From: Robiginitalea myxolifaciens
GTDB lineage: Bacteria > Bacteroidota > Bacteroidia > Flavobacteriales > Flavobacteriaceae
Assembly (NCBI RefSeq): GCF_900115205.1
Contig: NZ_FOYQ01000001.1
Coordinates: 1,577,240-1,641,239, forward strand
Reading direction: 5' to 3'
DNA length: 64,000 nt
Part shown: one piece after another, positions 1 to 64,000 of the stretch
Layout: each line of letters opens with the position of its first letter
Position numbering within the stretch: position 1 is the first letter of the stretch
The notes under the pieces: model-generated
The model's database searches: none
What the model saw: only the letters and a program-made list of their open reading frames with translations
What the model was told of the DNA's origin: nothing
Translations under genes and position numbers: made by a program

Positions 1-451
1 ATTCTCCAATGAGTTCAATATCCGCAAGCACGTTGCCACCCACGATCTTATTGTCGGGGGGGTTCTGGTCAAAGGAGGTCGCGCTCCAAAACTGATTACC
101 CGGGATATGCTCAAGCTTATGCATCCGGGAGCGGTAATCGTGGATGTTGCGGTAGATCAGGGAGGTTGCGTAGAAACGTCTCATCCTACCACCCACGAAG
201 ATCCGGTATTTATCATTGACGATGTGGTCCATTATTGCGTGGCCAATATGCCGGGGGCAGTGCCCTATACCTCTACCCTGGCGCTTACCAATGTAACGCT
301 CCCTTACGTGCTGGAACTGGCCGACAAAGGCTGGGAAGCAGCATGTGCGGATAATCCCTGTTTGAACAAGGGATTGAATATAATACGTGGCGAAGTAGTC
401 CACGACGGTATCGCTGAGGCCTTTGGCTTTGACGAAAAATGGGTAGTCTGA
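1..451 (+). CDS. ald: alanine dehydrogenase, C-terminal part (5' end outside window)
   Basis: The frame is open from base 2 and ends at TGA 449-451, giving the last 149 or so residues of a protein that in this family is about 370-400 aa. The opening residues (LIVGGVLVKGGRAPKLIT) and the later VANMPGAVPYTST block are hallmarks of NAD-dependent L-alanine dehydrogenase, which interconverts alanine with pyruvate plus ammonia in the cytoplasm. Methionines inside this stretch are internal and not starts. A likely terminator follows at 497-522. An Lrp-type regulator lies about 0.8 kb downstream; Lrp control of ald is known in other bacteria, but here the link is inference from proximity. Confidence 0.92.
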   Translation, partial: FSNEFNIRKHVATHDLIVGGVLVKGGRAPKLITRDMLKLMHPGAVIVDVAVDQGGCVETSHPTTHEDPVFIIDDVVHYCVANMPGAVPYTSTLALTNVTLPYVLELADKGWEAACADNPCLNKGLNIIRGEVVHDGIAEAFGFDEKWVV

Positions 452-496
452 CAGGCCCCACCCTGACAGAATTACCTGTTTCACCCCACAGTGCGG

Positions 497-522
497 AAAT
501 CCGGTCCTTTGGCCGGGTTTTT
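497..522 (+). terminator. intrinsic terminator after ald
   Basis: AAATCCGG and CCGGGTTT arms (one T-G pair) enclose an 8-nt loop and run into a T tract, 45 bp after the ald stop codon. Confidence 0.55.
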
Positions 523-565
523 GCGTTATATGGAGTATCTTTAATTACCTAAAACGCTAGAAATC

Positions 566-1261
566 ATGATGGGATACTATATATTAATCGGTGCGATTGC
601 CCTGGTCAGCTGGCTGGTTAGCGCACAGCTCAAGCGTAAGTTTAAGCACTATTCCAAGGTGCATTTGCGCAATGGGATGAGTGGGGCTGAAATCGCCGAA
701 AAAATGCTTTCCGACCACGGTATTCGCGATGTAAAAGTCATCAGTACCGCCGGAATGCTCACCGACCACTACAACCCGAGAAACAAGACGGTTAACCTCA
801 GTGAAGGGGTCTATCACCAGCGCAATGCTGCCGCTGCTGCCGTAGCTGCCCACGAGGTGGGCCACGCCGTGCAGCATGCCCAGGCCTACGAATGGCTGAC
901 CATGCGCTCCAAACTGGTCCCTGTGGTCAGTGTAACTTCGAGTATGTCTATGTGGGTAGTATTGGGAGGTATTATCCTCGGAGCTGCCCAGGGTGTAGGG
1001 ATTGGATTCTGGGTGGCTGTAGCCGGGCTCATTATGATGGGCATGGCTACCTTATTCAGTTTTATTACCCTTCCCGTGGAGTACGATGCCAGCAATCGTG
1101 CCCTGGCCTGGCTCAAAACCAAAAATGTCGTTACCCCCGAGGAATTCAAAGGCTCGGAGGACGCCCTGAAGTGGGCCGCGCGCACCTATCTGGTTGCGGC
1201 GATCGGTTCCCTGGCTACCCTGGTTTATTGGGGCTTACAGGTTTTTGGCGGAAGAGATTAG
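566..1261 (+). CDS. YugP-type neutral zinc metallopeptidase, membrane protein
   Basis: This 231-aa protein has an N-terminal membrane helix (about residues 3-20), then the zinc-binding HEVGH at 96-100 inside an alanine-rich helix (AAHEVGHAVQHA), then two or three more hydrophobic segments (about 118-175 and 208-226). This is the layout of the Zn_peptidase_2 (YugP) family, putative membrane peptidases whose substrates are not established. Length is normal for the family. Two adjacent ATG codons (566 and 569) could start it. It stands alone between a terminator and a convergent regulator gene. Confidence 0.85.
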   Translation: MMGYYILIGAIALVSWLVSAQLKRKFKHYSKVHLRNGMSGAEIAEKMLSDHGIRDVKVISTAGMLTDHYNPRNKTVNLSEGVYHQRNAAAAAVAAHEVGHAVQHAQAYEWLTMRSKLVPVVSVTSSMSMWVVLGGIILGAAQGVGIGFWVAVAGLIMMGMATLFSFITLPVEYDASNRALAWLKTKNVVTPEEFKGSEDALKWAARTYLVAAIGSLATLVYWGLQVFGGRD

Positions 1262-1295
1262 AAAAAACCGGCCGTATCAGATACTGATCTGCCGG
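1262..1295 (-). terminator. terminator of the Lrp-family gene
   Basis: On the reverse strand CCGGC (1295-1291) pairs with GCCGG (1272-1268), with an inner ATCAG/CTGAT stem, followed by six T (1267-1262). The hairpin includes the last codons of the regulator gene, whose stop lies at 1277-1279. Confidence 0.55.
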
Positions 1296-1747
1296 TCTAT
1301 CTGCTGATCCAGCGAAATGAAGGTTTCTGTTCTTGAGACGCCTTCAATTTGCTGGATTTTTTTATTGAGGACCACCATCAGGTGTTCGTTGTCCTGGCAA
1401 AGCACTTTAATCAGAATGGACCAATTGCCCGTGGTGTAGTGGCATTCGAGTACCTCGGGTATTTTTTCGAGTTCCCCTACGGCACGGGGGTTGCTCATGG
1501 CCTTATCCAGGTAAATCCCGATATAAGCCATAGTGGTGTAGCCCAAAACCCTGGGGTTCACTACAAACTTGGAGCCTGACAAGAGTCCCGACTTTTCGAG
1601 TTTTCTGAGTCGCTGGTGGATAGCAGCCCCGGAGATCCCAATATTCCGGGCAATCTCAAGAATAGGGGTACGGGCGTCTGTCATCAATTGACGCAAAATC
1701 TTTTTATCGATTCCATCCAAAGGAAGCGGGCCGGTCTTGGATTTCAT
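1277..1747 (-). CDS. Lrp/AsnC family transcriptional regulator
   Basis: The 156-aa protein starts with a winged helix-turn-helix (about 10-60: DGIDKKILRQL, then ARNIGISGAAIHQRLRKLEKSG) and ends with a RAM/AsnC ligand-binding domain (about 75-150, including GNWSILIKV). Both domains are complete and the length is typical. Family members sense amino acids and control amino-acid metabolism. Its neighbours are a saccharopine-dehydrogenase-family gene upstream on the same strand (42 bp apart) and alanine dehydrogenase about 0.8 kb away, both plausible targets, but no binding site could be assigned by eye. Confidence 0.92.
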   Translation of the reverse strand: MKSKTGPLPLDGIDKKILRQLMTDARTPILEIARNIGISGAAIHQRLRKLEKSGLLSGSKFVVNPRVLGYTTMAYIGIYLDKAMSNPRAVGELEKIPEVLECHYTTGNWSILIKVLCQDNEHLMVVLNKKIQQIEGVSRTETFISLDQQIDRQISI

Positions 1748-1788
1748 GAGCTACGAGTTACGCCTTAAAGATAAGGCAACTCTTTGGC

Positions 1789-3162
1789 TTAGCTCGCTAC
1801 CGAATCCGGGTTGTATCCCAAATAGGGTTTTTCTACTTCCCGGAAGACGATTCCATTTTTCGCCAGGCCTTCGATTACCGGGTTGTAAATCTCTGCACTA
1901 ATCGGGATCTGTACCCCGCGGGCCGAAACTTCCCCATTGAGGATTCTCAGGGTTCCCATGGCAACCGGCAAGCCTACGGTTTTGGCCATGGCCGTGAGGG
2001 AGGGGTTTTCTCCAAGAACCACCATATGGGCGTCCATCTGGTGTTTTTTTCCGCCCAGGCTATACCCGAATTTGTGATACATCACAATCATATCCTGGTC
2101 TTCCGGGCCCAGGGTCCAGGAAGATTCCAGTATTTCCTGCAGGATCCGTGCCGGGCTGGCGTTGGCCTGGGTAATTTTCAGATCGCCGTCGAAAAGCTGT
2201 AATTCCATCAATTTCCCCCAGAGGATATCGTCCTGATCGATTTTGAGGTAGTGGCGTAACTTTAGTTCCACGGAGTCCGTAGGGGAATAAGGCAGGAACA
2301 GATTGGTGAAATCCCGGTAGGACATCCCTTGGGAATTGGCGATTTGGTAGCTGTCGTCGGTCATCCCGAGCTGAACAAAAATATTCCACGCCCGGGAGTA
2401 CCCCACACGGCGTATGGTACCCCGGTAGAGGGTCAGCGCATCCTGCAATCCATAAGCTTCCCGGTAGCTCAGGGAATCCCGATTCGCATATACTTCGAAA
2501 GTGCCGTAGCCCTCGATCTCCAAAAATTCGGTGCGGCGGAACAACTTGTGGTACGGGATGTATTTATAAGTGCCTTCCTGAATGAATTTTGCGGCTCCGC
2601 CCTGACCGGCAAGGACCACGTTCCGTGGGTTCCAGGTAAATTTATAGTTCCAGAGGTTGGTGTCGGATTGGGGGGCAACCAACCCGCCGGTAAAGGATTC
2701 AAAGAGCAGTAGCTCACCGCCTTTGGACTTGATACGATCGATCACTTGCATCGCACTCATGTGGTCGATCCCAGGGTCCAATCCCATCTCATTGAGGAAG
2801 ATGAGATCTTTAGCGCGCACTTCTGCATCCAGGGCGCGCATTCCTTCACTCACATAAGAGGCTGTAACCAGATTGCGCTCGCATTCCAGACAGTCCTTGG
2901 CCAGCTCCAGGTGCAGGCTTGGGGGTAGCATGGAAATGACGATATCGGCCTGGGAAACCGCTTCCCGCCGCGCCGGCGCATCGGCAATGTCGAGCTGAAA
3001 AACCTCAGACCGATCGTGCCGGAGAACAGCTTCCGGGAGATTATCGGGCTCTTTGTCGGCAATCCGCAAAACAAGATCCTGGGCCATACTTTCTTCCAGG
3101 AGATAATGGATCAAATACGATGCGGATTTTCCAGCGCCTACCAGAAGGATGGTTCTCGGCAT
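1789..3162 (-). CDS. saccharopine dehydrogenase family protein
   Basis: This 457-aa protein begins with an NAD(P)-binding Rossmann motif (ILLVGAGKSASYL, residues 5-17), followed by the family's middle segment (DIVISMLPPSLH; LNEMGLDPGIDHMSAM, about 125-140) and a long C-terminal catalytic domain. The length matches the saccharopine reductase (LYS9-like) type. The family covers lysine biosynthesis or degradation and also carboxynorspermidine-type dehydrogenases, so the exact substrate is uncertain. It is transcribed toward the Lrp-family gene, and its promoter appears to lie back-to-back with that of the DUF423 gene. Confidence 0.85.
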   Translation of the reverse strand: MPRTILLVGAGKSASYLIHYLLEESMAQDLVLRIADKEPDNLPEAVLRHDRSEVFQLDIADAPARREAVSQADIVISMLPPSLHLELAKDCLECERNLVTASYVSEGMRALDAEVRAKDLIFLNEMGLDPGIDHMSAMQVIDRIKSKGGELLLFESFTGGLVAPQSDTNLWNYKFTWNPRNVVLAGQGGAAKFIQEGTYKYIPYHKLFRRTEFLEIEGYGTFEVYANRDSLSYREAYGLQDALTLYRGTIRRVGYSRAWNIFVQLGMTDDSYQIANSQGMSYRDFTNLFLPYSPTDSVELKLRHYLKIDQDDILWGKLMELQLFDGDLKITQANASPARILQEILESSWTLGPEDQDMIVMYHKFGYSLGGKKHQMDAHMVVLGENPSLTAMAKTVGLPVAMGTLRILNGEVSARGVQIPISAEIYNPVIEGLAKNGIVFREVEKPYLGYNPDSVAS

Positions 3163-3182
3163 AGTGCGTAGCTTTAGGGTAT

Positions 3183-3207
3183 CAAAGGTATCAAAATGTT
3201 ACATTTG
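3183..3207. promoter_or_regulatory. divergent pair of Bacteroidota -7 elements
   Basis: TACCTTTG on the reverse strand (3190-3183) sits 20 bp before the saccharopine-dehydrogenase-family start. TACATTTG on the forward strand (3200-3207) sits 23 bp before the DUF423 ATG. Both fit TAnnTTTG. Neither has a clear TTG at the -33 distance, so the call rests on the -7 motif and position only. Confidence 0.4.
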
Positions 3208-3230
3208 TAAAAATATTGAGCAAACTGGTT

Positions 3231-3614
3231 ATGAACAAAACAATTTTAGCGACCGGAGCTGTTTTGGGTGGGATTGCTGTGGTCCTGGGAGCGCTGGGTG
3301 CGCATGCCCTTGAGGCCCTGCTCGAACCGGATGCCTTATCCAGCTTTGGGACCGCTACGGACTACCAGATGATTCATGCCCTTTTTCTGCTATTTCTTGG
3401 GGTAGTACCGCTTCCGGATTCGGATAAACGGTGGATCTATCGCCTGATATTTTGGGGGGTTATTTGTTTCTCCGGATCCATTTACCTGCTCACTTTGGGA
3501 CCATTGCTGGGAATAGACCCGGGATTCCTCTTTTGGGTTACGCCACTGGGGGGATTATTACTCATAGGTGGCTGGGTCCTGTTGCTTATCCGGGTTTTAC
3601 GGTCGTTGGCCTAA
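3231..3614 (+). CDS. DUF423 family small membrane protein
   Basis: The 127-aa protein is almost entirely hydrophobic with about four membrane helices. It carries the family signature GALGAHALE near the N-terminus and a QMIHALFLLFLG helix. ATG 3231 is preferred over an in-frame TTG at 3216, because the latter would lie only 9 bp from the -7 element and the family starts at MNK-like residues. The function of DUF423 proteins is not established. Gene order gives no further clue. Confidence 0.85.
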   Translation: MNKTILATGAVLGGIAVVLGALGAHALEALLEPDALSSFGTATDYQMIHALFLLFLGVVPLPDSDKRWIYRLIFWGVICFSGSIYLLTLGPLLGIDPGFLFWVTPLGGLLLIGGWVLLLIRVLRSLA

Positions 3615-3652
3615 CTTATGAGAATTTTCTCGCCCTAACCCCTATATTTTTC

Positions 3653-3660
3653 TAATTTTG
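3653..3660 (+). promoter_or_regulatory. putative -7 element of pckA
   Basis: TAATTTTG fits the Bacteroidota TAnnTTTG consensus and ends 22 bp before the pckA ATG, predicting a leader of about 16 nt. No TTG is seen at the -33 distance; a T-rich stretch lies there instead. Confidence 0.4.
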
Positions 3661-3682
3661 CACAACAAAAAACAACTGTAGA

Positions 3683-5299
3683 ATGCCTTCATCTGCTTCA
3701 ATTACGAAAACGATTTCGTTAACTCCTTATGGAATAAATCCCGGGACGGTGCACTACCAGTTATCCCCCGAAGAATTACATAGGATTACACTGGAAAAAA
3801 AGATGGGCCGCGAGGCCGACTCGGGAGCCCTCGCTATTGAGACCGGGGAGTTTACGGGTCGTTCTCCCATGGATCGCTTTATCGTAAAAGATAGTGTTAC
3901 CGAAGAACGGATTTGGTGGGGTTCCGTCAACATTCCTTTTGAGCCGGAAGCATTCGACAAATTATACGATAAGGTTACGGCCTACCTGGGTGGAAAAGAA
4001 GTTTTTGTCCGGGATTGTTTTGCCTGTGCCGACCCCCAGTACCGAATGCCTATCCGGGCAATTAACGAATATCCCTGGTCCAACCTTTTCGTGTACAATA
4101 TGTTTATCCGGCCAGAGCAGGATCAGTTGGAGGATTTTACTCCGGAATGGACGGTGGTAAACGCCCCTGGTTTTATGGCCGATCCGGAAGTAGACGGAAC
4201 GCGGCAACACAACTTTGCCATTCTGAACTTCACCCGTAAAATTGCCCTGATCGGGGGGACGGGATATACCGGGGAAATCAAGAAAGGAATATTCTCCGCA
4301 CTGAACTTTATCCTCCCGACCTTTAAAAATACCCTGCCGATGCACTGTTCGGCCAATGTCGGGGACAACGGGGAGACGGCCATCTTTTTTGGCCTCTCCG
4401 GAACCGGGAAAACCACCCTGTCTACCGACCCAACACGTAAACTGATTGGGGACGATGAGCACGGGTGGACCGCACAGGACCGCATTTTTAACTTTGAAGG
4501 GGGCTGCTATGCCAAGGTAATTAACCTATCCGAAGAAAAGGAACCGGAAATTTACCGCGCCATTAAAAAAGGAGCTATCCTGGAGAATATCGTGATGGAC
4601 GATCAGGGGAAGGTAGATTTTGCCGATACCAGCATTACCCAGAATACCCGGGTAAGTTATCCCCTTACCCATATTGAAAACAGACAGGTACCTTCTATCG
4701 GAGGAAACCCAAAACATATTTTCTTCCTTACGGCAGATGCCTTCGGGGTTATTCCACCTATTTCCCGCTTAACCCCGGCCCAGGCTGCCTACCACTTTAT
4801 TTCGGGCTATACCGCAAAAGTAGCCGGCACGGAAGCCGGAGTCAATGAACCGGTACCCTCATTTTCAGCTTGTTTCGGAGCACCTTTTATGCCGCTGCAC
4901 CCGACGGCCTATGCCGAAATGCTCAGCAGGAAAATGAAAGAAGCCGGAACTAATGTCTGGTTGATCAATACGGGCTGGACCGGCGGACCTTACGGGGTAG
5001 GAACCCGGATGAAACTGGAATATACCCGTGCTATGATCCATGCCGCCCTTAGTGGCGAGTTGGGGCTATACTCCTACGACACCTACCACATCCATTCGGT
5101 CTTCGGGGTAGCACAACCCAGAGAATGTCCTGGCGTACCGACCAGCGTGTTGAGTCCACGGGCAACCTGGAACGACGATGAGGCCTATTATACCATGGCC
5201 TTCAAGCTCACCAACGCTTTCCGGGAAAACTTCAAGAAATTTGAGCAATACGCCAGCGAGGAAATTCGCCGGGGCGGACCACAGCGTTACGCCTTCTAA
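3683..5299 (+). CDS. pckA: phosphoenolpyruvate carboxykinase (ATP)
   Basis: The 538-aa enzyme converts oxaloacetate and ATP to phosphoenolpyruvate, CO2 and ADP, the first committed step of gluconeogenesis in the cytoplasm. The nucleotide-binding P-loop GLSGTGKTT lies at 237-245, followed by the metal-binding IGDDEHGW motif, and the N-terminal TGRSPMDRFIV substrate-binding block is intact. Length is typical of the ATP-dependent enzyme. A LacI-operator-like palindrome overlaps codons 8-13, and a bidirectional terminator follows. The gene appears to be a single transcription unit. Confidence 0.97.
   Translation: MPSSASITKTISLTPYGINPGTVHYQLSPEELHRITLEKKMGREADSGALAIETGEFTGRSPMDRFIVKDSVTEERIWWGSVNIPFEPEAFDKLYDKVTAYLGGKEVFVRDCFACADPQYRMPIRAINEYPWSNLFVYNMFIRPEQDQLEDFTPEWTVVNAPGFMADPEVDGTRQHNFAILNFTRKIALIGGTGYTGEIKKGIFSALNFILPTFKNTLPMHCSANVGDNGETAIFFGLSGTGKTTLSTDPTRKLIGDDEHGWTAQDRIFNFEGGCYAKVINLSEEKEPEIYRAIKKGAILENIVMDDQGKVDFADTSITQNTRVSYPLTHIENRQVPSIGGNPKHIFFLTADAFGVIPPISRLTPAQAAYHFISGYTAKVAGTEAGVNEPVPSFSACFGAPFMPLHPTAYAEMLSRKMKEAGTNVWLINTGWTGGPYGVGTRMKLEYTRAMIHAALSGELGLYSYDTYHIHSVFGVAQPRECPGVPTSVLSPRATWNDDEAYYTMAFKLTNAFRENFKKFEQYASEEIRRGGPQRYAF
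3704..3719. promoter_or_regulatory. LacI-operator-like palindrome inside the pckA start
   Basis: ACGAAAACGATTTCGT is a palindrome with one mismatched pair and a central CG. It shares the ACGAAAAC half-site with the perfect palindrome between susC and lacI (59177-59194). It would sit about 37-52 bp after the predicted transcription start. It is also coding sequence (ITKTIS), so chance is possible. Confidence 0.3.
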
Positions 5300-5341
5300 G
5301 GAATGTTGTCTATCGGACTAGGCAGCTGTGCCAATAAAAAG

Positions 5342-5370
5342 AAAAAGGCTTCCCGAGGGAAGCCTTTTTT
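5342..5370. terminator. bidirectional terminator between pckA and hemD
   Basis: GGCTTCCC (5347-5354) and GGGAAGCC (5357-5364) form a perfect stem flanked by five A on the left and six T on the right. It can therefore end transcription from pckA (forward) and hemD (reverse, stop at 5390). Confidence 0.85.
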
Positions 5371-5389
5371 AGTGCGTTGTAAGTCTGTA

Positions 5390-6136
5390 TTATTTCTTAT
5401 TTACCGTATTGATATACTTCTGAAGGGCCATCGACATGGATGGGGTTTCAGGAGTAGGCGCCTGAATGTCGATGCGCAGGCCGGCATCGGTAGCGGCGTT
5501 TACCGTAGAATTTCCGAAAACAGCTATACGCGTATTGTTTTGCTCGAAATCCGGGAAGTTTTTCAAAAGGGATTCAATGCCTGATGGGCTAAAGAATACC
5601 AGGATATCGTAGTAGACGTCCCTGAGGTCGGAGAGGTCACTGATCACGGTGCGGTAAAAAATTCCTCTTGTCCAGCGAATTCCTGATTTCTCAAGCGTTT
5701 CAGGAATCTGTGGTTTCAGGACATCCGAAGAAGGCAGGAGGTATTCCTCGTCCTTATATTTTTTGAACAGCGGGAGCAGGTCTACAAAATTGCGTTTCCC
5801 AACATAAATCTTCCGCTTGCGATAGACTACATACTTCTGAAGGTAGTAGGCTACGGCTTCTGACTGGCAGAAATACTTCATGGTGTCCGGCACCTTGAAG
5901 CGCATTTCTTCGGCAATCCGGAAATAGTGGTCTACCGAATTACGGCTGGTCAGGATTACAGCCGTGTATTGGGAGAGGTCAATCTTTTGCTGGCGGACGG
6001 TTTTCGCATCCACCCCTTCCACATGGATAAATGGCCGAAAATCGACTTTTACCTTTTCCTTTTCAATGAGTCTGGAATACGGACTGTTCTCCATTTTTGG
6101 TTCCGGTTGGGAAACCAGAATCGTCTTTACCTTCAT
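5390..6136 (-). CDS. hemD: uroporphyrinogen-III synthase
   Basis: The 248-aa protein matches the HemD fold family, which cyclises and inverts hydroxymethylbilane to uroporphyrinogen III in haem and sirohaem synthesis. Visible family features are the YTAVILTSRNSVDHYF segment near residue 60, and near the C-terminus DILVFFSPSGIESLL followed by RIAVFGNSTVNAATDAGLR. Sequence conservation in this family is low, but these blocks and the length fit. It is the last gene of a reverse-strand group, 4 bp after the DUF4271 gene, an association I recall as common in Bacteroidota. Confidence 0.88.
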   Translation of the reverse strand: MKVKTILVSQPEPKMENSPYSRLIEKEKVKVDFRPFIHVEGVDAKTVRQQKIDLSQYTAVILTSRNSVDHYFRIAEEMRFKVPDTMKYFCQSEAVAYYLQKYVVYRKRKIYVGKRNFVDLLPLFKKYKDEEYLLPSSDVLKPQIPETLEKSGIRWTRGIFYRTVISDLSDLRDVYYDILVFFSPSGIESLLKNFPDFEQNNTRIAVFGNSTVNAATDAGLRIDIQAPTPETPSMSMALQKYINTVNKK

Positions 6137-6140
6137 ACCG

Positions 6141-6800
6141 TCAAGCGTTTACCAAATTCGAAATGATCAATAAGGGCGCAATTTCGAGTGCGCAAAGGTA
6201 CAAAATAAAATAGAAAAACTGCGAAGCGATCGCGTTTTGATGAATTTTCAAGACCCCTACATAACCGACCAGGTTGATTACAAAAAAAAGCCCGGCAGCA
6301 AGGGTTATAATGCCCATGGAACCCGGCCACACATAGGTGAGCAGGAGATTCGCAACAAAGAGCACGATCCCGGAGTAATTCAGGTAGCTCAGCTTATTGA
6401 AGATTATGGATCCGATGAGTTTTTGATTTCCAAAGATGAAACCGCTTGCCAATTGCAATAAGACCTTAAGCAGGATATAGCCCAAAATTCCTCCCAGGAA
6501 AATAAAATAGATGGGTATCTCTCCAAAGTCGGGCAGCAACTCCAAAGCCTGCAAAGCGAAAAAGACAAAAAGCGCCAGGTTGAGGAGTTGGAACAGGGTA
6601 AGGGTCATATGAAACCCACTCAGCAAGCGTCCCTTTTTGTTGTACAGCATAACGTACTTGTTGTTAAAAGGGAGGATGATAAAATTCAAAAACCGACCTT
6701 GAAACCACCACCGGGCAAAAACCAGACACAACAGGGCTATAAAGAATATCCCTGTGATCCAATCTTTGGAACTGACTACCCGCTCAAGTGCTTCGTTCAT
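6141..6800 (-). CDS. DUF4271 family integral membrane protein
   Basis: The 219-aa protein has about six membrane helices and no enzyme motif. The N-terminal VVSSKDWITGIFFIALL and the LPFNNKYVMLYNKKGRL loop are typical of DUF4271, a Bacteroidota-restricted family of unknown function. It sits 4 bp upstream of hemD and 22 bp downstream of a GT39 gene, suggesting one transcript. A role linked to the haem pathway has not been shown and would be inference from gene order. Confidence 0.8.
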   Translation of the reverse strand: MNEALERVVSSKDWITGIFFIALLCLVFARWWFQGRFLNFIILPFNNKYVMLYNKKGRLLSGFHMTLTLFQLLNLALFVFFALQALELLPDFGEIPIYFIFLGGILGYILLKVLLQLASGFIFGNQKLIGSIIFNKLSYLNYSGIVLFVANLLLTYVWPGSMGIITLAAGLFFVINLVGYVGVLKIHQNAIASQFFYFILYLCALEIAPLLIISNLVNA

Positions 6801-6822
6801 TGTACTGTTTTCGTTTTCAAGT

Positions 6823-8517
6823 TTAGTCCCTGATCAACTCCTGAGGATCGCCATTTAAGCCCCAGGGCAATTCTTTCTGCCGCAATACCGCCCGTAAATA
6901 AGCCTGATCTTCGGCCCATTGCTCGGGAAGGGAGAAACCAAAATACAGGGTATCTCCGGGCTGAAGCTGCGCGCCGGCCGCATCCGGAAGAACAGGCTTC
7001 AGTGGCTGGATTTGCTCCGTTTTCTTGTACGCATCCATATAGGCAATCCCGAATTGTAAATCGCCCAATGATACGGGTTGGTCGTAGGTATTCAAGACCC
7101 AGAATCGGGCTATTTCGCCGGCCTTAATCCCATCGATTTCGCTTGCTGTGTTCCGCTCGTGTATAACACCTGCCTTTAACTGCCTGTAGGAGTTGAGCGC
7201 TTCGATAAACTGTCCGTATTTGGTGTCGCCTTTTCCATTCTTATAGGCAAAAGGTGTTTCCGGCAAGGGTCCGGTCAGGGAAAGGAAAACGCGTTCCCCC
7301 TGAAATACGGCCTCTGAATTATCTATGCTGTACTGGTTTTTGCGGTAGAAGGCATTGTTGAGGCTGTAGCTCGGATTTCCGGAATAGAACTGATACATCG
7401 CAGCCTGGCGGTACGAATTTTCAAAGATAACCTTGGCCCCATCCGCTACCGTGTCTACTTCCGCTACCCAGTTTTTATTTCCGTGGGTTTCGAAATAGAG
7501 GGGAAGGGCTGCGGGAACGACCAACCATATCCGCAGGTAGCCCAATATGAGGAGGTTTGCTATTCCGGCCCGTACAATCCATTTGCGCATGGTGGCATTT
7601 TCCAACAACTGATTCCCGATAATAATGGCGGCTGGGATGCAGACCGCAATCAGCCACTGGGTTTGTACGCGGCGTTGCAGGCTGGAAATAAAGAAGAAGA
7701 TCAGGATCCCCCAAGTAAGGGTACGCAGGGCTTTCCCCCATTGATCGGCGGGTTTATAACGCCAAAGGCCCCAATAAACCAGGGGGAAGGTCAGCCCGAA
7801 AAGTGCAAGGAGGTTTACCAGGTATCCCAGGGTGAATTTGGTAAAGCTATACGGTTGGTTGGGGCGTTCAAAAAGATGGTACTCCACCGAGATAAAATCC
7901 TGTTGGTACAACCAATTCAGGTGTGGGGCATAGGCCAGGAGGGAAATCCCCAGGGCCAGCCAGGCCCAGCGGTTTTTGAGCAGTGACAGGTTGGAAAAAA
8001 GCACAAACAAGATCACCAGCGCACCGTGATACTTGCTGTACATTAAAGCGGCCATGGTTAATCCGAGGCCCAGGGCAGTTAACCCACCCGGCCGGTCCAA
8101 AAATTTACGGTAAACCCACAAAAACAGGGCAGTAAAGAAGATTAGCGGGGTATCGGGAAGGCTGAGGAATCCATAGGCATGGAGCAGTACAATCGAGAGC
8201 AGCCAGACACTGATTTGCGGAATATATTCTTTCTTTTTGGGGTGTCCGATCATGGACCATATCAGGGCGAGTGTACCGATGCCCATAAGACAGGCGATCA
8301 AGCGCGTCCCCAGTTCTGCCTTAAACAGCAGGCCGCCAAGGGTGATCATCCAGGCGACCATGGGTGGGTGATCAAAATATCCCCAGGCAGGATGCTGTGC
8401 ATAGTACCAATAATAAGCCTCGTCGAATAGTAATTCCGTTTGGCCTGCCTGGAGCAGGTTGAGCCCCAGCAGCGCGCCGGGTATTATCAAAAGCAATGGC
8501 GGAATTTTCCGTGGCAT
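6823..8517 (-). CDS. ArnT/PMT-like glycosyltransferase family 39 protein
   Basis: The 564-aa protein has about ten to twelve membrane helices in its first 350 residues and a soluble C-terminal domain. The first extracytoplasmic loop shows DEAYYWYYAQHPAWGYFDHPP, with the acidic residue and aromatic pattern of GT39 transferases that move a sugar from a polyprenyl-phosphate donor to lipid or protein outside the membrane. The acceptor is unknown. It is divergent from a polyprenol-phosphate-sugar synthase (8594-9325) that could make its donor, and the two share a divergent promoter region. Confidence 0.85.
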   Translation of the reverse strand: MPRKIPPLLLIIPGALLGLNLLQAGQTELLFDEAYYWYYAQHPAWGYFDHPPMVAWMITLGGLLFKAELGTRLIACLMGIGTLALIWSMIGHPKKKEYIPQISVWLLSIVLLHAYGFLSLPDTPLIFFTALFLWVYRKFLDRPGGLTALGLGLTMAALMYSKYHGALVILFVLFSNLSLLKNRWAWLALGISLLAYAPHLNWLYQQDFISVEYHLFERPNQPYSFTKFTLGYLVNLLALFGLTFPLVYWGLWRYKPADQWGKALRTLTWGILIFFFISSLQRRVQTQWLIAVCIPAAIIIGNQLLENATMRKWIVRAGIANLLILGYLRIWLVVPAALPLYFETHGNKNWVAEVDTVADGAKVIFENSYRQAAMYQFYSGNPSYSLNNAFYRKNQYSIDNSEAVFQGERVFLSLTGPLPETPFAYKNGKGDTKYGQFIEALNSYRQLKAGVIHERNTASEIDGIKAGEIARFWVLNTYDQPVSLGDLQFGIAYMDAYKKTEQIQPLKPVLPDAAGAQLQPGDTLYFGFSLPEQWAEDQAYLRAVLRQKELPWGLNGDPQELIRD

Positions 8518-8533
8518 AGGTCAGCAATCGGGT

Positions 8534-8565
8534 CAAAGTTACAAAGTTTGGTACGGTTGTCTCAA
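8534..8565 (-). promoter_or_regulatory. promoter of the GT39-DUF4271-hemD unit
   Basis: On the reverse strand TTG (8565-8563), 21 nt, then TAACTTTG (8541-8534). This fits the Bacteroidota -33/-7 layout and lies 16 bp before the GT39 start codon. Confidence 0.55.
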
Positions 8566-8579
8566 ATGGGGTATTTTTG
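8548..8579 (+). promoter_or_regulatory. promoter of the polyprenol-phosphate-sugar synthase
   Basis: TTG (8548-8550), 21 nt, then TATTTTTG (8572-8579), 14 bp before the ATG at 8594. It overlaps the opposing promoter, so the two units probably compete for polymerase. Confidence 0.55.
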
Positions 8580-8593
8580 GCAAAAATCCAGAC

Positions 8594-9325
8594 ATGTCCG
8601 AAGGACTGGTCATTATTCCCACCTATAACGAGCTCGAGAATATCGAGCGCATAATCCGTGCGGTCTTTGAATTACCCAAGGCCTATGATGTTCTGGTGGT
8701 AGACGATGCCTCTCCGGACGGTACCGCCGCCGTGGTACAGCAACTAATGACTGTTTTCCCGGATCGTTTACACCTGGAAATGCGCCAGGGAAAGACGGGA
8801 TTGGGAACCGCTTATATCCATGGTTTCAAATGGGCGCTGGAGCGGGATTACCAGTATATTTTCGAAATGGACGCCGACTTCTCCCACCGCCCAACAGACC
8901 TCCCAAGGTTGCATAGGGCTTGCCTGGACGGTGCGGATGTGGCCGTTGGCTCCCGCTACAAGAAAGGGGTTAATGTGGTTAACTGGCCCTTGTATCGGAT
9001 CCTGCTTTCGTACGGGGCATCGTTCTATGTGAAATTGATTACCGGGATGCGCGTCCACGATCCTACAGCCGGGTTTGTGTGTTACAGGCGAAAAGTTCTC
9101 GAGGCCCTTGACCTGGACCAGGTCCGATTTGTGGGCTATGCTTTCCAGATCGAAATGAAGTACCGCGCCTACCGCAAAAAGTTTAAAATTCAGGAAGTCT
9201 CCATCGTTTTCACAGACCGGGAACACGGGCAATCCAAAATGAGCAAGACCATAATCTGGGAGGCCATTTTCGGGGTTTTGGGCATGCGGGTGCGCAGCTT
9301 GCTGAAAATGAATGGATACGGATAA
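8594..9325 (+). CDS. polyprenol monophosphomannose synthase-like GT2 glycosyltransferase
   Basis: The 243-aa protein starts MSEGLVIIPTYNELENIE and carries DDASPDGT, EMDADFSHRP (DXD-like donor and metal site) and GSRYKKG, the arrangement of dolichyl-phosphate mannose synthases (DPM1 type). It transfers a sugar from a nucleotide donor to polyprenyl phosphate at the inner membrane. ATG 8594 is chosen because the family begins right at this motif and a promoter lies just upstream, which excludes upstream in-frame starts. Dihydroorotase follows 9 bp after the stop, so they are probably co-transcribed. The sugar could be mannose or another hexose. Confidence 0.9.
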   Translation: MSEGLVIIPTYNELENIERIIRAVFELPKAYDVLVVDDASPDGTAAVVQQLMTVFPDRLHLEMRQGKTGLGTAYIHGFKWALERDYQYIFEMDADFSHRPTDLPRLHRACLDGADVAVGSRYKKGVNVVNWPLYRILLSYGASFYVKLITGMRVHDPTAGFVCYRRKVLEALDLDQVRFVGYAFQIEMKYRAYRKKFKIQEVSIVFTDREHGQSKMSKTIIWEAIFGVLGMRVRSLLKMNGYG

Positions 9326-9334
9326 ATTACCGCT

Positions 9335-10672
9335 ATGAAGAAAACACTGCTGACCAATGCACGATTGGTAAATGAGGGCGAAATCCGCGAAGGGGATTTG
9401 CTTATTGAAGGAGAGCGAATTGCCCGTATCGATTCCGGGATCAGTGATCCCAATGCCCGCGTAATCGATTTGGAAGGTAGTTTTTTGATGCCGGGAGGAA
9501 TCGATGATCAGGTACATTTTCGTGAGCCGGGATTAACCCATAAGGGGAATATTGCTACCGAGAGCCGCGCAGCGGTTGCGGGGGGGATTACCACCTTTAT
9601 GGAACAGCCCAATACCAAACCACAGACCACCAGTATTGAAGCCCTGGAGGCGAAACACGCCCTGGCGGCCGAGTCGGCCCATGCGAATTATTCCTTCCTG
9701 TTCGGGGGAACGAACGACAACCTGGAGGAACTGAAAAGACTCGACCCTTTAAGTTGTTCCGGGGTTAAGCTTTTTCTGGGATCTTCGACCGGAAACATGT
9801 TAGTCGACGATGAAAAAGTGCTCGAAAGTATCTTCCGCAGCACGCAGTTGGTTATTTCTGCCCATTGTGAGGATGAAACCACCATTCGGGAAAATCTCGA
9901 ACGCTACAACAAGAAATACGGCGATGACATCCCAATGTCCTGTCACCCCGAGATCCGCAGTGAAGAAGCCTGTTATTTAAGTTCGAGTAAAGCGGTAGCC
10001 CTGGCCAGGGCCACCGGGGCCAGACTTCATGTTTTCCACTTGAGTACAGCAAAGGAAACCGAGTTGTTTCGCAATGATATTCCACTGGCCGAGAAGCAAA
10101 TTACCGCTGAGGTTTGCCTGCACCACCTGTGGTTCAGCGATGCGGAATACGAAAACAAGGGTTCCCTGATTAAATGGAATCCTGCGGTGAAAACCGCGGC
10201 CGATCGCGAAGGACTCTGGGAGGCCCTACTGGACGATCGAATCGACATCATTGCCACAGACCACGCCCCGCACACCTGGGAGGAAAAACAAAATCCATAT
10301 ACCTCGGCCCCATCGGGAGGGCCACTGGTTCAGCATTTGATTCCCGCCCTGATGGAGAAATCCCTCGATGGGGTTATTTCCCCAGAACGCATCGTTGAGA
10401 AACTTTGTCATAACCCGGCAATCCGCTTTGACATTGCAGACCGGGGTTATTTGCGGGAAGGGTTCTATGCGGATTTGGCGGTAGTCGAAACCAATTCGCC
10501 CTGGACGGTAGCTAAGGAAAACCTCCTGTATAAGTGTGGGTGGTCCCCCTTTGAAGGCACCCGATTCCGTTCCCGTATTTCCCATACCTTTGTCAATGGC
10601 CATCTGGCTTTTGAACAGGGCCAGGTCGCAGCAGAACGCCACGCGAAGCGCCTGACTTTTAACAGGCAGTAG
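9335..10672 (+). CDS. pyrC: dihydroorotase (class I)
   Basis: The 445-aa amidohydrolase closes N-carbamoyl-aspartate to dihydroorotate in pyrimidine synthesis. Catalytic elements visible in order are DQVHFREPG (metal histidines and substrate arginine), GVKLFLGSS (bridging lysine), ISAHCEDE, HVFHLST and IIATDHAPH (catalytic aspartate). All are intact, so this looks like an active enzyme and not an inactive PyrC-like partner of aspartate carbamoyltransferase. It lies between the GT2 gene and a DUF4296 lipoprotein. Confidence 0.95.
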   Translation: MKKTLLTNARLVNEGEIREGDLLIEGERIARIDSGISDPNARVIDLEGSFLMPGGIDDQVHFREPGLTHKGNIATESRAAVAGGITTFMEQPNTKPQTTSIEALEAKHALAAESAHANYSFLFGGTNDNLEELKRLDPLSCSGVKLFLGSSTGNMLVDDEKVLESIFRSTQLVISAHCEDETTIRENLERYNKKYGDDIPMSCHPEIRSEEACYLSSSKAVALARATGARLHVFHLSTAKETELFRNDIPLAEKQITAEVCLHHLWFSDAEYENKGSLIKWNPAVKTAADREGLWEALLDDRIDIIATDHAPHTWEEKQNPYTSAPSGGPLVQHLIPALMEKSLDGVISPERIVEKLCHNPAIRFDIADRGYLREGFYADLAVVETNSPWTVAKENLLYKCGWSPFEGTRFRSRISHTFVNGHLAFEQGQVAAERHAKRLTFNRQ

Positions 10673-10709
10673 CATTTATAAACGCATCAACCGTTCAAAA
10701 TACAAGGCT

Positions 10710-11114
10710 TTGAAAAGCAAATTCCTTACCTGTCGTAATTTATTCCTTGCCGGAATCCTGCTGTGTCTGCCGGTAAGCTGCGGGGAGGAATTGGTTGAGC
10801 GTCCCAAAAATTTGATCCCTCAGGAAGCAATGACCGATATCCTTTATGATCTCTCCTTGTTAGACGCCATTGATGATACCTATCCGGGCACCCTGGAGGA
10901 CAACGATATTGAGGTAATGGAGTTGATCTTTGAAAAATACAGCGTGGATAGTGCACAATTCATTCAGAGCGATCGCTATTATGCTTCCCAGCCGCATCTC
11001 TATGAAGCGATCTACCAGGAATTGCATGACCGCTTAAAGAAGCAACGGGATAGTGTCAGCCAAATCCTCAGCCCAACTCGTGCTAAGGATTCGACGCGTT
11101 CAAATACGCCCTGA
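10710..11114 (+). CDS. DUF4296 family lipoprotein
   Basis: The 134-aa protein has a lipoprotein signal peptide (lipobox LPVSC, cysteine 24) and a DUF4296 domain (about 37-115: IPQEAMTDILYDLSLLDA). The start is TTG at 10710; no ATG gives a complete signal peptide. The function is unknown and the family is specific to Bacteroidota. The last 32 bp overlap the 3' end of the convergent epimerase gene, so the two transcripts can form an antisense overlap. Confidence 0.82.
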   Translation: MKSKFLTCRNLFLAGILLCLPVSCGEELVERPKNLIPQEAMTDILYDLSLLDAIDDTYPGTLEDNDIEVMELIFEKYSVDSAQFIQSDRYYASQPHLYEAIYQELHDRLKKQRDSVSQILSPTRAKDSTRSNTP

Positions 11115-12105
11115 CGCTACGTTCAATTACTGCATCTATTGGCTCGAATTCAAAATTCAGGACCTCTCTGATCCTGGAGGCATCGTATTCCCGTTTCCGG
11201 GTCAATGAACGCGCTACATCACGACTGAGTCTTCGCTTGCGTCCGCTGATGCGGGCTCCTAGCCAATCCAGGCGCCAAAGGAGTTCCAGGTGCCAGGATT
11301 TAAGCTGTTTCGAAGGGGCTCTAACTTCCTGCATTCCTTCCGCTTGAAAGGCCGCTGCAATCTTCGCAAATAAGGAAGCGTAGCTCAGGTGATTCCCGAC
11401 CAGGATATAGCGCTGCCCGAATTGTTGTTCCCGTACCAGTCGTAGCATGCATCGGGCCACATCCCAGGCACCGACAAAACCGCTGGATCCCGGTATGGCA
11501 TAGCGCAACCCATTGGCTACAGCCGGGACCAACTGTCCGCTCCCGCTGTTCCAGGGCCCCGTGCCCAGGATTACTCCGGGATTGACAATAACGGTATTGA
11601 GCCCTTCCTGACTTGCCCTCCAGACTTCCATCTCCCCGAGATACTTACTGGTGGCGTACAAGTTGGTGCGGGAAGGATCCCAGGCATCTTCTTCGCTTAC
11701 GGTTTCGGTAATTCCCCCTATAGTAGCCACGGAACTGGCATAGCAAAAGGTTTGAACACCCTTGGCCAAGGCAATATTCACCAGGTTCTGGGTGCCTTCC
11801 CAGTTGACTTTGAGTAGCTGATCCCGGTCACGCGGATCAAAACTTACCAGGCCGGCGCAGTGGTAAATGGTTTCGACCCCTTCCAGGGCCAGCTCCAATT
11901 GCGGGATATCGTCTAAGGCGGCTGGGACCCACTCCAGGGTATTCCAGGCAGCTTCGAGCGCTGGATTTTCGAACAGAACGCGCTTCTTCAAACTTTCGCG
12001 ATCACTGCCTTCCCGATAAGTCAGTCGCAGTTTTTCACTTTTTTCCAGCAAATACACCAGCAAATGCCCCCCTAGAATTCCCGTGCTGCCCGTAATCAGG
12101 ATCAT
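11083..12105 (-). CDS. NAD-dependent epimerase/dehydratase (extended SDR)
   Basis: The 340-aa protein has a Rossmann motif [11 protein letters not shown] (residues 6-16) and an active-site YATSKYLGE (Tyr-x-x-x-Lys) near residue 150, with upstream [11 protein letters not shown]. This is the extended short-chain dehydrogenase layout acting on nucleotide sugars, dihydroflavonol-like or steroid-like substrates. Substrate cannot be read from sequence. It is convergent with the DUF4296 gene and divergent from tyrS. Confidence 0.87.
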
Positions 12106-12130
12106 GGCCTAAAAGTAGCTATTCTTAGTG

Positions 12131-12138
12131 TATCTTTG
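12131..12138 (+). promoter_or_regulatory. putative -7 element of tyrS
   Basis: TATCTTTG fits TAnnTTTG and ends 18 bp before the tyrS ATG. No TTG is visible at the -33 spacing. Confidence 0.4.
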
Positions 12139-12156
12139 CGCCGAAATACGCATCAC

Positions 12157-13452
12157 ATGGTTTCGAATTTTGTAGCCGAACTTCAGTGGAGGGGTATGAT
12201 ACACGATGTCATGCCAGGAACCGAAGAGCATTTGCTCAGCGGGGTTCAAGCGGCTTATGTGGGAATCGACCCCACAGCCGACTCCCTGCATATTGGCCAC
12301 CTGGTTGGGGTAATGATGTTACGCCATTTTCAGCAGGCCGGACATAAACCCATAGCCCTTATCGGGGGAGCTACCGGAATGATTGGCGATCCTTCGGGGA
12401 AATCCCAGGAACGCAACTTGCTCGATGAGGCAACCCTGCGCAAAAATCAACAGGCGCTGAAGGAGCAACTCTCCAGATTCCTTGACTTCGATAGCGACAA
12501 TGCGAATGCTGCCGAAATGGTCAACAACTACGATTGGATGAAAGACTTCAGTTTTCTGGAATTCATCCGGGATGTAGGCAAGCACATAACCGTAAACTAT
12601 ATGATGGCCAAGGATTCGGTGCGCAAGCGGCTTTCGGAGGACGCCTCCGAGGGGATGTCTTTTACTGAATTCACCTACCAGTTGGTGCAGGGATATGATT
12701 TCCTGCATCTCTATCGCTCCCACAATTGTACCCTGCAGATGGGGGGAAGCGACCAATGGGGAAATATTACCACCGGCACTGAATTGATCCGCCGGATTGG
12801 AGGTGGCAAAGGCTATGCCCTGACTTGCCCGCTGATCACCAAAGCCGACGGGACCAAGTTCGGTAAGACTGAAAGCGGAAATGTTTGGCTGGACGCCAAC
12901 CGAACGTCCCCCTATAAGTTTTACCAGTATTGGCTCAATACCTCAGATGAGGATGCCGAGAAGTATATCAAGATCTTCACTTTCTTAAGCCGGGAGGAAA
13001 TCGAAGCCCTCACAGCCACCCACCGGGAAGCGCCGCATCGCCGGGCGTTACAGCTCAAGCTTGCGGAGGAACTGACCGTATTGGTGCACTCTGAGGAGGC
13101 GCTTGAAAACGCGCGTCAGGCGAGTGAGATTCTATTTGGAAAAGCTACTTCCGAAGCCCTTAAGGCGTTGGATGAGACCACGTTCAGCGAAGTTTTTGAA
13201 GGCGTGCCTCAGGCCGAGATCCAGCGTTCTGATCTCGAGGAAGGGATGGACATGATTGCCGCCCTTTCGGCCCGCACCGGATTTTTGAAATCCAATGGGG
13301 AAGCCCGGCGGGAATTATCGCAAAATTCTATTTCGGTCAATAAATCCAAGGTAGATGAAAGCTATCGCCTGGGTACTTCCGACCTGATCAGCGATAAATT
13401 TGTGCTCTTGCAACGCGGCAAGAAGAATTACTTCGTTTTGGTGGTGAAATAA
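12157..13452 (+). CDS. tyrS: tyrosine--tRNA ligase
   Basis: The 431-aa class I aminoacyl-tRNA synthetase charges tRNA-Tyr. HIGH is at residues 45-48, the KMSKS-like loop is KFGKT at 234-238, and the tyrosine-binding [10 protein letters not shown] segment lies near 196. The C-terminal S4 RNA-binding domain is present (about 365-431). ATG 12157 is chosen over a TTG at 12136, which falls inside the -7 element. The next gene starts at the base after the stop codon, implying co-transcription. Confidence 0.96.
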
Positions 13453-14142
13453 ATGGAATCGGGTGCGCTATACCTCCCCAAAGCCACTCGCCTCAGTCGG
13501 GAGTTTTTTGGCATGTCCTTGCTGGAGGCATCCAGCGCTGACAATACCGTGACTTTTCTGGAGGACCTAGTTGGAAAACTTACCGAAGGCCTCGGAAAAG
13601 TAAGCGTGTATCCCATGATTTCCATGAGTAATCATCACCCGGAATTTTTGGGATGGCCCATTGAGAATCTCAAAAGTTTTCTGATTTCTTCATACGCATC
13701 CCGTGCTCGAGATCCTTTTGAAGATGCCCAGGTGTGTCTAGCGAGAGAATATGGATACCAAAACTGGCAGGAAGTCAAAGAATCCCCGGTACAGTTTACA
13801 GCATCTTTCGAACAAGCGCTCAAAGCTTTGTTGAACGGGGAACTCCAAAACTTAGAAGCACTCTTGCGCGTGGAAACTTCGTTGACACAGGCAATTTCTC
13901 CTTTTGCGCATCGGGCGACCTTGTTACATTATGCAGCAAGTAATGGCGTTGAAATCTGGAGGCAACAAGTCCCGAATAATTTGAGTGAGGGTGTAGGTCT
14001 CTTGTTGCGTTATGGAGCAAATCCTAAATCCGTGATGAAAGTATATGGAGGAGAGTTCGATGTAATTGCGCTTTTGGATAGTAGTGCCCATCCTAAGGAT
14101 GCCGGGTGCTATGAAGCGGTGCGCGCTGAACTTCCAAAGTGA
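13453..14142 (+). CDS. ankyrin-repeat-like protein
   Basis: The 229-aa soluble protein has an ALAREYGYQNWQEVK-like segment (about 94-110, seen as CLAREYGYQNWQEVK) often found before ankyrin repeats, then repeat-like helices with TLLHYAASNGVE and LLLRYGANP (about 155-195). Such proteins probably bind other proteins, but no partner is evident. Its ATG directly follows the tyrS TAA, so translation may be coupled. It converges with the LuxE-like gene, leaving 7 bp between them. Confidence 0.72.
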   Translation: MESGALYLPKATRLSREFFGMSLLEASSADNTVTFLEDLVGKLTEGLGKVSVYPMISMSNHHPEFLGWPIENLKSFLISSYASRARDPFEDAQVCLAREYGYQNWQEVKESPVQFTASFEQALKALLNGELQNLEALLRVETSLTQAISPFAHRATLLHYAASNGVEIWRQQVPNNLSEGVGLLLRYGANPKSVMKVYGGEFDVIALLDSSAHPKDAGCYEAVRAELPK

Positions 14143-14149
14143 TTCTTTG

Positions 14150-15121
14150 TCAAAGGACCAATAGGTTACACCCGCGTACATCCGAGTGATCGAATCGGCC
14201 GAGCACTTCAAAGCTCCCGTCTGCAAAACCCTTACCGAGGTCCTGGGTAGCCAGGAAGGCACAGGAATTTCTATTGGCCAGATCAATGACGTTGATTCCC
14301 CCTGTCTTGCGCTGAGGAATGTAATGAAAGGGGTCTTCGGTATCCCGGAATAGAACCCGCATCCAGGGTGGCGTTCGAAACCTGCCATCTCCTTTGGAGT
14401 ATCCCTGAGAAAGCAATTCGGTCATCCCGTATTCCGAGTGGATGCGCTCCACCCCGAAACCTTTACAGAGAATGGCGTGTAAATCCTCCCGCACGATCTC
14501 TTTACGCCGGCCTTTCATACCTCCGGTTTCCATAATAATGGTCCTTTCCAACTTAAGGCGGTGGGTTTCTGCGATATCGAGTAAGGCAAAGGATACGCCT
14601 ATTAACAATACGGGCTCAGTTCCCTTATCGAGGGTAGTGAGCTTCCTGATTATTTCTTCCGTGGTTCCCCCGAGGTATCCGCTTTTCGGATTTCCGCTCA
14701 TTCGCATCAGCTCGTCGACCATAAAAATGAGGGAGGAATCGGGTCGTTCGGCGTATGAGGGAAGCAGGGCAACGATACAATAATTAGCGGGGTTCCCATA
14801 AAAGTGTTCAAATCCGAGGCGAAAGCTTTCCCGATATATTTCGAGATCGGTCACCAGGTGCTGGCTTCGGTCCTGTCCTGTGGTTCCGCTGCTTCGAAAA
14901 ATGGTTTGGGTTGGGATTCCCTGCGGTTTTAATTCGTGGGTTTTGAAAAATTCTACAGGGAGAAAAGGAATTTCCTCGAGGGAACGAACCGTGTGCGGAG
15001 TGCGATGAAGCAAATCGCAAAATTCGCGATACGCCCCGATTCGCTCGTATTGCTCCCTGAAAAGTGAGAGGCTAACGGATTCGAAATTTGCTGAATTAAT
15101 AGTATGTAAGGGGCCGGCCAT
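14150..15121 (-). CDS. LuxE/PaaK-like acyl-protein synthetase family protein
   Basis: The 323-aa protein belongs to the adenylate-forming LuxE-like group. It shows RSSGTTGQDRS (about 75-86, the phosphate-binding loop) and HSEYGMTELLSQGYS (about 233-247, the adenylation motif). LuxE itself activates fatty acids for bioluminescence; no other lux gene is seen here, so another carboxylic acid substrate or acyl-transfer role is likely. It is followed upstream on the same strand by two T9SS sorting-domain genes. Confidence 0.8.
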   Translation of the reverse strand: MAGPLHTINSANFESVSLSLFREQYERIGAYREFCDLLHRTPHTVRSLEEIPFLPVEFFKTHELKPQGIPTQTIFRSSGTTGQDRSQHLVTDLEIYRESFRLGFEHFYGNPANYCIVALLPSYAERPDSSLIFMVDELMRMSGNPKSGYLGGTTEEIIRKLTTLDKGTEPVLLIGVSFALLDIAETHRLKLERTIIMETGGMKGRRKEIVREDLHAILCKGFGVERIHSEYGMTELLSQGYSKGDGRFRTPPWMRVLFRDTEDPFHYIPQRKTGGINVIDLANRNSCAFLATQDLGKGFADGSFEVLGRFDHSDVRGCNLLVL

Positions 15122-15154
15122 GGGGAGATTTACCCCAAAAATAGCTAAAACCCT

Positions 15155-15469
15155 TTAGCGTACGATGAGCTTTTTGGTGGTGGATTTCCCTTGCTGAACT
15201 ATGCGAACCATGTAGACGCCCGGACTTAAATCTCGAATATCGAGTGTGTTGCCCAGGATTCTTCGGTGCAGAACGGCCTTTCCGAAAATATCGTAGACGG
15301 CAATTTCCTTGGGTGCGCGGTTTTGGGTAACGATCTCCACATGCGGGCCTGGTGCCGGATTCGGGTGTATCCGTACTTCCAGATCGGGCGATCCCGGCCG
15401 CTCAGGCAACTGTTGAGCCTGGAGACTAAGAGTGCCCAGTAAGAATAGCAATAGGTAGAAGTGCTTCAC
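15155..15469 (-). CDS. short T9SS type A sorting-domain protein
   Basis: The 104-aa protein has a signal peptide (about 1-18, ending LQAQ) and almost nothing else but a type A sorting domain (about 28-104): IHPNPAPG at the start, VYDIFGKAVLHRRI, LSPGVYMVRI and a basic TTKKLIVR end. Sorting domains normally sit at the C-terminus of large cargo exported by type IX secretion; here cargo is absent. A paralogue with the same layout lies immediately upstream at 15616-15924. Both would reach the outer membrane or the medium. Confidence 0.82.
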   Translation of the reverse strand: MKHFYLLLFLLGTLSLQAQQLPERPGSPDLEVRIHPNPAPGPHVEIVTQNRAPKEIAVYDIFGKAVLHRRILGNTLDIRDLSPGVYMVRIVQQGKSTTKKLIVR

Positions 15470-15573
15470 GAGCCGTATTGATTTGGGATCAATACCTTAA
15501 AAGTAAGGGATACAGCCTGTTATCCTTTCGAATTGTTGTGAACTGCGTTAAAATGTGTGTAAACGGAAATGGG

Positions 15574-15609
15574 TGTGCCGTTGGTCGATAATTTGTGCCG
15601 TTGGTCGAT
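15574..15609. repeat. two-copy 16-bp direct repeat
   Basis: TGTGCCGTTGGTCGAT occurs at 15574-15589 and again at 15594-15609, with a 20-bp period. It lies just past the 3' end of the upstream sorting-domain gene. Two copies are too few to be a CRISPR or a typed repeat. Confidence 0.85.
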
Positions 15610-15615
15610 GCTAAC

Positions 15616-15924
15616 CTACTTCACAATCAGTTTTCGGGTAGCTACTTTATCCTTCTCCAGGACCTGTATCAGGTAGACTCCTGCGCTAAGCTGAGACAGG
15701 TTCAATTCATTGCCCAGGATGGTGGTTTCCAGCACCGGGGTACCCAGGACATCGTAAATCCGAATTTTTTTGGCGGAATTGGAGGCGGTAACTATGGTAA
15801 CTTTCCCTTGGGTAACGGGGTTTGGATACATCTTGAAACCCTCAATATCACTACCCTGAGTCCCTTGCTGTGCAAAGGCTCCGGTCATGAAAAAAAGTAA
15901 TAGCAGGGTGTAGAGATGCTTCAT
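15616..15924 (-). CDS. short T9SS type A sorting-domain protein (paralogue)
   Basis: The 102-aa protein has a signal peptide (MKHLYTLLLLFFMTGAFAQ) and a type A sorting domain covering most of the mature part: FKMYPNPVTQG, IRIYDVLGTPVLE, LSAGVYLIQV and VATRKLIVK. The start at 15924 is chosen because the signal peptide begins there and a -7 element lies 28 bp upstream; a longer in-frame start at 16056 would add 44 non-signal residues. It resembles the gene at 15155-15469 along its whole length, so the pair looks like a tandem duplication. Confidence 0.82.
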   Translation of the reverse strand: MKHLYTLLLLFFMTGAFAQQGTQGSDIEGFKMYPNPVTQGKVTIVTASNSAKKIRIYDVLGTPVLETTILGNELNLSQLSAGVYLIQVLEKDKVATRKLIVK

Positions 15925-15951
15925 AGTTCGTGTTGCGCAAAACACATGCCA

Positions 15952-15959
15952 CAAATATA
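15952..15959 (-). promoter_or_regulatory. putative -7 element of the upstream sorting-domain gene
   Basis: TATATTTG on the reverse strand, 28 bp before the start codon. The surrounding 17 bp (AAAAATACTATATTTGT) recur in the susC promoter at 59289-59305. No TTG is seen at -33. Confidence 0.45.
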
Positions 15960-16146
15960 GTATTTTTGACTGCCGGGGAAATGCAGTGCTCCTTAAAGTT
16001 AGCGATTTTTCGACAAAATGCAACGGGCCTGAGCCCGGACAGCCGCCGGCAGCCACCGCGGGTCCTTACTACATTAAATTAAGGTTAATACTAGGCCTGC
16101 CCCGCTTTAATTATTTAATTTTATACTTCCACCAAACTTGAATGCA

Positions 16147-16830
16147 ATGAAAAAGCAGGATATCAAAATTTTGCTGGTCGACGATGAACCGGATATTCTG
16201 GAAATCCTGAGTTATAATTTAAGTTCCGAAGGCTATCAGGTTTACACGGCTAAGAATGGCGCAGAAGGTGTGGAGAAGGCCCGTAAAAAGCAACCCCACC
16301 TGATCATTCTCGATGTGATGATGCCTGAAATGGATGGGATTGAAGCCTGCGAGCAAATTCGTAATACCAAGGGCCTTGAAGATACGATTATCACCTTCCT
16401 AACCGCCAGGAGTGAGGACTATTCCCAGGTGGCCGGTTTCGATGCCGGAGCAGACGATTATATAACCAAGCCTATCAAACCCAAGGTTTTTCTCAGCAAA
16501 GTAAAAGCGCTGCTGCGTCGCCTGAAGAATGACGAAAACGTCAGTGAAATTATGCGCGTAGGGAAACTGGTGATCAACCGGGAGGAATACAAAGTAGTGA
16601 ACCACGGCGAAGAATTGATCCTGCCTCGCAAGGAATTTGAATTGCTTTCCCTTTTGGCTTCAAAGCCGGACAAGGTTTTTAAGCGGGAAGTTATTCTGGA
16701 TAAAGTCTGGGGACAGGAAGTCGTTGTCGGGGGACGTACGATCGATGTTCACATCCGGAAATTGCGCGAAAAAATTGGTGAAGATCACTTCAAAACTGTC
16801 AAAGGAGTAGGCTATAAGTTTGTGCAGTAA
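16147..16830 (+). CDS. OmpR/PhoB-family response regulator
   Basis: The 227-aa protein has a receiver domain (about 1-120) with the acidic pair in VDDEPD, phosphoacceptor Asp56 in ILDVMMPEMDG and the conserved Lys in ITKPIKP. A winged-helix DNA-binding domain follows (about 135-227, ending GVGYKFVQ). ATG 16147 is preferred over TTG 16138. The stop codon overlaps the start of a sensor kinase by one base (TAATG), which identifies the partner. The gene order resembles phoB/phoR; the signal is not shown by sequence. Confidence 0.9.
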   Translation: MKKQDIKILLVDDEPDILEILSYNLSSEGYQVYTAKNGAEGVEKARKKQPHLIILDVMMPEMDGIEACEQIRNTKGLEDTIITFLTARSEDYSQVAGFDAGADDYITKPIKPKVFLSKVKALLRRLKNDENVSEIMRVGKLVINREEYKVVNHGEELILPRKEFELLSLLASKPDKVFKREVILDKVWGQEVVVGGRTIDVHIRKLREKIGEDHFKTVKGVGYKFVQ

Positions 16831-17879
16831 TGGCTGCCACCCTTAAAAAGTCCTATCGCTTTGCCTTTAGGTCTGCCCTGTTTATTACCCTTGGCTTGTT
16901 GCTGCTGTTGGGAATCCTCTTCTTTTTTGTACCTGCCCTGAAACCGTACTGGATCTGGTTACTGCCTTTGGCTGTCCTAGTATTCGCTACATCCTTTCTG
17001 GTAATCCAGGTTCGGGCCGAGAAATTTATCTACGGCCGGATCAAGCAAATCTACGACGATGTTTCCCTCTTGGAATCCTCAACGCTTACGTCTGCTCCGG
17101 TAACCACGGATATGAAAACCCTTACCGCCGAGATCGAGAAGTTTGCCAAGGATAAAAAGGTAGAAATAGATACCCTGAGAATCCGGGAGGAATATCGCAA
17201 GGAATTTCTGGGAAACGTAAGCCATGAACTAAAAACCCCGCTCTTTACGGTTCAGGGATATATCCACACGCTCCTCGATGGGGCTATGGAAGACAAGAAA
17301 GTGCGGAAAAAATACCTGCAGCGGGCGGCCAAGGGGGTAGATCGGCTCATCTACATCATCAAGGACCTGGATCTCATTACCAAGCTCGAGATTGGCGATC
17401 TTCACCTGGAGGTTTCCGACTTTGACATTATTGAGCTGATCAGCAATGTTTTTGACCTGCTGGAAATGAAAGCGGCCAAGAAAGGTATCGCGCTTGTCTT
17501 TGACATGGATTACCCAAAGCCTATTTACGTGCGGGGAGACAAGGAGAAGATCCAGCAAGTGCTTACCAATTTGGTGGTGAATTCGATCAAGTATGGCTCT
17601 CAGGATGGTACCACAGAGGTCAGTGTCGAGAACCTGATAAAAAACAAAGTAATAGTTCGAGTTACCGATAATGGGGAAGGGATTGCCGAAGAGCATTTAA
17701 CCCGGCTCTTTGAGCGCTTTTACCGGGTCGATAAAAGCGGGAGTCGCAAAGAAGGAGGAAGTGGCCTTGGCCTAGCCATTGTCAAGCACATTATCGAAGC
17801 CCATAACGAAAAGATATACGTGGAAAGTGTGATCGATGTAGGTTCGGAATTCTCTTTTACCCTGGAAAAGTCGAAATAA
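16830..17879 (+). CDS. PhoR-like sensor histidine kinase
   Basis: The 349-aa protein has two close membrane helices (about 12-60), a short linker, a HisKA dimerisation domain with phosphoacceptor His132 in NVSHELKTPLF, and an ATPase domain with N-box LVVNSIKYGS, G1 VTDNGEGI and G2 GGSGLGLAIV. It has almost no periplasmic sensor domain, like PhoR-type kinases that sense through membrane or transporter partners. It overlaps the response regulator by one base and is followed one base later by trmB. Confidence 0.92.
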   Translation: MAATLKKSYRFAFRSALFITLGLLLLLGILFFFVPALKPYWIWLLPLAVLVFATSFLVIQVRAEKFIYGRIKQIYDDVSLLESSTLTSAPVTTDMKTLTAEIEKFAKDKKVEIDTLRIREEYRKEFLGNVSHELKTPLFTVQGYIHTLLDGAMEDKKVRKKYLQRAAKGVDRLIYIIKDLDLITKLEIGDLHLEVSDFDIIELISNVFDLLEMKAAKKGIALVFDMDYPKPIYVRGDKEKIQQVLTNLVVNSIKYGSQDGTTEVSVENLIKNKVIVRVTDNGEGIAEEHLTRLFERFYRVDKSGSRKEGGSGLGLAIVKHIIEAHNEKIYVESVIDVGSEFSFTLEKSK

Positions 17880-17880
17880 T

Positions 17881-18558
17881 ATGGGGAGTAAAAACAAACT
17901 CAAACGGTTTCGGGAAAATGCCACTTTCTCAAATGTCGTGCAACCAGGGAGGGAGGAACTGCTGGCAGGAACATTTGAAATGGCGGGGCAGTGGCGTGCT
18001 TTCTTTGAAAATGAGCTCCCGATTGTCCTGGAACTGGGATGCGGCAAGGGAGAATATACCCTTGGGCTGGCCCGGCGAAACCCATCCGCGAATTACATTG
18101 GCGTAGATATCAAAGGCGCCAGGCTTTGGCGCGGCGCCAAGACTGCCCTGGAAGAAGGCCTGGACAACGCTGCCTTTTTGAGGACCCACATTGAATTGAT
18201 CGACCGGGTGTTTGCCCCGGGGGAAGTTCAGGAAATCTGGATCACCTTCCCCGATCCTCAGATTAAGTACAAGCGCACCAAACATCGGATGACCAATCCG
18301 GAATTCCTGGAGCGCTATAAGCGCATCTTAGGCCCGGGAGGAAGGATTCATTTGAAAACCGATAGCGAATTCATGCACGGATATACCCTGGGCCTGCTCC
18401 AGGGAAGCGGATATACGGTGGAATATTCCAACCACAACATCTACCACAATGGCGGTGCCCCTGCCGAAGCTATGGCAATCCAGACCTTTTACGAAAAACA
18501 GTATCTTGAACAGGGAAAAGCCATAACCTATATGAGCTTTCGCCTGGATAACCGATGA
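17881..18558 (+). CDS. trmB: tRNA (guanine-N7-)-methyltransferase
   Basis: The 225-aa enzyme methylates G46 in the variable loop of tRNAs. It shows the SAM-binding ELGCGKGEYTLGLA (about 50-63), YIGVDIKGARLW, and the family signature WITFPDPQIKYKRTKHR near residue 120. All expected blocks are present and the length is typical. It lies one base after the kinase gene and overlaps the LysE gene by four bases (ATGA). Confidence 0.95.
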   Translation: MGSKNKLKRFRENATFSNVVQPGREELLAGTFEMAGQWRAFFENELPIVLELGCGKGEYTLGLARRNPSANYIGVDIKGARLWRGAKTALEEGLDNAAFLRTHIELIDRVFAPGEVQEIWITFPDPQIKYKRTKHRMTNPEFLERYKRILGPGGRIHLKTDSEFMHGYTLGLLQGSGYTVEYSNHNIYHNGGAPAEAMAIQTFYEKQYLEQGKAITYMSFRLDNR

Positions 18559-19184
18559 CCCACCATTTAATATTATTTTTTGCCACATTTTCTGCGGCAT
18601 TTATGGCTACTGTGCCTCCCGGACTGCTCAATTTGAATGCGGCGAAGGTCTCTGTGGAAAAAGGAAAGAGCTACGGGGTAATTTTTAGCCTGGGAGTTGC
18701 ATCGATGATCGTGATCCAGGCTTTTGTCGCAGTCTGGATTTCCAAGTTCTTATTCCGCAACCCCGAGGTGATCGTCTGGCTTCAAAAGGCCGCCCTGATC
18801 GTCTTTGGTTTCTTTGCCATCTACTTCTTTGTACTAGCGCGTAAAAACGCGGAAAAACCGGTAAAACTGGTGCAGGTTAGTCGCAAGAACAGTTTCTTCA
18901 AGGGCATGCTGCTGGCAGCCTTGAATTTTTTGACCATCCCCTATTACAGTGCCCTGAATGCCATGTGGAATGCTTCGGGCTGGATTAAATTTGAGTTCTG
19001 GGATATCGCCGTATTTATCGTTGCTGCGGGCTCGGGCTCCTTTGTGGTTCTCTACCTGTATACGGTGTATTTTACCAAGCTGGAGGCGCGAAGCACTGCA
19101 TTTTCCAAGAATTCCAATTATATCCTGAGTATTCTAATGCTTGTGCTGCTGGTCATTACGCTGATACGGATATTCTATACCTGA
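18555..19184 (+). CDS. LysE/RhtB family exporter
   Basis: The 209-aa protein has about six membrane helices and the N-terminal PPGLLNLNAAKVSVEKGKSYG block characteristic of LysE-type amino-acid or metabolite exporters (about residues 21-41). The exported compound is not predictable. The ATG overlaps the trmB stop, suggesting translational coupling, although a functional link with tRNA methylation is not evident. Confidence 0.85.
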   Translation: MTHHLILFFATFSAAFMATVPPGLLNLNAAKVSVEKGKSYGVIFSLGVASMIVIQAFVAVWISKFLFRNPEVIVWLQKAALIVFGFFAIYFFVLARKNAEKPVKLVQVSRKNSFFKGMLLAALNFLTIPYYSALNAMWNASGWIKFEFWDIAVFIVAAGSGSFVVLYLYTVYFTKLEARSTAFSKNSNYILSILMLVLLVITLIRIFYT

Positions 19185-19195
19185 TACAAGTTCCA

Positions 19196-19528
19196 ATGGC
19201 AAAAGACCGATCCGACTTTTTTCAACGCGTCTATGAAGTGGTACGCCTGGTTCCTTATGGGAGGGTAACTTCCTATGGCGCAATTGCCCGTTATCTGGGA
19301 GCTACCCGGAGTGCCCGGGTGGTCGGATGGGCCATGAACAGTTCCCATGGGATGGAAGATGTACCTGCCCATCGGGTGGTAAACCGCGTAGGCTTGCTTA
19401 CGGGAAAACACCATTTTGGGGGGACTACTTTAATGCAGCAATTGCTGGAAAATGAAGGTGTCGCCGTCAACGAAAACAAGGTGGTGAATTTTGACGAACA
19501 TTTCTGGGATCCTTCCCGGGAACTATGA
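19196..19528 (+). CDS. alkyltransferase-like protein (MGMT DNA-binding domain, no acceptor cysteine)
   Basis: The 110-aa protein matches the C-terminal domain of O6-alkylguanine-DNA alkyltransferase: helix-turn-helix GRVTSYGAIARYLG, the RSARVVGWAMNSSH arginine-finger region, then VPAHRVVN. In the repair enzyme this last motif is PCHRV; alanine at residue 58 replaces the alkyl-accepting cysteine. This is the state of ATL proteins, which bind O6-alkylguanine lesions and hand them to nucleotide excision repair. It follows the LysE gene by 11 bp. The substitution is clear; the repair role is by family analogy. Confidence 0.88.
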   Translation: MAKDRSDFFQRVYEVVRLVPYGRVTSYGAIARYLGATRSARVVGWAMNSSHGMEDVPAHRVVNRVGLLTGKHHFGGTTLMQQLLENEGVAVNENKVVNFDEHFWDPSREL

Positions 19529-19551
19529 TTCCCAATGTCGGTTTCAAGCCG

Positions 19552-19559
19552 TATCTTTG
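19552..19559 (+). promoter_or_regulatory. putative -7 element of the mrp group
   Basis: TATCTTTG matches TAnnTTTG and ends 23 bp before the mrp ATG. A -33 TTG is not seen. Confidence 0.4.
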
Positions 19560-19582
19560 TGGCCTGCTTTTAAAGCAAGTCT

Positions 19583-20728
19583 ATGGGAACAACACTCGAT
19601 AAAAATAAAATACGCGAGGCGCTGAGTCTGATAAGTGTGCCGGGTGAAGGCCAGAACCTGGTCGAAAGCGGTGCCCTGCGAAATATTCAGGTTTTCGGGG
19701 ACGAGGTCATTCTGGACCTGACCATTGCGAATCCCAGCCTGCAAGCGCGGAAAAAGACCGAAGTCAGTGCCATGCAGATCATCCACGAGCACGTCCATCC
19801 CAAAGCTAAAATTACGGTCAATGTAAAAGTGGATGCCCCAAAGGCGCCAAAGCCCAACCAAATCCGCGGCAAGGCGATCCCGGGTATCCAGAACATCATT
19901 GCAGTGGCCAGTGGTAAAGGAGGCGTTGGAAAATCTACGGTAACGGCAAATCTCGCAGTAAGCCTCGCCCAAATGGGCTTTGATGTAGGTATACTTGACG
20001 CGGATATCTACGGCCCTTCCATCCCGATCATGTTCGATGTGGCTCATGAAAAGCCCCTGTCGGTCAATGTAGACGGGAAATCGCGCATGCGTCCTGTGGA
20101 GAGTTATGGGGTAAAAGTTTTGTCAATCGGGTTTTTCACCCAGCCCGACCAGGCGGTGATCTGGAGGGGTCCCATGGCCGCTAAGGCCCTGAATCAAATG
20201 ATTTTCGATGCGCACTGGGGGGAATTGGATTTCCTCCTGGTAGATCTGCCCCCTGGCACCGGCGATATCCACCTGAGCATTATGCAATCCCTTCCCGTAA
20301 CGGGTGCCGTAGTGGTCAGCACACCGCAACAGGTGGCCCTGGCCGATGCGCGTAAGGGTGTGGCCATGTTCCGGCAGGAAGCCATTCAGGTGCCTGTTCT
20401 CGGTATCGTGGAGAATATGGCCTATTTTAGTCCTGCAGAACTGCCGGATAATAAGTATTATATTTTCGGGCAGGAAGGCGCCCGTAACCTGGCCGGAGAT
20501 TTGGAAATCCCTTTCTTAGGTGAAATTCCACTGGTTCAAAGTATTCGGGAGGCTGGAGATGTAGGACGTCCTGCTGCCTTGCAGGAAGGAACCTTGCTCC
20601 GGGAAGCATTCGATGAAGTTTGCCGCAATGCGGTCCAGGAACTGGTCGTTCGCAACAAAGAGCTGCCCCCAACGGAAGCCATTAAGATCACCACTATGGC
20701 AGGATGCTCAGCGGTAAAAAAGAAGTAA
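19583..20728 (+). CDS. Mrp/ApbC family iron-sulfur cluster carrier ATPase
   Basis: The 381-aa protein has an N-terminal MIP18/DUF59 domain (about 5-85) and a ParA/MinD-like NTPase domain with deviant Walker A GKGGVGKS at 111-118 and the LVDLPPGTGD Walker B region. Such proteins bind and transfer [4Fe-4S] clusters in the cytoplasm. An NfuA-like scaffold gene follows 3 bp later, which strongly supports the cluster-carrier role. The protein ends with a short tail containing a cysteine (MAGCSAVKKK). Often annotated as a chromosome-partitioning ATPase, which is less likely. Confidence 0.92.
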   Translation: MGTTLDKNKIREALSLISVPGEGQNLVESGALRNIQVFGDEVILDLTIANPSLQARKKTEVSAMQIIHEHVHPKAKITVNVKVDAPKAPKPNQIRGKAIPGIQNIIAVASGKGGVGKSTVTANLAVSLAQMGFDVGILDADIYGPSIPIMFDVAHEKPLSVNVDGKSRMRPVESYGVKVLSIGFFTQPDQAVIWRGPMAAKALNQMIFDAHWGELDFLLVDLPPGTGDIHLSIMQSLPVTGAVVVSTPQQVALADARKGVAMFRQEAIQVPVLGIVENMAYFSPAELPDNKYYIFGQEGARNLAGDLEIPFLGEIPLVQSIREAGDVGRPAALQEGTLLREAFDEVCRNAVQELVVRNKELPPTEAIKITTMAGCSAVKKK

Positions 20729-20731
20729 GAG

Positions 20732-20971
20732 ATGACAGCGGAAGAACTCAAGACTAAAGTAGAGATAGCCCTGGAGGAGATTCGCCCTTTCCTTCAGAGC
20801 GACGGGGGAGATATTACCCTGGTCGATATCGTCGATGGAAAACTGGTCAAAGTACGACTGGAAGGAAATTGCGTGGGCTGTACCGTAAATCAAATGACCT
20901 TAAAAAGCGGGGTGGAAATGACCATCAAGAAACACGCCCCACAAATTGAAGCTGTACAGAATATTGCATGA
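20732..20971 (+). CDS. NifU/NfuA C-terminal-domain Fe-S scaffold protein
   Basis: The 79-aa protein is a stand-alone NifU-like domain: IRPFLQSDGGDITLVD, then GNCVGCTVNQMTLKSGVE with the CxxC that binds a [4Fe-4S] cluster between two subunits. Proteins of this size are common in Bacteroidota. It sits between mrp (3 bp gap) and the ferredoxin reductase gene (4-bp ATGA overlap), forming an Fe-S assembly and electron-transfer operon. Confidence 0.93.
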   Translation: MTAEELKTKVEIALEEIRPFLQSDGGDITLVDIVDGKLVKVRLEGNCVGCTVNQMTLKSGVEMTIKKHAPQIEAVQNIA

Positions 20972-22029
20972 TTACCTCCGATATCCTCATCATTGGTGCC
21001 GGACCTACCGGGTTATTTGCAGTTTTTGAAGCAGGCCTGCTGCAGTTGAAGTGCCATTTAATCGATGCGCTTCCACAGCCAGGTGGGCAGCTTGCCGAAC
21101 TCTATCCAAAAAAACCGATTTACGATATCCCGGGCTATCCTGAAGTCCTCGCCGGAGAACTGGTCGAGAACCTGATGGAACAAATCCGTCCTTTTCAACC
21201 CGGATTTACCCTGGGCACCCGGGCAGAAACCCTGGAAAAACAGGACGATGGAACTTTTATTGTAACCACTGCAGATGGCACCAAACACAAGGCGCCTGTG
21301 GTGGCTATTGCCGGGGGATTAGGCAGTTTTGAACCGCGAAAACCACAACTACCTGGCCTGGAAGCCTATGAGGACAAGGGGGTGGCTTACATGGTTAAAG
21401 ACCCCGAAATTTACCGCGGCAAAAGGGTGCTGATTGCAGGGGGAGGGGACTCCGCCCTGGACTGGAGCATTTTCCTTGCCGATATAGCCTCCGAGTTGAC
21501 CCTTATTCACAGGCGCACTGAATTCCGAGGGGCGTTGGATTCTGTGGAAAAGGTCCAGGAACTAAAAGACAGTGGGAAGATTCGTTTGATCACACCAGCC
21601 GAAATCGTCGGGTTGGGGGGCGATGGCAAGGTAGAATTTGCCGAAGTCCAGATCACAGGTAGTGAAGAGGCAGCCGAACGCCTTGAAATCGATGCCTTTA
21701 TCCCGCTTTTTGGTTTGTCTCCAAAACTGGGTCCCATAGGCAACTGGGGCTTGGAAATTGAAAAGAACGCCATCCGCGTCGATAACACCCTGGATTATCA
21801 AACCAATATTCCCGGGGTTTATGCCATTGGAGATGTGAATACCTATCCCGGCAAGCTCAAGTTAATCCTTTGCGGTTTCCACGAGGCTACACTAATGTGC
21901 CAGAGCGCCTATCAACGCATTTACCCCGACAAGCGCTATGTGATGAAATACACCACTGTGGGGGGTATCACCGGTTTTGACGGTTCCCGCAAGGAAGCTC
22001 CTAAAGCTGTAGTGCGTTCAATCGATTAA
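20968..22029 (+). CDS. ferredoxin--NADP+ reductase, thioredoxin-reductase type
   Basis: The 353-aa flavoprotein has the FAD motif IIGAGPTGLFAVFEAG (about 6-21), PQPGGQL, a second dinucleotide motif VLIAGGGDSALDW (about 154-166) and the C-terminal YAIGDVNTYPGKLKLI flavin-binding block. The CxxC active site of thioredoxin reductase is absent, as in the ferredoxin/flavodoxin reductases of Bacillus YumC type. A 2Fe-2S ferredoxin follows 34 bp later and is the likely partner. Confidence 0.9.
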   Translation: MITSDILIIGAGPTGLFAVFEAGLLQLKCHLIDALPQPGGQLAELYPKKPIYDIPGYPEVLAGELVENLMEQIRPFQPGFTLGTRAETLEKQDDGTFIVTTADGTKHKAPVVAIAGGLGSFEPRKPQLPGLEAYEDKGVAYMVKDPEIYRGKRVLIAGGGDSALDWSIFLADIASELTLIHRRTEFRGALDSVEKVQELKDSGKIRLITPAEIVGLGGDGKVEFAEVQITGSEEAAERLEIDAFIPLFGLSPKLGPIGNWGLEIEKNAIRVDNTLDYQTNIPGVYAIGDVNTYPGKLKLILCGFHEATLMCQSAYQRIYPDKRYVMKYTTVGGITGFDGSRKEAPKAVVRSID

Positions 22030-22063
22030 GAAAGTAAAGGGAGTTTTAACCGACTACACTGCT

Positions 22064-22393
22064 ATGAGCGAAGTAAAAATCACCATCACCGATCGGGAGG
22101 GCACAGCGCACCAGGTTGACGCACCTACCGATATGAACATGAACCTGATGGAACTCATCAGGGCCTATGAATTAGCTCCGGAGGGTACCATTGGAATTTG
22201 TGGAGGGATGGCGATGTGCGCTTCCTGTCAATGTTATGTGAAGAGCGAGCACCCGCTACCGGAAAAATCCGATGAGGAGGAGGCCATGCTTTCCGAGGCA
22301 TTCCATGTTCGCGACAACAGCCGCCTGGGGTGTCAGATCCACCTGACGGATTCCCTGGAGGGCCTGGAGGTGGAAATCGCACCGGAATCCTAA
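22064..22393 (+). CDS. adrenodoxin-type 2Fe-2S ferredoxin
   Basis: The 109-aa protein coordinates a [2Fe-2S] cluster through Cys46, Cys52, Cys55 and Cys90 (C-x5-C-x2-C-x34-C), with the surrounding GICGGMAMCASC and RLGCQIHL blocks. It is a soluble one-electron carrier. Placed directly after the ferredoxin reductase gene, it probably forms a redox pair with it, delivering electrons for Fe-S assembly or an oxygenase elsewhere in the genome. Confidence 0.92.
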   Translation: MSEVKITITDREGTAHQVDAPTDMNMNLMELIRAYELAPEGTIGICGGMAMCASCQCYVKSEHPLPEKSDEEEAMLSEAFHVRDNSRLGCQIHLTDSLEGLEVEIAPES

Positions 22394-22472
22394 GCGCACC
22401 TTCCCGGGTGGTCCTCAATGCTCAGGTACACTCCTCTTTTTCTTAACTTACGGAAACTTTAAAACCAACCGG

Positions 22473-24920
22473 ATGAAACGAGCCTTCCTCCTGGCAATCC
22501 TGCCCTGCCTGCTATTAAGCTGTGGACAACAAACAGAAACCGGGAACTCCCAAATAAATACCGGAACTTCCCAGGGAGATTCCGAAATCTCGAAATGGGA
22601 AGCCCAGGCCAATCGCATTACAATCATACGAGATGATTTTGGCGTTCCCCATGTCTATGGGAAGACCGATGCAGATGCGGTTTTTGGCTTGCTCTACGCC
22701 CAGTGCGAAGACGACTTTAACCGGGTAGAGCAGAATTACATCTGGGCTATAGGCCGGCTGGCGGAAGTCGAAGGGGAGGAAGCCCTCTACAGCGATCTGC
22801 GCGCCCGATTATTCATGAGCCAGGAAGAGGCGATAGCTGCCTATGAAAGCAGTCCCCCCTGGTTGCAGGAGCTCTGCCGGGCCTTCGCCGATGGAATCAA
22901 TTACTACCTGCATACCCATCCGGAAGTAACGCCCCGGCTCCTTACCCGTTTTGAGCCCTGGATGCCCATGTATTTCAGTGAAGGGTCGATTGGCGGAGAT
23001 ATCGAGCGGGTCAGTACCCGCCGTCTCGAGGCGTTATATGCGAATGATTCGCTGCCGCTCCCATTTCTGAAACCGAAATCTGCAATGCAGGAGGCTGCTT
23101 CGATTCCAGGCAACAGCGAGCATACTGAAAGCCTGTTTGCCGCAAACAGTAGTAAACCCATTCCGGGACTGGAGGCTTATAGCGCAAACGGCAGGCTTCT
23201 TCCGGTAGAGCCCGCAGGATCTAATGGAATAGCCATATCCGGGGAGCTAACGGAGTCCGGCAATACCCTGTTGCTGATCAACCCGCATACTTCTTTCTAT
23301 TTCCGGGGGGAAGTCCATATGGTGAGCGAAGAAGGGTTGAATGCCTACGGAGCCGTTACCTGGGGGCAGTTTTTTATCTATCAGGGATTTAACGAAAAAA
23401 CGGGCTGGATGCATACTTCCACCTATACCGATGTGATCGATGAATTCGAAGAGGATATTACCTGGATTGAAGAGCAGCCCATGTATGCCTTTGGCGAAGA
23501 GTTCCGCCCGGTCGAATCCTCCGAAGTTACCCTCTCCTACAAGGATGGGGATGGGATCAAGCAAAAAACCTTCCCCCTGTATCATACCCATCACGGACCT
23601 ATTACCCATAGTTCCAATGGACGCCCGGTTGCCACGGCAATGATGTGGGAGCCTGCAACGGCTTTGGAGCAATCCTATACCCGAACCAAGCAGGAGGGCT
23701 ATTCAGGGTTTCGCAAGATGATGGACCTGCGGACGAATTCTTCTAACAATACGGTATATGCCGATGCGGAAGGAAACATCGCGTATTTCCACGGGAATTT
23801 CATACCCAAGCGCGATCCTCAGTTTAATTACCGCAAGCCGGTAGACGGGAGTGATCCGGCTACTGATTGGCAGGGCCTGCATACCGTTGATGAAAGCATC
23901 CACCTGCTGAACCCGGGTAACGGCTGGTTACAGAATTGTAACTCAACGCCCTATACGGCAGCTTTGGAATACAGTCCTAAGGCAGAAGATTATCCGGAAT
24001 ACATGACTATGAACCGGGAAAATTACCGGGGGGTACACGCTGTAGAGTTGCTGACAGACCGTTCGGGGTATACCCTGGACAACCTGATAAGCCTGGCCTA
24101 CGATCCCTACCTCCCCGCCTTTGAAATTCTTATTCCCGGGATATTGGAGGCTTATGATCTGTATAAGGCCAGCAACGGCCTGGACCTGCTTCAAACGCGA
24201 ATCGACCGCCGGGCCGCTGAACAGGGAGAGACGGAAAGCGCGCGGGCTAAAATAGCATTAGATTCCCCGGAATTTGAAGCAGCGATAGAAGCGCTCCGGG
24301 CCTGGGATTTTCGAACCGGGGAGGAATCTGCTGCCATGACCCTTGCCCATTTCTATGGGGATCGTTACGATCGGCAGGCGCAAAAACCGGCGCAGATGTC
24401 CCGGGAAGAATGGCGGCAAATGAGCGGGATGGCCTTTACGCAATACCTGGGAACAGATTCTCCCCTTACGGAAAGGCTGGAAGTTTTTCAGGATGTTCTG
24501 GAGCAGTTGGAGGCCGATTTTGGAGCTACGCTTATTCCCTGGGGGGAAGTGAATCGCTACCAACGCCTCGACGGTTCCATCCGCCAGGCCTTTAATGATT
24601 CCCTGCCCAGTATGCCTATCGGTTTTGCCTCCGGGCGATGGGGAGCCCTGGCCGCTTACGGCGCCCGCTACCACAACAACACCAAGCGCATTTACGGTAC
24701 CCGGGGAAACAGTTTTGTAGCGGTGGTTGAATTCGGGGATAAGGTCCGGGCCAAATCGATACTGGCCGGAGGGCAATCCGGTGATCCGGAGTCTCCTCAT
24801 TTCGATGATCAGGCGCAGGACTACGCCGATGTAAACTTTAAGGAAGTTCCGTTCTATAAGGAGGATGTCGAAGCGCGTGAACAAGAGCGATACCACCCGG
24901 GGCAGCGCGGCGGGGATTAG
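22473..24920 (+). CDS. penicillin acylase family lipoprotein (Ntn hydrolase)
   Basis: The 815-aa protein has a lipoprotein signal (LLLSCG, cysteine 17), an alpha-subunit-like region beginning ITIIRDDFGVPHVYGKTDADA (about 49-69), a linker, and the predicted autoprocessing site before Ser250 in EPAGSNGIAI. The new N-terminal serine would be the catalytic nucleophile. The beta-part runs to about 790. The family cleaves amides such as penicillins, acyl-homoserine lactones and lipopeptides; substrate here is unknown. The usual GSNAW is GSNGI, a variation worth noting. Its last four bases overlap the convergent secreted-protein gene. Confidence 0.87.
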   Translation: MKRAFLLAILPCLLLSCGQQTETGNSQINTGTSQGDSEISKWEAQANRITIIRDDFGVPHVYGKTDADAVFGLLYAQCEDDFNRVEQNYIWAIGRLAEVEGEEALYSDLRARLFMSQEEAIAAYESSPPWLQELCRAFADGINYYLHTHPEVTPRLLTRFEPWMPMYFSEGSIGGDIERVSTRRLEALYANDSLPLPFLKPKSAMQEAASIPGNSEHTESLFAANSSKPIPGLEAYSANGRLLPVEPAGSNGIAISGELTESGNTLLLINPHTSFYFRGEVHMVSEEGLNAYGAVTWGQFFIYQGFNEKTGWMHTSTYTDVIDEFEEDITWIEEQPMYAFGEEFRPVESSEVTLSYKDGDGIKQKTFPLYHTHHGPITHSSNGRPVATAMMWEPATALEQSYTRTKQEGYSGFRKMMDLRTNSSNNTVYADAEGNIAYFHGNFIPKRDPQFNYRKPVDGSDPATDWQGLHTVDESIHLLNPGNGWLQNCNSTPYTAALEYSPKAEDYPEYMTMNRENYRGVHAVELLTDRSGYTLDNLISLAYDPYLPAFEILIPGILEAYDLYKASNGLDLLQTRIDRRAAEQGETESARAKIALDSPEFEAAIEALRAWDFRTGEESAAMTLAHFYGDRYDRQAQKPAQMSREEWRQMSGMAFTQYLGTDSPLTERLEVFQDVLEQLEADFGATLIPWGEVNRYQRLDGSIRQAFNDSLPSMPIGFASGRWGALAAYGARYHNNTKRIYGTRGNSFVAVVEFGDKVRAKSILAGGQSGDPESPHFDDQAQDYADVNFKEVPFYKEDVEAREQERYHPGQRGGD

Positions 24921-25570
24921 TTTTCCCCTTCCTTGACGATAATGAGGGAGGCCTTGGAGCCTGTCGACAAGAGCCACTTGTTGGAGTAGAGCAACTGGCC
25001 TTTTTCGTCATAGACGTCGATCTGAGCGGTATTGGGACCGGTAGATCCCTGATTGAGGGCTTCGAATTCCAAACGGTTAAATCCCCGGTCGAGCTCCACA
25101 TTAATCCCTTTGTAGGCCCCTGTAAGCAGGATATTGTGTTCTGCAACCCGGCCATTGACGTAAATGCGAACCCGATCCCCATCTACGAATTCATGATCCC
25201 GGCAAACAATGCCCACAAACTTAGCGGTAGTTTTGAAATCCCCCAGGTACATATCCCCGTAGTGCTCACTCCCTTTACCCTTGCCGGGAGCTTCAATATT
25301 GGGCGAAAGCACCAGGTCGTGTCCGGCCTGTTTCAATTCCCTGTCCGGTAGCATTTTAACCTCATTGCGCTTTTTCTCGATTTCAAACCCGGCTGCCCGG
25401 TCCAGGGAAGCAGGAATTCTCAAGCCACTATTGGTGTTGGCATTAGGACTAACTCCAGTATCCGGATTCTCCGGAAGTGTTTCAATAGACCGCTGATCCG
25501 GTAAATCGCCCTGGGCCAAAGCAGGGGAGCTACAGCATATGCAAACAATGAAAATTAGGAGTAGTCTCAT
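24917..25570 (-). CDS. secreted protein of unknown function
   Basis: The 217-aa protein has a signal peptide (MRLLLIFIVCICCSSPALAQ), an asparagine- and proline-rich linker, and a beta-rich C-terminal half with VRIYVNGRVAEHNILLTG and GFNRLEFEALNQGSTGPNTA. I do not recognise the family. The C-terminal part looks like a carbohydrate-binding or Ig-like beta sandwich, but this is only an impression. The start at 25570 is chosen for the signal peptide; an upstream in-frame start would add 40 unrelated residues and overlap the preceding gene. It lies 88 bp after the D-threonine-aldolase-like gene. Confidence 0.65.
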   Translation of the reverse strand: MRLLLIFIVCICCSSPALAQGDLPDQRSIETLPENPDTGVSPNANTNSGLRIPASLDRAAGFEIEKKRNEVKMLPDRELKQAGHDLVLSPNIEAPGKGKGSEHYGDMYLGDFKTTAKFVGIVCRDHEFVDGDRVRIYVNGRVAEHNILLTGAYKGINVELDRGFNRLEFEALNQGSTGPNTAQIDVYDEKGQLLYSNKWLLSTGSKASLIIVKEGEN

Positions 25571-25658
25571 AGCAAATGGGGCACCGCAAGGCGTACCCGT
25601 TTTCTTTTTAGCTAACGTAAAATTAGCAAATACCTTGCCGGACTGCTCTAAATTGCTG

Positions 25659-26807
25659 TTAAATATGCGCCTGGTAATCCCGGGCAGCAACCTTCCAGCT
25701 GTCCGTTACGGCGTGGTTTTCGACCACCAGAAGCTGGGGATATTTCGCTACCGTAGGACAAATGTGCATGGGGATGCCATAGACCTCCTGCCCGATTGCA
25801 AGATTTTCGGCTTGCTCATAGGCCACTACAAGGTGTTCTTCGCTTTGCCCGGTTTGTGTGCTATTTTCCAGGCCCAGCAGGGCTACGCGTGGAAATTGCA
25901 TTTCAGGGGCAATGGCTTTGTGCCCCAGGTCCAGACAGAGGATTCCGGGGGCTGGTTTGCTGATTATCCGGGTGAGGAGGACGGCTGCCGGAAGGAAGCC
26001 CATTTCCGGGAAACTCGAACCATAGCGGGCATCCCATAGCAGGGTAGTCCCAGGACTCAAAATAACGGATTCCCGATACAAGTGGGTTGGAAAACTGGGA
26101 GAACCTCCTGCAATCACGACGGGTACCGGATAGCCCGCTTGTTCCAGGGATTCCCTGAGCGAAACTACGGCTTTGAACGCCTGGTCGCTATCGGCCTGCC
26201 GCTGTGATGGATCGGGATTTCGCAGATGGCCATCATAAGCGTGGAATCCATGAGGCTCCAGCCCGGGATAGGTCCTAATGGCCATGTAGCATGCCGCGGC
26301 TTCCTTGCCGGGTGTAACCCCGGTGCGGTTCATACCCGTGTTGAGGTCCAGGTAAATACCAAGAGGTCGCTGCTCTGCTGCCCAAAGCGCACCAAGTTGT
26401 TGCAGGACCTGCGTATTATCTACCAGCGCTGCGAACCTGACGTCTGGATAATTGCGAAATAGCTCCAGGAGCCGCATTTGGTCCGGGCCTACCGGTTGAT
26501 AGGCCAGCAGGATGTCATTTACCCCGCATTCCGCAAGCATTTCGGCCTCGGAAAGTGTCGCGCATTTGAACTTATCTATTCCCGCTTCCAGCTGCATGGC
26601 CACGATTTCCTTGGTCTTGTGGGTTTTCACATGCGGGCGTAGCCGGTCCGGACTACCGGCCAGGGTGATCATCCGGCGTATGTTGTGCCTGATGCGCTCG
26701 GGATATACCAGGAGGGCCGGGCTGCCGTGTTTTTCAGGTTCATTTAAGGCATACCAGGGGAGGCTTTCCGGGGATTGACCTGAATTACTTTCAAGAGGAA
26801 AAGACAT
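25659..26807 (-). CDS. D-threonine aldolase-like PLP enzyme (alanine racemase fold)
   Basis: The 382-aa protein has an alanine-racemase-type N-terminal barrel with the pyridoxal-phosphate lysine in PHVKTHKTKEI (about 58-68), DLNTGMNRTG, and a C-terminal D-serine-dehydratase-like domain with the metal-binding IPMHICPTV. These enzymes act on D-3-hydroxy-amino acids such as D-threonine or D-serine. It starts 3 bp after the GntP permease gene, suggesting that the permease imports the D-amino acid or a related hydroxy acid. Confidence 0.88.
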   Translation of the reverse strand: MSFPLESNSGQSPESLPWYALNEPEKHGSPALLVYPERIRHNIRRMITLAGSPDRLRPHVKTHKTKEIVAMQLEAGIDKFKCATLSEAEMLAECGVNDILLAYQPVGPDQMRLLELFRNYPDVRFAALVDNTQVLQQLGALWAAEQRPLGIYLDLNTGMNRTGVTPGKEAAACYMAIRTYPGLEPHGFHAYDGHLRNPDPSQRQADSDQAFKAVVSLRESLEQAGYPVPVVIAGGSPSFPTHLYRESVILSPGTTLLWDARYGSSFPEMGFLPAAVLLTRIISKPAPGILCLDLGHKAIAPEMQFPRVALLGLENSTQTGQSEEHLVVAYEQAENLAIGQEVYGIPMHICPTVAKYPQLLVVENHAVTDSWKVAARDYQAHI

Positions 26808-26810
26808 GCA

Positions 26811-28133
26811 CTAAAGACTTATGAATTGATTTAGAATCAGCACGCCGACAAGGCCCATGACCCCTACCGCTGTTTCCATAACGGTCCAGGTTTTGAGGGT
26901 ATCTTTTACGCTGAGGCTGAAATATTCTTTGAATAACCAGAAGCCACTATCGTTCACGTGGGACAACATTAGGCTACCTGAACCAATGGCCAGAACCATC
27001 AACTCCGGACTGACCCCTCCTCCCTGAACCAGAGGAAGCATGATTCCTGCGGCTGTAAGACCTGCAACGGTGGCGGAGCCCACGCAGACGCGAATCAATG
27101 TAGCCAGCCCCCAACCGAGCAGCAAAGGCGAAATGGAAGATTCCTGCATGACTTCCCCGATATAGGCACTGACCCCACTGGCCACCAGGACCTGCTTCAG
27201 GGCGCCGGAACCGGCGATAATCATAAAGATCATCGTTACCCCGGTAACCCCTTCCCCCAGGGAATTCATGACTTGTTCCATGGTACGTCCCCTGCTGAGG
27301 CCAAGGGTAAAGATGGCCAGCAGAACGGCAAGCAGCATGGCAATCACCGGATCTCCCAGGGTTTCCAGGATATCCCTGAGCCAATGACCTTCGGAAAGCA
27401 AAAGCCCACCCAAAGCAGCCAAGGCAATGAGGATAACAGGTAACAGGGCGGTGAGGATACTGGTGCTCATAGCGGGCATCTCGTGATCCTTCAACAATAC
27501 CGGGTTTACAAATTCTTTCAACGGGCTCGCCTTGATGTTTTTGAACCTTCGGGAAAGGATCGGTCCGGCCACGACTATAGCCGGGATGGCTACGATGATC
27601 CCGTAGAGGAGGGTTTTGCCAAAATCGGCCTGGAACATCTCGGCGATAGAAGTAGGTGCCGGATGCGGAGGAAGGTATCCGTGGGTTACCGAAAGGGACG
27701 CCAGCATGGGGATTCCCACATAGAGCAAGGGCAGGCCTGTGGAAGCAGCAATGGTAAATACCAGGGGGATCAGAATTACAAAGCCTACAGAATAAAACAT
27801 CGGGATCCCGACGATAAACCCGGTTAGCACAACGGCCCATTGAACGTTCTTTTTGCCGAAGCGATCGACCAGTACGGAGGTAATTCGCTGTGCTGCACCG
27901 CTATCGGCCACCAGCTTACCTAACATGGCCCCAAGTCCCAGGATCAGGATCAGGGAACCGAGGATATCGCCAATACCCTGTTTGATGGCATCGATTAAGT
28001 CTGGGATGCTTAGCCCTTGTGCGAGTCCTACCCCCAGGGAAACAATTATAAAGGCCAGAAAGGCATTCAGTTTAAAACGGGCAATCAGCAGGAATAACAA
28101 CAGGATTCCCCCTGCGACAATCAATATGGGCAT
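26811..28133 (-). CDS. GntP family permease (gluconate or D-serine type)
   Basis: The 440-aa protein has about twelve membrane helices and GntP-family blocks: the SVTHGYLPPHPAPTSIAEMF loop (about 148-167) and SHVNDSGFWLFKEYF (about 380-394). The family includes gluconate, fructuronate and D-serine (DsdX) importers of nearly this length. Coupling with a D-threonine-aldolase-like enzyme favours a D-serine or D-threonine substrate, but gluconate cannot be excluded from sequence. Confidence 0.88.
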   Translation of the reverse strand: MPILIVAGGILLLFLLIARFKLNAFLAFIIVSLGVGLAQGLSIPDLIDAIKQGIGDILGSLILILGLGAMLGKLVADSGAAQRITSVLVDRFGKKNVQWAVVLTGFIVGIPMFYSVGFVILIPLVFTIAASTGLPLLYVGIPMLASLSVTHGYLPPHPAPTSIAEMFQADFGKTLLYGIIVAIPAIVVAGPILSRRFKNIKASPLKEFVNPVLLKDHEMPAMSTSILTALLPVILIALAALGGLLLSEGHWLRDILETLGDPVIAMLLAVLLAIFTLGLSRGRTMEQVMNSLGEGVTGVTMIFMIIAGSGALKQVLVASGVSAYIGEVMQESSISPLLLGWGLATLIRVCVGSATVAGLTAAGIMLPLVQGGGVSPELMVLAIGSGSLMLSHVNDSGFWLFKEYFSLSVKDTLKTWTVMETAVGVMGLVGVLILNQFISL

Positions 28134-28164
28134 GGTCGTTTCTTAAGGTTGCGGCCCTAAGATA

Positions 28165-29316
28165 CTATTTTCCGACAGGCTCGGAGACGGGAATGCTTTT
28201 CCTTCGCTTTAACCCAAAAACCGGGTGCAGCAGGCGAACGGGCCGGATCAGGAAGTGATACAACAACCAGCTAATTCCAAAGGTACCGACAGTCAGGAGT
28301 GTAAATTCCCAAAATAGCCCCAAATCCACATCCATAAGATAGTAAGCCAGGATTACGGTAATGGTTTGGTGCAGGATATAAAATGGATAGACAGCGCGGT
28401 TGCAGTAGCTCAGCAGGGCGCTGGGTTTATTGAGCCAAACCGAGGCATACCCGAATAATACAAAAATCCAGGTCCATATATTCACTACTTTAAGAGCTCC
28501 TTCGACCAGGTGGCGGGCCAGACCGTCTTCGAAATACCAGACAAAGATCAGGGAAGCAAAAAGGAAGCATCCCATCAGGAAGTTGCGCTTCCGGTATTTC
28601 CGTACATGCTCCCAGAAAACGTCCCCGGCGCTGATCAGCAGGAACCCAAAAAAGAAGAGGGATCCAAAGGAGGCCAGCGCAAACCAGTCGCCTATCAGGG
28701 CGTGGGTTACATTGAAAAACGGTTCCAGCAGTACCTCATAAAGAAAGAGGGGGATACAGAAATAAAGCCAACCCCAGGGCGTGCTCAACCAGTTTTTTAC
28801 CCAGGTGACGATACGGGATGGACGTTCCCTCAGGCGTTTGAAAGGCCTGGCGAGGATCAAAGAGAATATCAACAAGTAAGGCAGAAACCAGAGATGGTGC
28901 CAGCTGATGTTCCCGTCGGGATAAGGTCCGCCGGAAAAGGCATGCATAGGCCAGAAATCGAAATAGCTCCCGTTGAAGGCACCTGTGGCAAGGCGTTCGA
29001 TGTAGATCTGTGGGGGAACAATAAAGAGCATCCCGAAGGCGAGGGGTATATAAAGCCGGTAGAGGCGTTCTTTGGCGTAGGCTCCTGGGGAACGGAGTCC
29101 ATAGGCATAATAGGTACCCATTCCTGAGATCACAAACAGGATGGGCAGCCTCCACTGATTCACAAAGAGCATGGGCCATCTGAGTTCGGGATAGATGATG
29201 TCGTTTTTAATATGCCAGCCCCAGGGAACAAAAAACATCCCTACGTGGTAGAAAATGAGCAGGGCAAAAACCCCGACGCGTAACCAGTCCAAATCGTATC
29301 TCCTTGTGTGTGCCAT
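28165..29316 (-). CDS. membrane acyltransferase family 3 (OpgC-like)
   Basis: The 383-aa protein has about ten membrane helices. It starts RRYDLDWLRVGVFALLIFYHVGMFF, with the arginine-aspartate pair and the helix-1 histidine typical of acyltransferase-3 proteins that transfer acetyl or succinyl groups to sugars, glucans or peptidoglycan at the inner membrane. Its acceptor is unknown. It is separated by 31 bp from the GntP gene and could be in the same transcript. Confidence 0.83.
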   Translation of the reverse strand: MAHTRRYDLDWLRVGVFALLIFYHVGMFFVPWGWHIKNDIIYPELRWPMLFVNQWRLPILFVISGMGTYYAYGLRSPGAYAKERLYRLYIPLAFGMLFIVPPQIYIERLATGAFNGSYFDFWPMHAFSGGPYPDGNISWHHLWFLPYLLIFSLILARPFKRLRERPSRIVTWVKNWLSTPWGWLYFCIPLFLYEVLLEPFFNVTHALIGDWFALASFGSLFFFGFLLISAGDVFWEHVRKYRKRNFLMGCFLFASLIFVWYFEDGLARHLVEGALKVVNIWTWIFVLFGYASVWLNKPSALLSYCNRAVYPFYILHQTITVILAYYLMDVDLGLFWEFTLLTVGTFGISWLLYHFLIRPVRLLHPVFGLKRRKSIPVSEPVGK

Positions 29317-29408
29317 GATAAAATGATTTGAAGCAAAGATGACCGCTGAAATTGAGAAATCCCCGGATTTCGGGGCCTGAGATGTATGAAATTGAGATTC
29401 CGGACGCT

Positions 29409-30584
29409 TTAGGAGGTCGATGTCCCCTTCATAAATTGTGAAGGCGACATGCCGCGATGCTTCTTAAAGGCCTCGTAAAAGGCAGACTTTGAGCGGAACC
29501 CTACGCTTTTCCCGATCGCCTCAATGGTCAGTTGTTTGTAGTCTGTACTTCGAAGGCGTTCACAGGCCAGATTCACGCGAAATCCATTGAGGTAGTCGTT
29601 AAAGTTTCCCCCCGTACCCTGATTGACGAGACGGCTTACCTTATTGGCATGGATTTCCAACGCCTGGGCAGCTCCGTTGAGGGAGGCATCATGTGCGGTA
29701 AAGAATTCGGGATCACTCACGATGGCCTTGAGTTTTTCCAGATCCAGATCCCGGTCGGCCGCTCCCTGGGTTTCATACTTATCGAGCAACCAGGTTTGCT
29801 GGAAGAATCGGGATTCGGATACGAAAACCACGATGGTAAATGCCATAATCGCAAAGGTGAGCAGGGTAATAAAGTGGTCCCCGCTATCGTCTTTGAAATT
29901 AATGTATACCCCCAGCAGAAGTGCAAATACAATGAACAGCAGGATCAGGATGTAGCTGGAAAAGCGATACTTGGATATTCGTACCCCGGAGGCGGGAGAC
30001 CCAAAGGACTTTCGATTTTTAAACCAGGTCCAAAAGGTTAGGATGCCATAGGCCGAAAAACTCAATAATAATAACCAGCGGTGGTGGTTCTTGATCAGGG
30101 CGTAACCGTAGGTGGTGCCGTCGGGTACCGCGACAAAAGGAAGGTCCTTGAAATAAGCCCCTTTGTAGGCATTGTATTTAACTGAAAGGGGTTGGGTATA
30201 ATAGCCGATTTGGGACAGGGCATAGAGCACGGCAGGCGCAATATGCAGGAAAATCCATTGCAATTTCAAGGGTCTGCGCAAGACCAGAAATCGTACGCTC
30301 AAATACATCAGCGGTGCGATGAGCAGGGTTAAGGGTTCGGTGGAATCGTTCCAGGCCAGGGAGTACTTCATCCACCCGGTATAGCAGAGAAAGGTATCCA
30401 GGGTAACCAGGGAAACACAGGCGATAAAGCAGGCAAAATAGGTAAGGGACCGATTTTCCCGCGGTGCCCGAAACGCGATGACGCCGGCCAGTAGCAGGCC
30501 CATAAAAGCGCCGGTAAAAACCAGGTAGGAGACCAGGTTATGCCGCAGCGGAATTTGTTCGATGAGTTCCCCAAGCTCGGTCAT
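29409..30584 (-). CDS. AraC-family regulator with N-terminal membrane domain
   Basis: The 391-aa protein has about seven membrane helices in residues 15-255 and a C-terminal AraC helix-turn-helix pair (about 290-385: HANKVSRLVNQGTGGNFNDYLN, then TIEAIGKSVGFRSKSAFYEAFKKHRGMSPSQF). Such TM-AraC proteins are frequent in Bacteroidota and are thought to sense membrane or extracytoplasmic signals. It overlaps the upstream metallophosphoesterase gene by four bases (ATGA), suggesting a joint role. Confidence 0.88.
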   Translation of the reverse strand: MTELGELIEQIPLRHNLVSYLVFTGAFMGLLLAGVIAFRAPRENRSLTYFACFIACVSLVTLDTFLCYTGWMKYSLAWNDSTEPLTLLIAPLMYLSVRFLVLRRPLKLQWIFLHIAPAVLYALSQIGYYTQPLSVKYNAYKGAYFKDLPFVAVPDGTTYGYALIKNHHRWLLLLSFSAYGILTFWTWFKNRKSFGSPASGVRISKYRFSSYILILLFIVFALLLGVYINFKDDSGDHFITLLTFAIMAFTIVVFVSESRFFQQTWLLDKYETQGAADRDLDLEKLKAIVSDPEFFTAHDASLNGAAQALEIHANKVSRLVNQGTGGNFNDYLNGFRVNLACERLRSTDYKQLTIEAIGKSVGFRSKSAFYEAFKKHRGMSPSQFMKGTSTS

Positions 30585-31486
30585 GACTTTTTAATTGCAG
30601 CGTAGTCTGATAGTTTTTCAGGACCTTCAAGCAGCTTCCGAACCACTTGCAAAATGCCTTCTTCCGTAGTGGCTATTTGCCATTTGATGAGGCTGATTTT
30701 TCCTTCTGAAATTTCAATCCCCGTAATACTTCTGGGATGTACACAGCTTCCATCGTTAAAGAGCGGGATTTCCCCAGGTTCCGGGAACCGGGGCCGGTGG
30801 GTATGCCCCACAATAGTCATCAGGAGGTTGCGATCCAGGATCCAGCGCTTGATTCGCTTTTCGATCCGGATGAGTTCCCGATAGTTTTTTGCGGGGGAAG
30901 TAGGATCGGCTATCCCCCACACCTGCAGCGGTTTCCATAACACGCGTACTAAAAATCGACTCCACCGCCAGAAGGTATAATTCCACCAGTCGGCCTGGTG
31001 TCCGTGGCAACAAAATATTTCCTGTCCGGTTTCCGTGTGTTGTAGTCGAATGGCCTCTTCATAGCGAATCCCTTCGAATAGTTCCTTGTCCTTGCCATCG
31101 ATGGGTTCAAAGTAACTGCTCAGGTGCTTTTCTACATAGGCGGGGTCCTGATATACCATGTCGTGGTTGCCCCAAATCATAAACAGGCGTTTTTCCAGAT
31201 GAAATTTACGCAACAGGCCATAGACATTCTTATGGGCTTCGAAAAGGGATTCGAAGTGGATGTTTTCCCAAAGCTCATCGCCATCGCCCAGTTCCATATA
31301 CTGGAAACCCTCCCGGTAATAGTGCTTGAGGGCATGAAAATAGATGTTGCGGTTATTGGAGAAATCGTCGGCGAAAGAGTTGTCCCCCCGATGGCAATCG
31401 CTGAAAAAGATTATTCGGGAAGTATCGTCGAACGGGACAATCCTGGCCTGGTCATAGGCCCTGCCCAGACGCCGCTTAGTAGACAT
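30581..31486 (-). CDS. metallophosphoesterase
   Basis: The 301-aa protein carries the calcineurin-like metal motifs: IFFSDCHRGDNS (about 28-39), GDGDELWEN (about 66-74), WGNHDM (about 100-105), CCHGHQ and VGHTHRP (about 228-234). The layout resembles UDP-2,3-diacylglucosamine hydrolase-like or serine/threonine phosphatase-like enzymes. It has no signal peptide, so it acts in the cytoplasm or on the inner membrane face. It is coupled to the TM-AraC gene by an overlapping start. Confidence 0.87.
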   Translation of the reverse strand: MSTKRRLGRAYDQARIVPFDDTSRIIFFSDCHRGDNSFADDFSNNRNIYFHALKHYYREGFQYMELGDGDELWENIHFESLFEAHKNVYGLLRKFHLEKRLFMIWGNHDMVYQDPAYVEKHLSSYFEPIDGKDKELFEGIRYEEAIRLQHTETGQEIFCCHGHQADWWNYTFWRWSRFLVRVLWKPLQVWGIADPTSPAKNYRELIRIEKRIKRWILDRNLLMTIVGHTHRPRFPEPGEIPLFNDGSCVHPRSITGIEISEGKISLIKWQIATTEEGILQVVRKLLEGPEKLSDYAAIKKS

Positions 31487-31593
31487 GACTTTTTTTATAA
31501 ATATCCAAAAAATGATGGAAACATACCAAGACTACCGGGCCGTTGATCGAGGAATTTCAACCGATTTAGGGGCAATTTTGTAATTTTATCCTC

Positions 31594-31611
31594 CCCATTG
31601 AGACTAATGGG
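31594..31611. repeat. short inverted repeat before the GAF gene
   Basis: CCCATT and AATGGG flank a 6-bp centre, 14 bp upstream of the GAF-protein ATG. It could be a regulator site or a leader hairpin; no known consensus matches. Confidence 0.4.
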
Positions 31612-31625
31612 TTAAAATTTGGGGA

Positions 31626-34001
31626 ATGCAGCAGGAATCTCCCGCAAAATATCTCGTCAGCTTTGATAAGTACCTCAGGTATTACGATGAGCTTCTGAAA
31701 ACCGGTAACGACTGGCAAAAGGAGCACGCGCGTCTTATCCTGGAGGCACAGGCCGCCATACCCGAACTCCGCGAAGGATTCGACGATGTGACCAAGCTGG
31801 AAACCTACCGGGATGTTCTGGAAATTGTACTCCAGGATGCGTTCTCCGGGGTTCTCGGGAAAAATGAGATCAAGGCACTTTCACTGCCGTATCACAATAT
31901 TTTATTCATGCCTTCGCCCCGGCTTCAGGGAATTCTCAAGGCAGCAGGGGACGATTTCACCCCGAACCTCCGCAACAGTAACGAGGAGGATTTCGACTAC
32001 ATCATGGCCTGTACCGTGATCCTCAATTTTTATTATGGGTATTCCCTGGACTATTCCCGGCCTTACTTTTTCGAGATTCCGGATGCCAATGGGGTCATAA
32101 ACTACTATCGCGTGATGTACAACGCGGATTTTGTAGACATCATTCCCACAGAAAATACGCCAGAAATCACCCAGAGCGATGTTGATGAACTTTTGGAGCA
32201 TCCTGAAGATGTGGAAATCTGGAAGTCAAAATTTCCTCCCGGATGTTTCGTGATGAAAGGTTTTGTGCTGGCGAACATGTTTAATGTTACTGCCGAGCAT
32301 TCTATCTCCTCCATAAAGTCTGAACTGATTGCCAGTGATAAGCGGGGGAATGAGAACTTCATGTCCGACCTGCAGGATACCTTCCGATCATTTTTCAAGC
32401 AAACCGATCTCAGGGTAGGTTTTGCTACCTACAACGCCAAAGAGGAGAGCTTTGAACGGGTTTACGGATCCGGCTTTAAAAGCTTTATCCTGGGCAATAA
32501 GGAAATGGCCGAATGTTCTGAAGCGCTATGCTCAGGTTCCTATAAAAAACTGCTTTCCGATAAGTCGTACTTCGTTATACCGGATGTAGCCCGTATCCAC
32601 GAGGAAGCACAGGGAGAGCCCTTTTGGGATAACCTCATGGAGCAAGGCATCGGAAGTTGCATTTTTGCCCCGATTGCCAATGAGGACAACCTGCTCGGGA
32701 TTTTGGAAATTGTTTCCGAAACACCCAATACCCTCAATGGGGTAAATGCCACCAAATTAGACGATGTCATGCCTTATATCGTCTCTGCTGTGGTCCGTTC
32801 TAAAATAGAAGAGGAAAACCTGATCGACGCTGTAATTCAGCACGAATGCACCACGGTACACGAATCTGTACTTTGGAAGTTCAAGGATGAGGCCCGAAAA
32901 TTTATCCAGGAGCGACTCGAAGGAAGGGAACCGGCTTTCGGGGAAATACGTTTCGACAATGTGAGTCCGCTCTATGGTCAGGTGGATATTCGGGAGTCCT
33001 CTACAGCGAGGAACGCCGCCATTCAGAAAGACCTGATGATCCATTTATCCAAAATACTGGATATCCTGATGCTGGTGGCGGAAGGAACTGGTCTGCCGGT
33101 CTATGAAGAATTGATTTTCCGGGTGAACAAACACCTGGACGAGATTAAGGAATACCTGCATACCAACAGCGAACAGGGAATTTTCAAGTTTGTACAGGAG
33201 GAGATCAATCCTGTTTTTGATCATATCAAAACCCTGGATCCAAAGTATCGGGTAGCAGTCGAAAGCTACGAAGCAGACATGGATCCTGCTACCGGATCTT
33301 ATTACGACCACCGCAGGAATTACGACCAGAGTGTAAGCAAGATCAATAAGACCCTAACCGGTTTGCTCGACCATCGCCAGCGGGATGCGCAAAGCATGTT
33401 CCCCCATTATTTTGAGCGCTATAAGACCGACGGGGTAGAACACAATATGTATATCGGGGATTCCCTGGCAGAAAACCAGAATTACAACCCGCTTTACCTG
33501 GCCAATCTCAAGTTATGGCAATTGCAGGTTTTGGTGGAGATGGAAAATGCCCATTACAATCTCAAGGGTCAGCTACCCGTACCCCTGGATGTGGCCTCCC
33601 TGATCCTGGTCTATAATACCTCCCTTTCGATCCGCTTCCGGCAGGACGAAAAACGCTTCGATGTGGATGGCACCTACAATGCGCGGTACGAAGTCATCAA
33701 AAAACGGATCGATAAATCCCTGATAAAGGGAACCCGGGAGCGATTAACCCAGGCGGGAAAACTATCCATTATTTATTCCCAGAAGGAAGATGAGGTAGAG
33801 TATCTGCGCTACATCACTTACCTGAAATCCAAAGGATTTTTTACCAATAATATCGAGATTGTAGAGCTCGAAGGATTGCAGGGAGTAGCCGGTCTTAAAG
33901 CGATCCGTGCGGAAATTCTCTATCGCAAAGATGGGGAAGACAGAACTCGTGAAAAGGAGCTCTACACCTACGACGACCTCATGCAGGAACTCGAAGGTTA
34001 G
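31626..34001 (+). CDS. large GAF-domain protein of unknown function
   Basis: The 791-aa soluble protein has a GAF-like sensor domain at about 255-395 (LRVGFATYNAKEESF; GSCIFAPIANEDNLLGILEIVS). The N-terminal 250 and C-terminal 390 residues match nothing I can name; no kinase, HD, GGDEF or helix-turn-helix motif is seen. It has no signal peptide or membrane segment. It is convergent with the HD-PycTM gene (11 bp between stops). Proteins of this kind appear to be conserved in Flavobacteriaceae, from memory. Confidence 0.72.
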   Translation: MQQESPAKYLVSFDKYLRYYDELLKTGNDWQKEHARLILEAQAAIPELREGFDDVTKLETYRDVLEIVLQDAFSGVLGKNEIKALSLPYHNILFMPSPRLQGILKAAGDDFTPNLRNSNEEDFDYIMACTVILNFYYGYSLDYSRPYFFEIPDANGVINYYRVMYNADFVDIIPTENTPEITQSDVDELLEHPEDVEIWKSKFPPGCFVMKGFVLANMFNVTAEHSISSIKSELIASDKRGNENFMSDLQDTFRSFFKQTDLRVGFATYNAKEESFERVYGSGFKSFILGNKEMAECSEALCSGSYKKLLSDKSYFVIPDVARIHEEAQGEPFWDNLMEQGIGSCIFAPIANEDNLLGILEIVSETPNTLNGVNATKLDDVMPYIVSAVVRSKIEEENLIDAVIQHECTTVHESVLWKFKDEARKFIQERLEGREPAFGEIRFDNVSPLYGQVDIRESSTARNAAIQKDLMIHLSKILDILMLVAEGTGLPVYEELIFRVNKHLDEIKEYLHTNSEQGIFKFVQEEINPVFDHIKTLDPKYRVAVESYEADMDPATGSYYDHRRNYDQSVSKINKTLTGLLDHRQRDAQSMFPHYFERYKTDGVEHNMYIGDSLAENQNYNPLYLANLKLWQLQVLVEMENAHYNLKGQLPVPLDVASLILVYNTSLSIRFRQDEKRFDVDGTYNARYEVIKKRIDKSLIKGTRERLTQAGKLSIIYSQKEDEVEYLRYITYLKSKGFFTNNIEIVELEGLQGVAGLKAIRAEILYRKDGEDRTREKELYTYDDLMQELEG

Positions 34002-34012
34002 TCCGGAACTGA

Positions 34013-35227
34013 TCAGGCTGCAAGCTCCAGGATACTTCGATCCGGCCCAAAGAACTTCAGGGCAATAAAGAAAGCAATTACCGATAGGATCATCCCCGCC
34101 AGGAAAATGGTGTAGGTAAGGCGTAAAAGTTTGTACTTGCGGTTTAGTACCAGGCCCAAAAAGTAAAGATCTTTGGTTAGGGTGTTGTACACATAATCCT
34201 TGTCCTGGATCAGCTCCCGCATGGCCCATTCATAATCCGGCAGCTTCATTTTGTGGAAATTTCCGAAGAACAAGAGATTTACTTTCCGATTGGCCACATC
34301 CTCCTTGGTAAATTCTCCCGAAGTGATATTGGGCCGCGTCGCAATGATGGAAAGCGACATGGAGATGATGCTGAAGATCAGGAATATGATGGTAGGAACC
34401 AGGAGGTAGTCGTTGGAGGGATTGTCCAATTTCGGAATCAGGTTGGCGATCACCAGGGAGATGATAATGGCGTTTACAGACAGGAGGATATTGGCTTTTG
34501 TGTCTGCTATATCACTCAATTTCAAGTGATTACGCATAGACACCCGATAGAGCGTCTGAATTCCCCTTTCCGGGCTCTCGCTCTTAAACTTGGCCTTGAG
34601 TTTTTCCTTCTTGGCCAGCTTCAGGCGTTTTTTCTTGTCCTTAAGCAATCGGCCGACATTATCGTCTTTTCCGGCCTGCCAGTTTTCAATGGCGTAATCC
34701 GTGTAAAACCGGTGTTCGGTACGGAGCATGGTAATGTTGGCTTCTCGCCATTCCGTATCGTCGTAATGGGCAATGTTCAGCAGGGCTAATTCCCTGCGCA
34801 ATAACTCGGCAGTTTCCCGGTAGCTTTTTTGTGCGAAATGGGAAGTATCTGCATCCCGAAGAATTTCCTGGTGTAGATTCTCGGGTTCGTAAAAGCGTTT
34901 TGTGGCGCGGATCAGGGCATTGACCGCTTCAATCCTATCTGGCTTAACCCCTTCTTTTTCAAAGAATGCCGTAGCTATCTCACAGCTGCTTTCCTCGTGT
35001 TCCTCGTGTCCTTTGGTAAAACCGGTATCGTGGAACCAGGCGGCAAGCAGCAGGTTTTCGGCATCCTCATCCTTCACGCCAAGGGCATCTGTCAATTCTT
35101 TTGTACTTTGTACAACCCGCTGGGTATGCCTTAAGTTGTGGTAGAGGAAACTCTGGTCCAGGGCCTCTGAAAGTAATTGGGTGGCATAATTTTCAACGGC
35201 GGTCAACAACGAACTCATAGCTGGCAT
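34013..35227 (-). CDS. HD phosphohydrolase fused to a Pycsar-effector-like (DUF5706) membrane domain
   Basis: The 404-aa protein has an N-terminal HD domain with metal ligands His34, His66-Asp67 and Asp125 (FHDTGF; LRDADTSHF), a highly basic linker (195-215), and a C-terminal DUF5706/PycTM domain (about 222-404: SMRNHLKLSDIADTKANILL and four membrane helices). PycTM proteins are membrane-disrupting effectors of cyclic-pyrimidine anti-phage systems. No cyclase gene lies next to it, so the role may be different. Start could be ATG 35227 or 35218. The divergent gene begins only 3 bp away. Confidence 0.85.
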   Translation of the reverse strand: MPAMSSLLTAVENYATQLLSEALDQSFLYHNLRHTQRVVQSTKELTDALGVKDEDAENLLLAAWFHDTGFTKGHEEHEESSCEIATAFFEKEGVKPDRIEAVNALIRATKRFYEPENLHQEILRDADTSHFAQKSYRETAELLRRELALLNIAHYDDTEWREANITMLRTEHRFYTDYAIENWQAGKDDNVGRLLKDKKKRLKLAKKEKLKAKFKSESPERGIQTLYRVSMRNHLKLSDIADTKANILLSVNAIIISLVIANLIPKLDNPSNDYLLVPTIIFLIFSIISMSLSIIATRPNITSGEFTKEDVANRKVNLLFFGNFHKMKLPDYEWAMRELIQDKDYVYNTLTKDLYFLGLVLNRKYKLLRLTYTIFLAGMILSVIAFFIALKFFGPDRSILELAA

Positions 35228-35230
35228 TTA

Positions 35231-38200
35231 GTGCAATCCAAAGTACAAAATTTTCACCGGGTAGGGTTAAGGCGTTTCAGGGCAGTTGCGCTGACCCTCT
35301 TTATGACGGCCATGCTGGTTTCCTGCGCCACCTATAGCCCCAAATATGCCGAAGGAGAAGGGCTGCCGCTTCCTGAGACATCGACTACCGGGGCAACTAC
35401 AACCCCGGCCTATCGGATGTTTCTCATTGGCGATGCCGGACTTTCCCCTGCCGATGGACCCAATCCTGTTCTCAGGCGATTTAAAGATCGTCTCGGGAAG
35501 AATGAGGCCCCGGCACTGGCTGTATTTTTAGGAGATAACATATATCCCTCCGGCCTCCCCGATCCCAAGGACGATCCTCAGCACTATGCCGAAGCAAAGT
35601 ATCACCTGGATGCCCAGCTGGGAACGGTATCCGACTTCAATGGAAGAACAGTTTTTATCCCCGGGAATCACGATTGGTATAGCGAGGGGGTCAAGGGCCT
35701 GAAGCGTCAGGAGAAATACGTAGAAGATGTCCTGGATGAGAAGGATGTTTTCCTCCCTGAAAATGGATGCCCTATTGAAGTCGAAGAATTGTCGGATTCC
35801 GTTGTGCTGATAGTCGTCGACTCCGAATGGTACATTACCAATTGGGACCGTAAGCCAACCATAAATGACGATTGTGAAATCAAGAGCCGCCAGGTGTTTC
35901 TGGCCGAGTTGGAAAGCGAAATCAAAAAATACTCCGAGCGCACGATCCTGCTTGCACTCCACCATCCCATGTATAGTTATGGGGAGCACGGGGGGTATTT
36001 TAGCTTCCAACAGCAACTCTATCCCAAAAAGAAAGTTGGGCCGCTACCCGTATTGGGGAGTCTGATCAATCTGGTACGTACTACGGGCGGCGTTTCGCCG
36101 GAAGATCTCTACCACAAGCGCTATACCGACTTGAGACGGCGTGTTCGGACGCTGGCCCAATTCGGAGAACGCGTAATCCTGGCCTCAGGCCACGAGCACA
36201 CCCTGCAATTTATCCGGGAAGACGGCCTGCAGCAAATTGTAAGTGGGGCCGGGGCAAAGAAAGGATCTACCAACTTATCGGGAGGCAGTTTGTTTTCCAC
36301 AGGGCAGCGGGGTTATGCGGTAGTAGATCTCATGGAGGATGGACAAACCGATGTACGGTACTATACAGTTGCGGACAGCGGGGAGGAGACCCTTGCCTAT
36401 AGGACTGAGCTTTTTGGTCCTTACCAGCCTCCGTTAGTGCAGGGTGATATCAGTAATTATTTACCGGACAGTCCACAGTTCCAGGCCAATGCCCGGCCCA
36501 CCGGGACTGTTAGTACGGCTGAAGCTTCAAAGTCCGGATCGCCAAAGGTAAAGGCGTCGATTTATACCCAGGAGGAAATAGAGAAGAGCGGGTTTTACCG
36601 CAAGCTCTGGGGGGAGCGATACCGGGAGTATTACGGCAGGCAGGTCGAAGTACCTGTTGTGGCCATCGACACCCTATACGGCGGACTGGTGCCGGTTCGC
36701 AAGGGGGGTGGACAGCAATCCAAATCCCTGCGCCTTGAACACGCCAGTGGCAAACAATACGTGATGCGCGCCATGCGGAAACAGGCCCAGCAGAACCTGC
36801 AGGCAATGGTGTTCCAGAATCAGTTTGTGATGGGCCAACTCGATAATACGGTCACTGAAAACCTGCTGGAGGATATATATACCGGGGCGCATCCCTATGC
36901 CCCGTACGCCTTGGATCTGCTCATGGATTCCCTGGATATCTACCACACCAATCCCCGTTTGTTCTACGTGCCGCGACAACCCGCATTGGGGCGCTACAAC
37001 GATGATTTTGGCGACGAGCTCTATATGATCGAGGAACATCCTTCGGAAGGGCACGAGGAGTTGGCGAGTTTCGGGTTCGCCAAGGACATCGAAAGTACCC
37101 GGGACATGTTGGAAAAACTTCGGGAAGACGAGAAATACCGCATCGACAAAGAAAGTTATATCCGGGCCCGCCTCTTCGATATGTTGGTGGGGGATTGGGA
37201 CCGGCACCAGGATCAGTGGCGCTGGGCGGAGTTTAAATATTCGGACAGTGTGGTTTATAAGCCCATTCCCCGCGACCGGGATCAGGTATTTTCCATACTC
37301 GGCGATGGGTGGATCGGGGGCGTTTTGACTCGATTGGTTCCAGCTGTTCAAAAAATGGAGGGCTTCCATGAGGAAATTCGAAATCTGCGCAGTTTCAATA
37401 CCAATCCCTTCCCCCTGGATCGCATCTTACTGAGCAATTCGGAACGGGAGCAATGGCTTGCCCAGGCCCGGCGTATCAGGAGTACCCTGAATTCGGAACT
37501 CATCAGGAAGTCCCTTTCGGCCATGCCCGTTGAGGTCCAGGATGAGCGCCTGGAGGAAATCCAGCGAATCCTGCTCCTTCGCCTGGAACAATTGGAGGCC
37601 TTCGCTGCCGAATATCACGAAATTCTTCAGCGGGAGCCCTTGCTGTTCGGCACCGATAAGGACGACTATTTCCGCGTTACCGGAACCCCTGAAAAGGGCG
37701 TACGGGTGCAAGCCTATCGGATTATCGACGGCAAGCCGGAGAAACAGTTTGTAGATCGGGTATTCTATCCGGAGCAAACCCGCGAAATACAGATCTACGG
37801 CCTGGACGACAAAGACGAATTCGAAATCGATGTGCCGGCGGGCAATCGCATCCGGGTACGGATAATCGGGGGTCTGGGTCGTGAAAAGTATAGCGGTGGC
37901 AAAGGGGGTCGGACAACGATCTTTGATTTCAAAAGCAAAAAATCAGATTTCGGAGAAGGGCTCAGGGCCCGGAAGGTGCTTACGGATAACTACCAGATCA
38001 ATACCTTCCAGCCGTTACAGCCTTCCGGAGATACGAACCTTTGGATTCCATCACTCGGATTCAACCCCGACGATGGCTTTAGCCTGGGTGCGAGCTATTC
38101 GTTTATGCGTATGGGCTTTCGCAGGAATCCGTTTACGGCAAAACATTCCGTCAGCGCTGGTTTTTTCCTGGCTACCAGTGGCTATGACCTCAGGTATACC

Positions 38201-39067
38201 GGAGAATTTGCCGGATTATTTGGCCGGTGGAACCTGGAGCTGGAGACGCGGTATACCAGTCCTAATTTTACCCGGAACTTCTTTGGTTTCGGAAATGAAA
38301 CCGAGAATCCGGACGATGAACTCGGCCTGGATTACAACCGGGTGCGCACACGTATTTTTCGATTTACCCCAGCCCTGAGATGGCGGGGACCTTTAGGAGG
38401 AAGCCTGAGATTGGGGGCAGGATATGAGCGGGTTACCGTCGAAGAAACCACGGATCGTTTTGTAAACACCTTTTATCAGGATAACGGGGAAGAATCCGGT
38501 TTGGGCTTCCTCAATATTTTTGGAGCGTATTCCTATGAAAACCGCAACAATCCGGCATTTCCGACTATAGGATTGGGCGTAGGGCTGGAGGCGGGTTACA
38601 CCCAGCGCCTGGAAGATAGCGGCAACTTTGGGTTTGTCATTCCGGAGTTGAGTCTGGACCATAAACTGAATCGCTCGGAATCGTTGGTGTTGGCTACACG
38701 TTGGAAGGCCCATTTCAATATTGGGAACGGGTATGAGTTTTATCAGGGCGCTCAGATCGGGGCAAACGATGGCCCCAGGAGCTATCGCTTTCAGCGCTTT
38801 ACCGGGAAAACTGCCTATTACCAGCTAACGGATCTGCGTTGGCAATTCTCCCGCACGCGCACCGGTGTCCTCCCCGTGAATCCCGGTATCTTCGCAGGCT
38901 TCGATTATGGTCGGGTCTGGCAACCCGGCGATGCTTCTTCCCGCTGGCACAATTCCTACGGGGGAGGCTTCTTCATCAACAGCCTGGATGTGCTCAATCT
39001 GAATGCTGCGCTCTTTCACGGAGCCGATGGTTTCCGCTTTACCTTCGGGTTTGGATTTATTTTTTAA
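35231..39067 (+). CDS. lipoprotein metallophosphoesterase fused to an outer-membrane beta-barrel
   Basis: The 1278-aa protein starts at GTG 35231 with a lipoprotein signal (RRFRAVALTLF, then LVSC). A calcineurin-like domain follows (about 45-330): LIGDAGLSP, FLGDNIYPSG, PGNHDW, ALHHPMYS, SGHEH. A middle domain (about 450-830) includes DMLVGDWDRHQDQWRWAE and RDRDQVF, resembling kinase-like folds. The C-terminal third (about 930-1278) is a surface-antigen-type barrel ending in GFGFIF. It probably acts at the outer membrane. A TTG at 35177 is possible but would lie deep in the divergent gene. Confidence 0.8.
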   Translation: MQSKVQNFHRVGLRRFRAVALTLFMTAMLVSCATYSPKYAEGEGLPLPETSTTGATTTPAYRMFLIGDAGLSPADGPNPVLRRFKDRLGKNEAPALAVFLGDNIYPSGLPDPKDDPQHYAEAKYHLDAQLGTVSDFNGRTVFIPGNHDWYSEGVKGLKRQEKYVEDVLDEKDVFLPENGCPIEVEELSDSVVLIVVDSEWYITNWDRKPTINDDCEIKSRQVFLAELESEIKKYSERTILLALHHPMYSYGEHGGYFSFQQQLYPKKKVGPLPVLGSLINLVRTTGGVSPEDLYHKRYTDLRRRVRTLAQFGERVILASGHEHTLQFIREDGLQQIVSGAGAKKGSTNLSGGSLFSTGQRGYAVVDLMEDGQTDVRYYTVADSGEETLAYRTELFGPYQPPLVQGDISNYLPDSPQFQANARPTGTVSTAEASKSGSPKVKASIYTQEEIEKSGFYRKLWGERYREYYGRQVEVPVVAIDTLYGGLVPVRKGGGQQSKSLRLEHASGKQYVMRAMRKQAQQNLQAMVFQNQFVMGQLDNTVTENLLEDIYTGAHPYAPYALDLLMDSLDIYHTNPRLFYVPRQPALGRYNDDFGDELYMIEEHPSEGHEELASFGFAKDIESTRDMLEKLREDEKYRIDKESYIRARLFDMLVGDWDRHQDQWRWAEFKYSDSVVYKPIPRDRDQVFSILGDGWIGGVLTRLVPAVQKMEGFHEEIRNLRSFNTNPFPLDRILLSNSEREQWLAQARRIRSTLNSELIRKSLSAMPVEVQDERLEEIQRILLLRLEQLEAFAAEYHEILQREPLLFGTDKDDYFRVTGTPEKGVRVQAYRIIDGKPEKQFVDRVFYPEQTREIQIYGLDDKDEFEIDVPAGNRIRVRIIGGLGREKYSGGKGGRTTIFDFKSKKSDFGEGLRARKVLTDNYQINTFQPLQPSGDTNLWIPSLGFNPDDGFSLGASYSFMRMGFRRNPFTAKHSVSAGFFLATSGYDLRYTGEFAGLFGRWNLELETRYTSPNFTRNFFGFGNETENPDDELGLDYNRVRTRIFRFTPALRWRGPLGGSLRLGAGYERVTVEETTDRFVNTFYQDNGEESGLGFLNIFGAYSYENRNNPAFPTIGLGVGLEAGYTQRLEDSGNFGFVIPELSLDHKLNRSESLVLATRWKAHFNIGNGYEFYQGAQIGANDGPRSYRFQRFTGKTAYYQLTDLRWQFSRTRTGVLPVNPGIFAGFDYGRVWQPGDASSRWHNSYGGGFFINSLDVLNLNAALFHGADGFRFTFGFGFIF

Positions 39068-39953
39068 AGGCGGGGTAAGGCAGTTCAAACCGATACAGAT
39101 TACCACCCCGGCCATGCGACCGCTCATCGGCCAGATAGAGCAGGGTATTCGTCACAAAACTTATCGATTCGAGCTGAGACCGTGTTTCCAGGTCAATTAC
39201 CCGGGGGGTCTGAGAGAAGCTTCTCTTTCCGAAATCCTCGTAAACGAAGAGTTTGCCGTAGGAAAGCAAAACAAGGCGCTCTCCTGAAGGAGACAAAGTG
39301 GCCCCGGTGATTTGGCAGGTTTCGAAATCCCTGCAGAGCTGTAATTGCGTGATGTGGGACGCTTCATAGGTTCCGGTGCTATCTGGAATACGCCAGACAT
39401 CGGCGGTTCCATCGAACGGATCGGAGCGGTTTTTACCTATGATGTAGAGCATGCCCTGGTAATGGAAAAGGGCCTCCGCATCGAAGCGCATGCTGTCGGA
39501 AGTTGGTGGAAATTCTTCCTGCTCTGGATAGTTAAAATCCAGTCTCTCTGCATCGATTTTATCGCCGGGTTCTATCCTGGGATCCGGGACTTTATAAATC
39601 CTGAGGTTTTTCCGCGAATTGCCATTATTCCCAAAATCACCTATATAGACATTTCCCAGGCTGTCGGCCGCCAGTGCTTCCCAGTCCTTATTTCCTCCTC
39701 CCTTTACTTTAAAGCTGCGAAGTAGCTGACCACTGGTATCTACTTCGAACAGCCGGTCGGGATTGGAGCTGTCTTCGATAACCCATACAGCTGCCTCCCC
39801 GGCAGCCCACATTCCCGATACTTCATTGAGGGATTTGGGAAAATCTGCCACTACTTCCAGTTTACCGTGTTGTGCACAGCCCATGGAGGTGCCCAGCAAA
39901 CACAGGGTTAGCATTTTGAAGGAAAACAGCGTGCACCGAAGCCGGGATCTCAT
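39057..39953 (-). CDS. beta-propeller lipoprotein
   Basis: The 298-aa protein has a lipoprotein signal (TSMGC, cysteine 26) and blade-like repeats such as LNEVSGMWAAGEAAVWVIED, DWEALAADSLGNVYIGDFGNN and FDAEALFHYQGMLYIIGKN, consistent with an SdiA-regulated-like or strictosidine-synthase-like propeller. No catalytic residue is recognisable, so the role is open. The last 11 bp overlap the end of the convergent phosphoesterase gene. Confidence 0.68.
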   Translation of the reverse strand: MRSRLRCTLFSFKMLTLCLLGTSMGCAQHGKLEVVADFPKSLNEVSGMWAAGEAAVWVIEDSSNPDRLFEVDTSGQLLRSFKVKGGGNKDWEALAADSLGNVYIGDFGNNGNSRKNLRIYKVPDPRIEPGDKIDAERLDFNYPEQEEFPPTSDSMRFDAEALFHYQGMLYIIGKNRSDPFDGTADVWRIPDSTGTYEASHITQLQLCRDFETCQITGATLSPSGERLVLLSYGKLFVYEDFGKRSFSQTPRVIDLETRSQLESISFVTNTLLYLADERSHGRGGNLYRFELPYPAFKK

Positions 39954-40053
39954 ACCCTAAAGATACGCCGGAACCAGGACCTGAAGGCTTTTTCCCGGCT
40001 AATTCAATGGAAACTAATATATTTAATGGCTAAACCATCCAAAACAAACTGAA

Positions 40054-41706
40054 ATGATTGGCATTCTTTCCTTCGTGGGATTTACCCTTCTGGTAGCGGT
40101 AATTTCTTATCTGGCCACACGTAAAACAAATGAGGCAACCTCCGATGGCTATTTCCTGGGAGGAAGAAGCCTGACAGCAGGCGTCATTGCCGGCTCACTA
40201 CTGCTCACCAATTTATCCACTGAGCAAATTGTGGGGCTCAACGGAAGTGCCTATCGCGACGGGCTTTCCGTGATGGCCTGGGAAACCCTCGCTGCGATTA
40301 CCATGGTGGTCACCGCGATGTTCCTCCTGCCCCGCTATCTGAAAGGCGGACTTACCACTGTGCCTCAATTCCTGGCCAAACGATTCGATGTCACTACGAA
40401 AACGATTACCTCAGCCCTGTTTCTCACAGGTTACGTGGTGGTTCTGCTTCCTGTTATCCTGTATTCCGGGTCAGTTGCCATAAGTGGAATGTTTGACGTA
40501 CCCACTTTGTTAGGGGTTTCGGAGTCTGCGGCCATTGTGATATGTATCTGGGGAATCGGAATAATCGGATCGATTTATGCGGTCTTCGGGGGCTTAAAAG
40601 CGGTAGCCGTATCCGATAGTGTCAATGCGGTGGGCTTACTGATCGGCGGGGTAATGATACCCGTATTTGGCTTGATGGCTATAGGGGATGGCAGCGTTAT
40701 GGGCGGTCTGGATACGCTTATGGCTGCCGATCCGAAGCGTTTTGATTCAACGGGGGAATCCTGGCAGGAAGTACCCTTCTCAACAATTTTTACCGGAATG
40801 ATGTTGGTGCAGCTCTTTTACTGGGGGACCAACCAGCAGATCATCCAGCGGGCCCTGGCTGCTAAGAACCTTGCCGAAGGCCAGAAAGGTTTGTTGCTGG
40901 CATCCTTTGTCAAGATTCTGGGTCCGATTATCCTGGTTCTACCCGGGATGATTGCTTATCATTATTTTGACGGAGGCCTGGCCTCGAGTAATATGGCCTA
41001 TCCCGAATTGGTTCGCGCCGTGTTGCCGACCGCCCTGGTCGGATTCTTTGCCGCAGTGCTTTTCGGGGCTATCCTGAGCTCCTTCAACAGTGTCCTGAAC
41101 TCTTCCGTGACCCTTTTTGGAATCGATATTTACAAGCAGCATATCAATAAGGAAGCTTCCGAGGCTACTGTAGTGAAATACGGGAAGATATTTGGTGTGG
41201 TTCTGGCCCTGGCGGCCATGTTCGTGGCCCCGGTAATTGAAAAAGCGGGAAGTATATTCGAATACCTGCAACAAGCCAATGGGATATACAGCATTCCTAT
41301 CCTGACGATTATTGTAGTAGGGTATTTAACCAAAAGGGTGCCTGCTATTGCAGCCAAAGTGGCCATCGTCCTGGGCTCAGGACTCTACATCATAAGCCAG
41401 TTTATCATCGGTCCCTCCCGAGTCGAAAGTGCCCTTGCGGCGGCGGAAGCTGCCGGGATCACTGGAGAAACTGCGCTGCGCCAGGTACAGGCGGACGCCT
41501 ATCCGCATTACCTGCACGTCATGGCAATACTCTTCCTGCTCAATGTGGGAATAATGCTCCTGATTGGTAAACTAAGGCCGAATGCACAACCTTATGAACT
41601 GGAGTATACCCGACAGGTGGAAATTACGCCTTACCGATATATTAAGCCGGTCGGGATCGCCGTAATCGTTATTGTGATTGGGATTTATATTGCGTTTGCA
41701 AAATAA
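40054..41706 (+). CDS. sodium:solute symporter (SSS family)
   Basis: The 550-aa protein has about fourteen membrane helices and family features: GGRSLTAGVIAGSLLLTNLSTEQIVGLNG (from about 36; unwound first helix that binds substrate and sodium), VFGGLKAVAVSDSVNAVG (about 178-195) and YWGTNQQIIQRALAAK. Length and TEQIVG sequence are closest to the sugar-transporting vSGLT/SGLT group, so a sugar or inositol is likely. It is flanked by convergent or divergent genes and appears to be a single unit. Confidence 0.88.
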   Translation: MIGILSFVGFTLLVAVISYLATRKTNEATSDGYFLGGRSLTAGVIAGSLLLTNLSTEQIVGLNGSAYRDGLSVMAWETLAAITMVVTAMFLLPRYLKGGLTTVPQFLAKRFDVTTKTITSALFLTGYVVVLLPVILYSGSVAISGMFDVPTLLGVSESAAIVICIWGIGIIGSIYAVFGGLKAVAVSDSVNAVGLLIGGVMIPVFGLMAIGDGSVMGGLDTLMAADPKRFDSTGESWQEVPFSTIFTGMMLVQLFYWGTNQQIIQRALAAKNLAEGQKGLLLASFVKILGPIILVLPGMIAYHYFDGGLASSNMAYPELVRAVLPTALVGFFAAVLFGAILSSFNSVLNSSVTLFGIDIYKQHINKEASEATVVKYGKIFGVVLALAAMFVAPVIEKAGSIFEYLQQANGIYSIPILTIIVVGYLTKRVPAIAAKVAIVLGSGLYIISQFIIGPSRVESALAAAEAAGITGETALRQVQADAYPHYLHVMAILFLLNVGIMLLIGKLRPNAQPYELEYTRQVEITPYRYIKPVGIAVIVIVIGIYIAFAK

Positions 41707-41714
41707 TACACGGC

Positions 41715-42629
41715 TTACTCGGTCGCTCCCTGCTCCTCTTCTTTGATCGGAAGGAAAATTTCAGCCTTCCATCGGGTGGCATCGCCTCCGAGGGTTGGGT
41801 TGTTGTAGAAAATTTCTACCGGGGTTTCTTCCACCTCAAAGCCTTGCTCTTCGGCATAAGTCAATAAAGCATACCAAGCCCGGTCTGAGGTGATATAATT
41901 GCCGTTGTAGGTAGCTTTCAAAGCCCGGTCCGGAAAAATCCTCTTGTATTGAATCAGCGGGTGTTCGGGTAAGTTGTCCGAACGCACGATTGGAAAGGCA
42001 AATTTGAATTTCAGGCTATCTGTTTGCCGATCCCAATTATCCACGATCACCATAGGCGGGCCGTTCAGTTGCACTTTATTGCTGAGCATTATGTTGCTCA
42101 TAAACTGATAATGGTCCATCATGCCCCCGGCCTTCCCGTGCTGATCACTTTCCAGTTCAACGTAGGCGTAGAAAGTACTGGGCAATTCACCGATTCCCTC
42201 GATATTCACTTTAAACTGATCTACGTGTTCATTGAGTCCGTCCAGATAGTCCGTAAGCATGCGTCGGCTGATCTTTCCAACCGTACTTCCGCCCGTAAGG
42301 ACATCCCAGCGGTTGGCCAGGCTGTGTTCGACATCCCGAATCCCAACACGGACCTGGGTAGTACTGTCGGTAAGCGGCTCCAGGTGCCAGGAGTACTGGT
42401 GAATGGAATCCCCGGCCTGCACCTCCTGTTCAAAGTCCAAAATACTGCCCTTTTCTACCTCAGAGTCCAGCGTACCCGCCGTCTGATGCCAGATTTTCAC
42501 GCTTTGGTTAACAGTGCCCGGAAATGAAGGGGCCTCAAAACGCACGATATAATCATAGGGATAGACAAAGAAATATCCGATTCCTGCTACTAGAACCAAA
42601 ACGACGGTTCCGATAAGAAACTTCTTCAT
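41715..42629 (-). CDS. membrane-anchored SRPBCC and GyrI-like two-domain protein
   Basis: The 304-aa protein has one N-terminal helix (3-25) acting as signal or anchor, a polyketide-cyclase/SRPBCC-like domain (about 30-150: VRFEAPSFPGTVNQSVKIW; TTQVRVGIRDVEHSLANR) and a GyrI-like effector-binding domain (about 155-300: ITSDRAWYALLTYAEEQG). Both folds bind small hydrophobic molecules. It lies 24 bp after the haloperoxidase gene and is probably the last gene of that operon, where it could bind a substrate or product. That role is inference. Confidence 0.72.
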   Translation of the reverse strand: MKKFLIGTVVLVLVAGIGYFFVYPYDYIVRFEAPSFPGTVNQSVKIWHQTAGTLDSEVEKGSILDFEQEVQAGDSIHQYSWHLEPLTDSTTQVRVGIRDVEHSLANRWDVLTGGSTVGKISRRMLTDYLDGLNEHVDQFKVNIEGIGELPSTFYAYVELESDQHGKAGGMMDHYQFMSNIMLSNKVQLNGPPMVIVDNWDRQTDSLKFKFAFPIVRSDNLPEHPLIQYKRIFPDRALKATYNGNYITSDRAWYALLTYAEEQGFEVEETPVEIFYNNPTLGGDATRWKAEIFLPIKEEEQGATE

Positions 42630-42653
42630 GTATTTCGGCTTTTATTTGACCTG

Positions 42654-44021
42654 TTAGTTTGTGTTTTCCGAATTATTTTGAGCCAGGGAGGATTGCTCCT
42701 CCATTTGCAGATTACCTACTACGAAACGTCCCAGATTACGACCCTGGGTAATTCCCACTTCCACGGCTGCGCGATAATGAATGCCTCCATACATGCGGCT
42801 GATAGCAGCTTCCTCAGCGGCGGCGCGGAAGGAAGTAAAGGAACGCACCGGCAACCCGTAGGCAAGTTCGGTATCGTCGTCAAAGGCAAAGTCATCCCCG
42901 AAAAGACTGGTCAGGGCCTCGGCTGCTGCGTTTGAAACTACGCTGTGTCCGCTGGTGTATTCCGGGAATGGGGGCGTTTGCAATACCGGCTTCCAGTTTT
43001 CGTCTATATGTTCATTGATGAGTGTCTCCGGACGGATCAGGTTGGAGCGATATTTCTCGTCCCAGCAACTGATGAATCCATCCATAATGGCAATGGATGT
43101 TTTGGTGTAGGCCTGGACAGTTTGGTCAAAATCCCGATCTGTTTTCCGGCAGGCGATTTTGGTAATTCCGATCCAGTGTGCCCCGGGACTGATTTTTTTG
43201 GTTGCGAACATTAAGTGGCCACGCGTTACCGAAACATAGGGGTTGCAATCCCAGAATTGTGCAATGGCTACCTCTTCAGATTCGTCTCCTTTCGCCGTAA
43301 TTTCATTGGAAATATCATATACTTCCCGGACCTCTTTGTAGAAGGCCGATTCCGGATCCATAGAGAACGGAGGGGGCGGGGTTGGCTTAAACTGATTGGC
43401 CGAATCGATCACAAACGGGCGGATCTCCTTCCAATGGGGTTCGATACCCTCCATGTAGGCCGGAGGGGTTGGTTGCCAGCGCGAAGGATCCGACGTATCC
43501 ACGGTAAATTTGGACATGGTACGGGTTTGCTTGTAGTTGTCCTTATCCATCCAGGCAGCGATAAACTCAGCGACTTCCAGGCCATAGTCTCGTGAAGCCT
43601 CAAAGGTTTGCGCATCTTTTTCTCCCCAGTCCAGATAAAGACTATCCCGCATTGTGGTGAGGCGGTCTTCTGAGAAGATTAAACGCCTTCCCAGGTCCAT
43701 ATGGGCTACCAGGGCTGCGACACGGAAATTGACCGGAGCCTCTGCTTTTGGGGAAGGGATTGCCCCGAGATCCGTAAGCTGACCTGCCAGGGACTTGAGT
43801 TCAGAGTTTTCCTGTGCCATGATTTCATAGGCCGCAATGTTCGGGTAGGCATATACCCGGCTGGCTACCGGTGGGCTGAAGATATCGTGAACCATGATAT
43901 CGGTTAACCGGTCTACTGAGGCGTGAAAGTGCTCCGGGCTAATGTCAATGGGCTCGGGTTCCTTACCGCAGGAAACCAGGAGCACGACGAGTACGATTGT
44001 GATTAATTTGCTGATTTTCAT
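42654..44021 (-). CDS. vanadium-dependent haloperoxidase-like lipoprotein (PAP2 superfamily)
   Basis: The 455-aa protein has a lipoprotein signal (LLVSCG, cysteine 18) and a PAP2-type active site: Lys323 and Arg330 in EKYRSNLIRP, Ser357-Gly358-His359 in YTSGHSVVS, Arg409 and His415 in SRMYGGIHY. The spacings (7 and 6) equal those of the vanadate-binding site of fungal chloroperoxidase. Such enzymes oxidise halides with hydrogen peroxide and halogenate organics; some relatives are phosphatases. It follows three FG-GAP lipoprotein genes by 4 bp and would be anchored in the outer membrane or periplasm. Confidence 0.88.
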   Translation of the reverse strand: MKISKLITIVLVVLLVSCGKEPEPIDISPEHFHASVDRLTDIMVHDIFSPPVASRVYAYPNIAAYEIMAQENSELKSLAGQLTDLGAIPSPKAEAPVNFRVAALVAHMDLGRRLIFSEDRLTTMRDSLYLDWGEKDAQTFEASRDYGLEVAEFIAAWMDKDNYKQTRTMSKFTVDTSDPSRWQPTPPAYMEGIEPHWKEIRPFVIDSANQFKPTPPPPFSMDPESAFYKEVREVYDISNEITAKGDESEEVAIAQFWDCNPYVSVTRGHLMFATKKISPGAHWIGITKIACRKTDRDFDQTVQAYTKTSIAIMDGFISCWDEKYRSNLIRPETLINEHIDENWKPVLQTPPFPEYTSGHSVVSNAAAEALTSLFGDDFAFDDDTELAYGLPVRSFTSFRAAAEEAAISRMYGGIHYRAAVEVGITQGRNLGRFVVGNLQMEEQSSLAQNNSENTN

Positions 44022-44025
44022 CGCT

Positions 44026-47000
44026 TTATTCTTTTGAATTTAATTGGTAGAGTTGTGCTGTGGTGTTGTTAAAAACAGCGAGTAAATGAGGTATTCCATT
44101 TAGCTGTATTATTTCCAGGTCACGCAGGGATTTGTTGGCAAAATCAAGTCCGAGTTCATACCCGAAACTCATTTTGCTTTCTCCCTCAATCAGGACTCCG
44201 GAAAATCCGTCAAATTTACCCTGATAGGGTTTAACGCCAAAATAATTTCCTCCTGCAAGGACCTCCTCCTGGCCATCACCGTCAAAATCATAGACGAGCA
44301 GGCTTGTAACAGGCGATACCTGTATGGCTTCCGGGAAAGGGACAAACTCGAAGCGTCCCTGATTGTTTCGCAGGTAGCCGGATCGCAATTCACTTACCTC
44401 CAGTACGCGGGCCCCTTCCAGTTGCTCAGCCTCAAAAATTTCCTCCAGAGTCTTACCTGCAAATCTCTGGTAGCTCGGGTATTTTTTGCGGAGGAATACC
44501 AGCTGGGAACCCAGATCGTCCAGGCCACTTAGCGGGTAGTAGGCACCTCCCTTATGGGTGGCGAGGATGGGGTCGGTACTCCCGTTACGGTCAAAATCAT
44601 CCAGGTAAATGCGCATCGGATGGGCTGCGCTTGCCGAGAATTTAGAATTGGTGCCCCAATTTCCAAGGATAAAATCCACATCTCCGTCTGCGTCGATGTC
44701 ATGGGCTGCGGCCGCCTGCCAAAGCCCTTGTGGAGCATCCAGGGGTGCCTGCTCAAAGCCTTCTCCGGTATTGCGCAGTAATAAGGGAGCCATCCACTCG
44801 CCAATGATCAACAAGTCGGGTTTACCATCGGCATCGAAATCGGTCCAAAGCGCATCGGTGACCATGCCCAGATCTTCTCCGGCAAAGCCCGAATCGGGTA
44901 CCAGATTACCCTCCTGATTTTCGAGCAGGAATGAGGTGGGAAGCTGCCCAAAACGCCCCGTAATACTCTGGTTCCCGACAAAGACATCCAAGTCCCCATC
45001 CCCGTCGTAATCCATGGGCCTTAGGATGGCGGTGTTTGCAAATCCGGGATCCAGAGGTCTGGCAATAATACCTTCGCCCTTGTTTTGATACAGCATATTC
45101 TGCAGGTTCTCTGAATCGCCGAAATAATCCGATCCGCCGTTACCTATGAGTAATTCGGACATACCATCGCCATCCAGATCGCAGAGTTTCGCATTTATAT
45201 TTTCAGGGATACTATCCCGCAGTACCCGGGTCCAGGGGGAATCATCCCCGGGGCTCAGGCGTTGAAGCCATCCGTCTTCTTGCAGATAAATGGCTGGGGG
45301 AACGCGTTTGGAGCCGCCCAGAAAGAGGTCCTGATCCCCATCGCCGTCAAGGTCGCCTACCGCTGTTGCGGGGCCGCGATCGGCCAGGCTGTAGGGCAGG
45401 AGCTTCTCCCGGTTAAAATCGGTGTAATTGTCCTCCTGGTGTACAAAATCCAGCCCCAGGGAATCGGGGATTCGCTTGAAAATACTATTCGCTGATCGGG
45501 GCGCGCGAACGTAGGGACGCGTATTTTCCGGACTCAGGGTCAGGGTAGTATTTATCCCGGGCTGCTCCACAACCTGGTAGGAACCATCGGGCCAGAGAAT
45601 CTTGAGGGAATCTGCAGCGGCCTCCCCCAATCCAAAATGAAGGATGGGTTCACTGGAAGCCTGGAACCCACGCATCGGAAAGAGTTCCCGGAACAGGGTT
45701 TTACCTTCACTGTACAGGTAGGCTTTGGTGCCGATACCAAATGTGTTTTTTTCCGTGTACTTCAGGCGGAGTTTGAGATAATTACCCGCTCCATTTTTGC
45801 GATTGACCAACACGCTTACCGGGGCATTGAGGTTGCTTACCACAAGGTCCAGGTCCCCATCGTTGTCCAGGTCGCCCCAGGCCGAGGCCCCGGACAGGGA
45901 ACTATCTTTGCGGATCCAGTTGTCACTACGGTCCGTAAAGCCAAAACCGGGTTCCCCCTGGAAGATATAATTATGGGCGTTTCCACTGGGCATCATCTCC
46001 AGTGCCCGCTGGTCTACCAGCCGGGTATTGTCCATTTTGTTGCTGATTTGCTCGCTCGAAATGAAGCGGACAAAATCCAGATCATTCGGACGTTTGGGGA
46101 TGCCGTTGGCTATAAATAAGTCCTGATTCCCATCGAGGTCGTAATCGGCAAAGAGCGCGCTCCAGCTCCAGTCGGTAGCGGCAACCCCGCTCATAAGAGC
46201 GGTCTCTGTAAAACGTCCGTCGGGCTGGTTTACGTAGAGCATATTGCGTGTAAACTGGTAGTAGTAACCGTATTGCTCGATACGCATTTTCTGGGTCTGG
46301 ATGTTGTCGTCTCCTTCTGAGGCTTTCAGAGGGCGTTCATCTTCGGGAAGCATATCCAGGGAGATCAGGTCCGGAAGCCCATCATTGTTGATGTCTGCGG
46401 CATCACTACCCATGGAAAAGCGACTGGTATGGCCAAAATATTCCCGAAGGCTTTCGGAGAAGGTCCCATCCCCATTATTGAGGTAGTAGTAATCGTCTTC
46501 GTGGAAATCATTCCCGATATACAGGTCCGGATAGCCATCCTGATTAAAATCGGATACGGCGATACCCAGGCCGTAGCCGTTGATTCCCCCATATATCCCC
46601 GCAGCTTCGCTCACATCGGTGAATCGGCCGTTGTCGTTTCTCAGGAGCTTGTCTCCTGTTTCATAACTCCGCTGGTTACGCAACGAGGCCTGCCCGTAAC
46701 TGTCCTGCGTGTGCACAGCATGGTTCAGCAGATATAGATCGAGATCGCCGTCCAGATCATAATCAAAGAAGGCGGCATTGGAACTGTAGGAGTCTAAATC
46801 CAGGCCGTATTTTGCGGCGCTTTCGGTAAAGGTCATGTCCCCATTGTTGATGAACAGCTCGTTATGACCGCGAAAGCCGTTGATCCCCACTACGGCGCAG
46901 ACATAGATGTCCAGGAGCCCATCGCCATTTACATCGGCCATGACGCTCCCGGTATTCCAGGTACTGTTTCCCGCAACGCCCGCCTTTTCAGTGATATCTT

Positions 47001-47289
47001 CAAATTCCATATCCCCGAGGTTGCGGTATAAGCGATTGCCAACCTGATTTCCGGAGAGGTATACATCGGCGAGTCCATCACCATCGATATCCCCGATGGC
47101 TACTCCGCCACCGTTATAGAAATACAGGTAATCCAGGATGTTGAGCTCCTCGGTTTCCACCAGTGTATTCTCGAAGGTAATCCCGGTTTTCTCCGGGCTG
47201 GGCTCCTCAAAAAGGTCTCCCCCGCGCTGGCAAGCCCCCAGGAATACAACTGCGAGGCTACAAAGTATATGTAGAGGACGGATCTGCAT
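44026..47289 (-). CDS. FG-GAP/VCBS-repeat lipoprotein with ASPIC/UnbV domain (third of three)
   Basis: The 1087-aa protein has a lipoprotein signal (VVFLGAC, cysteine 20) and many calcium-binding DxDxDG repeats of seven-bladed FG-GAP propellers (for example DIDGDGLADVYL, DVNGDGLLDIYV, DYDLDGDLDLYL). An ASPIC/UnbV domain lies at about 500-590 (NYLKLRLKY; GFQASSEPILHFGLG; ILWPDGS), followed by a second propeller. It starts on the TAATG overlap with its paralogue and stops 4 bp before the haloperoxidase gene. Surface binding of polysaccharide or protein is likely but unproven. Confidence 0.88.
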   Translation of the reverse strand: MQIRPLHILCSLAVVFLGACQRGGDLFEEPSPEKTGITFENTLVETEELNILDYLYFYNGGGVAIGDIDGDGLADVYLSGNQVGNRLYRNLGDMEFEDITEKAGVAGNSTWNTGSVMADVNGDGLLDIYVCAVVGINGFRGHNELFINNGDMTFTESAAKYGLDLDSYSSNAAFFDYDLDGDLDLYLLNHAVHTQDSYGQASLRNQRSYETGDKLLRNDNGRFTDVSEAAGIYGGINGYGLGIAVSDFNQDGYPDLYIGNDFHEDDYYYLNNGDGTFSESLREYFGHTSRFSMGSDAADINNDGLPDLISLDMLPEDERPLKASEGDDNIQTQKMRIEQYGYYYQFTRNMLYVNQPDGRFTETALMSGVAATDWSWSALFADYDLDGNQDLFIANGIPKRPNDLDFVRFISSEQISNKMDNTRLVDQRALEMMPSGNAHNYIFQGEPGFGFTDRSDNWIRKDSSLSGASAWGDLDNDGDLDLVVSNLNAPVSVLVNRKNGAGNYLKLRLKYTEKNTFGIGTKAYLYSEGKTLFRELFPMRGFQASSEPILHFGLGEAAADSLKILWPDGSYQVVEQPGINTTLTLSPENTRPYVRAPRSANSIFKRIPDSLGLDFVHQEDNYTDFNREKLLPYSLADRGPATAVGDLDGDGDQDLFLGGSKRVPPAIYLQEDGWLQRLSPGDDSPWTRVLRDSIPENINAKLCDLDGDGMSELLIGNGGSDYFGDSENLQNMLYQNKGEGIIARPLDPGFANTAILRPMDYDGDGDLDVFVGNQSITGRFGQLPTSFLLENQEGNLVPDSGFAGEDLGMVTDALWTDFDADGKPDLLIIGEWMAPLLLRNTGEGFEQAPLDAPQGLWQAAAAHDIDADGDVDFILGNWGTNSKFSASAAHPMRIYLDDFDRNGSTDPILATHKGGAYYPLSGLDDLGSQLVFLRKKYPSYQRFAGKTLEEIFEAEQLEGARVLEVSELRSGYLRNNQGRFEFVPFPEAIQVSPVTSLLVYDFDGDGQEEVLAGGNYFGVKPYQGKFDGFSGVLIEGESKMSFGYELGLDFANKSLRDLEIIQLNGIPHLLAVFNNTTAQLYQLNSKE

Positions 47290-50200
47290 TACGGAATAAG
47301 GGTGTTTGGTTCGATTTCATAGAGCTTGGGCGCTGCTGAATTAACGGCTGCCAAAATAAAGCGCCGTCCCGAATTATCGCGTAACTCCCTTAGATATTTG
47401 ACCTCTTCCCGGATGGAAAACCCACTGCGATCAAAGGATTGCCACTCAAAGTTCAGGGATCCATCGCCCAGCAAAACATTTCCCAATCCGGCGTCGAGAC
47501 GCGAATATTGCGGCTTGAATTCGAAATTATTCCCACCCAGCACCAAATCGAGGTTGCCATCGGCATTCAGGTCCGTGCAGCTGATATCACAGATACAGGA
47601 GAGTTGAACCCGTGGAGGCAAGGGGACGATCCGGAATTGGCCGTTGCCCTCGTTGACCGCAATCACCGAAGTGGACATGGAGGCTTCTTTGACCAGGGAT
47701 TGCCCGATAATATCGGCTGGGAAGAGCTCTTGAATGGTACGCCGGGCGTAGACCGAAGCTTTCAGGTTTTCCTTTTTTAAGGAGACGATTTGTGCAGTGA
47801 GCTCCTTTTTCTGGTGAAGCGGATAATCTCCCAGGCTATCAGTCAGGGTAACTACTTGCTCCAGGGTCCCGTTATTGTCGTAATCGTTGATCCACATTTT
47901 CATGGGCTTTCCCGGACTTGGCTTGTAATGGAGGTTGGTCCCCTGGTTGCCCAGGATCAAGTCCATATCCCCATCCTTATCTAAGTCGGCTGTAGCGACG
48001 GAGAGCCACCATCCGCTCAGGCTGTCGAGGGAGGAAGGCATGCTGCTCAGGCGGCGTCCGGTATTTCGGTAAATGCCCGGGCTCCCCCAGTCCGATACGG
48101 TAATCAGGTCTTGTCGGCCGTCTCCGTCCATGTCGGCCCAGGTGGCGGAGGTAACCATTCCAGCTTTGGATAGGTCATTACCCCGGCTTTGGGTGGCATC
48201 CCTGAAATTCCCGTTGCCGTCATTCTCCAGGAGGAGGTGGTCTGGGTCTACCCCGTAAACACCAACCACAGAACGCGATCCCAGAAATACATCTATGTCC
48301 CCGTCCTGATCAAAGTCGAGGGGATTCACTGTAGAAACGTTGGTAAAAGCCGAAGGGAGGGAAGCGGGGGAGGTGCTGAAATTACCGGTGCCATCGTTCA
48401 GATAAAGCCTTGGGATATAAGTGCGACCCTGCCCGGCCTGATTTCCTCCTGAACCAACCAGCAAGTCCTGGTCCCCATCTCCGTCAGCATCAAAAAACGC
48501 AGCTGCCGTATCTTCATAACTGGCATCCTGAGTAAAGGCTCCTGTAGCTTTCTCCTGTAATTTTCCGTTACCGCGATGCAGGTAGAGTTTCCCGGCCTGC
48601 CCGGAGGCGCCTCCGAGGTAAAAATCGTCATTGCCATCCCCATTGACATCGGCTACCGCGAGGGCCGGGCCTTCTTGTGAAAGTTTGGAATAGATCAAAC
48701 CTTCATGGTCAAAATCATTGTACGGATCCTCGCTGTGGGGGGCCAGCCCCAGATCAATTTCCCGCATCAGAGGGGACTCCTGCATTCCGGATTGTCCGTT
48801 AGTTGCCCAATTCAAACCGCTTTCATCGGCTTCCCATTGAATGGTCACTTCTTTATTCGCCGCTATATCCCGCAGGGTTTGACGACTGCGATCCGGCCAG
48901 AATACGTGTAAGGAATCCAGTTGTGTAGCACTGCCCAGGCCAAAAGTAATCGCATAATCTACAGAAGACTGAAATCCACGGGACGGGATGAGTTCCTGGA
49001 TAAATACGGATTCCCCGGCATAGGCCTTTACCGTAGCCCCTACGGCAAAAGGATTTTTATCCTTACCCTTCAGGCGTACCCTGAGGTAGTTGTGCTCTTT
49101 TTTGCTATCCGTCTCATTGCGGTAGAGGTGGGCCGGCATATTGACATTATTCACGACCAGGTCCAGATCCCCATCATTATCCAGATCCCCATAGGCAGCG
49201 CCATTAGAGCGGGTAGGCATCTCAAAGCCCCAGTCGGCGTTGGCATTGTCGAAGGTGAGGTCGCCCTTATTGCGGAAGGCGTAATTCGGCTGTGGCTTAA
49301 TGGGCATTTTCTGGATTATGGAATCGATGGATTCCTTTCGCCCGGTAAGTGCCATTTTCTGGATGATCTCATTGGCAAAGAAGTCTACGAAATCCAGGTC
49401 GGTCAGGTCGTGGTTAATCCCATTGGTTACGAAAATATCGCGCATTCCGTCATTGTCCATATCGAACATAAGACCCGCCCAGCTCCAGTCTGTAGCGTGG
49501 ACTCCACTGTAGTAAGCTATTTCGGAATAGGTTCCATTGCCATTGTTGAGCTGCAGGGTGTTTTGAATATACTGGTTCCCAAAATCCTTCCCCTCCTTGA
49601 GTTTATAGACATTGTAGCCCTCGAATTCCATGACCGATTTTACGCGCTGTTCGGCTTCCGGCAACATGTCGGTAATGAAGATATCCTGCTGCCCATCGTT
49701 GTTGATGTCCCCGATATCGATTCCCATGGCCGAAAGACTCAGGTGCCCGGTGCGTTCCATGATCTCTTCGTTGAAGGTGCCATCCTGCTGATTGATGTAG
49801 AGGTAATCCCGCTCGTAGAAATCGTTGGAGACATAAATGTCCGGATAAAAATCCCCATTGAAGTCGGTAACCAAAACGCCGAGGCCAAAGCCGATGAGGC
49901 TCCCGTAGATCCCGGCATCCTCGCTCACATCGGTAAATACCCCATCGTCGTTTCTCAGGAGCATATCCCCGACACCCCGGAAAATATGTGGGACCCCTTC
50001 CCAGTCCTGGGCGCGCACCTTGCGCTGCTCCGCATAACCCAGGCTGCTTACAGGAATATTACTGTTATTCAGGATGTAGGCATCCAGATCCCCATCCAGG
50101 TCGTAATCAAAGAAACTGGCGTGTGTGGTGAAGCCGGTCTCGGCCAGATTGTAATCGCCTGCCGCCTCTGTAAAAGTGAGATCCCCGTTATTGATATACA

Positions 50201-50696
50201 GGTCATTGTCGTGGTTGTTGCCTTCCATGTTGCCGGCGTTACTCACGTAGATATCCAACCAGCCATCGGCGTTGACATCGGCCATGGTTACCCCGGTAGA
50301 CCAGGGCTTAGTCCCCAATACCCCAGCCTGTTCGCTGATATCTTCGAATTTAAAATCTCCCTTGTTGAGGTAGAGGCGATTCTGGACCATATTCCCGGTC
50401 AGGAAGATGTCAGTGAGCCCATCGTTGTTGATGTCTCCCAGGGCAACGCCGCCTCCATTATAGAAATTGCGATACTTAAAGATGTTGAAATCCTTTTGGT
50501 TTTGTATTTGGTTTTCAAAGGTTACCCCGGTACTATCTGGAGGCAGGAGCGTAAATAAAGTAGCTTCCTTTGCAGTGGCATCGTCCTCCGTGCTGGAATC
50601 CCCGCATCCCGTAAGCATCAGGAGTCCGAGGCATAGCCCGGTAAAAAGGAATTGGGACAAAAATTGTTTACTTACTGACATTGTGCTGTATTTCAT
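47289..50696 (-). CDS. FG-GAP/VCBS-repeat lipoprotein with ASPIC/UnbV domain (second of three)
   Basis: The 1135-aa protein has a lipoprotein signal (LMLTGC), an N-terminal propeller with repeats such as DINNDGLTDIFL and DVNADGWLDIYV, an ASPIC/UnbV domain around 535-625 (NYLRVRLKG; GFQSSVDYAITFGLG; VFWPDRS) and a second propeller. The ATG may be 50696 or 50681; either overlaps the end of the upstream paralogue, implying translational coupling. Overall layout and many motifs match the two neighbours, so the three arose by duplication. Confidence 0.88.
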   Translation of the reverse strand: MKYSTMSVSKQFLSQFLFTGLCLGLLMLTGCGDSSTEDDATAKEATLFTLLPPDSTGVTFENQIQNQKDFNIFKYRNFYNGGGVALGDINNDGLTDIFLTGNMVQNRLYLNKGDFKFEDISEQAGVLGTKPWSTGVTMADVNADGWLDIYVSNAGNMEGNNHDNDLYINNGDLTFTEAAGDYNLAETGFTTHASFFDYDLDGDLDAYILNNSNIPVSSLGYAEQRKVRAQDWEGVPHIFRGVGDMLLRNDDGVFTDVSEDAGIYGSLIGFGLGVLVTDFNGDFYPDIYVSNDFYERDYLYINQQDGTFNEEIMERTGHLSLSAMGIDIGDINNDGQQDIFITDMLPEAEQRVKSVMEFEGYNVYKLKEGKDFGNQYIQNTLQLNNGNGTYSEIAYYSGVHATDWSWAGLMFDMDNDGMRDIFVTNGINHDLTDLDFVDFFANEIIQKMALTGRKESIDSIIQKMPIKPQPNYAFRNKGDLTFDNANADWGFEMPTRSNGAAYGDLDNDGDLDLVVNNVNMPAHLYRNETDSKKEHNYLRVRLKGKDKNPFAVGATVKAYAGESVFIQELIPSRGFQSSVDYAITFGLGSATQLDSLHVFWPDRSRQTLRDIAANKEVTIQWEADESGLNWATNGQSGMQESPLMREIDLGLAPHSEDPYNDFDHEGLIYSKLSQEGPALAVADVNGDGNDDFYLGGASGQAGKLYLHRGNGKLQEKATGAFTQDASYEDTAAAFFDADGDGDQDLLVGSGGNQAGQGRTYIPRLYLNDGTGNFSTSPASLPSAFTNVSTVNPLDFDQDGDIDVFLGSRSVVGVYGVDPDHLLLENDGNGNFRDATQSRGNDLSKAGMVTSATWADMDGDGRQDLITVSDWGSPGIYRNTGRRLSSMPSSLDSLSGWWLSVATADLDKDGDMDLILGNQGTNLHYKPSPGKPMKMWINDYDNNGTLEQVVTLTDSLGDYPLHQKKELTAQIVSLKKENLKASVYARRTIQELFPADIIGQSLVKEASMSTSVIAVNEGNGQFRIVPLPPRVQLSCICDISCTDLNADGNLDLVLGGNNFEFKPQYSRLDAGLGNVLLGDGSLNFEWQSFDRSGFSIREEVKYLRELRDNSGRRFILAAVNSAAPKLYEIEPNTLIP

Positions 50697-53600
50697 TCGT
50701 TTGTTCTCTTAGTGTCAGGATAATTGGCGTATCGTCATTGCGTGCAATGATAAAAGCTTTTTTAGTACCGACATTTAAACGGTTCCATTTTCTGGCCGCT
50801 CCGGAAACGGGAGCGATCATTTGCGGAGCCCATTGGAATACTCCTGCCGCACTACCCAGCAATACGGGTCCCTGCAAGGCATCGGGTCGTCCCAATTGGG
50901 TGCTGACCTGGAAATGATTTCCGAGTGGAAGCAGGTCGGCATGCCCATCCTTATTAAAATCCGCGATGCCAAAGTCAAAGACAGGGGCGGCCTGAGTGAT
51001 CGCGGGCAGCGGAATTTTTTTGAAACTGCCCTTCCCGTCGTTCAGGAAAAGACAACTGCGTAGTTCGGTAACTGATTTATAGGTAGCGGCTGCTAACTTT
51101 TCCTTACCCAATAACTCTTCTAGGCTGGCCTCCGCAAAGGCTCTGTAGGTTGGGAAGTTTTTGCGTAAATGCGGCAATTGCTTTACAATTTCATCCCGGG
51201 AGGCAAAAGGGGTCTCCACGCCCTGGTGGTAATAGGTTATCAGGGGCTCTTCCCGGCCATTGTCATCAAAATCACTGCGGTAGAGTTGCAGGGGGAAGGC
51301 TTCAGTTGCTTCCAAGCGGGTGTTGGTTCCCCAATTCCCGGCAACAAAATCTAGATCTCCGTCTCCATCGGCGTCCAGGGTTCGAATGGCATTCCAGAGT
51401 CCGGTTTCTCCCTGGAGCCCATCAGAGGAATCCAGGCGGAATTGCCCGTTGCTCCATCGTAAAATGCCAGGCGCATTCCAATGTCCGACCAGGAGTAATT
51501 CCGGGTGGCTATCCCCATCGAGATCGGCCCATTCCATATCGGTAATGCTCCCAAAGGTATTCAGCCCAGGGGCCAGTTCCCGCGTGGCATCCCTAAAAAC
51601 GCCCTTACCGTCGTTGATAAGCAGAGCGTGCCTGGGACTGGCGCCGAATGCACCGGATTGTGCATCGGCACTTAAGACCAGGTCCAGGTCGCCATCCCGG
51701 TCAAAATCTGCGGCAATCACATCGGAGGCGTTCAGGGTACAATCCGGGAAAGCATCGGATTTTTGTTCGGGCAGACCATTGCGGTTCAGATAGAGCCTTG
51801 GCCTCAGCGGTTCCCCGCCGGTAAATTCATTCCCCCCGCTTACTACGACAAGATCTTTTTGGGCATCCCCGTCAAAGTCTGCAAATAGCGCTGCGGTATC
51901 TTCATGCAACGCAATGGACTGGAACAGGTCTTCCATAACTGGCTCAAAGCTGCCATTAGCCCTTTGCAACAGGAGTTGCGAAGCCTGGTGTTTGGCGCCT
52001 CCCAGGAAAACGTCGTCCCGGCCATCCCCATCAAAATCACCGACCGCCAGGCCAGGCCCTTCGTTAGACTGTGCAAAAGGGATCAGCGGTTCCCGGTCAA
52101 AGTCCAAAGTTGGATTCTCCTGATGCCGGAAGACAAACAGGGAATCGAGCTGCTGCCAGATAGCGCTCTGATCCACCGGATCCGAATTAGTTACTTGTCC
52201 TGCCCCTCCAGGCTTGGCCTCTTGTGCGTCGGCTTCCCGAAGATGGAGTTCGCTTTGTTCCAGGCTTAGCCTGCCTAAGTGTTGAACTTTTCCTCCTGGC
52301 CAGCGAACCGTAACGGAATCTATAGCTTCGAGATTTCCCAGCCCAAAGTGCAGCACGTTGGGTAGGGCAGAAAGGTAGCCCCGGGTAGTATAATTTTCGC
52401 GGTATTGGACGCCATCCCGGGTATAAAGATGGATCTGGGCGCCAATTCCCCGGGTATTGGACTCGGCACCTGATAAGACAACCTTCAGGCTTTTACCGCT
52501 GCTCCCTGTATTCTCAAGAATGGAGACGGGTCGGTCAGTATGGCTAACCACCAGGTCCAGGTCCCCGTCGTTGTCCAGATCGGCGTAGGCAGTGCCCTGG
52601 CTGTAAGTGGCATCCCCGGGGAGCCAGGATTGACTCATGTTTTCGAATGTCAGGTTCCCGGTGTTGCGAAATATGTAATTGGTAGCAATTTTCGGCGGAA
52701 TTTCCTGGGTGAGCGGCATGTCGGGTTGCTTCATGCCGGCATCGATCCGGCGCTGAATGTCATCGTTGGCAATGAAATTCATGTAATCCATATCGTTGGT
52801 AGCCCCTTTGATTCCGTTGCTGATAAAAACATCTTGTTGGCCATCATTATCAAAATCGGCGATAAGACTGCCCCAGGACCATTCCGTACTGGCCAACCCG
52901 CTGAGGAAGGCTATTTCTGAAAAACGCCCGTCTCCCAGGTTTAGCTGCAAGGTGTTTTGCATATACTGCGGCCCGTAGCCATGACCCAGATACTGCTGAT
53001 AGATGGGGAAAGGATATTCCAGGCCCGATGTTTTATACGTAATCAGGTCTTCCGGGAGCATATCCAGGGAAAGGATGTCGGGAAGGCCGTCGTTGTTGAG
53101 GTCGGCTATATCATTTCCCATACTAAAGTGGGAGGTGTGGCCAATTGTGGGAACACGGTTTGTCGTTGTTTCCTCCGGGTTAGTGTCGATTACTTCAAGA
53201 AAGGTTCCATCGCCCTGATTGATATAGAGGTAATCGTTTTCGAAAAAATCATTGCCGACATAGATATCGGGATAACCATCCCCGTTGATGTCCGAGATTC
53301 CCAGGCCCAGGCCGTATCCAGCGCGCCCCTGATAAATTCCGGCGACGGCACTTACATCGGTAAAGGTATTCCCATCGTTGCGCAAGAGGATGTCCCCGGC
53401 CCGGGCATCAAATTCTTTGCGCTGGCTACCCCGGCCATAATTGCGGTTGGGGTGTACAGAATGGTTCAGGAGGAAAACATCGAGGTCCCCATCCAGGTCA
53501 TAGTCAAAAAAGCTGGCTTGTGTAGAAAGGGTCTCCAGATCCAGTCCGTAGGCTGCGGCCATTTCGCGAAATTGAGGAATGCCGTTGGCATCATTGCCCT

Positions 53601-54081
53601 GATTGATATAGAGCAGGTTGCGTCCTTTCAGGGCACGGTATCCACCAGGCTTGCATACATACAGGTCTTCCAGGCCATCCCCATTGACATCGGCGTGGGT
53701 GACTCCGGTAGTCCAAAGCGTATCCTGGGAAATCCCTGCATGTTCGCTGACACGTTCAAAATTTAAATTACCCCGGTTAATATAAAGGGCGTCAGGAGCC
53801 TGATTGGCCACCAGGTAAATATCCGGCAATCCGTCCTGGTTGTAGTCCGCAACAGAGACGCCTCCCCCGTTGTAATAGTACAGGTAGTTCAGGATATTCA
53901 ATTCAGGGGTTTCCTGCAGCTCATTTATAAAGTCGATCCCGGTCCGAGCCGAAGACAGTTCGCGGAACCGGGTGTCTGCTTTTTCTGCACAACCGAAGGG
54001 CACGGTGAGCCCGACGAAAAGCAACGCTATCGCCAATAACCGGCCAGGTGAATTCGGGTATGTAAATTCCTGATTTGTCAT
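50668..54081 (-). CDS. FG-GAP/VCBS-repeat lipoprotein with ASPIC/UnbV domain (first of three)
   Basis: The 1137-aa protein has a lipoprotein signal (TVPFGC, cysteine 31), FG-GAP repeats (DYNQDGLPDIYL, DVNGDGLEDLYV, DYDLDGDLDVFL), an ASPIC/UnbV domain around 530-615 (SLKVVLSGAESNTRGIGAQ; VLHFGLG; VRWPGGK) and a second propeller. ATG 54081 is preferred over an upstream in-frame start at 54120 because it leaves a normal signal peptide. It heads the five-gene unit. A weak -7-like TAATTTTG lies at 54107-54100 on the reverse strand, only 19 bp before the ATG. Confidence 0.88.
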   Translation of the reverse strand: MTNQEFTYPNSPGRLLAIALLFVGLTVPFGCAEKADTRFRELSSARTGIDFINELQETPELNILNYLYYYNGGGVSVADYNQDGLPDIYLVANQAPDALYINRGNLNFERVSEHAGISQDTLWTTGVTHADVNGDGLEDLYVCKPGGYRALKGRNLLYINQGNDANGIPQFREMAAAYGLDLETLSTQASFFDYDLDGDLDVFLLNHSVHPNRNYGRGSQRKEFDARAGDILLRNDGNTFTDVSAVAGIYQGRAGYGLGLGISDINGDGYPDIYVGNDFFENDYLYINQGDGTFLEVIDTNPEETTTNRVPTIGHTSHFSMGNDIADLNNDGLPDILSLDMLPEDLITYKTSGLEYPFPIYQQYLGHGYGPQYMQNTLQLNLGDGRFSEIAFLSGLASTEWSWGSLIADFDNDGQQDVFISNGIKGATNDMDYMNFIANDDIQRRIDAGMKQPDMPLTQEIPPKIATNYIFRNTGNLTFENMSQSWLPGDATYSQGTAYADLDNDGDLDLVVSHTDRPVSILENTGSSGKSLKVVLSGAESNTRGIGAQIHLYTRDGVQYRENYTTRGYLSALPNVLHFGLGNLEAIDSVTVRWPGGKVQHLGRLSLEQSELHLREADAQEAKPGGAGQVTNSDPVDQSAIWQQLDSLFVFRHQENPTLDFDREPLIPFAQSNEGPGLAVGDFDGDGRDDVFLGGAKHQASQLLLQRANGSFEPVMEDLFQSIALHEDTAALFADFDGDAQKDLVVVSGGNEFTGGEPLRPRLYLNRNGLPEQKSDAFPDCTLNASDVIAADFDRDGDLDLVLSADAQSGAFGASPRHALLINDGKGVFRDATRELAPGLNTFGSITDMEWADLDGDSHPELLLVGHWNAPGILRWSNGQFRLDSSDGLQGETGLWNAIRTLDADGDGDLDFVAGNWGTNTRLEATEAFPLQLYRSDFDDNGREEPLITYYHQGVETPFASRDEIVKQLPHLRKNFPTYRAFAEASLEELLGKEKLAAATYKSVTELRSCLFLNDGKGSFKKIPLPAITQAAPVFDFGIADFNKDGHADLLPLGNHFQVSTQLGRPDALQGPVLLGSAAGVFQWAPQMIAPVSGAARKWNRLNVGTKKAFIIARNDDTPIILTLREQTNEIQHNVSK

Positions 54082-54240
54082 ACATGCCTGTGCAGCATGC
54101 AAAATTAAGCATATGGCCAATAAATAAAGGATTCAAGGCCGTATCTGGAGGAAGTATTAGCGGTCTGTTAGCTGCATTAATTTTTCATTAATCATTTCTT
54201 CCTCGAAGCAAGAAACAAATAGTAGCGTTTGCAGGAATCA

Positions 54241-54269
54241 AAAAAGGCCGCTCAACTGAGCGGCCTTTT
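54241..54269. terminator. strong terminator after susD
   Basis: GGCCGCTCA (54246-54254) and TGAGCGGCC (54257-54265) form a perfect 9-bp stem, extended by A/T tracts on both sides. On the reverse strand it lies 39 bp after the susD stop and separates the susCD transcript from the FG-GAP operon. Confidence 0.9.
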
Positions 54270-54307
54270 GCTTTATGATATAAGGAGTGATCTCCTTGTG
54301 TGAATTC

Positions 54308-55927
54308 CTAGTATCCAGGATTCTGTTGCAGGTTCGGGTTAGCCAGAAGCTGCGGCAGTGGAATAGGGAAGAGCAGACGACGGGCGTCGGTATCTTCTTT
54401 GAATTCCCAGTTACGCAGGTAACGACCAAAACGAATCATGTTGTTACGGTGCCATCCTTCTGCAAAAAGCTCGCGAGCAAACTCGTCAGCAATAGCATCC
54501 AGGTTAACAGATCCCAGTGGAGTGGCACTACGCAATACACGCAGGTCATTCACCATGGAAGTTGCATCCTGTCCGAGACGGGCCATAGCTTCAGCCTTCA
54601 ACAGATAGGCATCTGCGTAACGAAGCATGATGTTGTGATTCTGGAATCCACCATCGTAACGTGGGTTGTACTTCATAACACGGATACCTGTTTTCTCATC
54701 GTTGTTGATCAGGTTGGCATTTCCGTCTCCGTCAGTAAAGTCACGCTCGAAAGCAAGTGGGTTACCAGGACGATCCTGCAATGGAGTTCCGTCAAGGGCG
54801 TATTGTTGCCCGATCAGGAATCCGTAACCAACGTTAGAACCATCTTCAAATCCTCCGTTGTCGGAAGTTCCGGCAGCTCCGGTGAAAGGCACTCCAATGT
54901 TTGGAACACCACCGCGGCGCTCTTCCTGGTTATCCAGGGGAGCAGCATTCAGGTCACCATCATAACGGTTGTTATTGGCATCTCCTTCAAACAGATCGTA
55001 ATATTCTGCCAAAGTGGAGAACCCGTTCCATCCACCTCCACCGAGACCGGTAGAGTTGTAGTGAAGTCCGTTAAAGATACGGTTACCTACTCCAGTTTCT
55101 GCCCACCAGATGGTTTCGGAATCCGCAGTAGAACGGAAAATATCAAAGTATCCAGCTTGAAGCGCATAGCCATCTGCCTCAATCGCATCTACAAGGCTAA
55201 TAACTTGCTGCAGGTCTGCAGGATCAGGAGTTCCTCCTCCACCTGTCAGTTGATTCACATAGATGTGACGGTTAATTAGAACCTTAGCCTTCATCAGGCG
55301 TGCAGCAGCCTTACTGGCGCGTTTCAGGTCTCCGGTACCAGCAGCAACTGCAGGAAGTCCTGCGATTGCAGCATCAAGGTCGGCCAGGATAAAATCAACA
55401 GCTGCCGCTCCAGTCAGTACAGAAGGTACTTCAGAAGAAGATAACTGCGTATCCCGGAATGGAACTTGTCCGAAGAGATCCAGAATGGTAAACATATTAT
55501 AGGCGCGCAGGAAGCTTGCCTCAGCGGCTACGTCCGCAGAAGCTCCACTACGAGAGTCGAGAATCTGAGAGGCGAGCAGTTGGTTCGCATTGTACTGGTC
55601 AAAAGGAGTAAGGATGTCAGTTTCCTCAAAGCCCCAGCTGTGCTGGTGCAGTTTTCTCCAGCGACCGTTGTCACCCCAGTCAGCCCCACGAGTAGGGATC
55701 AAAAGGGCGTCGGTAGTCACCTCATACAGTGCGTAACGGTTAGCCTGGTCACCCCACTGACCGTATACTTGGCTGTATAACTGGTTCAGTGCAGAGGCTG
55801 GATCTTCAAGACCCTGGAATCCTTCGGTAATGAAGGAATCCGTTTCCTCTATCTCCAGGTCCGTACAGGAACCTAAAGCAAAGGTAGCTGCAAGTGATAA
55901 GAGAGAATATTTAAATAGTCTTTTCAT
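54308..55927 (-). CDS. susD: SusD/RagB family nutrient-binding lipoprotein
   Basis: The 539-aa surface lipoprotein has the lipobox ALGSC (cysteine 21) followed by acidic residues (TDLEIEETD) that act as a surface-export signal in Bacteroidota. It has SusD-type helical repeats (ASFLRAYNMFTILDLFGQVPF, about 142-162) and the C-terminal block RELFAEGWHRNNMIRFGRY. It forms the lid of the SusC pore and captures oligosaccharide. It follows susC by 17 bp. Codons are of the optimised type (GGT, CCA, CGT) unlike nearby genes. No SusE-like gene follows. Confidence 0.93.
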   Translation of the reverse strand: MKRLFKYSLLSLAATFALGSCTDLEIEETDSFITEGFQGLEDPASALNQLYSQVYGQWGDQANRYALYEVTTDALLIPTRGADWGDNGRWRKLHQHSWGFEETDILTPFDQYNANQLLASQILDSRSGASADVAAEASFLRAYNMFTILDLFGQVPFRDTQLSSSEVPSVLTGAAAVDFILADLDAAIAGLPAVAAGTGDLKRASKAAARLMKAKVLINRHIYVNQLTGGGGTPDPADLQQVISLVDAIEADGYALQAGYFDIFRSTADSETIWWAETGVGNRIFNGLHYNSTGLGGGGWNGFSTLAEYYDLFEGDANNNRYDGDLNAAPLDNQEERRGGVPNIGVPFTGAAGTSDNGGFEDGSNVGYGFLIGQQYALDGTPLQDRPGNPLAFERDFTDGDGNANLINNDEKTGIRVMKYNPRYDGGFQNHNIMLRYADAYLLKAEAMARLGQDATSMVNDLRVLRSATPLGSVNLDAIADEFARELFAEGWHRNNMIRFGRYLRNWEFKEDTDARRLLFPIPLPQLLANPNLQQNPGY

Positions 55928-55944
55928 GAGTCACAATTTTTATT

Positions 55945-58900
55945 TTAGAAAGAAGCGTTAATTCCAAAGGTTACTGTTAAAGGATTTGGGAACGCTGACC
56001 AGTCAATTCCACGAGTTGGTACTCCGGAACCAAGTTGTCCGGTTTGTACGGTTACCTCAGGATCGATACCGCTGTAATCTGTCCACAGCGCCAGATTCTG
56101 TCCGGTAAGTGAGAATCGCAGTGTCTTAAACGTTCCGTCACCACTCAGAGGCACATTGTAGCCAATGGTTGCGTTCTGGAAGCGAACAAAATCACCTTTT
56201 TCAAGAAAACGGGTAGAAACAGCGGTAGAAGCACCACCATTTTCACCTGCATTGGCCGCGGCAACAGTTACGTTACGAGAGGTAACGATCTGCCCGGCGT
56301 TGAATAAGGCGTTCGCAGTGTTGTTGTACACTGAGAATCCGAATTGTCCGTTGAAGAATGCACTGGCATCCCAGTTCTTGTAAGAGAAATTCAGGTTTAA
56401 ACCAGTAGTTACATCAGGAAGGGCATCTTCACCGATAAACTTCTTATCGGAATCAGGATCACCAACTCCATTGCCGTCTACATCCTCGTAAGTTGGGTTT
56501 CCATCACCGTCAAATCCGGTGAATTCTGCCATGTACCAGGAGAAGATAGACTGTCCGGCTTCGAATCGCTGAGCGAAAGCTCCGGAAAGACCTGGTCCTG
56601 CAATTTCACCTGTGTTGATAGAACCGGCGAAATCCTGGATCTCGTTCTCGTTGTATGCAATGTTGAAGGAAGCTCCGAAAGTTGCATCCTCAGTCTGAAT
56701 GAAATCGTAGTTCAGGGACAATTCAATACCCTGGTTGATGATGCTTGCATCTACGTTACCGAATTGGAATGGGTTCGTAGAAGGTGCAGCAGGTGGCGTC
56801 TGTAACAGAACGTCAGTGGTTTCGCTGCGGTAAACATCGATACTACCATTAAAGCGATCCAGGTTGAATCCGAAATCCAAACCAGCGTTGAAGTTCAGTG
56901 TTTCCTCCCAGCGCAGGTCAGGAACATCAGTTGCAACGATGCTCAGACCGTTCGGGTTAACGTTGTTATTGTTGTCGATACCCAGACCGGCAAAACGCTG
57001 ACGGGCAACGAAGTTACCGTATCCTAATCCATCCTGGTTACCAGTGATACCAGCACTCAGACGAAGTTTTAAGGTAGAAACTGCATCCCCTACGAAATCC
57101 TCTTCAGCAATCTGCCATGCGAAAGCACCAGATGGGAAGTATCCGTATTGGTTTTCAGGACCGAATCGGGAAGATCCATCCGCACGCATGGTAGCAGTAA
57201 AGATGTATTTCCCGGCGTGGGCATATTCCACACGTCCGAAGAATGATTGCAGTTCGTCAGTGTTATCTCCAGTGTCCGCAGTAAGGGCAATAACCTTACG
57301 TTGGAAATTCAGTGGATTAACCTCTCCGGCAACTACATCAGGGAACAGTCGGTTTACGATCAGTCCGGTAGTGTTGGCGGCGAAGTAATACTGCTGATAG
57401 GAAGAACCAGCCAATTGAGCGGCTGCCTGGTTTGCAGTAAAACGCAGGTCTTCACCCATTTTGTTCAGATCTGAAGTACCGAATCCACGTCCAGCAACCC
57501 CGCGCCCGGAGGTACGGAAATCCTGGTAAGCATAACCGGCAAGGGCAGTAAGGTTGCCATTGTCGAATTGCTTGGTGTAGTTTAAGGTAGCTTCAAGCGT
57601 TTTGTTTTCAAGGAATCGGGTATTATAGGTACCGAATCCGGCGAATTCCGCAATCTGAATGTTCTGCAGGTTTGTACTCAATACAGAAGTGTTTTCAGAT
57701 TCTGACTTATCGTAACCCAAATTCACCTTAGCAGATAACTCAGGAGTTAATTTGTACTCCGCTGAGGCATTGATCAGGAAACGATTGGTGTTGGTCAGGT
57801 TCTGCGTTTCAGCCAGGTAGTTAGCTGGTTGCAGCAGTCCACCTCCATCGTCAAAACCAGGGTTAGCTGGCCAGGTTGGGTTGGCTGAGTAAGCAGCACC
57901 TAAGATATCCCCACGGAAACCAGCTCCGGCAGCGAGTGGTGGTTGCTCACGATTCACCCGGCTCACAGAGGCCTGCAGTCCGAGGATTAGTTTATCGTCG
58001 AGCAAACGCTGATTAAGGTTGATACGTCCTGTAATCCTTTCGAATTCGGACTTCTCAACAACACCAAATTGCTTTTGATATCCAAAGGTAGCGCGAACGT
58101 TACCACTTCCATAGTTGCGGGAATACGCAATGTTGTGGTTGGAAGAGGCAGCTGTTCGCATGATAACATCCTGCCAGTTGGTATTAGCACCAAAATCCAC
58201 ATTGTCGGGATTTCCACCGTAGTCTTCTACAGCCTGCAGGAATTGATTTCTGTCTAACAGGTCAAATTGACGTACCGGAGTGGAAATACTGAGGTTAGAA
58301 GACCATTCAATAGTTCCTCCGCTGGCGGTACGACCACTTTTAGTGGTAATGATCACTACCCCGTTAGATCCTCGGGAACCGTAGATTGCGGTTGCAGAGG
58401 CGTCTTTCAGGATACTGATACTTTCAATATCATTCGGGTTAAGGAAGTTCAGTGGGTTACCCGTTTCACTACCACCTTGTCCGGTATCACCGGATGCATC
58501 GGTACCCTGACCGAAAAGTGGCACTCCGTCAACAACGAAGAGCGGATTGTTATTACCACGAACAGAGTTGGAACCACGAATGTTAATCTGGATTCCAGCA
58601 CCTGGTTCACCACTCACCTGCTGGATGTTAACACCCGCAGCTTTACCCTGAATCAATTGTTCAGGGGAAGTGATGACACCTCCGTTAAAGTCCTCCGCAG
58701 TAACGGCCGTTACCGAACCTGTTGCATCTTTTACCGTAGTCTGTCCATATCCAATGATAACCACTTCATCGAGTGCCGTAGCATCCTCGCTCAGGGTTAC
58801 ATTAATAGTAGACTGTCCGTTTACGGCAACTTCCTGGGTGGCATAACCGATGTAGCTGATCACCAGCGTAGCATCTTCGGCAACCCCGTCAAGGGTATAA

Positions 58901-59073
58901 TTACCGTCGAAATCGGTTTGCGTACCCGTCGTTGTTCCTTTAACAACGACACTCGCTCCTGGGAGCGGGCCGGTCGCATCCGAAACCGTTCCAGATACTT
59001 CTTGGGCCTGAGCCAATCCAAAGCATAAAAATGCTCCGGTCAGCAACAAGCTTTTCAGTAGCGTAATCTTCAT
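55945..59073 (-). CDS. susC: SusC/RagA family TonB-dependent outer-membrane transporter
   Basis: The 1042-aa protein has a signal peptide (1-23), a carboxypeptidase-regulatory-like domain (about 25-105: VSGTVSDATGPLPGASVVVKG), a TonB-box-like DEVVIIGYG, a plug (SPEQLIQGKAAGVNI; FVVDGVPLFG; DASATAIYGSRGSNGVVIITTKSG) and a barrel ending in NASF. It imports oligosaccharide with SusD. Divergent LacI, mutase, GH65 and GH13 genes point to an alpha-glucan such as maltodextrin. Codon use indicates high expression. The leader contains an operator and a hairpin (see regulatory entries). Confidence 0.94.
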   Translation of the reverse strand: MKITLLKSLLLTGAFLCFGLAQAQEVSGTVSDATGPLPGASVVVKGTTTGTQTDFDGNYTLDGVAEDATLVISYIGYATQEVAVNGQSTINVTLSEDATALDEVVIIGYGQTTVKDATGSVTAVTAEDFNGGVITSPEQLIQGKAAGVNIQQVSGEPGAGIQINIRGSNSVRGNNNPLFVVDGVPLFGQGTDASGDTGQGGSETGNPLNFLNPNDIESISILKDASATAIYGSRGSNGVVIITTKSGRTASGGTIEWSSNLSISTPVRQFDLLDRNQFLQAVEDYGGNPDNVDFGANTNWQDVIMRTAASSNHNIAYSRNYGSGNVRATFGYQKQFGVVEKSEFERITGRINLNQRLLDDKLILGLQASVSRVNREQPPLAAGAGFRGDILGAAYSANPTWPANPGFDDGGGLLQPANYLAETQNLTNTNRFLINASAEYKLTPELSAKVNLGYDKSESENTSVLSTNLQNIQIAEFAGFGTYNTRFLENKTLEATLNYTKQFDNGNLTALAGYAYQDFRTSGRGVAGRGFGTSDLNKMGEDLRFTANQAAAQLAGSSYQQYYFAANTTGLIVNRLFPDVVAGEVNPLNFQRKVIALTADTGDNTDELQSFFGRVEYAHAGKYIFTATMRADGSSRFGPENQYGYFPSGAFAWQIAEEDFVGDAVSTLKLRLSAGITGNQDGLGYGNFVARQRFAGLGIDNNNNVNPNGLSIVATDVPDLRWEETLNFNAGLDFGFNLDRFNGSIDVYRSETTDVLLQTPPAAPSTNPFQFGNVDASIINQGIELSLNYDFIQTEDATFGASFNIAYNENEIQDFAGSINTGEIAGPGLSGAFAQRFEAGQSIFSWYMAEFTGFDGDGNPTYEDVDGNGVGDPDSDKKFIGEDALPDVTTGLNLNFSYKNWDASAFFNGQFGFSVYNNTANALFNAGQIVTSRNVTVAAANAGENGGASTAVSTRFLEKGDFVRFQNATIGYNVPLSGDGTFKTLRFSLTGQNLALWTDYSGIDPEVTVQTGQLGSGVPTRGIDWSAFPNPLTVTFGINASF

Positions 59074-59135
59074 AGATAGTGGATTTTGAGTTTAGTTAAT
59101 TTAATTCAAGTTTAATTCAAGGGGTCAAAGTATGT

Positions 59136-59176
59136 AAAAAAAATGTTAATCTCCCAGTTTTAAAGGCGTGGGAGAT
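59136..59176 (-). promoter_or_regulatory. inverted repeat with T-run in the susC leader
   Basis: ATCTCCCA (59176-59169 on the reverse strand) and TGGGAGAT (59156-59149) are a perfect 8-bp inverted repeat with a 12-nt loop. Eight T follow 5 nt later (59143-59136). Read as RNA this is a terminator-like hairpin 63 nt before the susC ATG. Read as DNA, the half-sites are 20 bp centre to centre, like a dimeric activator site. Confidence 0.5.
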
Positions 59177-59194
59177 CACGAAAACGTTTTCGTG
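59177..59194. promoter_or_regulatory. LacI-family operator
   Basis: CACGAAAACGTTTTCGTG is a perfect 18-bp palindrome with the central CG typical of LacI-family operators, next to a LacI-family gene and upstream of susC. It directly abuts the inverted repeat at 59149-59176. Confidence 0.75.
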
Positions 59195-59289
59195 TTAATA
59201 ACTTTGCGTTTTTGAGTATGCCGATTTTTTATCGCGGGCTAAAATTTGGTATTCGTAATGTGGAGTGGTCTATTTTGTTGATTTGCGAA

Positions 59290-59320
59290 CAAATATAGTA
59301 TTTTTTTATTCTCTTAACAA
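59290..59320 (-). promoter_or_regulatory. predicted susC promoter
   Basis: Reverse strand: TTG (59320-59318), 20 nt, TATATTTG (59297-59290), matching both Bacteroidota elements. Transcription would begin near 59283, giving a leader of about 210 nt that contains the palindrome and hairpin. Confidence 0.6.
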
Positions 59321-59470
59321 TTTATTAAATTCTCGCAGCCAGCGTATTCCCTGGGATAATATCCTAAAAGAAATAACCCTTTTTCCTGATCTCATAAAGT
59401 CGTAACTTCCAAAACTGTTGGGTATTTCAATATTGAGATAGCTCAAAAAGGGACTTATTAATCCAGTGGC

Positions 59471-60517
59471 GTGAAACGCAAAATCACCCTTAAACACATT
59501 GCGAGAGAACTCGACGTAAGTATCTCTACCGTTTCCAAGGCGCTTAAGAACAGCCCGGAAATCAGTAAGGATACGCGCGAGAAGGTTCAGGCTTTTGCGA
59601 GGCTATACAATTATAAACCCAACAACATTGCGATAAGCCTTAAAAACAAGCGCACCCGAAATATCGGCGTAATCATTCCCGATATCGTCCATCATTTCTT
59701 TACTACTGTATTCCGGGGCATAGAGCATTATGCCAATGATCGGGGGTATAATGTAATTGTATGTGTCTCTGACGAATCCTTTGATAAGGAAGTGGTCAAT
59801 ATGGAATTGCTTGCGAATGGAAGTATCGACGGCTTCATTATGGCGCTCTCGGCCGAGACGCAGCAGAAGCAGGATTTTAACCACCTCAAGGAACTTGGGG
59901 AGCAAGGGATCCCACTCGTCCTTTTTGACCGAGTTACTTCCGAGGTTGCCTGCGACAAGGTTATCATTGACGACCAGGCGGCTGCGCAAATGGCGACCCA
60001 GCGATTAATAGATTCTGGTAAAAAGCGAATTGCACTATTTACTACGGAGTCTTTTCTCAATGTAAGCGCTAAACGGGAGGCCGGGTATCGAAGAGCTCTT
60101 GAAAAAAGCGGCTTGGGGGTGGACGATAATTTGATCATCCGCTTACCCCACCAGTTCGAAGAAGAAACATTAAGTGCAGCATTTTTTGAAAGCCAGGAAT
60201 TCGATGCAGTGTTGTGCGTGAATGAAATTTTTGCCATCCGCGCTATGCGAATCGCTCAGGAACTCCAACGGGATATTCCCGGGGAGATCTCTTTTATCGG
60301 TTTTACCGATGGGTTGCTTTCGAAATATGCCAATCCCGGACTTACTGCAATAGCCCAGCACGGAGAGGAAATGGGACGGGTTGCGGCAGAATTACTAATT
60401 GACAGGGTGGAAGAAGAGGATGACCTGGAGCAGGAGCTTCCGCCTTATCGCACATGTATCATCCCTGTTTCCCTTATCGAAAGGGAATCGACGCAATTGG
60501 CTCCTTCCAAAAACTAA
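59471..60517 (+). CDS. LacI-family transcriptional regulator of the glucan locus
   Basis: The 348-aa protein starts at GTG 59471 with the LacI helix-turn-helix (TLKHIARELDVSISTVSKALKN, about 6-27, split here as family motif), hinge NIAISLKNKRTRNIGVIIPD and a periplasmic-binding-protein-like effector domain (60-340). The perfect palindrome 277 bp upstream is its likely operator. It lies 18 bp before the mutase gene, so regulator, mutase and GH65 are probably one transcript. The effector is likely maltose or a maltodextrin-derived sugar, by context. Confidence 0.92.
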   Translation: MKRKITLKHIARELDVSISTVSKALKNSPEISKDTREKVQAFARLYNYKPNNIAISLKNKRTRNIGVIIPDIVHHFFTTVFRGIEHYANDRGYNVIVCVSDESFDKEVVNMELLANGSIDGFIMALSAETQQKQDFNHLKELGEQGIPLVLFDRVTSEVACDKVIIDDQAAAQMATQRLIDSGKKRIALFTTESFLNVSAKREAGYRRALEKSGLGVDDNLIIRLPHQFEEETLSAAFFESQEFDAVLCVNEIFAIRAMRIAQELQRDIPGEISFIGFTDGLLSKYANPGLTAIAQHGEEMGRVAAELLIDRVEEEDDLEQELPPYRTCIIPVSLIERESTQLAPSKN

Positions 60518-60535
60518 GCTATATTTAGCTCCCTT

Positions 60536-61186
60536 ATGAACGGATTTATTTTTGACCTGGATGGCGTGATAGTCGATACCGCTAAGTATCACTACCTGGC
60601 CTGGAAAAATCTGGCCGACGAGCTGGGGGTTCCATTTACCGAAGAAGACAATGAACATTTCAAGGGGGTTAGCCGCAAACGCTGCCTGGAAATACTATTG
60701 GAGATGGGGAATATAAGCCTTCCTCAATCCGAATTTGATCGCCTGCTGGTCGAAAAGAATGAGGACTACCTTAGTTATATAGAACAAATGGACGAATCGG
60801 AAATACTTCCGGACGTCCCCAAGGTCCTCAATTATCTCAGGGAGCGAAATATTCCAATGGCTTTGGGGTCGGCCAGCAAGAATGCCCGGGCTATTTTAAA
60901 GAAGGTGAATCTAACGGAGTATTTCCAGACCATTGTAGATGGTACGCAAGTCACCGCGGCCAAACCGGACCCGCAGGTATTTCTCATCGCTGCCGAGCGC
61001 CTGGGAACTGATCCGGATGCCTGTGTAGTTTTTGAGGATGCCCTGGCTGGGATTGAGGCAGCGAACCGGGCAAATATGTTGAGTATTGGTATTGGAGAGC
61101 CGGAAACACTCACAGATGCCCGACACGTATTCCGGGATTTTACAGAAATCAGTACAGCATTTATCGAGTCCTTGCTCGACCATTAA
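60536..61186 (+). CDS. pgmB: beta-phosphoglucomutase
   Basis: The 216-aa HAD-family enzyme converts beta-glucose-1-phosphate to glucose-6-phosphate. It has the nucleophile motif FDLDGVIVDTAKYH (residues 6-19), the cap domain, the LGSASKNA phosphate-binding motif (about 104-111), TAAKPDPQVF and the metal-binding FEDALAGIEAA. The start is the ATG 18 bp after lacI. The GH65 gene follows 17 bp later and supplies its substrate. Confidence 0.95.
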   Translation: MNGFIFDLDGVIVDTAKYHYLAWKNLADELGVPFTEEDNEHFKGVSRKRCLEILLEMGNISLPQSEFDRLLVEKNEDYLSYIEQMDESEILPDVPKVLNYLRERNIPMALGSASKNARAILKKVNLTEYFQTIVDGTQVTAAKPDPQVFLIAAERLGTDPDACVVFEDALAGIEAANRANMLSIGIGEPETLTDARHVFRDFTEISTAFIESLLDH

Positions 61187-61203
61187 CTTAAGCGAAACAC
61201 CAA

Positions 61204-63510
61204 ATGAATCAGGATTATATTATTGCGGACCCCTGGTCCCTTATCGAAGAAGGATTTCAGCCCGAGCGCGTTAAATCGTCGGAGAGTCTTTTCAGCATGG
61301 GTAATGGCGCTATGGGACAACGCGCCAATTTTGAAGAGTCGTATAGCGGATCTACCTTCCAGGGGAGCTATATCGGCGGCGTGTATTACCCGGATAAGAC
61401 CCGGGTGGGCTGGTGGAAGAACGGTTACCCCGAGTATTTTGCCAAGGTCCTGAATGCCCCCAACTGGATTGGCATTGATGTATCTGCAGACGGACAGGTG
61501 CTTGACCTGAATACCGCTAAGGCAGTTGCCAATTTCCGCCGGGAGCTCAATATGAAGGAGGGCTGGTACAGCAGGAGTTTCGAGGTCACTTTTTCCAATG
61601 ACCTGAAATTGCAAATCAAAGCCGTGCGCTTCCTCTCCATGAAGTGGGACGAGGCCGGAGCTATTAAATACAGTGTTACCCCTTTAAACCGAAAAGCAAA
61701 TCTGAGGTTCGAACCCTATCTCGATAGCGGGATTACCAATGAAGATACGAATTGGGACGACCCTTTCTGGGAAACGACTTCCGTGCGTTCCAGTGGGAAC
61801 CGGGCCTACATTGAAGCGCATACCTTAAAGACGCGTTTTCACACCTGTACCTTTATGGATGCCCGACTGGAATCCGACGGAAAAGATCTGGAGCTTAAAC
61901 CTCAGGAGGTGATTGGCCAAAAGCGTATTGGCCTGGCCTATGACCTTGAGGTAAATGAGGGTCAAACGGTTGACCTGGTTAAAATAGGCGGATACACCGT
62001 AGGCACCAATCACGACAAGGACAAGCTAACGGAGGCGGCCGATGCGGTTATGGATCTGGCTACCGGAGCCGGATTCGAGCAGCTATTGGAGGATCAGCGC
62101 CAGGCCTGGGCGGCCGTGTGGGAGATGAGTGACATTACCATTGAAGGAGACGTAAAGGCGCAACAAGGGATCCGTTTTAATATCTTCCACCTGAACCAGA
62201 CCTATACCGGGCGGGATTCCCGACTGAATATCGGACCCAAAGGATTTACCGGAGAGAAATATGGCGGAAGTACATACTGGGATACCGAGGCCTATTGTAT
62301 TCCTTTTTACATGGCTACCAAGGACCAGCACGTGGCGCGTAACCTGCTGAAGTACCGGTATAACCATTTGGAGAAAGCTATTGAAAATGCGCAGAAACTC
62401 GGTTTCAAGGACGGGGCAGCCCTCTACCCGATGGTTACGATGAATGGGGAGGAATGCCACAATGAATGGGAAATCACCTTTGAGGAAATCCACCGTAATG
62501 GGGCCATTGCCTTCGCGATATACAATTATTACCGGTATACCGGAGACTATAGCTACATCCCGGAGATGGGGTTGGAGGTACTCATTGGCATTGCGCGATT
62601 CTGGCACCAGCGGGCAACCTTCTCGGAGCACAAGGATAAATATGTGATCCTCGGGGTTACCGGACCAAACGAATACGAGAATAATGTCAACAACAACTGG
62701 TACACCAACTACATGGCTCGTTGGTGTATCCAATGGACCCTGGAGCAGCTCGATAAGGTTGAGGAAGGGTACCCGGAAGACTACACCCGGATTGTCGGGC
62801 ATACCAAACTGACCGACCGGGAAACAGAACAGTGGGCCAAGGTGGCCGACAATATGTATTTCCCGCGATCCGAGGAACACAATATCTATCTGCAACAGGA
62901 TGGCTTTTTGGACAAGGAGCTGGTCACGGTCGACAAATTGAGTCGCAGTGAGCGCCCCATCAACCAGAAATGGAGTTGGGACCGTATCCTGCGTTCCCCT
63001 TATATCAAGCAGGCCGATACCCTGCAGGGCTTCTATTTCTTTGAAGACCATTTCACAGTGGATCAGCTGGAGCGGCATTTCGATTTTTACGAGCCCTTTA
63101 CAGTACATGAATCCTCCCTTTCCCCCTGCGTGCACGCGATTCAGGCAGCACGCTTAGGCCGGATGGAGCAGGCATACACATTTTACCTGAGGACCTCTCG
63201 ACTGGATCTTGACGATTACAATAAGGAGGTGCATGAAGGCTTGCATATCACTTCCATGGCAGGGACCTGGATGAGTATTGTGGAAGGATTTGGCGGCATG
63301 CGAATCCGGGAAGACAAACTCAGTTTCAGACCGCAGATCCCGGAACAGTGGAAATCCTTTTCCTTTAAGATCAATTTCCGTAATCGCATCCTCAAAGTCA
63401 AAGTCTCGGCCAGTGGAAGCAGTTTTGAGCTCGATTCACAGGAGGAAATGTCTATCCGTGTAAACGATAAGCGCGTTGTCCTGAGTCCGGGGAAAACTAC
63501 AGATGCCTAG
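61204..63510 (+). CDS. glycoside hydrolase family 65, maltose phosphorylase-like
   Basis: The 768-aa enzyme phosphorolyses maltose (or a related alpha-linked glucose disaccharide) to glucose and beta-glucose-1-phosphate in the cytoplasm. It has the N-terminal beta-sandwich, the catalytic (alpha/alpha)6 barrel with YWDTEAYCIPF (about 359) and the general-acid Glu421 in GEECHNEWEI, phosphate-binding regions further on, and a C-terminal small domain. No signal peptide. pgmB directly upstream supports the phosphorylase activity. Kojibiose or trehalose phosphorylase is possible but less likely. Confidence 0.92.
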   Translation: MNQDYIIADPWSLIEEGFQPERVKSSESLFSMGNGAMGQRANFEESYSGSTFQGSYIGGVYYPDKTRVGWWKNGYPEYFAKVLNAPNWIGIDVSADGQVLDLNTAKAVANFRRELNMKEGWYSRSFEVTFSNDLKLQIKAVRFLSMKWDEAGAIKYSVTPLNRKANLRFEPYLDSGITNEDTNWDDPFWETTSVRSSGNRAYIEAHTLKTRFHTCTFMDARLESDGKDLELKPQEVIGQKRIGLAYDLEVNEGQTVDLVKIGGYTVGTNHDKDKLTEAADAVMDLATGAGFEQLLEDQRQAWAAVWEMSDITIEGDVKAQQGIRFNIFHLNQTYTGRDSRLNIGPKGFTGEKYGGSTYWDTEAYCIPFYMATKDQHVARNLLKYRYNHLEKAIENAQKLGFKDGAALYPMVTMNGEECHNEWEITFEEIHRNGAIAFAIYNYYRYTGDYSYIPEMGLEVLIGIARFWHQRATFSEHKDKYVILGVTGPNEYENNVNNNWYTNYMARWCIQWTLEQLDKVEEGYPEDYTRIVGHTKLTDRETEQWAKVADNMYFPRSEEHNIYLQQDGFLDKELVTVDKLSRSERPINQKWSWDRILRSPYIKQADTLQGFYFFEDHFTVDQLERHFDFYEPFTVHESSLSPCVHAIQAARLGRMEQAYTFYLRTSRLDLDDYNKEVHEGLHITSMAGTWMSIVEGFGGMRIREDKLSFRPQIPEQWKSFSFKINFRNRILKVKVSASGSSFELDSQEEMSIRVNDKRVVLSPGKTTDA

Positions 63511-63513
63511 AAG

Positions 63514-64000
63514 ATGGGGGCTTTGGTGTCGAATCGGGGACTTTTCGGGACTATAGCCGCAATATTGCTGCTGATGACTACCGCGCCCTTACATGCCCAG
63601 TTGCGGGCAGAACCACCCGATTGGTGGCTCGGAATGAACAATCCGAAACTGCAATTGATGGTCATTGGGGAAGGTATTGGCAGAACTACGCCATCCCTGG
63701 ATTATACCGGGGTAAGTCTGGACGCCTGGCACACAGCCACCAGCCCCAACTACCTTTTTCTCGATCTGATTATTGGTCCGGAAGCCTCAGCGGGGACCCT
63801 TCCCCTTAGATTTGTATTTCCCGACGGACGCAGCGAAAACCTGAGTTATCCGTTACAGGAACGGGAACGTCCGGCCAGCGCCTATACCGGCTTTGATGCC
63901 ACAGATGTAATTTACCTGATTACGCCGGATCGGTTTGCCAATGGAAATCCTGAGAACGACCGTTGGCCCGGGATGCGGGAGCAAAAAGTCGATCGGACCG
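63514..64000 (+). CDS. glycoside hydrolase family 13 enzyme, N-terminal part (cut by window end)
   Basis: ATG 63514 opens a frame that continues through the end of the window (162 codons). It begins with a signal peptide (about 1-29, ending PLHAQ) and continues with a beta-sandwich domain (DWWLGMNNPKLQLMVIG, typical of the N-terminal domain of cyclomaltodextrinases and neopullulanases) and the start of the catalytic barrel (DVIYLITPDRFANGNP). It would cut maltodextrins in the periplasm or at the surface. It starts 3 bp after the GH65 stop, so it is in the same operon. Confidence 0.87.
   Translation, partial: MGALVSNRGLFGTIAAILLLMTTAPLHAQLRAEPPDWWLGMNNPKLQLMVIGEGIGRTTPSLDYTGVSLDAWHTATSPNYLFLDLIIGPEASAGTLPLRFVFPDGRSENLSYPLQERERPASAYTGFDATDVIYLITPDRFANGNPENDRWPGMREQKVDRT

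Follow-up and report, generated by a model that had tools for sequence, protein, structure and literature searches.

A vanadium iodoperoxidase-type enzyme clustered with giant CRTAC1-like lipoproteins beside SusCD sugar loci in Robiginitalea myxolifaciens and other Bacteroidota: a candidate surface module

The Flavobacteriaceae, to which Robiginitalea myxolifaciens belongs, are a largely marine family. The window analysed here is a 64,000-nt stretch of its genome (assembly GCF_900115205.1, contig NZ_FOYQ01000001.1, positions 1,577,240–1,641,239). Five genes follow one another on the minus strand at 41715–54081, overlapping or nearly touching (intergenic distances, in order of the genes, of −29, −1, +4 and +24 bp), just as an earlier note on this DNA had placed them. 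The first three encode large FG-GAP/ASPIC lipoproteins, termed ASPa (50668–54081, 1137 aa), ASPb (47289–50696, 1135 aa) and ASPc (44026–47289, 1087 aa), the last of which lies immediately 5' of the fourth gene, a vanadium haloperoxidase of the Zobellia iodoperoxidase type (42654–44021, 455 aa, lipobox Cys18); the fifth encodes a GyrI-domain protein (41715–42629, 304 aa). The ASPa start was taken to be the ATG at 54081, the mechanical open reading frame beginning upstream of it at a TTG (54120). Convergent with the GyrI gene is a Na+/sugar symporter gene of the vSGLT type (40054–41706, plus strand), beyond which lies the gene for lipo298, a lipoprotein of 298 aa without Pfam or NCBIfam match (39057–39953, minus strand). 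Upstream of the five genes, also on the minus strand, a SusCD pair consists of SusD (54308–55927), with the starch-binding SusD 3ck7 as its best PDB match, and the TonB-dependent transporter SusC (55945–59073). Divergent from SusC, on the plus strand, are genes for a LacI-family regulator (59471–60517), a beta-phosphoglucomutase (60536–61186, TIGR01990 above cut-off) and a GH65 family protein, likely a sugar phosphorylase (61204–63510), with two GH13 genes next, past the window end (L095, a second copy of the window locus). These divergent genes and lipo298 had been missing from the earlier note. No Rfam match was obtained in the window at curated thresholds.

Each ASP carries FG-GAP_3 repeats and one central UnbV_ASPIC domain, which scores 68–72 bits against a Pfam cut-off of 23.4 (3/3 proteins), and the three are paralogues with a mutual identity of 39–41%, in keeping with their initial description as related proteins of about 1100 aa. 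Four ASPIC matches are found in the R. myxolifaciens genome, three of them being ASPa, ASPb and ASPc, and of these it is ASPb that is best conserved in the relatives listed. Loops of the calcium-type pattern DxDxDGxxD number 12 in ASPa and 14 each in ASPb and ASPc; those of ASPb lie at residues 88–512 and 683–1050, flanking the ASPIC domain at 551–618, and an AlphaFold2 model of ASPb (pLDDT 84, from a 39-sequence alignment) is strand-rich on either side of that domain. Loops and strand pattern are consistent with the proposed arrangement of two propellers around the ASPIC domain. The best PDB match of the model is cartilage acidic protein 1 (CRTAC1, 9etn, TM 0.71 by target length), which likewise combines FG-GAP repeats with an ASPIC domain; the window ASPs differ from it in being bacterial lipoproteins of double the size whose FG-GAP repeats continue past the ASPIC domain.

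The fourth protein has a Pfam PAP2 domain and matches PDB 4CIT over its full length (residues 6–449, 713 bits, 66.8% identity). The vanadate-binding set of the haloperoxidase family comprises K, R, S, G, H, R and H. All seven residues are present in the window enzyme (K323, R330, S357, G358, H359, R409, H415), bearing out the initial claim of a haloperoxidase with its vanadate-site residues, and they are jointly intact in 178/184 distinct peroxidase sequences, the window's included; the six that depart from the set are L237, L239, L242, L248, L250 and L257. The 4CIT enzyme, ZgVIPO1 (4CIT/4USZ), was used as a positive control in PMC10427571, where its activity was that of an iodoperoxidase only. 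Because the closest characterised relative is thus specific, the iodoperoxidase-type identity of the window enzyme becomes firmer, and its assignment by homology to the vanadium haloperoxidases of the ZgVIPO type is well supported. Haloperoxidases of this type are described as most likely releasing diffusible hypohalous acid (PMC11871015). A Zobellia uliginosa gene (L141) is 98.4% identical to 4CIT, and its locus has the order ASPa-ASPb-ASPc-VHPO-GyrI-lipo298, the first five being the same set as in the window. In the accessible parts of the open-licence literature, we found no mention of the ZgVIPO1 gene neighbourhood and no account of the cellular role of the Zobellia iodoperoxidase; another Zobellia iodoperoxidase, vIPO3, was up-regulated on Ascophyllum relative to alginate (PMC9296495). 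Likewise, open-licence PMC texts, as far as accessible, yielded no description of ASPIC or FG-GAP genes together with SusCD and a haloperoxidase.

Clustering of these genes was followed in three sets of loci. The family set came from 149 Flavobacteriaceae genomes, 61 with a peroxidase (threshold E ≤ 1e-20) and 114 with an ASPIC match; 60 of the 68 peroxidase places outside R. myxolifaciens itself were counted, 59 of them with at least 1 kb upstream. Seven of the eight places left out were the weakest matches; among the eight, L114 has no ASP neighbour, and at G037:C134 an ASPIC match lies in the same orientation some 2 kb from the peroxidase. The titled-genome set holds the best 80 of 581 confirmed stretches and overlaps the family set in some genomes, and the out-of-family set consists of 35 hand-chosen places in other Bacteroidota families, 34 of which were counted. 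An FG-GAP/ASPIC gene lies immediately 5' of the peroxidase on the same strand in 48/59 family, 66/78 titled (best 80 of 581) and 16/34 out-of-family loci, at median gaps of 6, 1.5 and 10 bp, respectively, so that conserved clustering across genera, which the earlier note had put forward as its own test, is what the genomes display. Restriction to ASP neighbours of at least 850 aa changes the counts to 46/59, 65/78 (again best 80 of 581) and 15/34, and an ASP within 10 kb upstream is present in 51/59, 71/78 (best 80 of 581) and 22/34 loci. The other eight of the 59 family loci, which lack a same-strand ASP in the 10 kb upstream, count against a functional module. Of these, L045 lies near a contig end, and L093 and L094 have a downstream ASP. 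If chance is put at 0.2% per locus, 48/59 corresponds to p ~1e-118, a figure to be read as a guide only, as related genomes are not independent; chance would produce far less ASP-peroxidase clustering than is seen. Where a locus has at least two typed ASPs (115 loci), the order is a-b-c in 47 and b-c in 38, some of the latter possibly being a-b-c, since many titled loci end 10 kb upstream. Lipobox patterns, in counts that take in cut ORFs and overlapping loci, were detected in 161/206 peroxidases, in 50/75 a-, 127/174 b- and 88/98 c-type ASPs and in 4/99 GyrI proteins; the lipoprotein nature initially assigned to ASPs and peroxidase thus holds for most of them.

The GyrI-like domain of the fifth protein scores 27.4 bits, just 1.4 bits over the Pfam cut-off of 26, and the model of the protein (pLDDT 89, 30-sequence alignment) matches CtaZ and CTR107 with TM-scores by target of 0.75–0.84, so that a GyrI domain is clearly supported by the predicted fold. 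The N-terminal half, without Pfam match, gave weak aromatase/cyclase matches (TM by query 0.24–0.27), which weakly suggest a probable SRPBCC-like half behind the N-terminal hydrophobic helix; of the two ligand-binding folds claimed earlier, the GyrI part stands and the SRPBCC part is left with these faint matches. A close subfamily of the window protein adjoins the peroxidase: GyrI is the next gene 3' of it in 33/60 family and 56/80 titled loci (best 80 of 581), and occurs anywhere in only 2/34 out-of-family loci. Relatives at E ≤ 0.001 exist in 113/149 Flavobacteriaceae genomes; the 36 matches with E below 1e-37 (R. myxolifaciens included) fall into 34 genomes with a peroxidase and two without (G047, G146). 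Relatives of lipo298 are found 3' of GyrI or the peroxidase in many related loci, the window copy being cut off by the symporter gene, and the flank past lipo298 looks syntenic in 33/38 named loci, judged on gene lengths and strands only. Lipo298 is a possible rather than a firm member of the module, as its linkage may be synteny; it may belong to the conserved flank instead.

Flavobacterial maltodextrin loci are laid out with SusC, SusD, LacI, beta-PGM, GH65 and GH13. The window locus has all of these adjacent, SusC/SusD, CAZymes and regulator together making up a SusCD-type locus, and differs in adding a haloperoxidase and FG-GAP/ASPIC lipoproteins behind the SusD terminator. Between LacI and SusC sits a palindrome, CACGAAAACGTTTTCGTG (59177–59194), a predicted LacI-type operator; the palindrome CGAAAACGTTTTCG of this interval recurs as an exact copy in 8/19 other LacI-SusC intervals, L095 being left out of the count. 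Near the module in other genomes lie xylulokinase and xylose isomerase (L035), a GH13 with SusG-type C-terminus (L064), a GH97 (L079), or a GH100-like gene with a PfkB kinase and a trehalase (L163). Relatives of sugar-locus genes (LacI, GH65, beta-PGM, GH13, GH97, XylA or MFS) occur in 34/51 family loci with peroxidase and ASP versus 1/14 ASP-only loci (p = 1e-4), a contrast that somewhat favours the former group, the profiles having been built from peroxidase-locus genes; the ASP-only loci are the fourth ASPIC copy of R. myxolifaciens plus 13 high-scoring ASPIC places and as such not a random sample. By predicted gene content, the module's surroundings are sugar loci, for xylose or for small sugars with a glucose unit, sucrose-type and trehalose genes occurring in some lineages. 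The earlier note pictured a surface machine that might bind a large ligand and oxidise it; the enzymes encoded nearby have small sugars as substrates. Because the sugar genes vary by lineage, the link between sugar and module may be one of regulation or genomic habit rather than of chemistry.

The SusCD pair does lie just upstream, as first described, but it is set apart from ASPa by a 226-bp gap with a strong intrinsic terminator (54240–54269, minus strand) made of a 12-pair GC-rich stem and a T run. A terminator of −15 kcal/mol or stronger is present in 60/63 SusD-to-ASP gaps, the window included, as compared with 64/401 other same-strand gaps, 75/198 convergent gaps and 0/63 shuffled gaps, the controls being simple letter shuffles and the loci partly redundant. 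Because of this strong terminator, a single simple operon of SusCD and the five genes is unlikely, although read-through may occur; nor was SusCD found beside the Zobellia module within the 20 kb read (L057). The Bacteroidota −7 promoter element has the consensus TAnnTTTG. A fitting sequence, TAATTTTG, at 54100–54107 (minus strand) could possibly mark the start of the module's own transcript; as an element common to the regions 5' of ASPs, the motif was discarded, being matched in only 13/58 SusD-ASP gaps. Since many gaps are shorter than 150 bp, leaky termination, yielding a lower level of the module, and a separate promoter are equally likely. SusD-ASP gaps contained no LacI-type palindrome, bar one unrelated palindrome in L040, and a candidate LacI operator at 53229 was rejected, carrying three mismatches and lying inside ASPa.

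Our preferred reading, to which we assign a probability of roughly 40%, is that ASPa-ASPb-ASPc-peroxidase-GyrI form an outer-membrane lipoprotein module with a vanadium iodoperoxidase as its catalyst. The lipoprotein signals suggest membrane anchoring of the ASPs and the peroxidase, which we presume to be surface-exposed. There, the enzyme would convert iodide, perhaps also bromide, and H2O2 to hypohalous acid while the cell feeds on sugars, hypoiodous acid (HOI) being the product from iodide near the sites of sugar uptake, and the three calcium-loaded propeller proteins beside it would bind ligands or provide a scaffold. Anchored through its N-terminal helix, the GyrI-domain protein might bind a small aromatic or halogenated product. 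The cell could benefit by disposing of H2O2 and iodide at algal surfaces, by harming competitors, or both; any purpose of the iodoperoxidase-sugar pairing is a guess. As for a source of H2O2, the neighbour proteins scanned included GMC oxidoreductases at L238 only. Freshwater-named Flavobacterium species, which presumably live in freshwater, carry the module, and iodide may therefore not be its general substrate, being scarce there. Iodine uptake by Arenibacter C-21 is reported to need glucose, oxygen and Ca2+, and an H2O2-generating or iodide-oxidising system can substitute for glucose (PMC5064120). By analogy, these needs would fit an oxidant-driven, calcium-loaded module.

An alternative that we regard as possible, if doubtful, is that the ASPs are surface glycan-binding proteins doing the work of SusE/SusF for SusCD, with the peroxidase as a passenger or as a modifier of the captured glycan. 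The starch-type SusD and the divergent GH65/GH13/LacI operon speak for it, as do peroxidase-free SusCD-ASPIC loci (L096, L098–L110), 12/14 of which resemble the window in having SusC, then a gene or two roughly as long as SusD, then a large ASP; they differ in that the tested sugar set was found in just the one locus mentioned above and in the kind of ASP they encode. In a tree of 83 ASP sequences, including 11 from 10 peroxidase-free loci, the main clades b (28 sequences), c (16) and a (14), each with a support of 1.0, contain none of these 11, which argues against the glycan-binding role. Nine of the 11 group together at a node without support; the ASPs of L106 and L099 fall near distant out-of-family copies linked to peroxidases (L231, L234, L249, L251, L255), which also lie outside the main clades. 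The terminator in 60 of the 63 gaps and the Zobellia module with no SusCD in view point in the same direction. Co-divergence, calculated with fragments left out and species kinship uncorrected, gave mixed signals as to how the module relates to SusCD. Where all five genes are complete (24 loci), the SusC-SusD value is 0.92, and the peroxidase tracks ASPb (0.78) over SusC (0.44) and SusD (0.35), with bootstrap intervals of the differences above zero, which speaks against glycan binding; for ASPc (0.60), the intervals include zero. Over all available loci, the peroxidase gives 0.67 with SusC (35 loci), 0.68 with ASPc (34) and 0.58 with ASPb (45), and ASPb co-diverges strongly with SusC (0.91, 33 loci) and SusD (0.84, 39 loci); ASPb tracking SusC more than the peroxidase favours glycan binding and counts against the module. 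We do not take co-divergence to prove that there are two separate blocks: it looked clear over 28 loci and mixed once fragments were left out.

We consider it unlikely that peroxidase, ASPs and SusCD together import oxidised iodine, which would, by analogy, explain the glucose-, oxygen- and calcium-dependent accumulation in Arenibacter C-21. This strain carries five or more homologues of ZgVIPO (PMC5064120), the module occurs in two other Arenibacter species (L119, L150), the 12–14 calcium-type loops per ASP would suit the Ca2+ requirement, and a review has extracellular oxidation followed by transport of HIO into the cell, with no importer named in its accessible part (PMC12535851). The replaceability of glucose in C-21, however, implies that sugar as such is unneeded, and the symporter next to the module is of the sugar type, with 217 bits to vSGLT versus 58 to the iodide symporter and with close relatives adjoining xylose isomerase and xylulokinase, so that an iodide-related function of this protein was rejected.

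That the PAP2 enzyme is in vivo a surface phosphatase, acting on sugar phosphates or other esters with haloperoxidase activity as an incidental property, appears improbable to us. PAP2 phosphatases and haloperoxidases share the same fold and anion site, and the PAP2 domain common to phosphatases, the sugar context and the freshwater members would be compatible with such a role; against it stands the 713-bit match to an enzyme that serves as an iodoperoxidase standard. Plain synteny of old neighbours without joint function, to which the syntenic-looking flank past lipo298 might point, is very unlikely, as ASP and peroxidase stay adjacent in other families whose flanks differ, and under two gene orders.

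Taken by its gene content, the cluster is a genuine, strongly conserved module in which an iodoperoxidase of known type is joined, next to SusCD sugar loci, by giant lipoproteins resembling CRTAC1. Much more tentatively, it may represent a widespread, hitherto undescribed oxidative surface system of Bacteroidota, in which sugar-linked loci combine a halide-oxidising enzyme with double-propeller lipoproteins loaded with calcium and use them to import oxidised iodine or to protect incoming sugar by hypohalous acid. If true, this would give an orphan crystallised enzyme a place in a cellular machine and in marine iodine cycling. The Zobellia iodoperoxidase, a structural reference of its family, is now given recurring gene partners and a recurring gene order in many Bacteroidota, often next to genes of sugar uptake, and the module makes it possible to test whether, on the surface of common marine bacteria, feeding on carbohydrates is linked with hydrogen peroxide and with the chemistry of iodine.

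In another lineage of loci (L064, L074, L088–L091 and others), the genes for the giant FG-GAP/ASPIC lipoproteins (ASPs, subtypes a to c) and the vanadium haloperoxidase follow a second order, namely ASPb, a protein of ~190 aa, ASPb, ASPa or ASPb, and peroxidase. The ~190-aa protein had no Pfam match, the GyrI-domain gene is missing from these loci, and in several of them GH13, GH97 or MFS genes come after the module. Peroxidase-free loci (L096, L098–L110) present SusC, followed by one or two genes of approximately SusD size and then a large ASP, in 12 of 14 cases; judged by gene order and sizes, we read them as a wider SusC-SusD-ASPIC class. Peroxidase genes occur without ASPs at L067, L070 and L186, all three sharing a similar series of neighbor lengths, and genome G024 carries one copy of this kind together with one ASP-linked copy.

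Beyond the 298-aa lipoprotein gene (lipo298), the window encodes a protein that joins an HD domain with a Pycsar-effector transmembrane domain (34013–35227, minus strand; PF18967, PADLOC PycTM/2TM effector), adjoined by a gene for a ~790-aa protein that gave no match in a Pfam search. Among 38 named lipo298 loci, 33 contain a ~1237-aa gene and a ~397-aa gene that correspond in size and strand, lengths and strands being all that was compared. A penicillin amidase family protein (22473–24920, plus strand) might, as a guess, be an acylase that acts on homoserine lactones or beta-lactams.

Between SusC and the divergent LacI regulator gene lies a perfect 18-bp palindrome (59177–59194). Of 19 other LacI-SusC intervals, 8 contain an identical copy of its 14-bp core. 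A strong terminator follows SusD (54240–54269, minus strand) and was likewise found 3’ of SusD in the SusD-ASP gaps of many loci (60/63, including gaps below 100 bp). This terminator may be a device that keeps the level of SusCD above that of the downstream lipoproteins.
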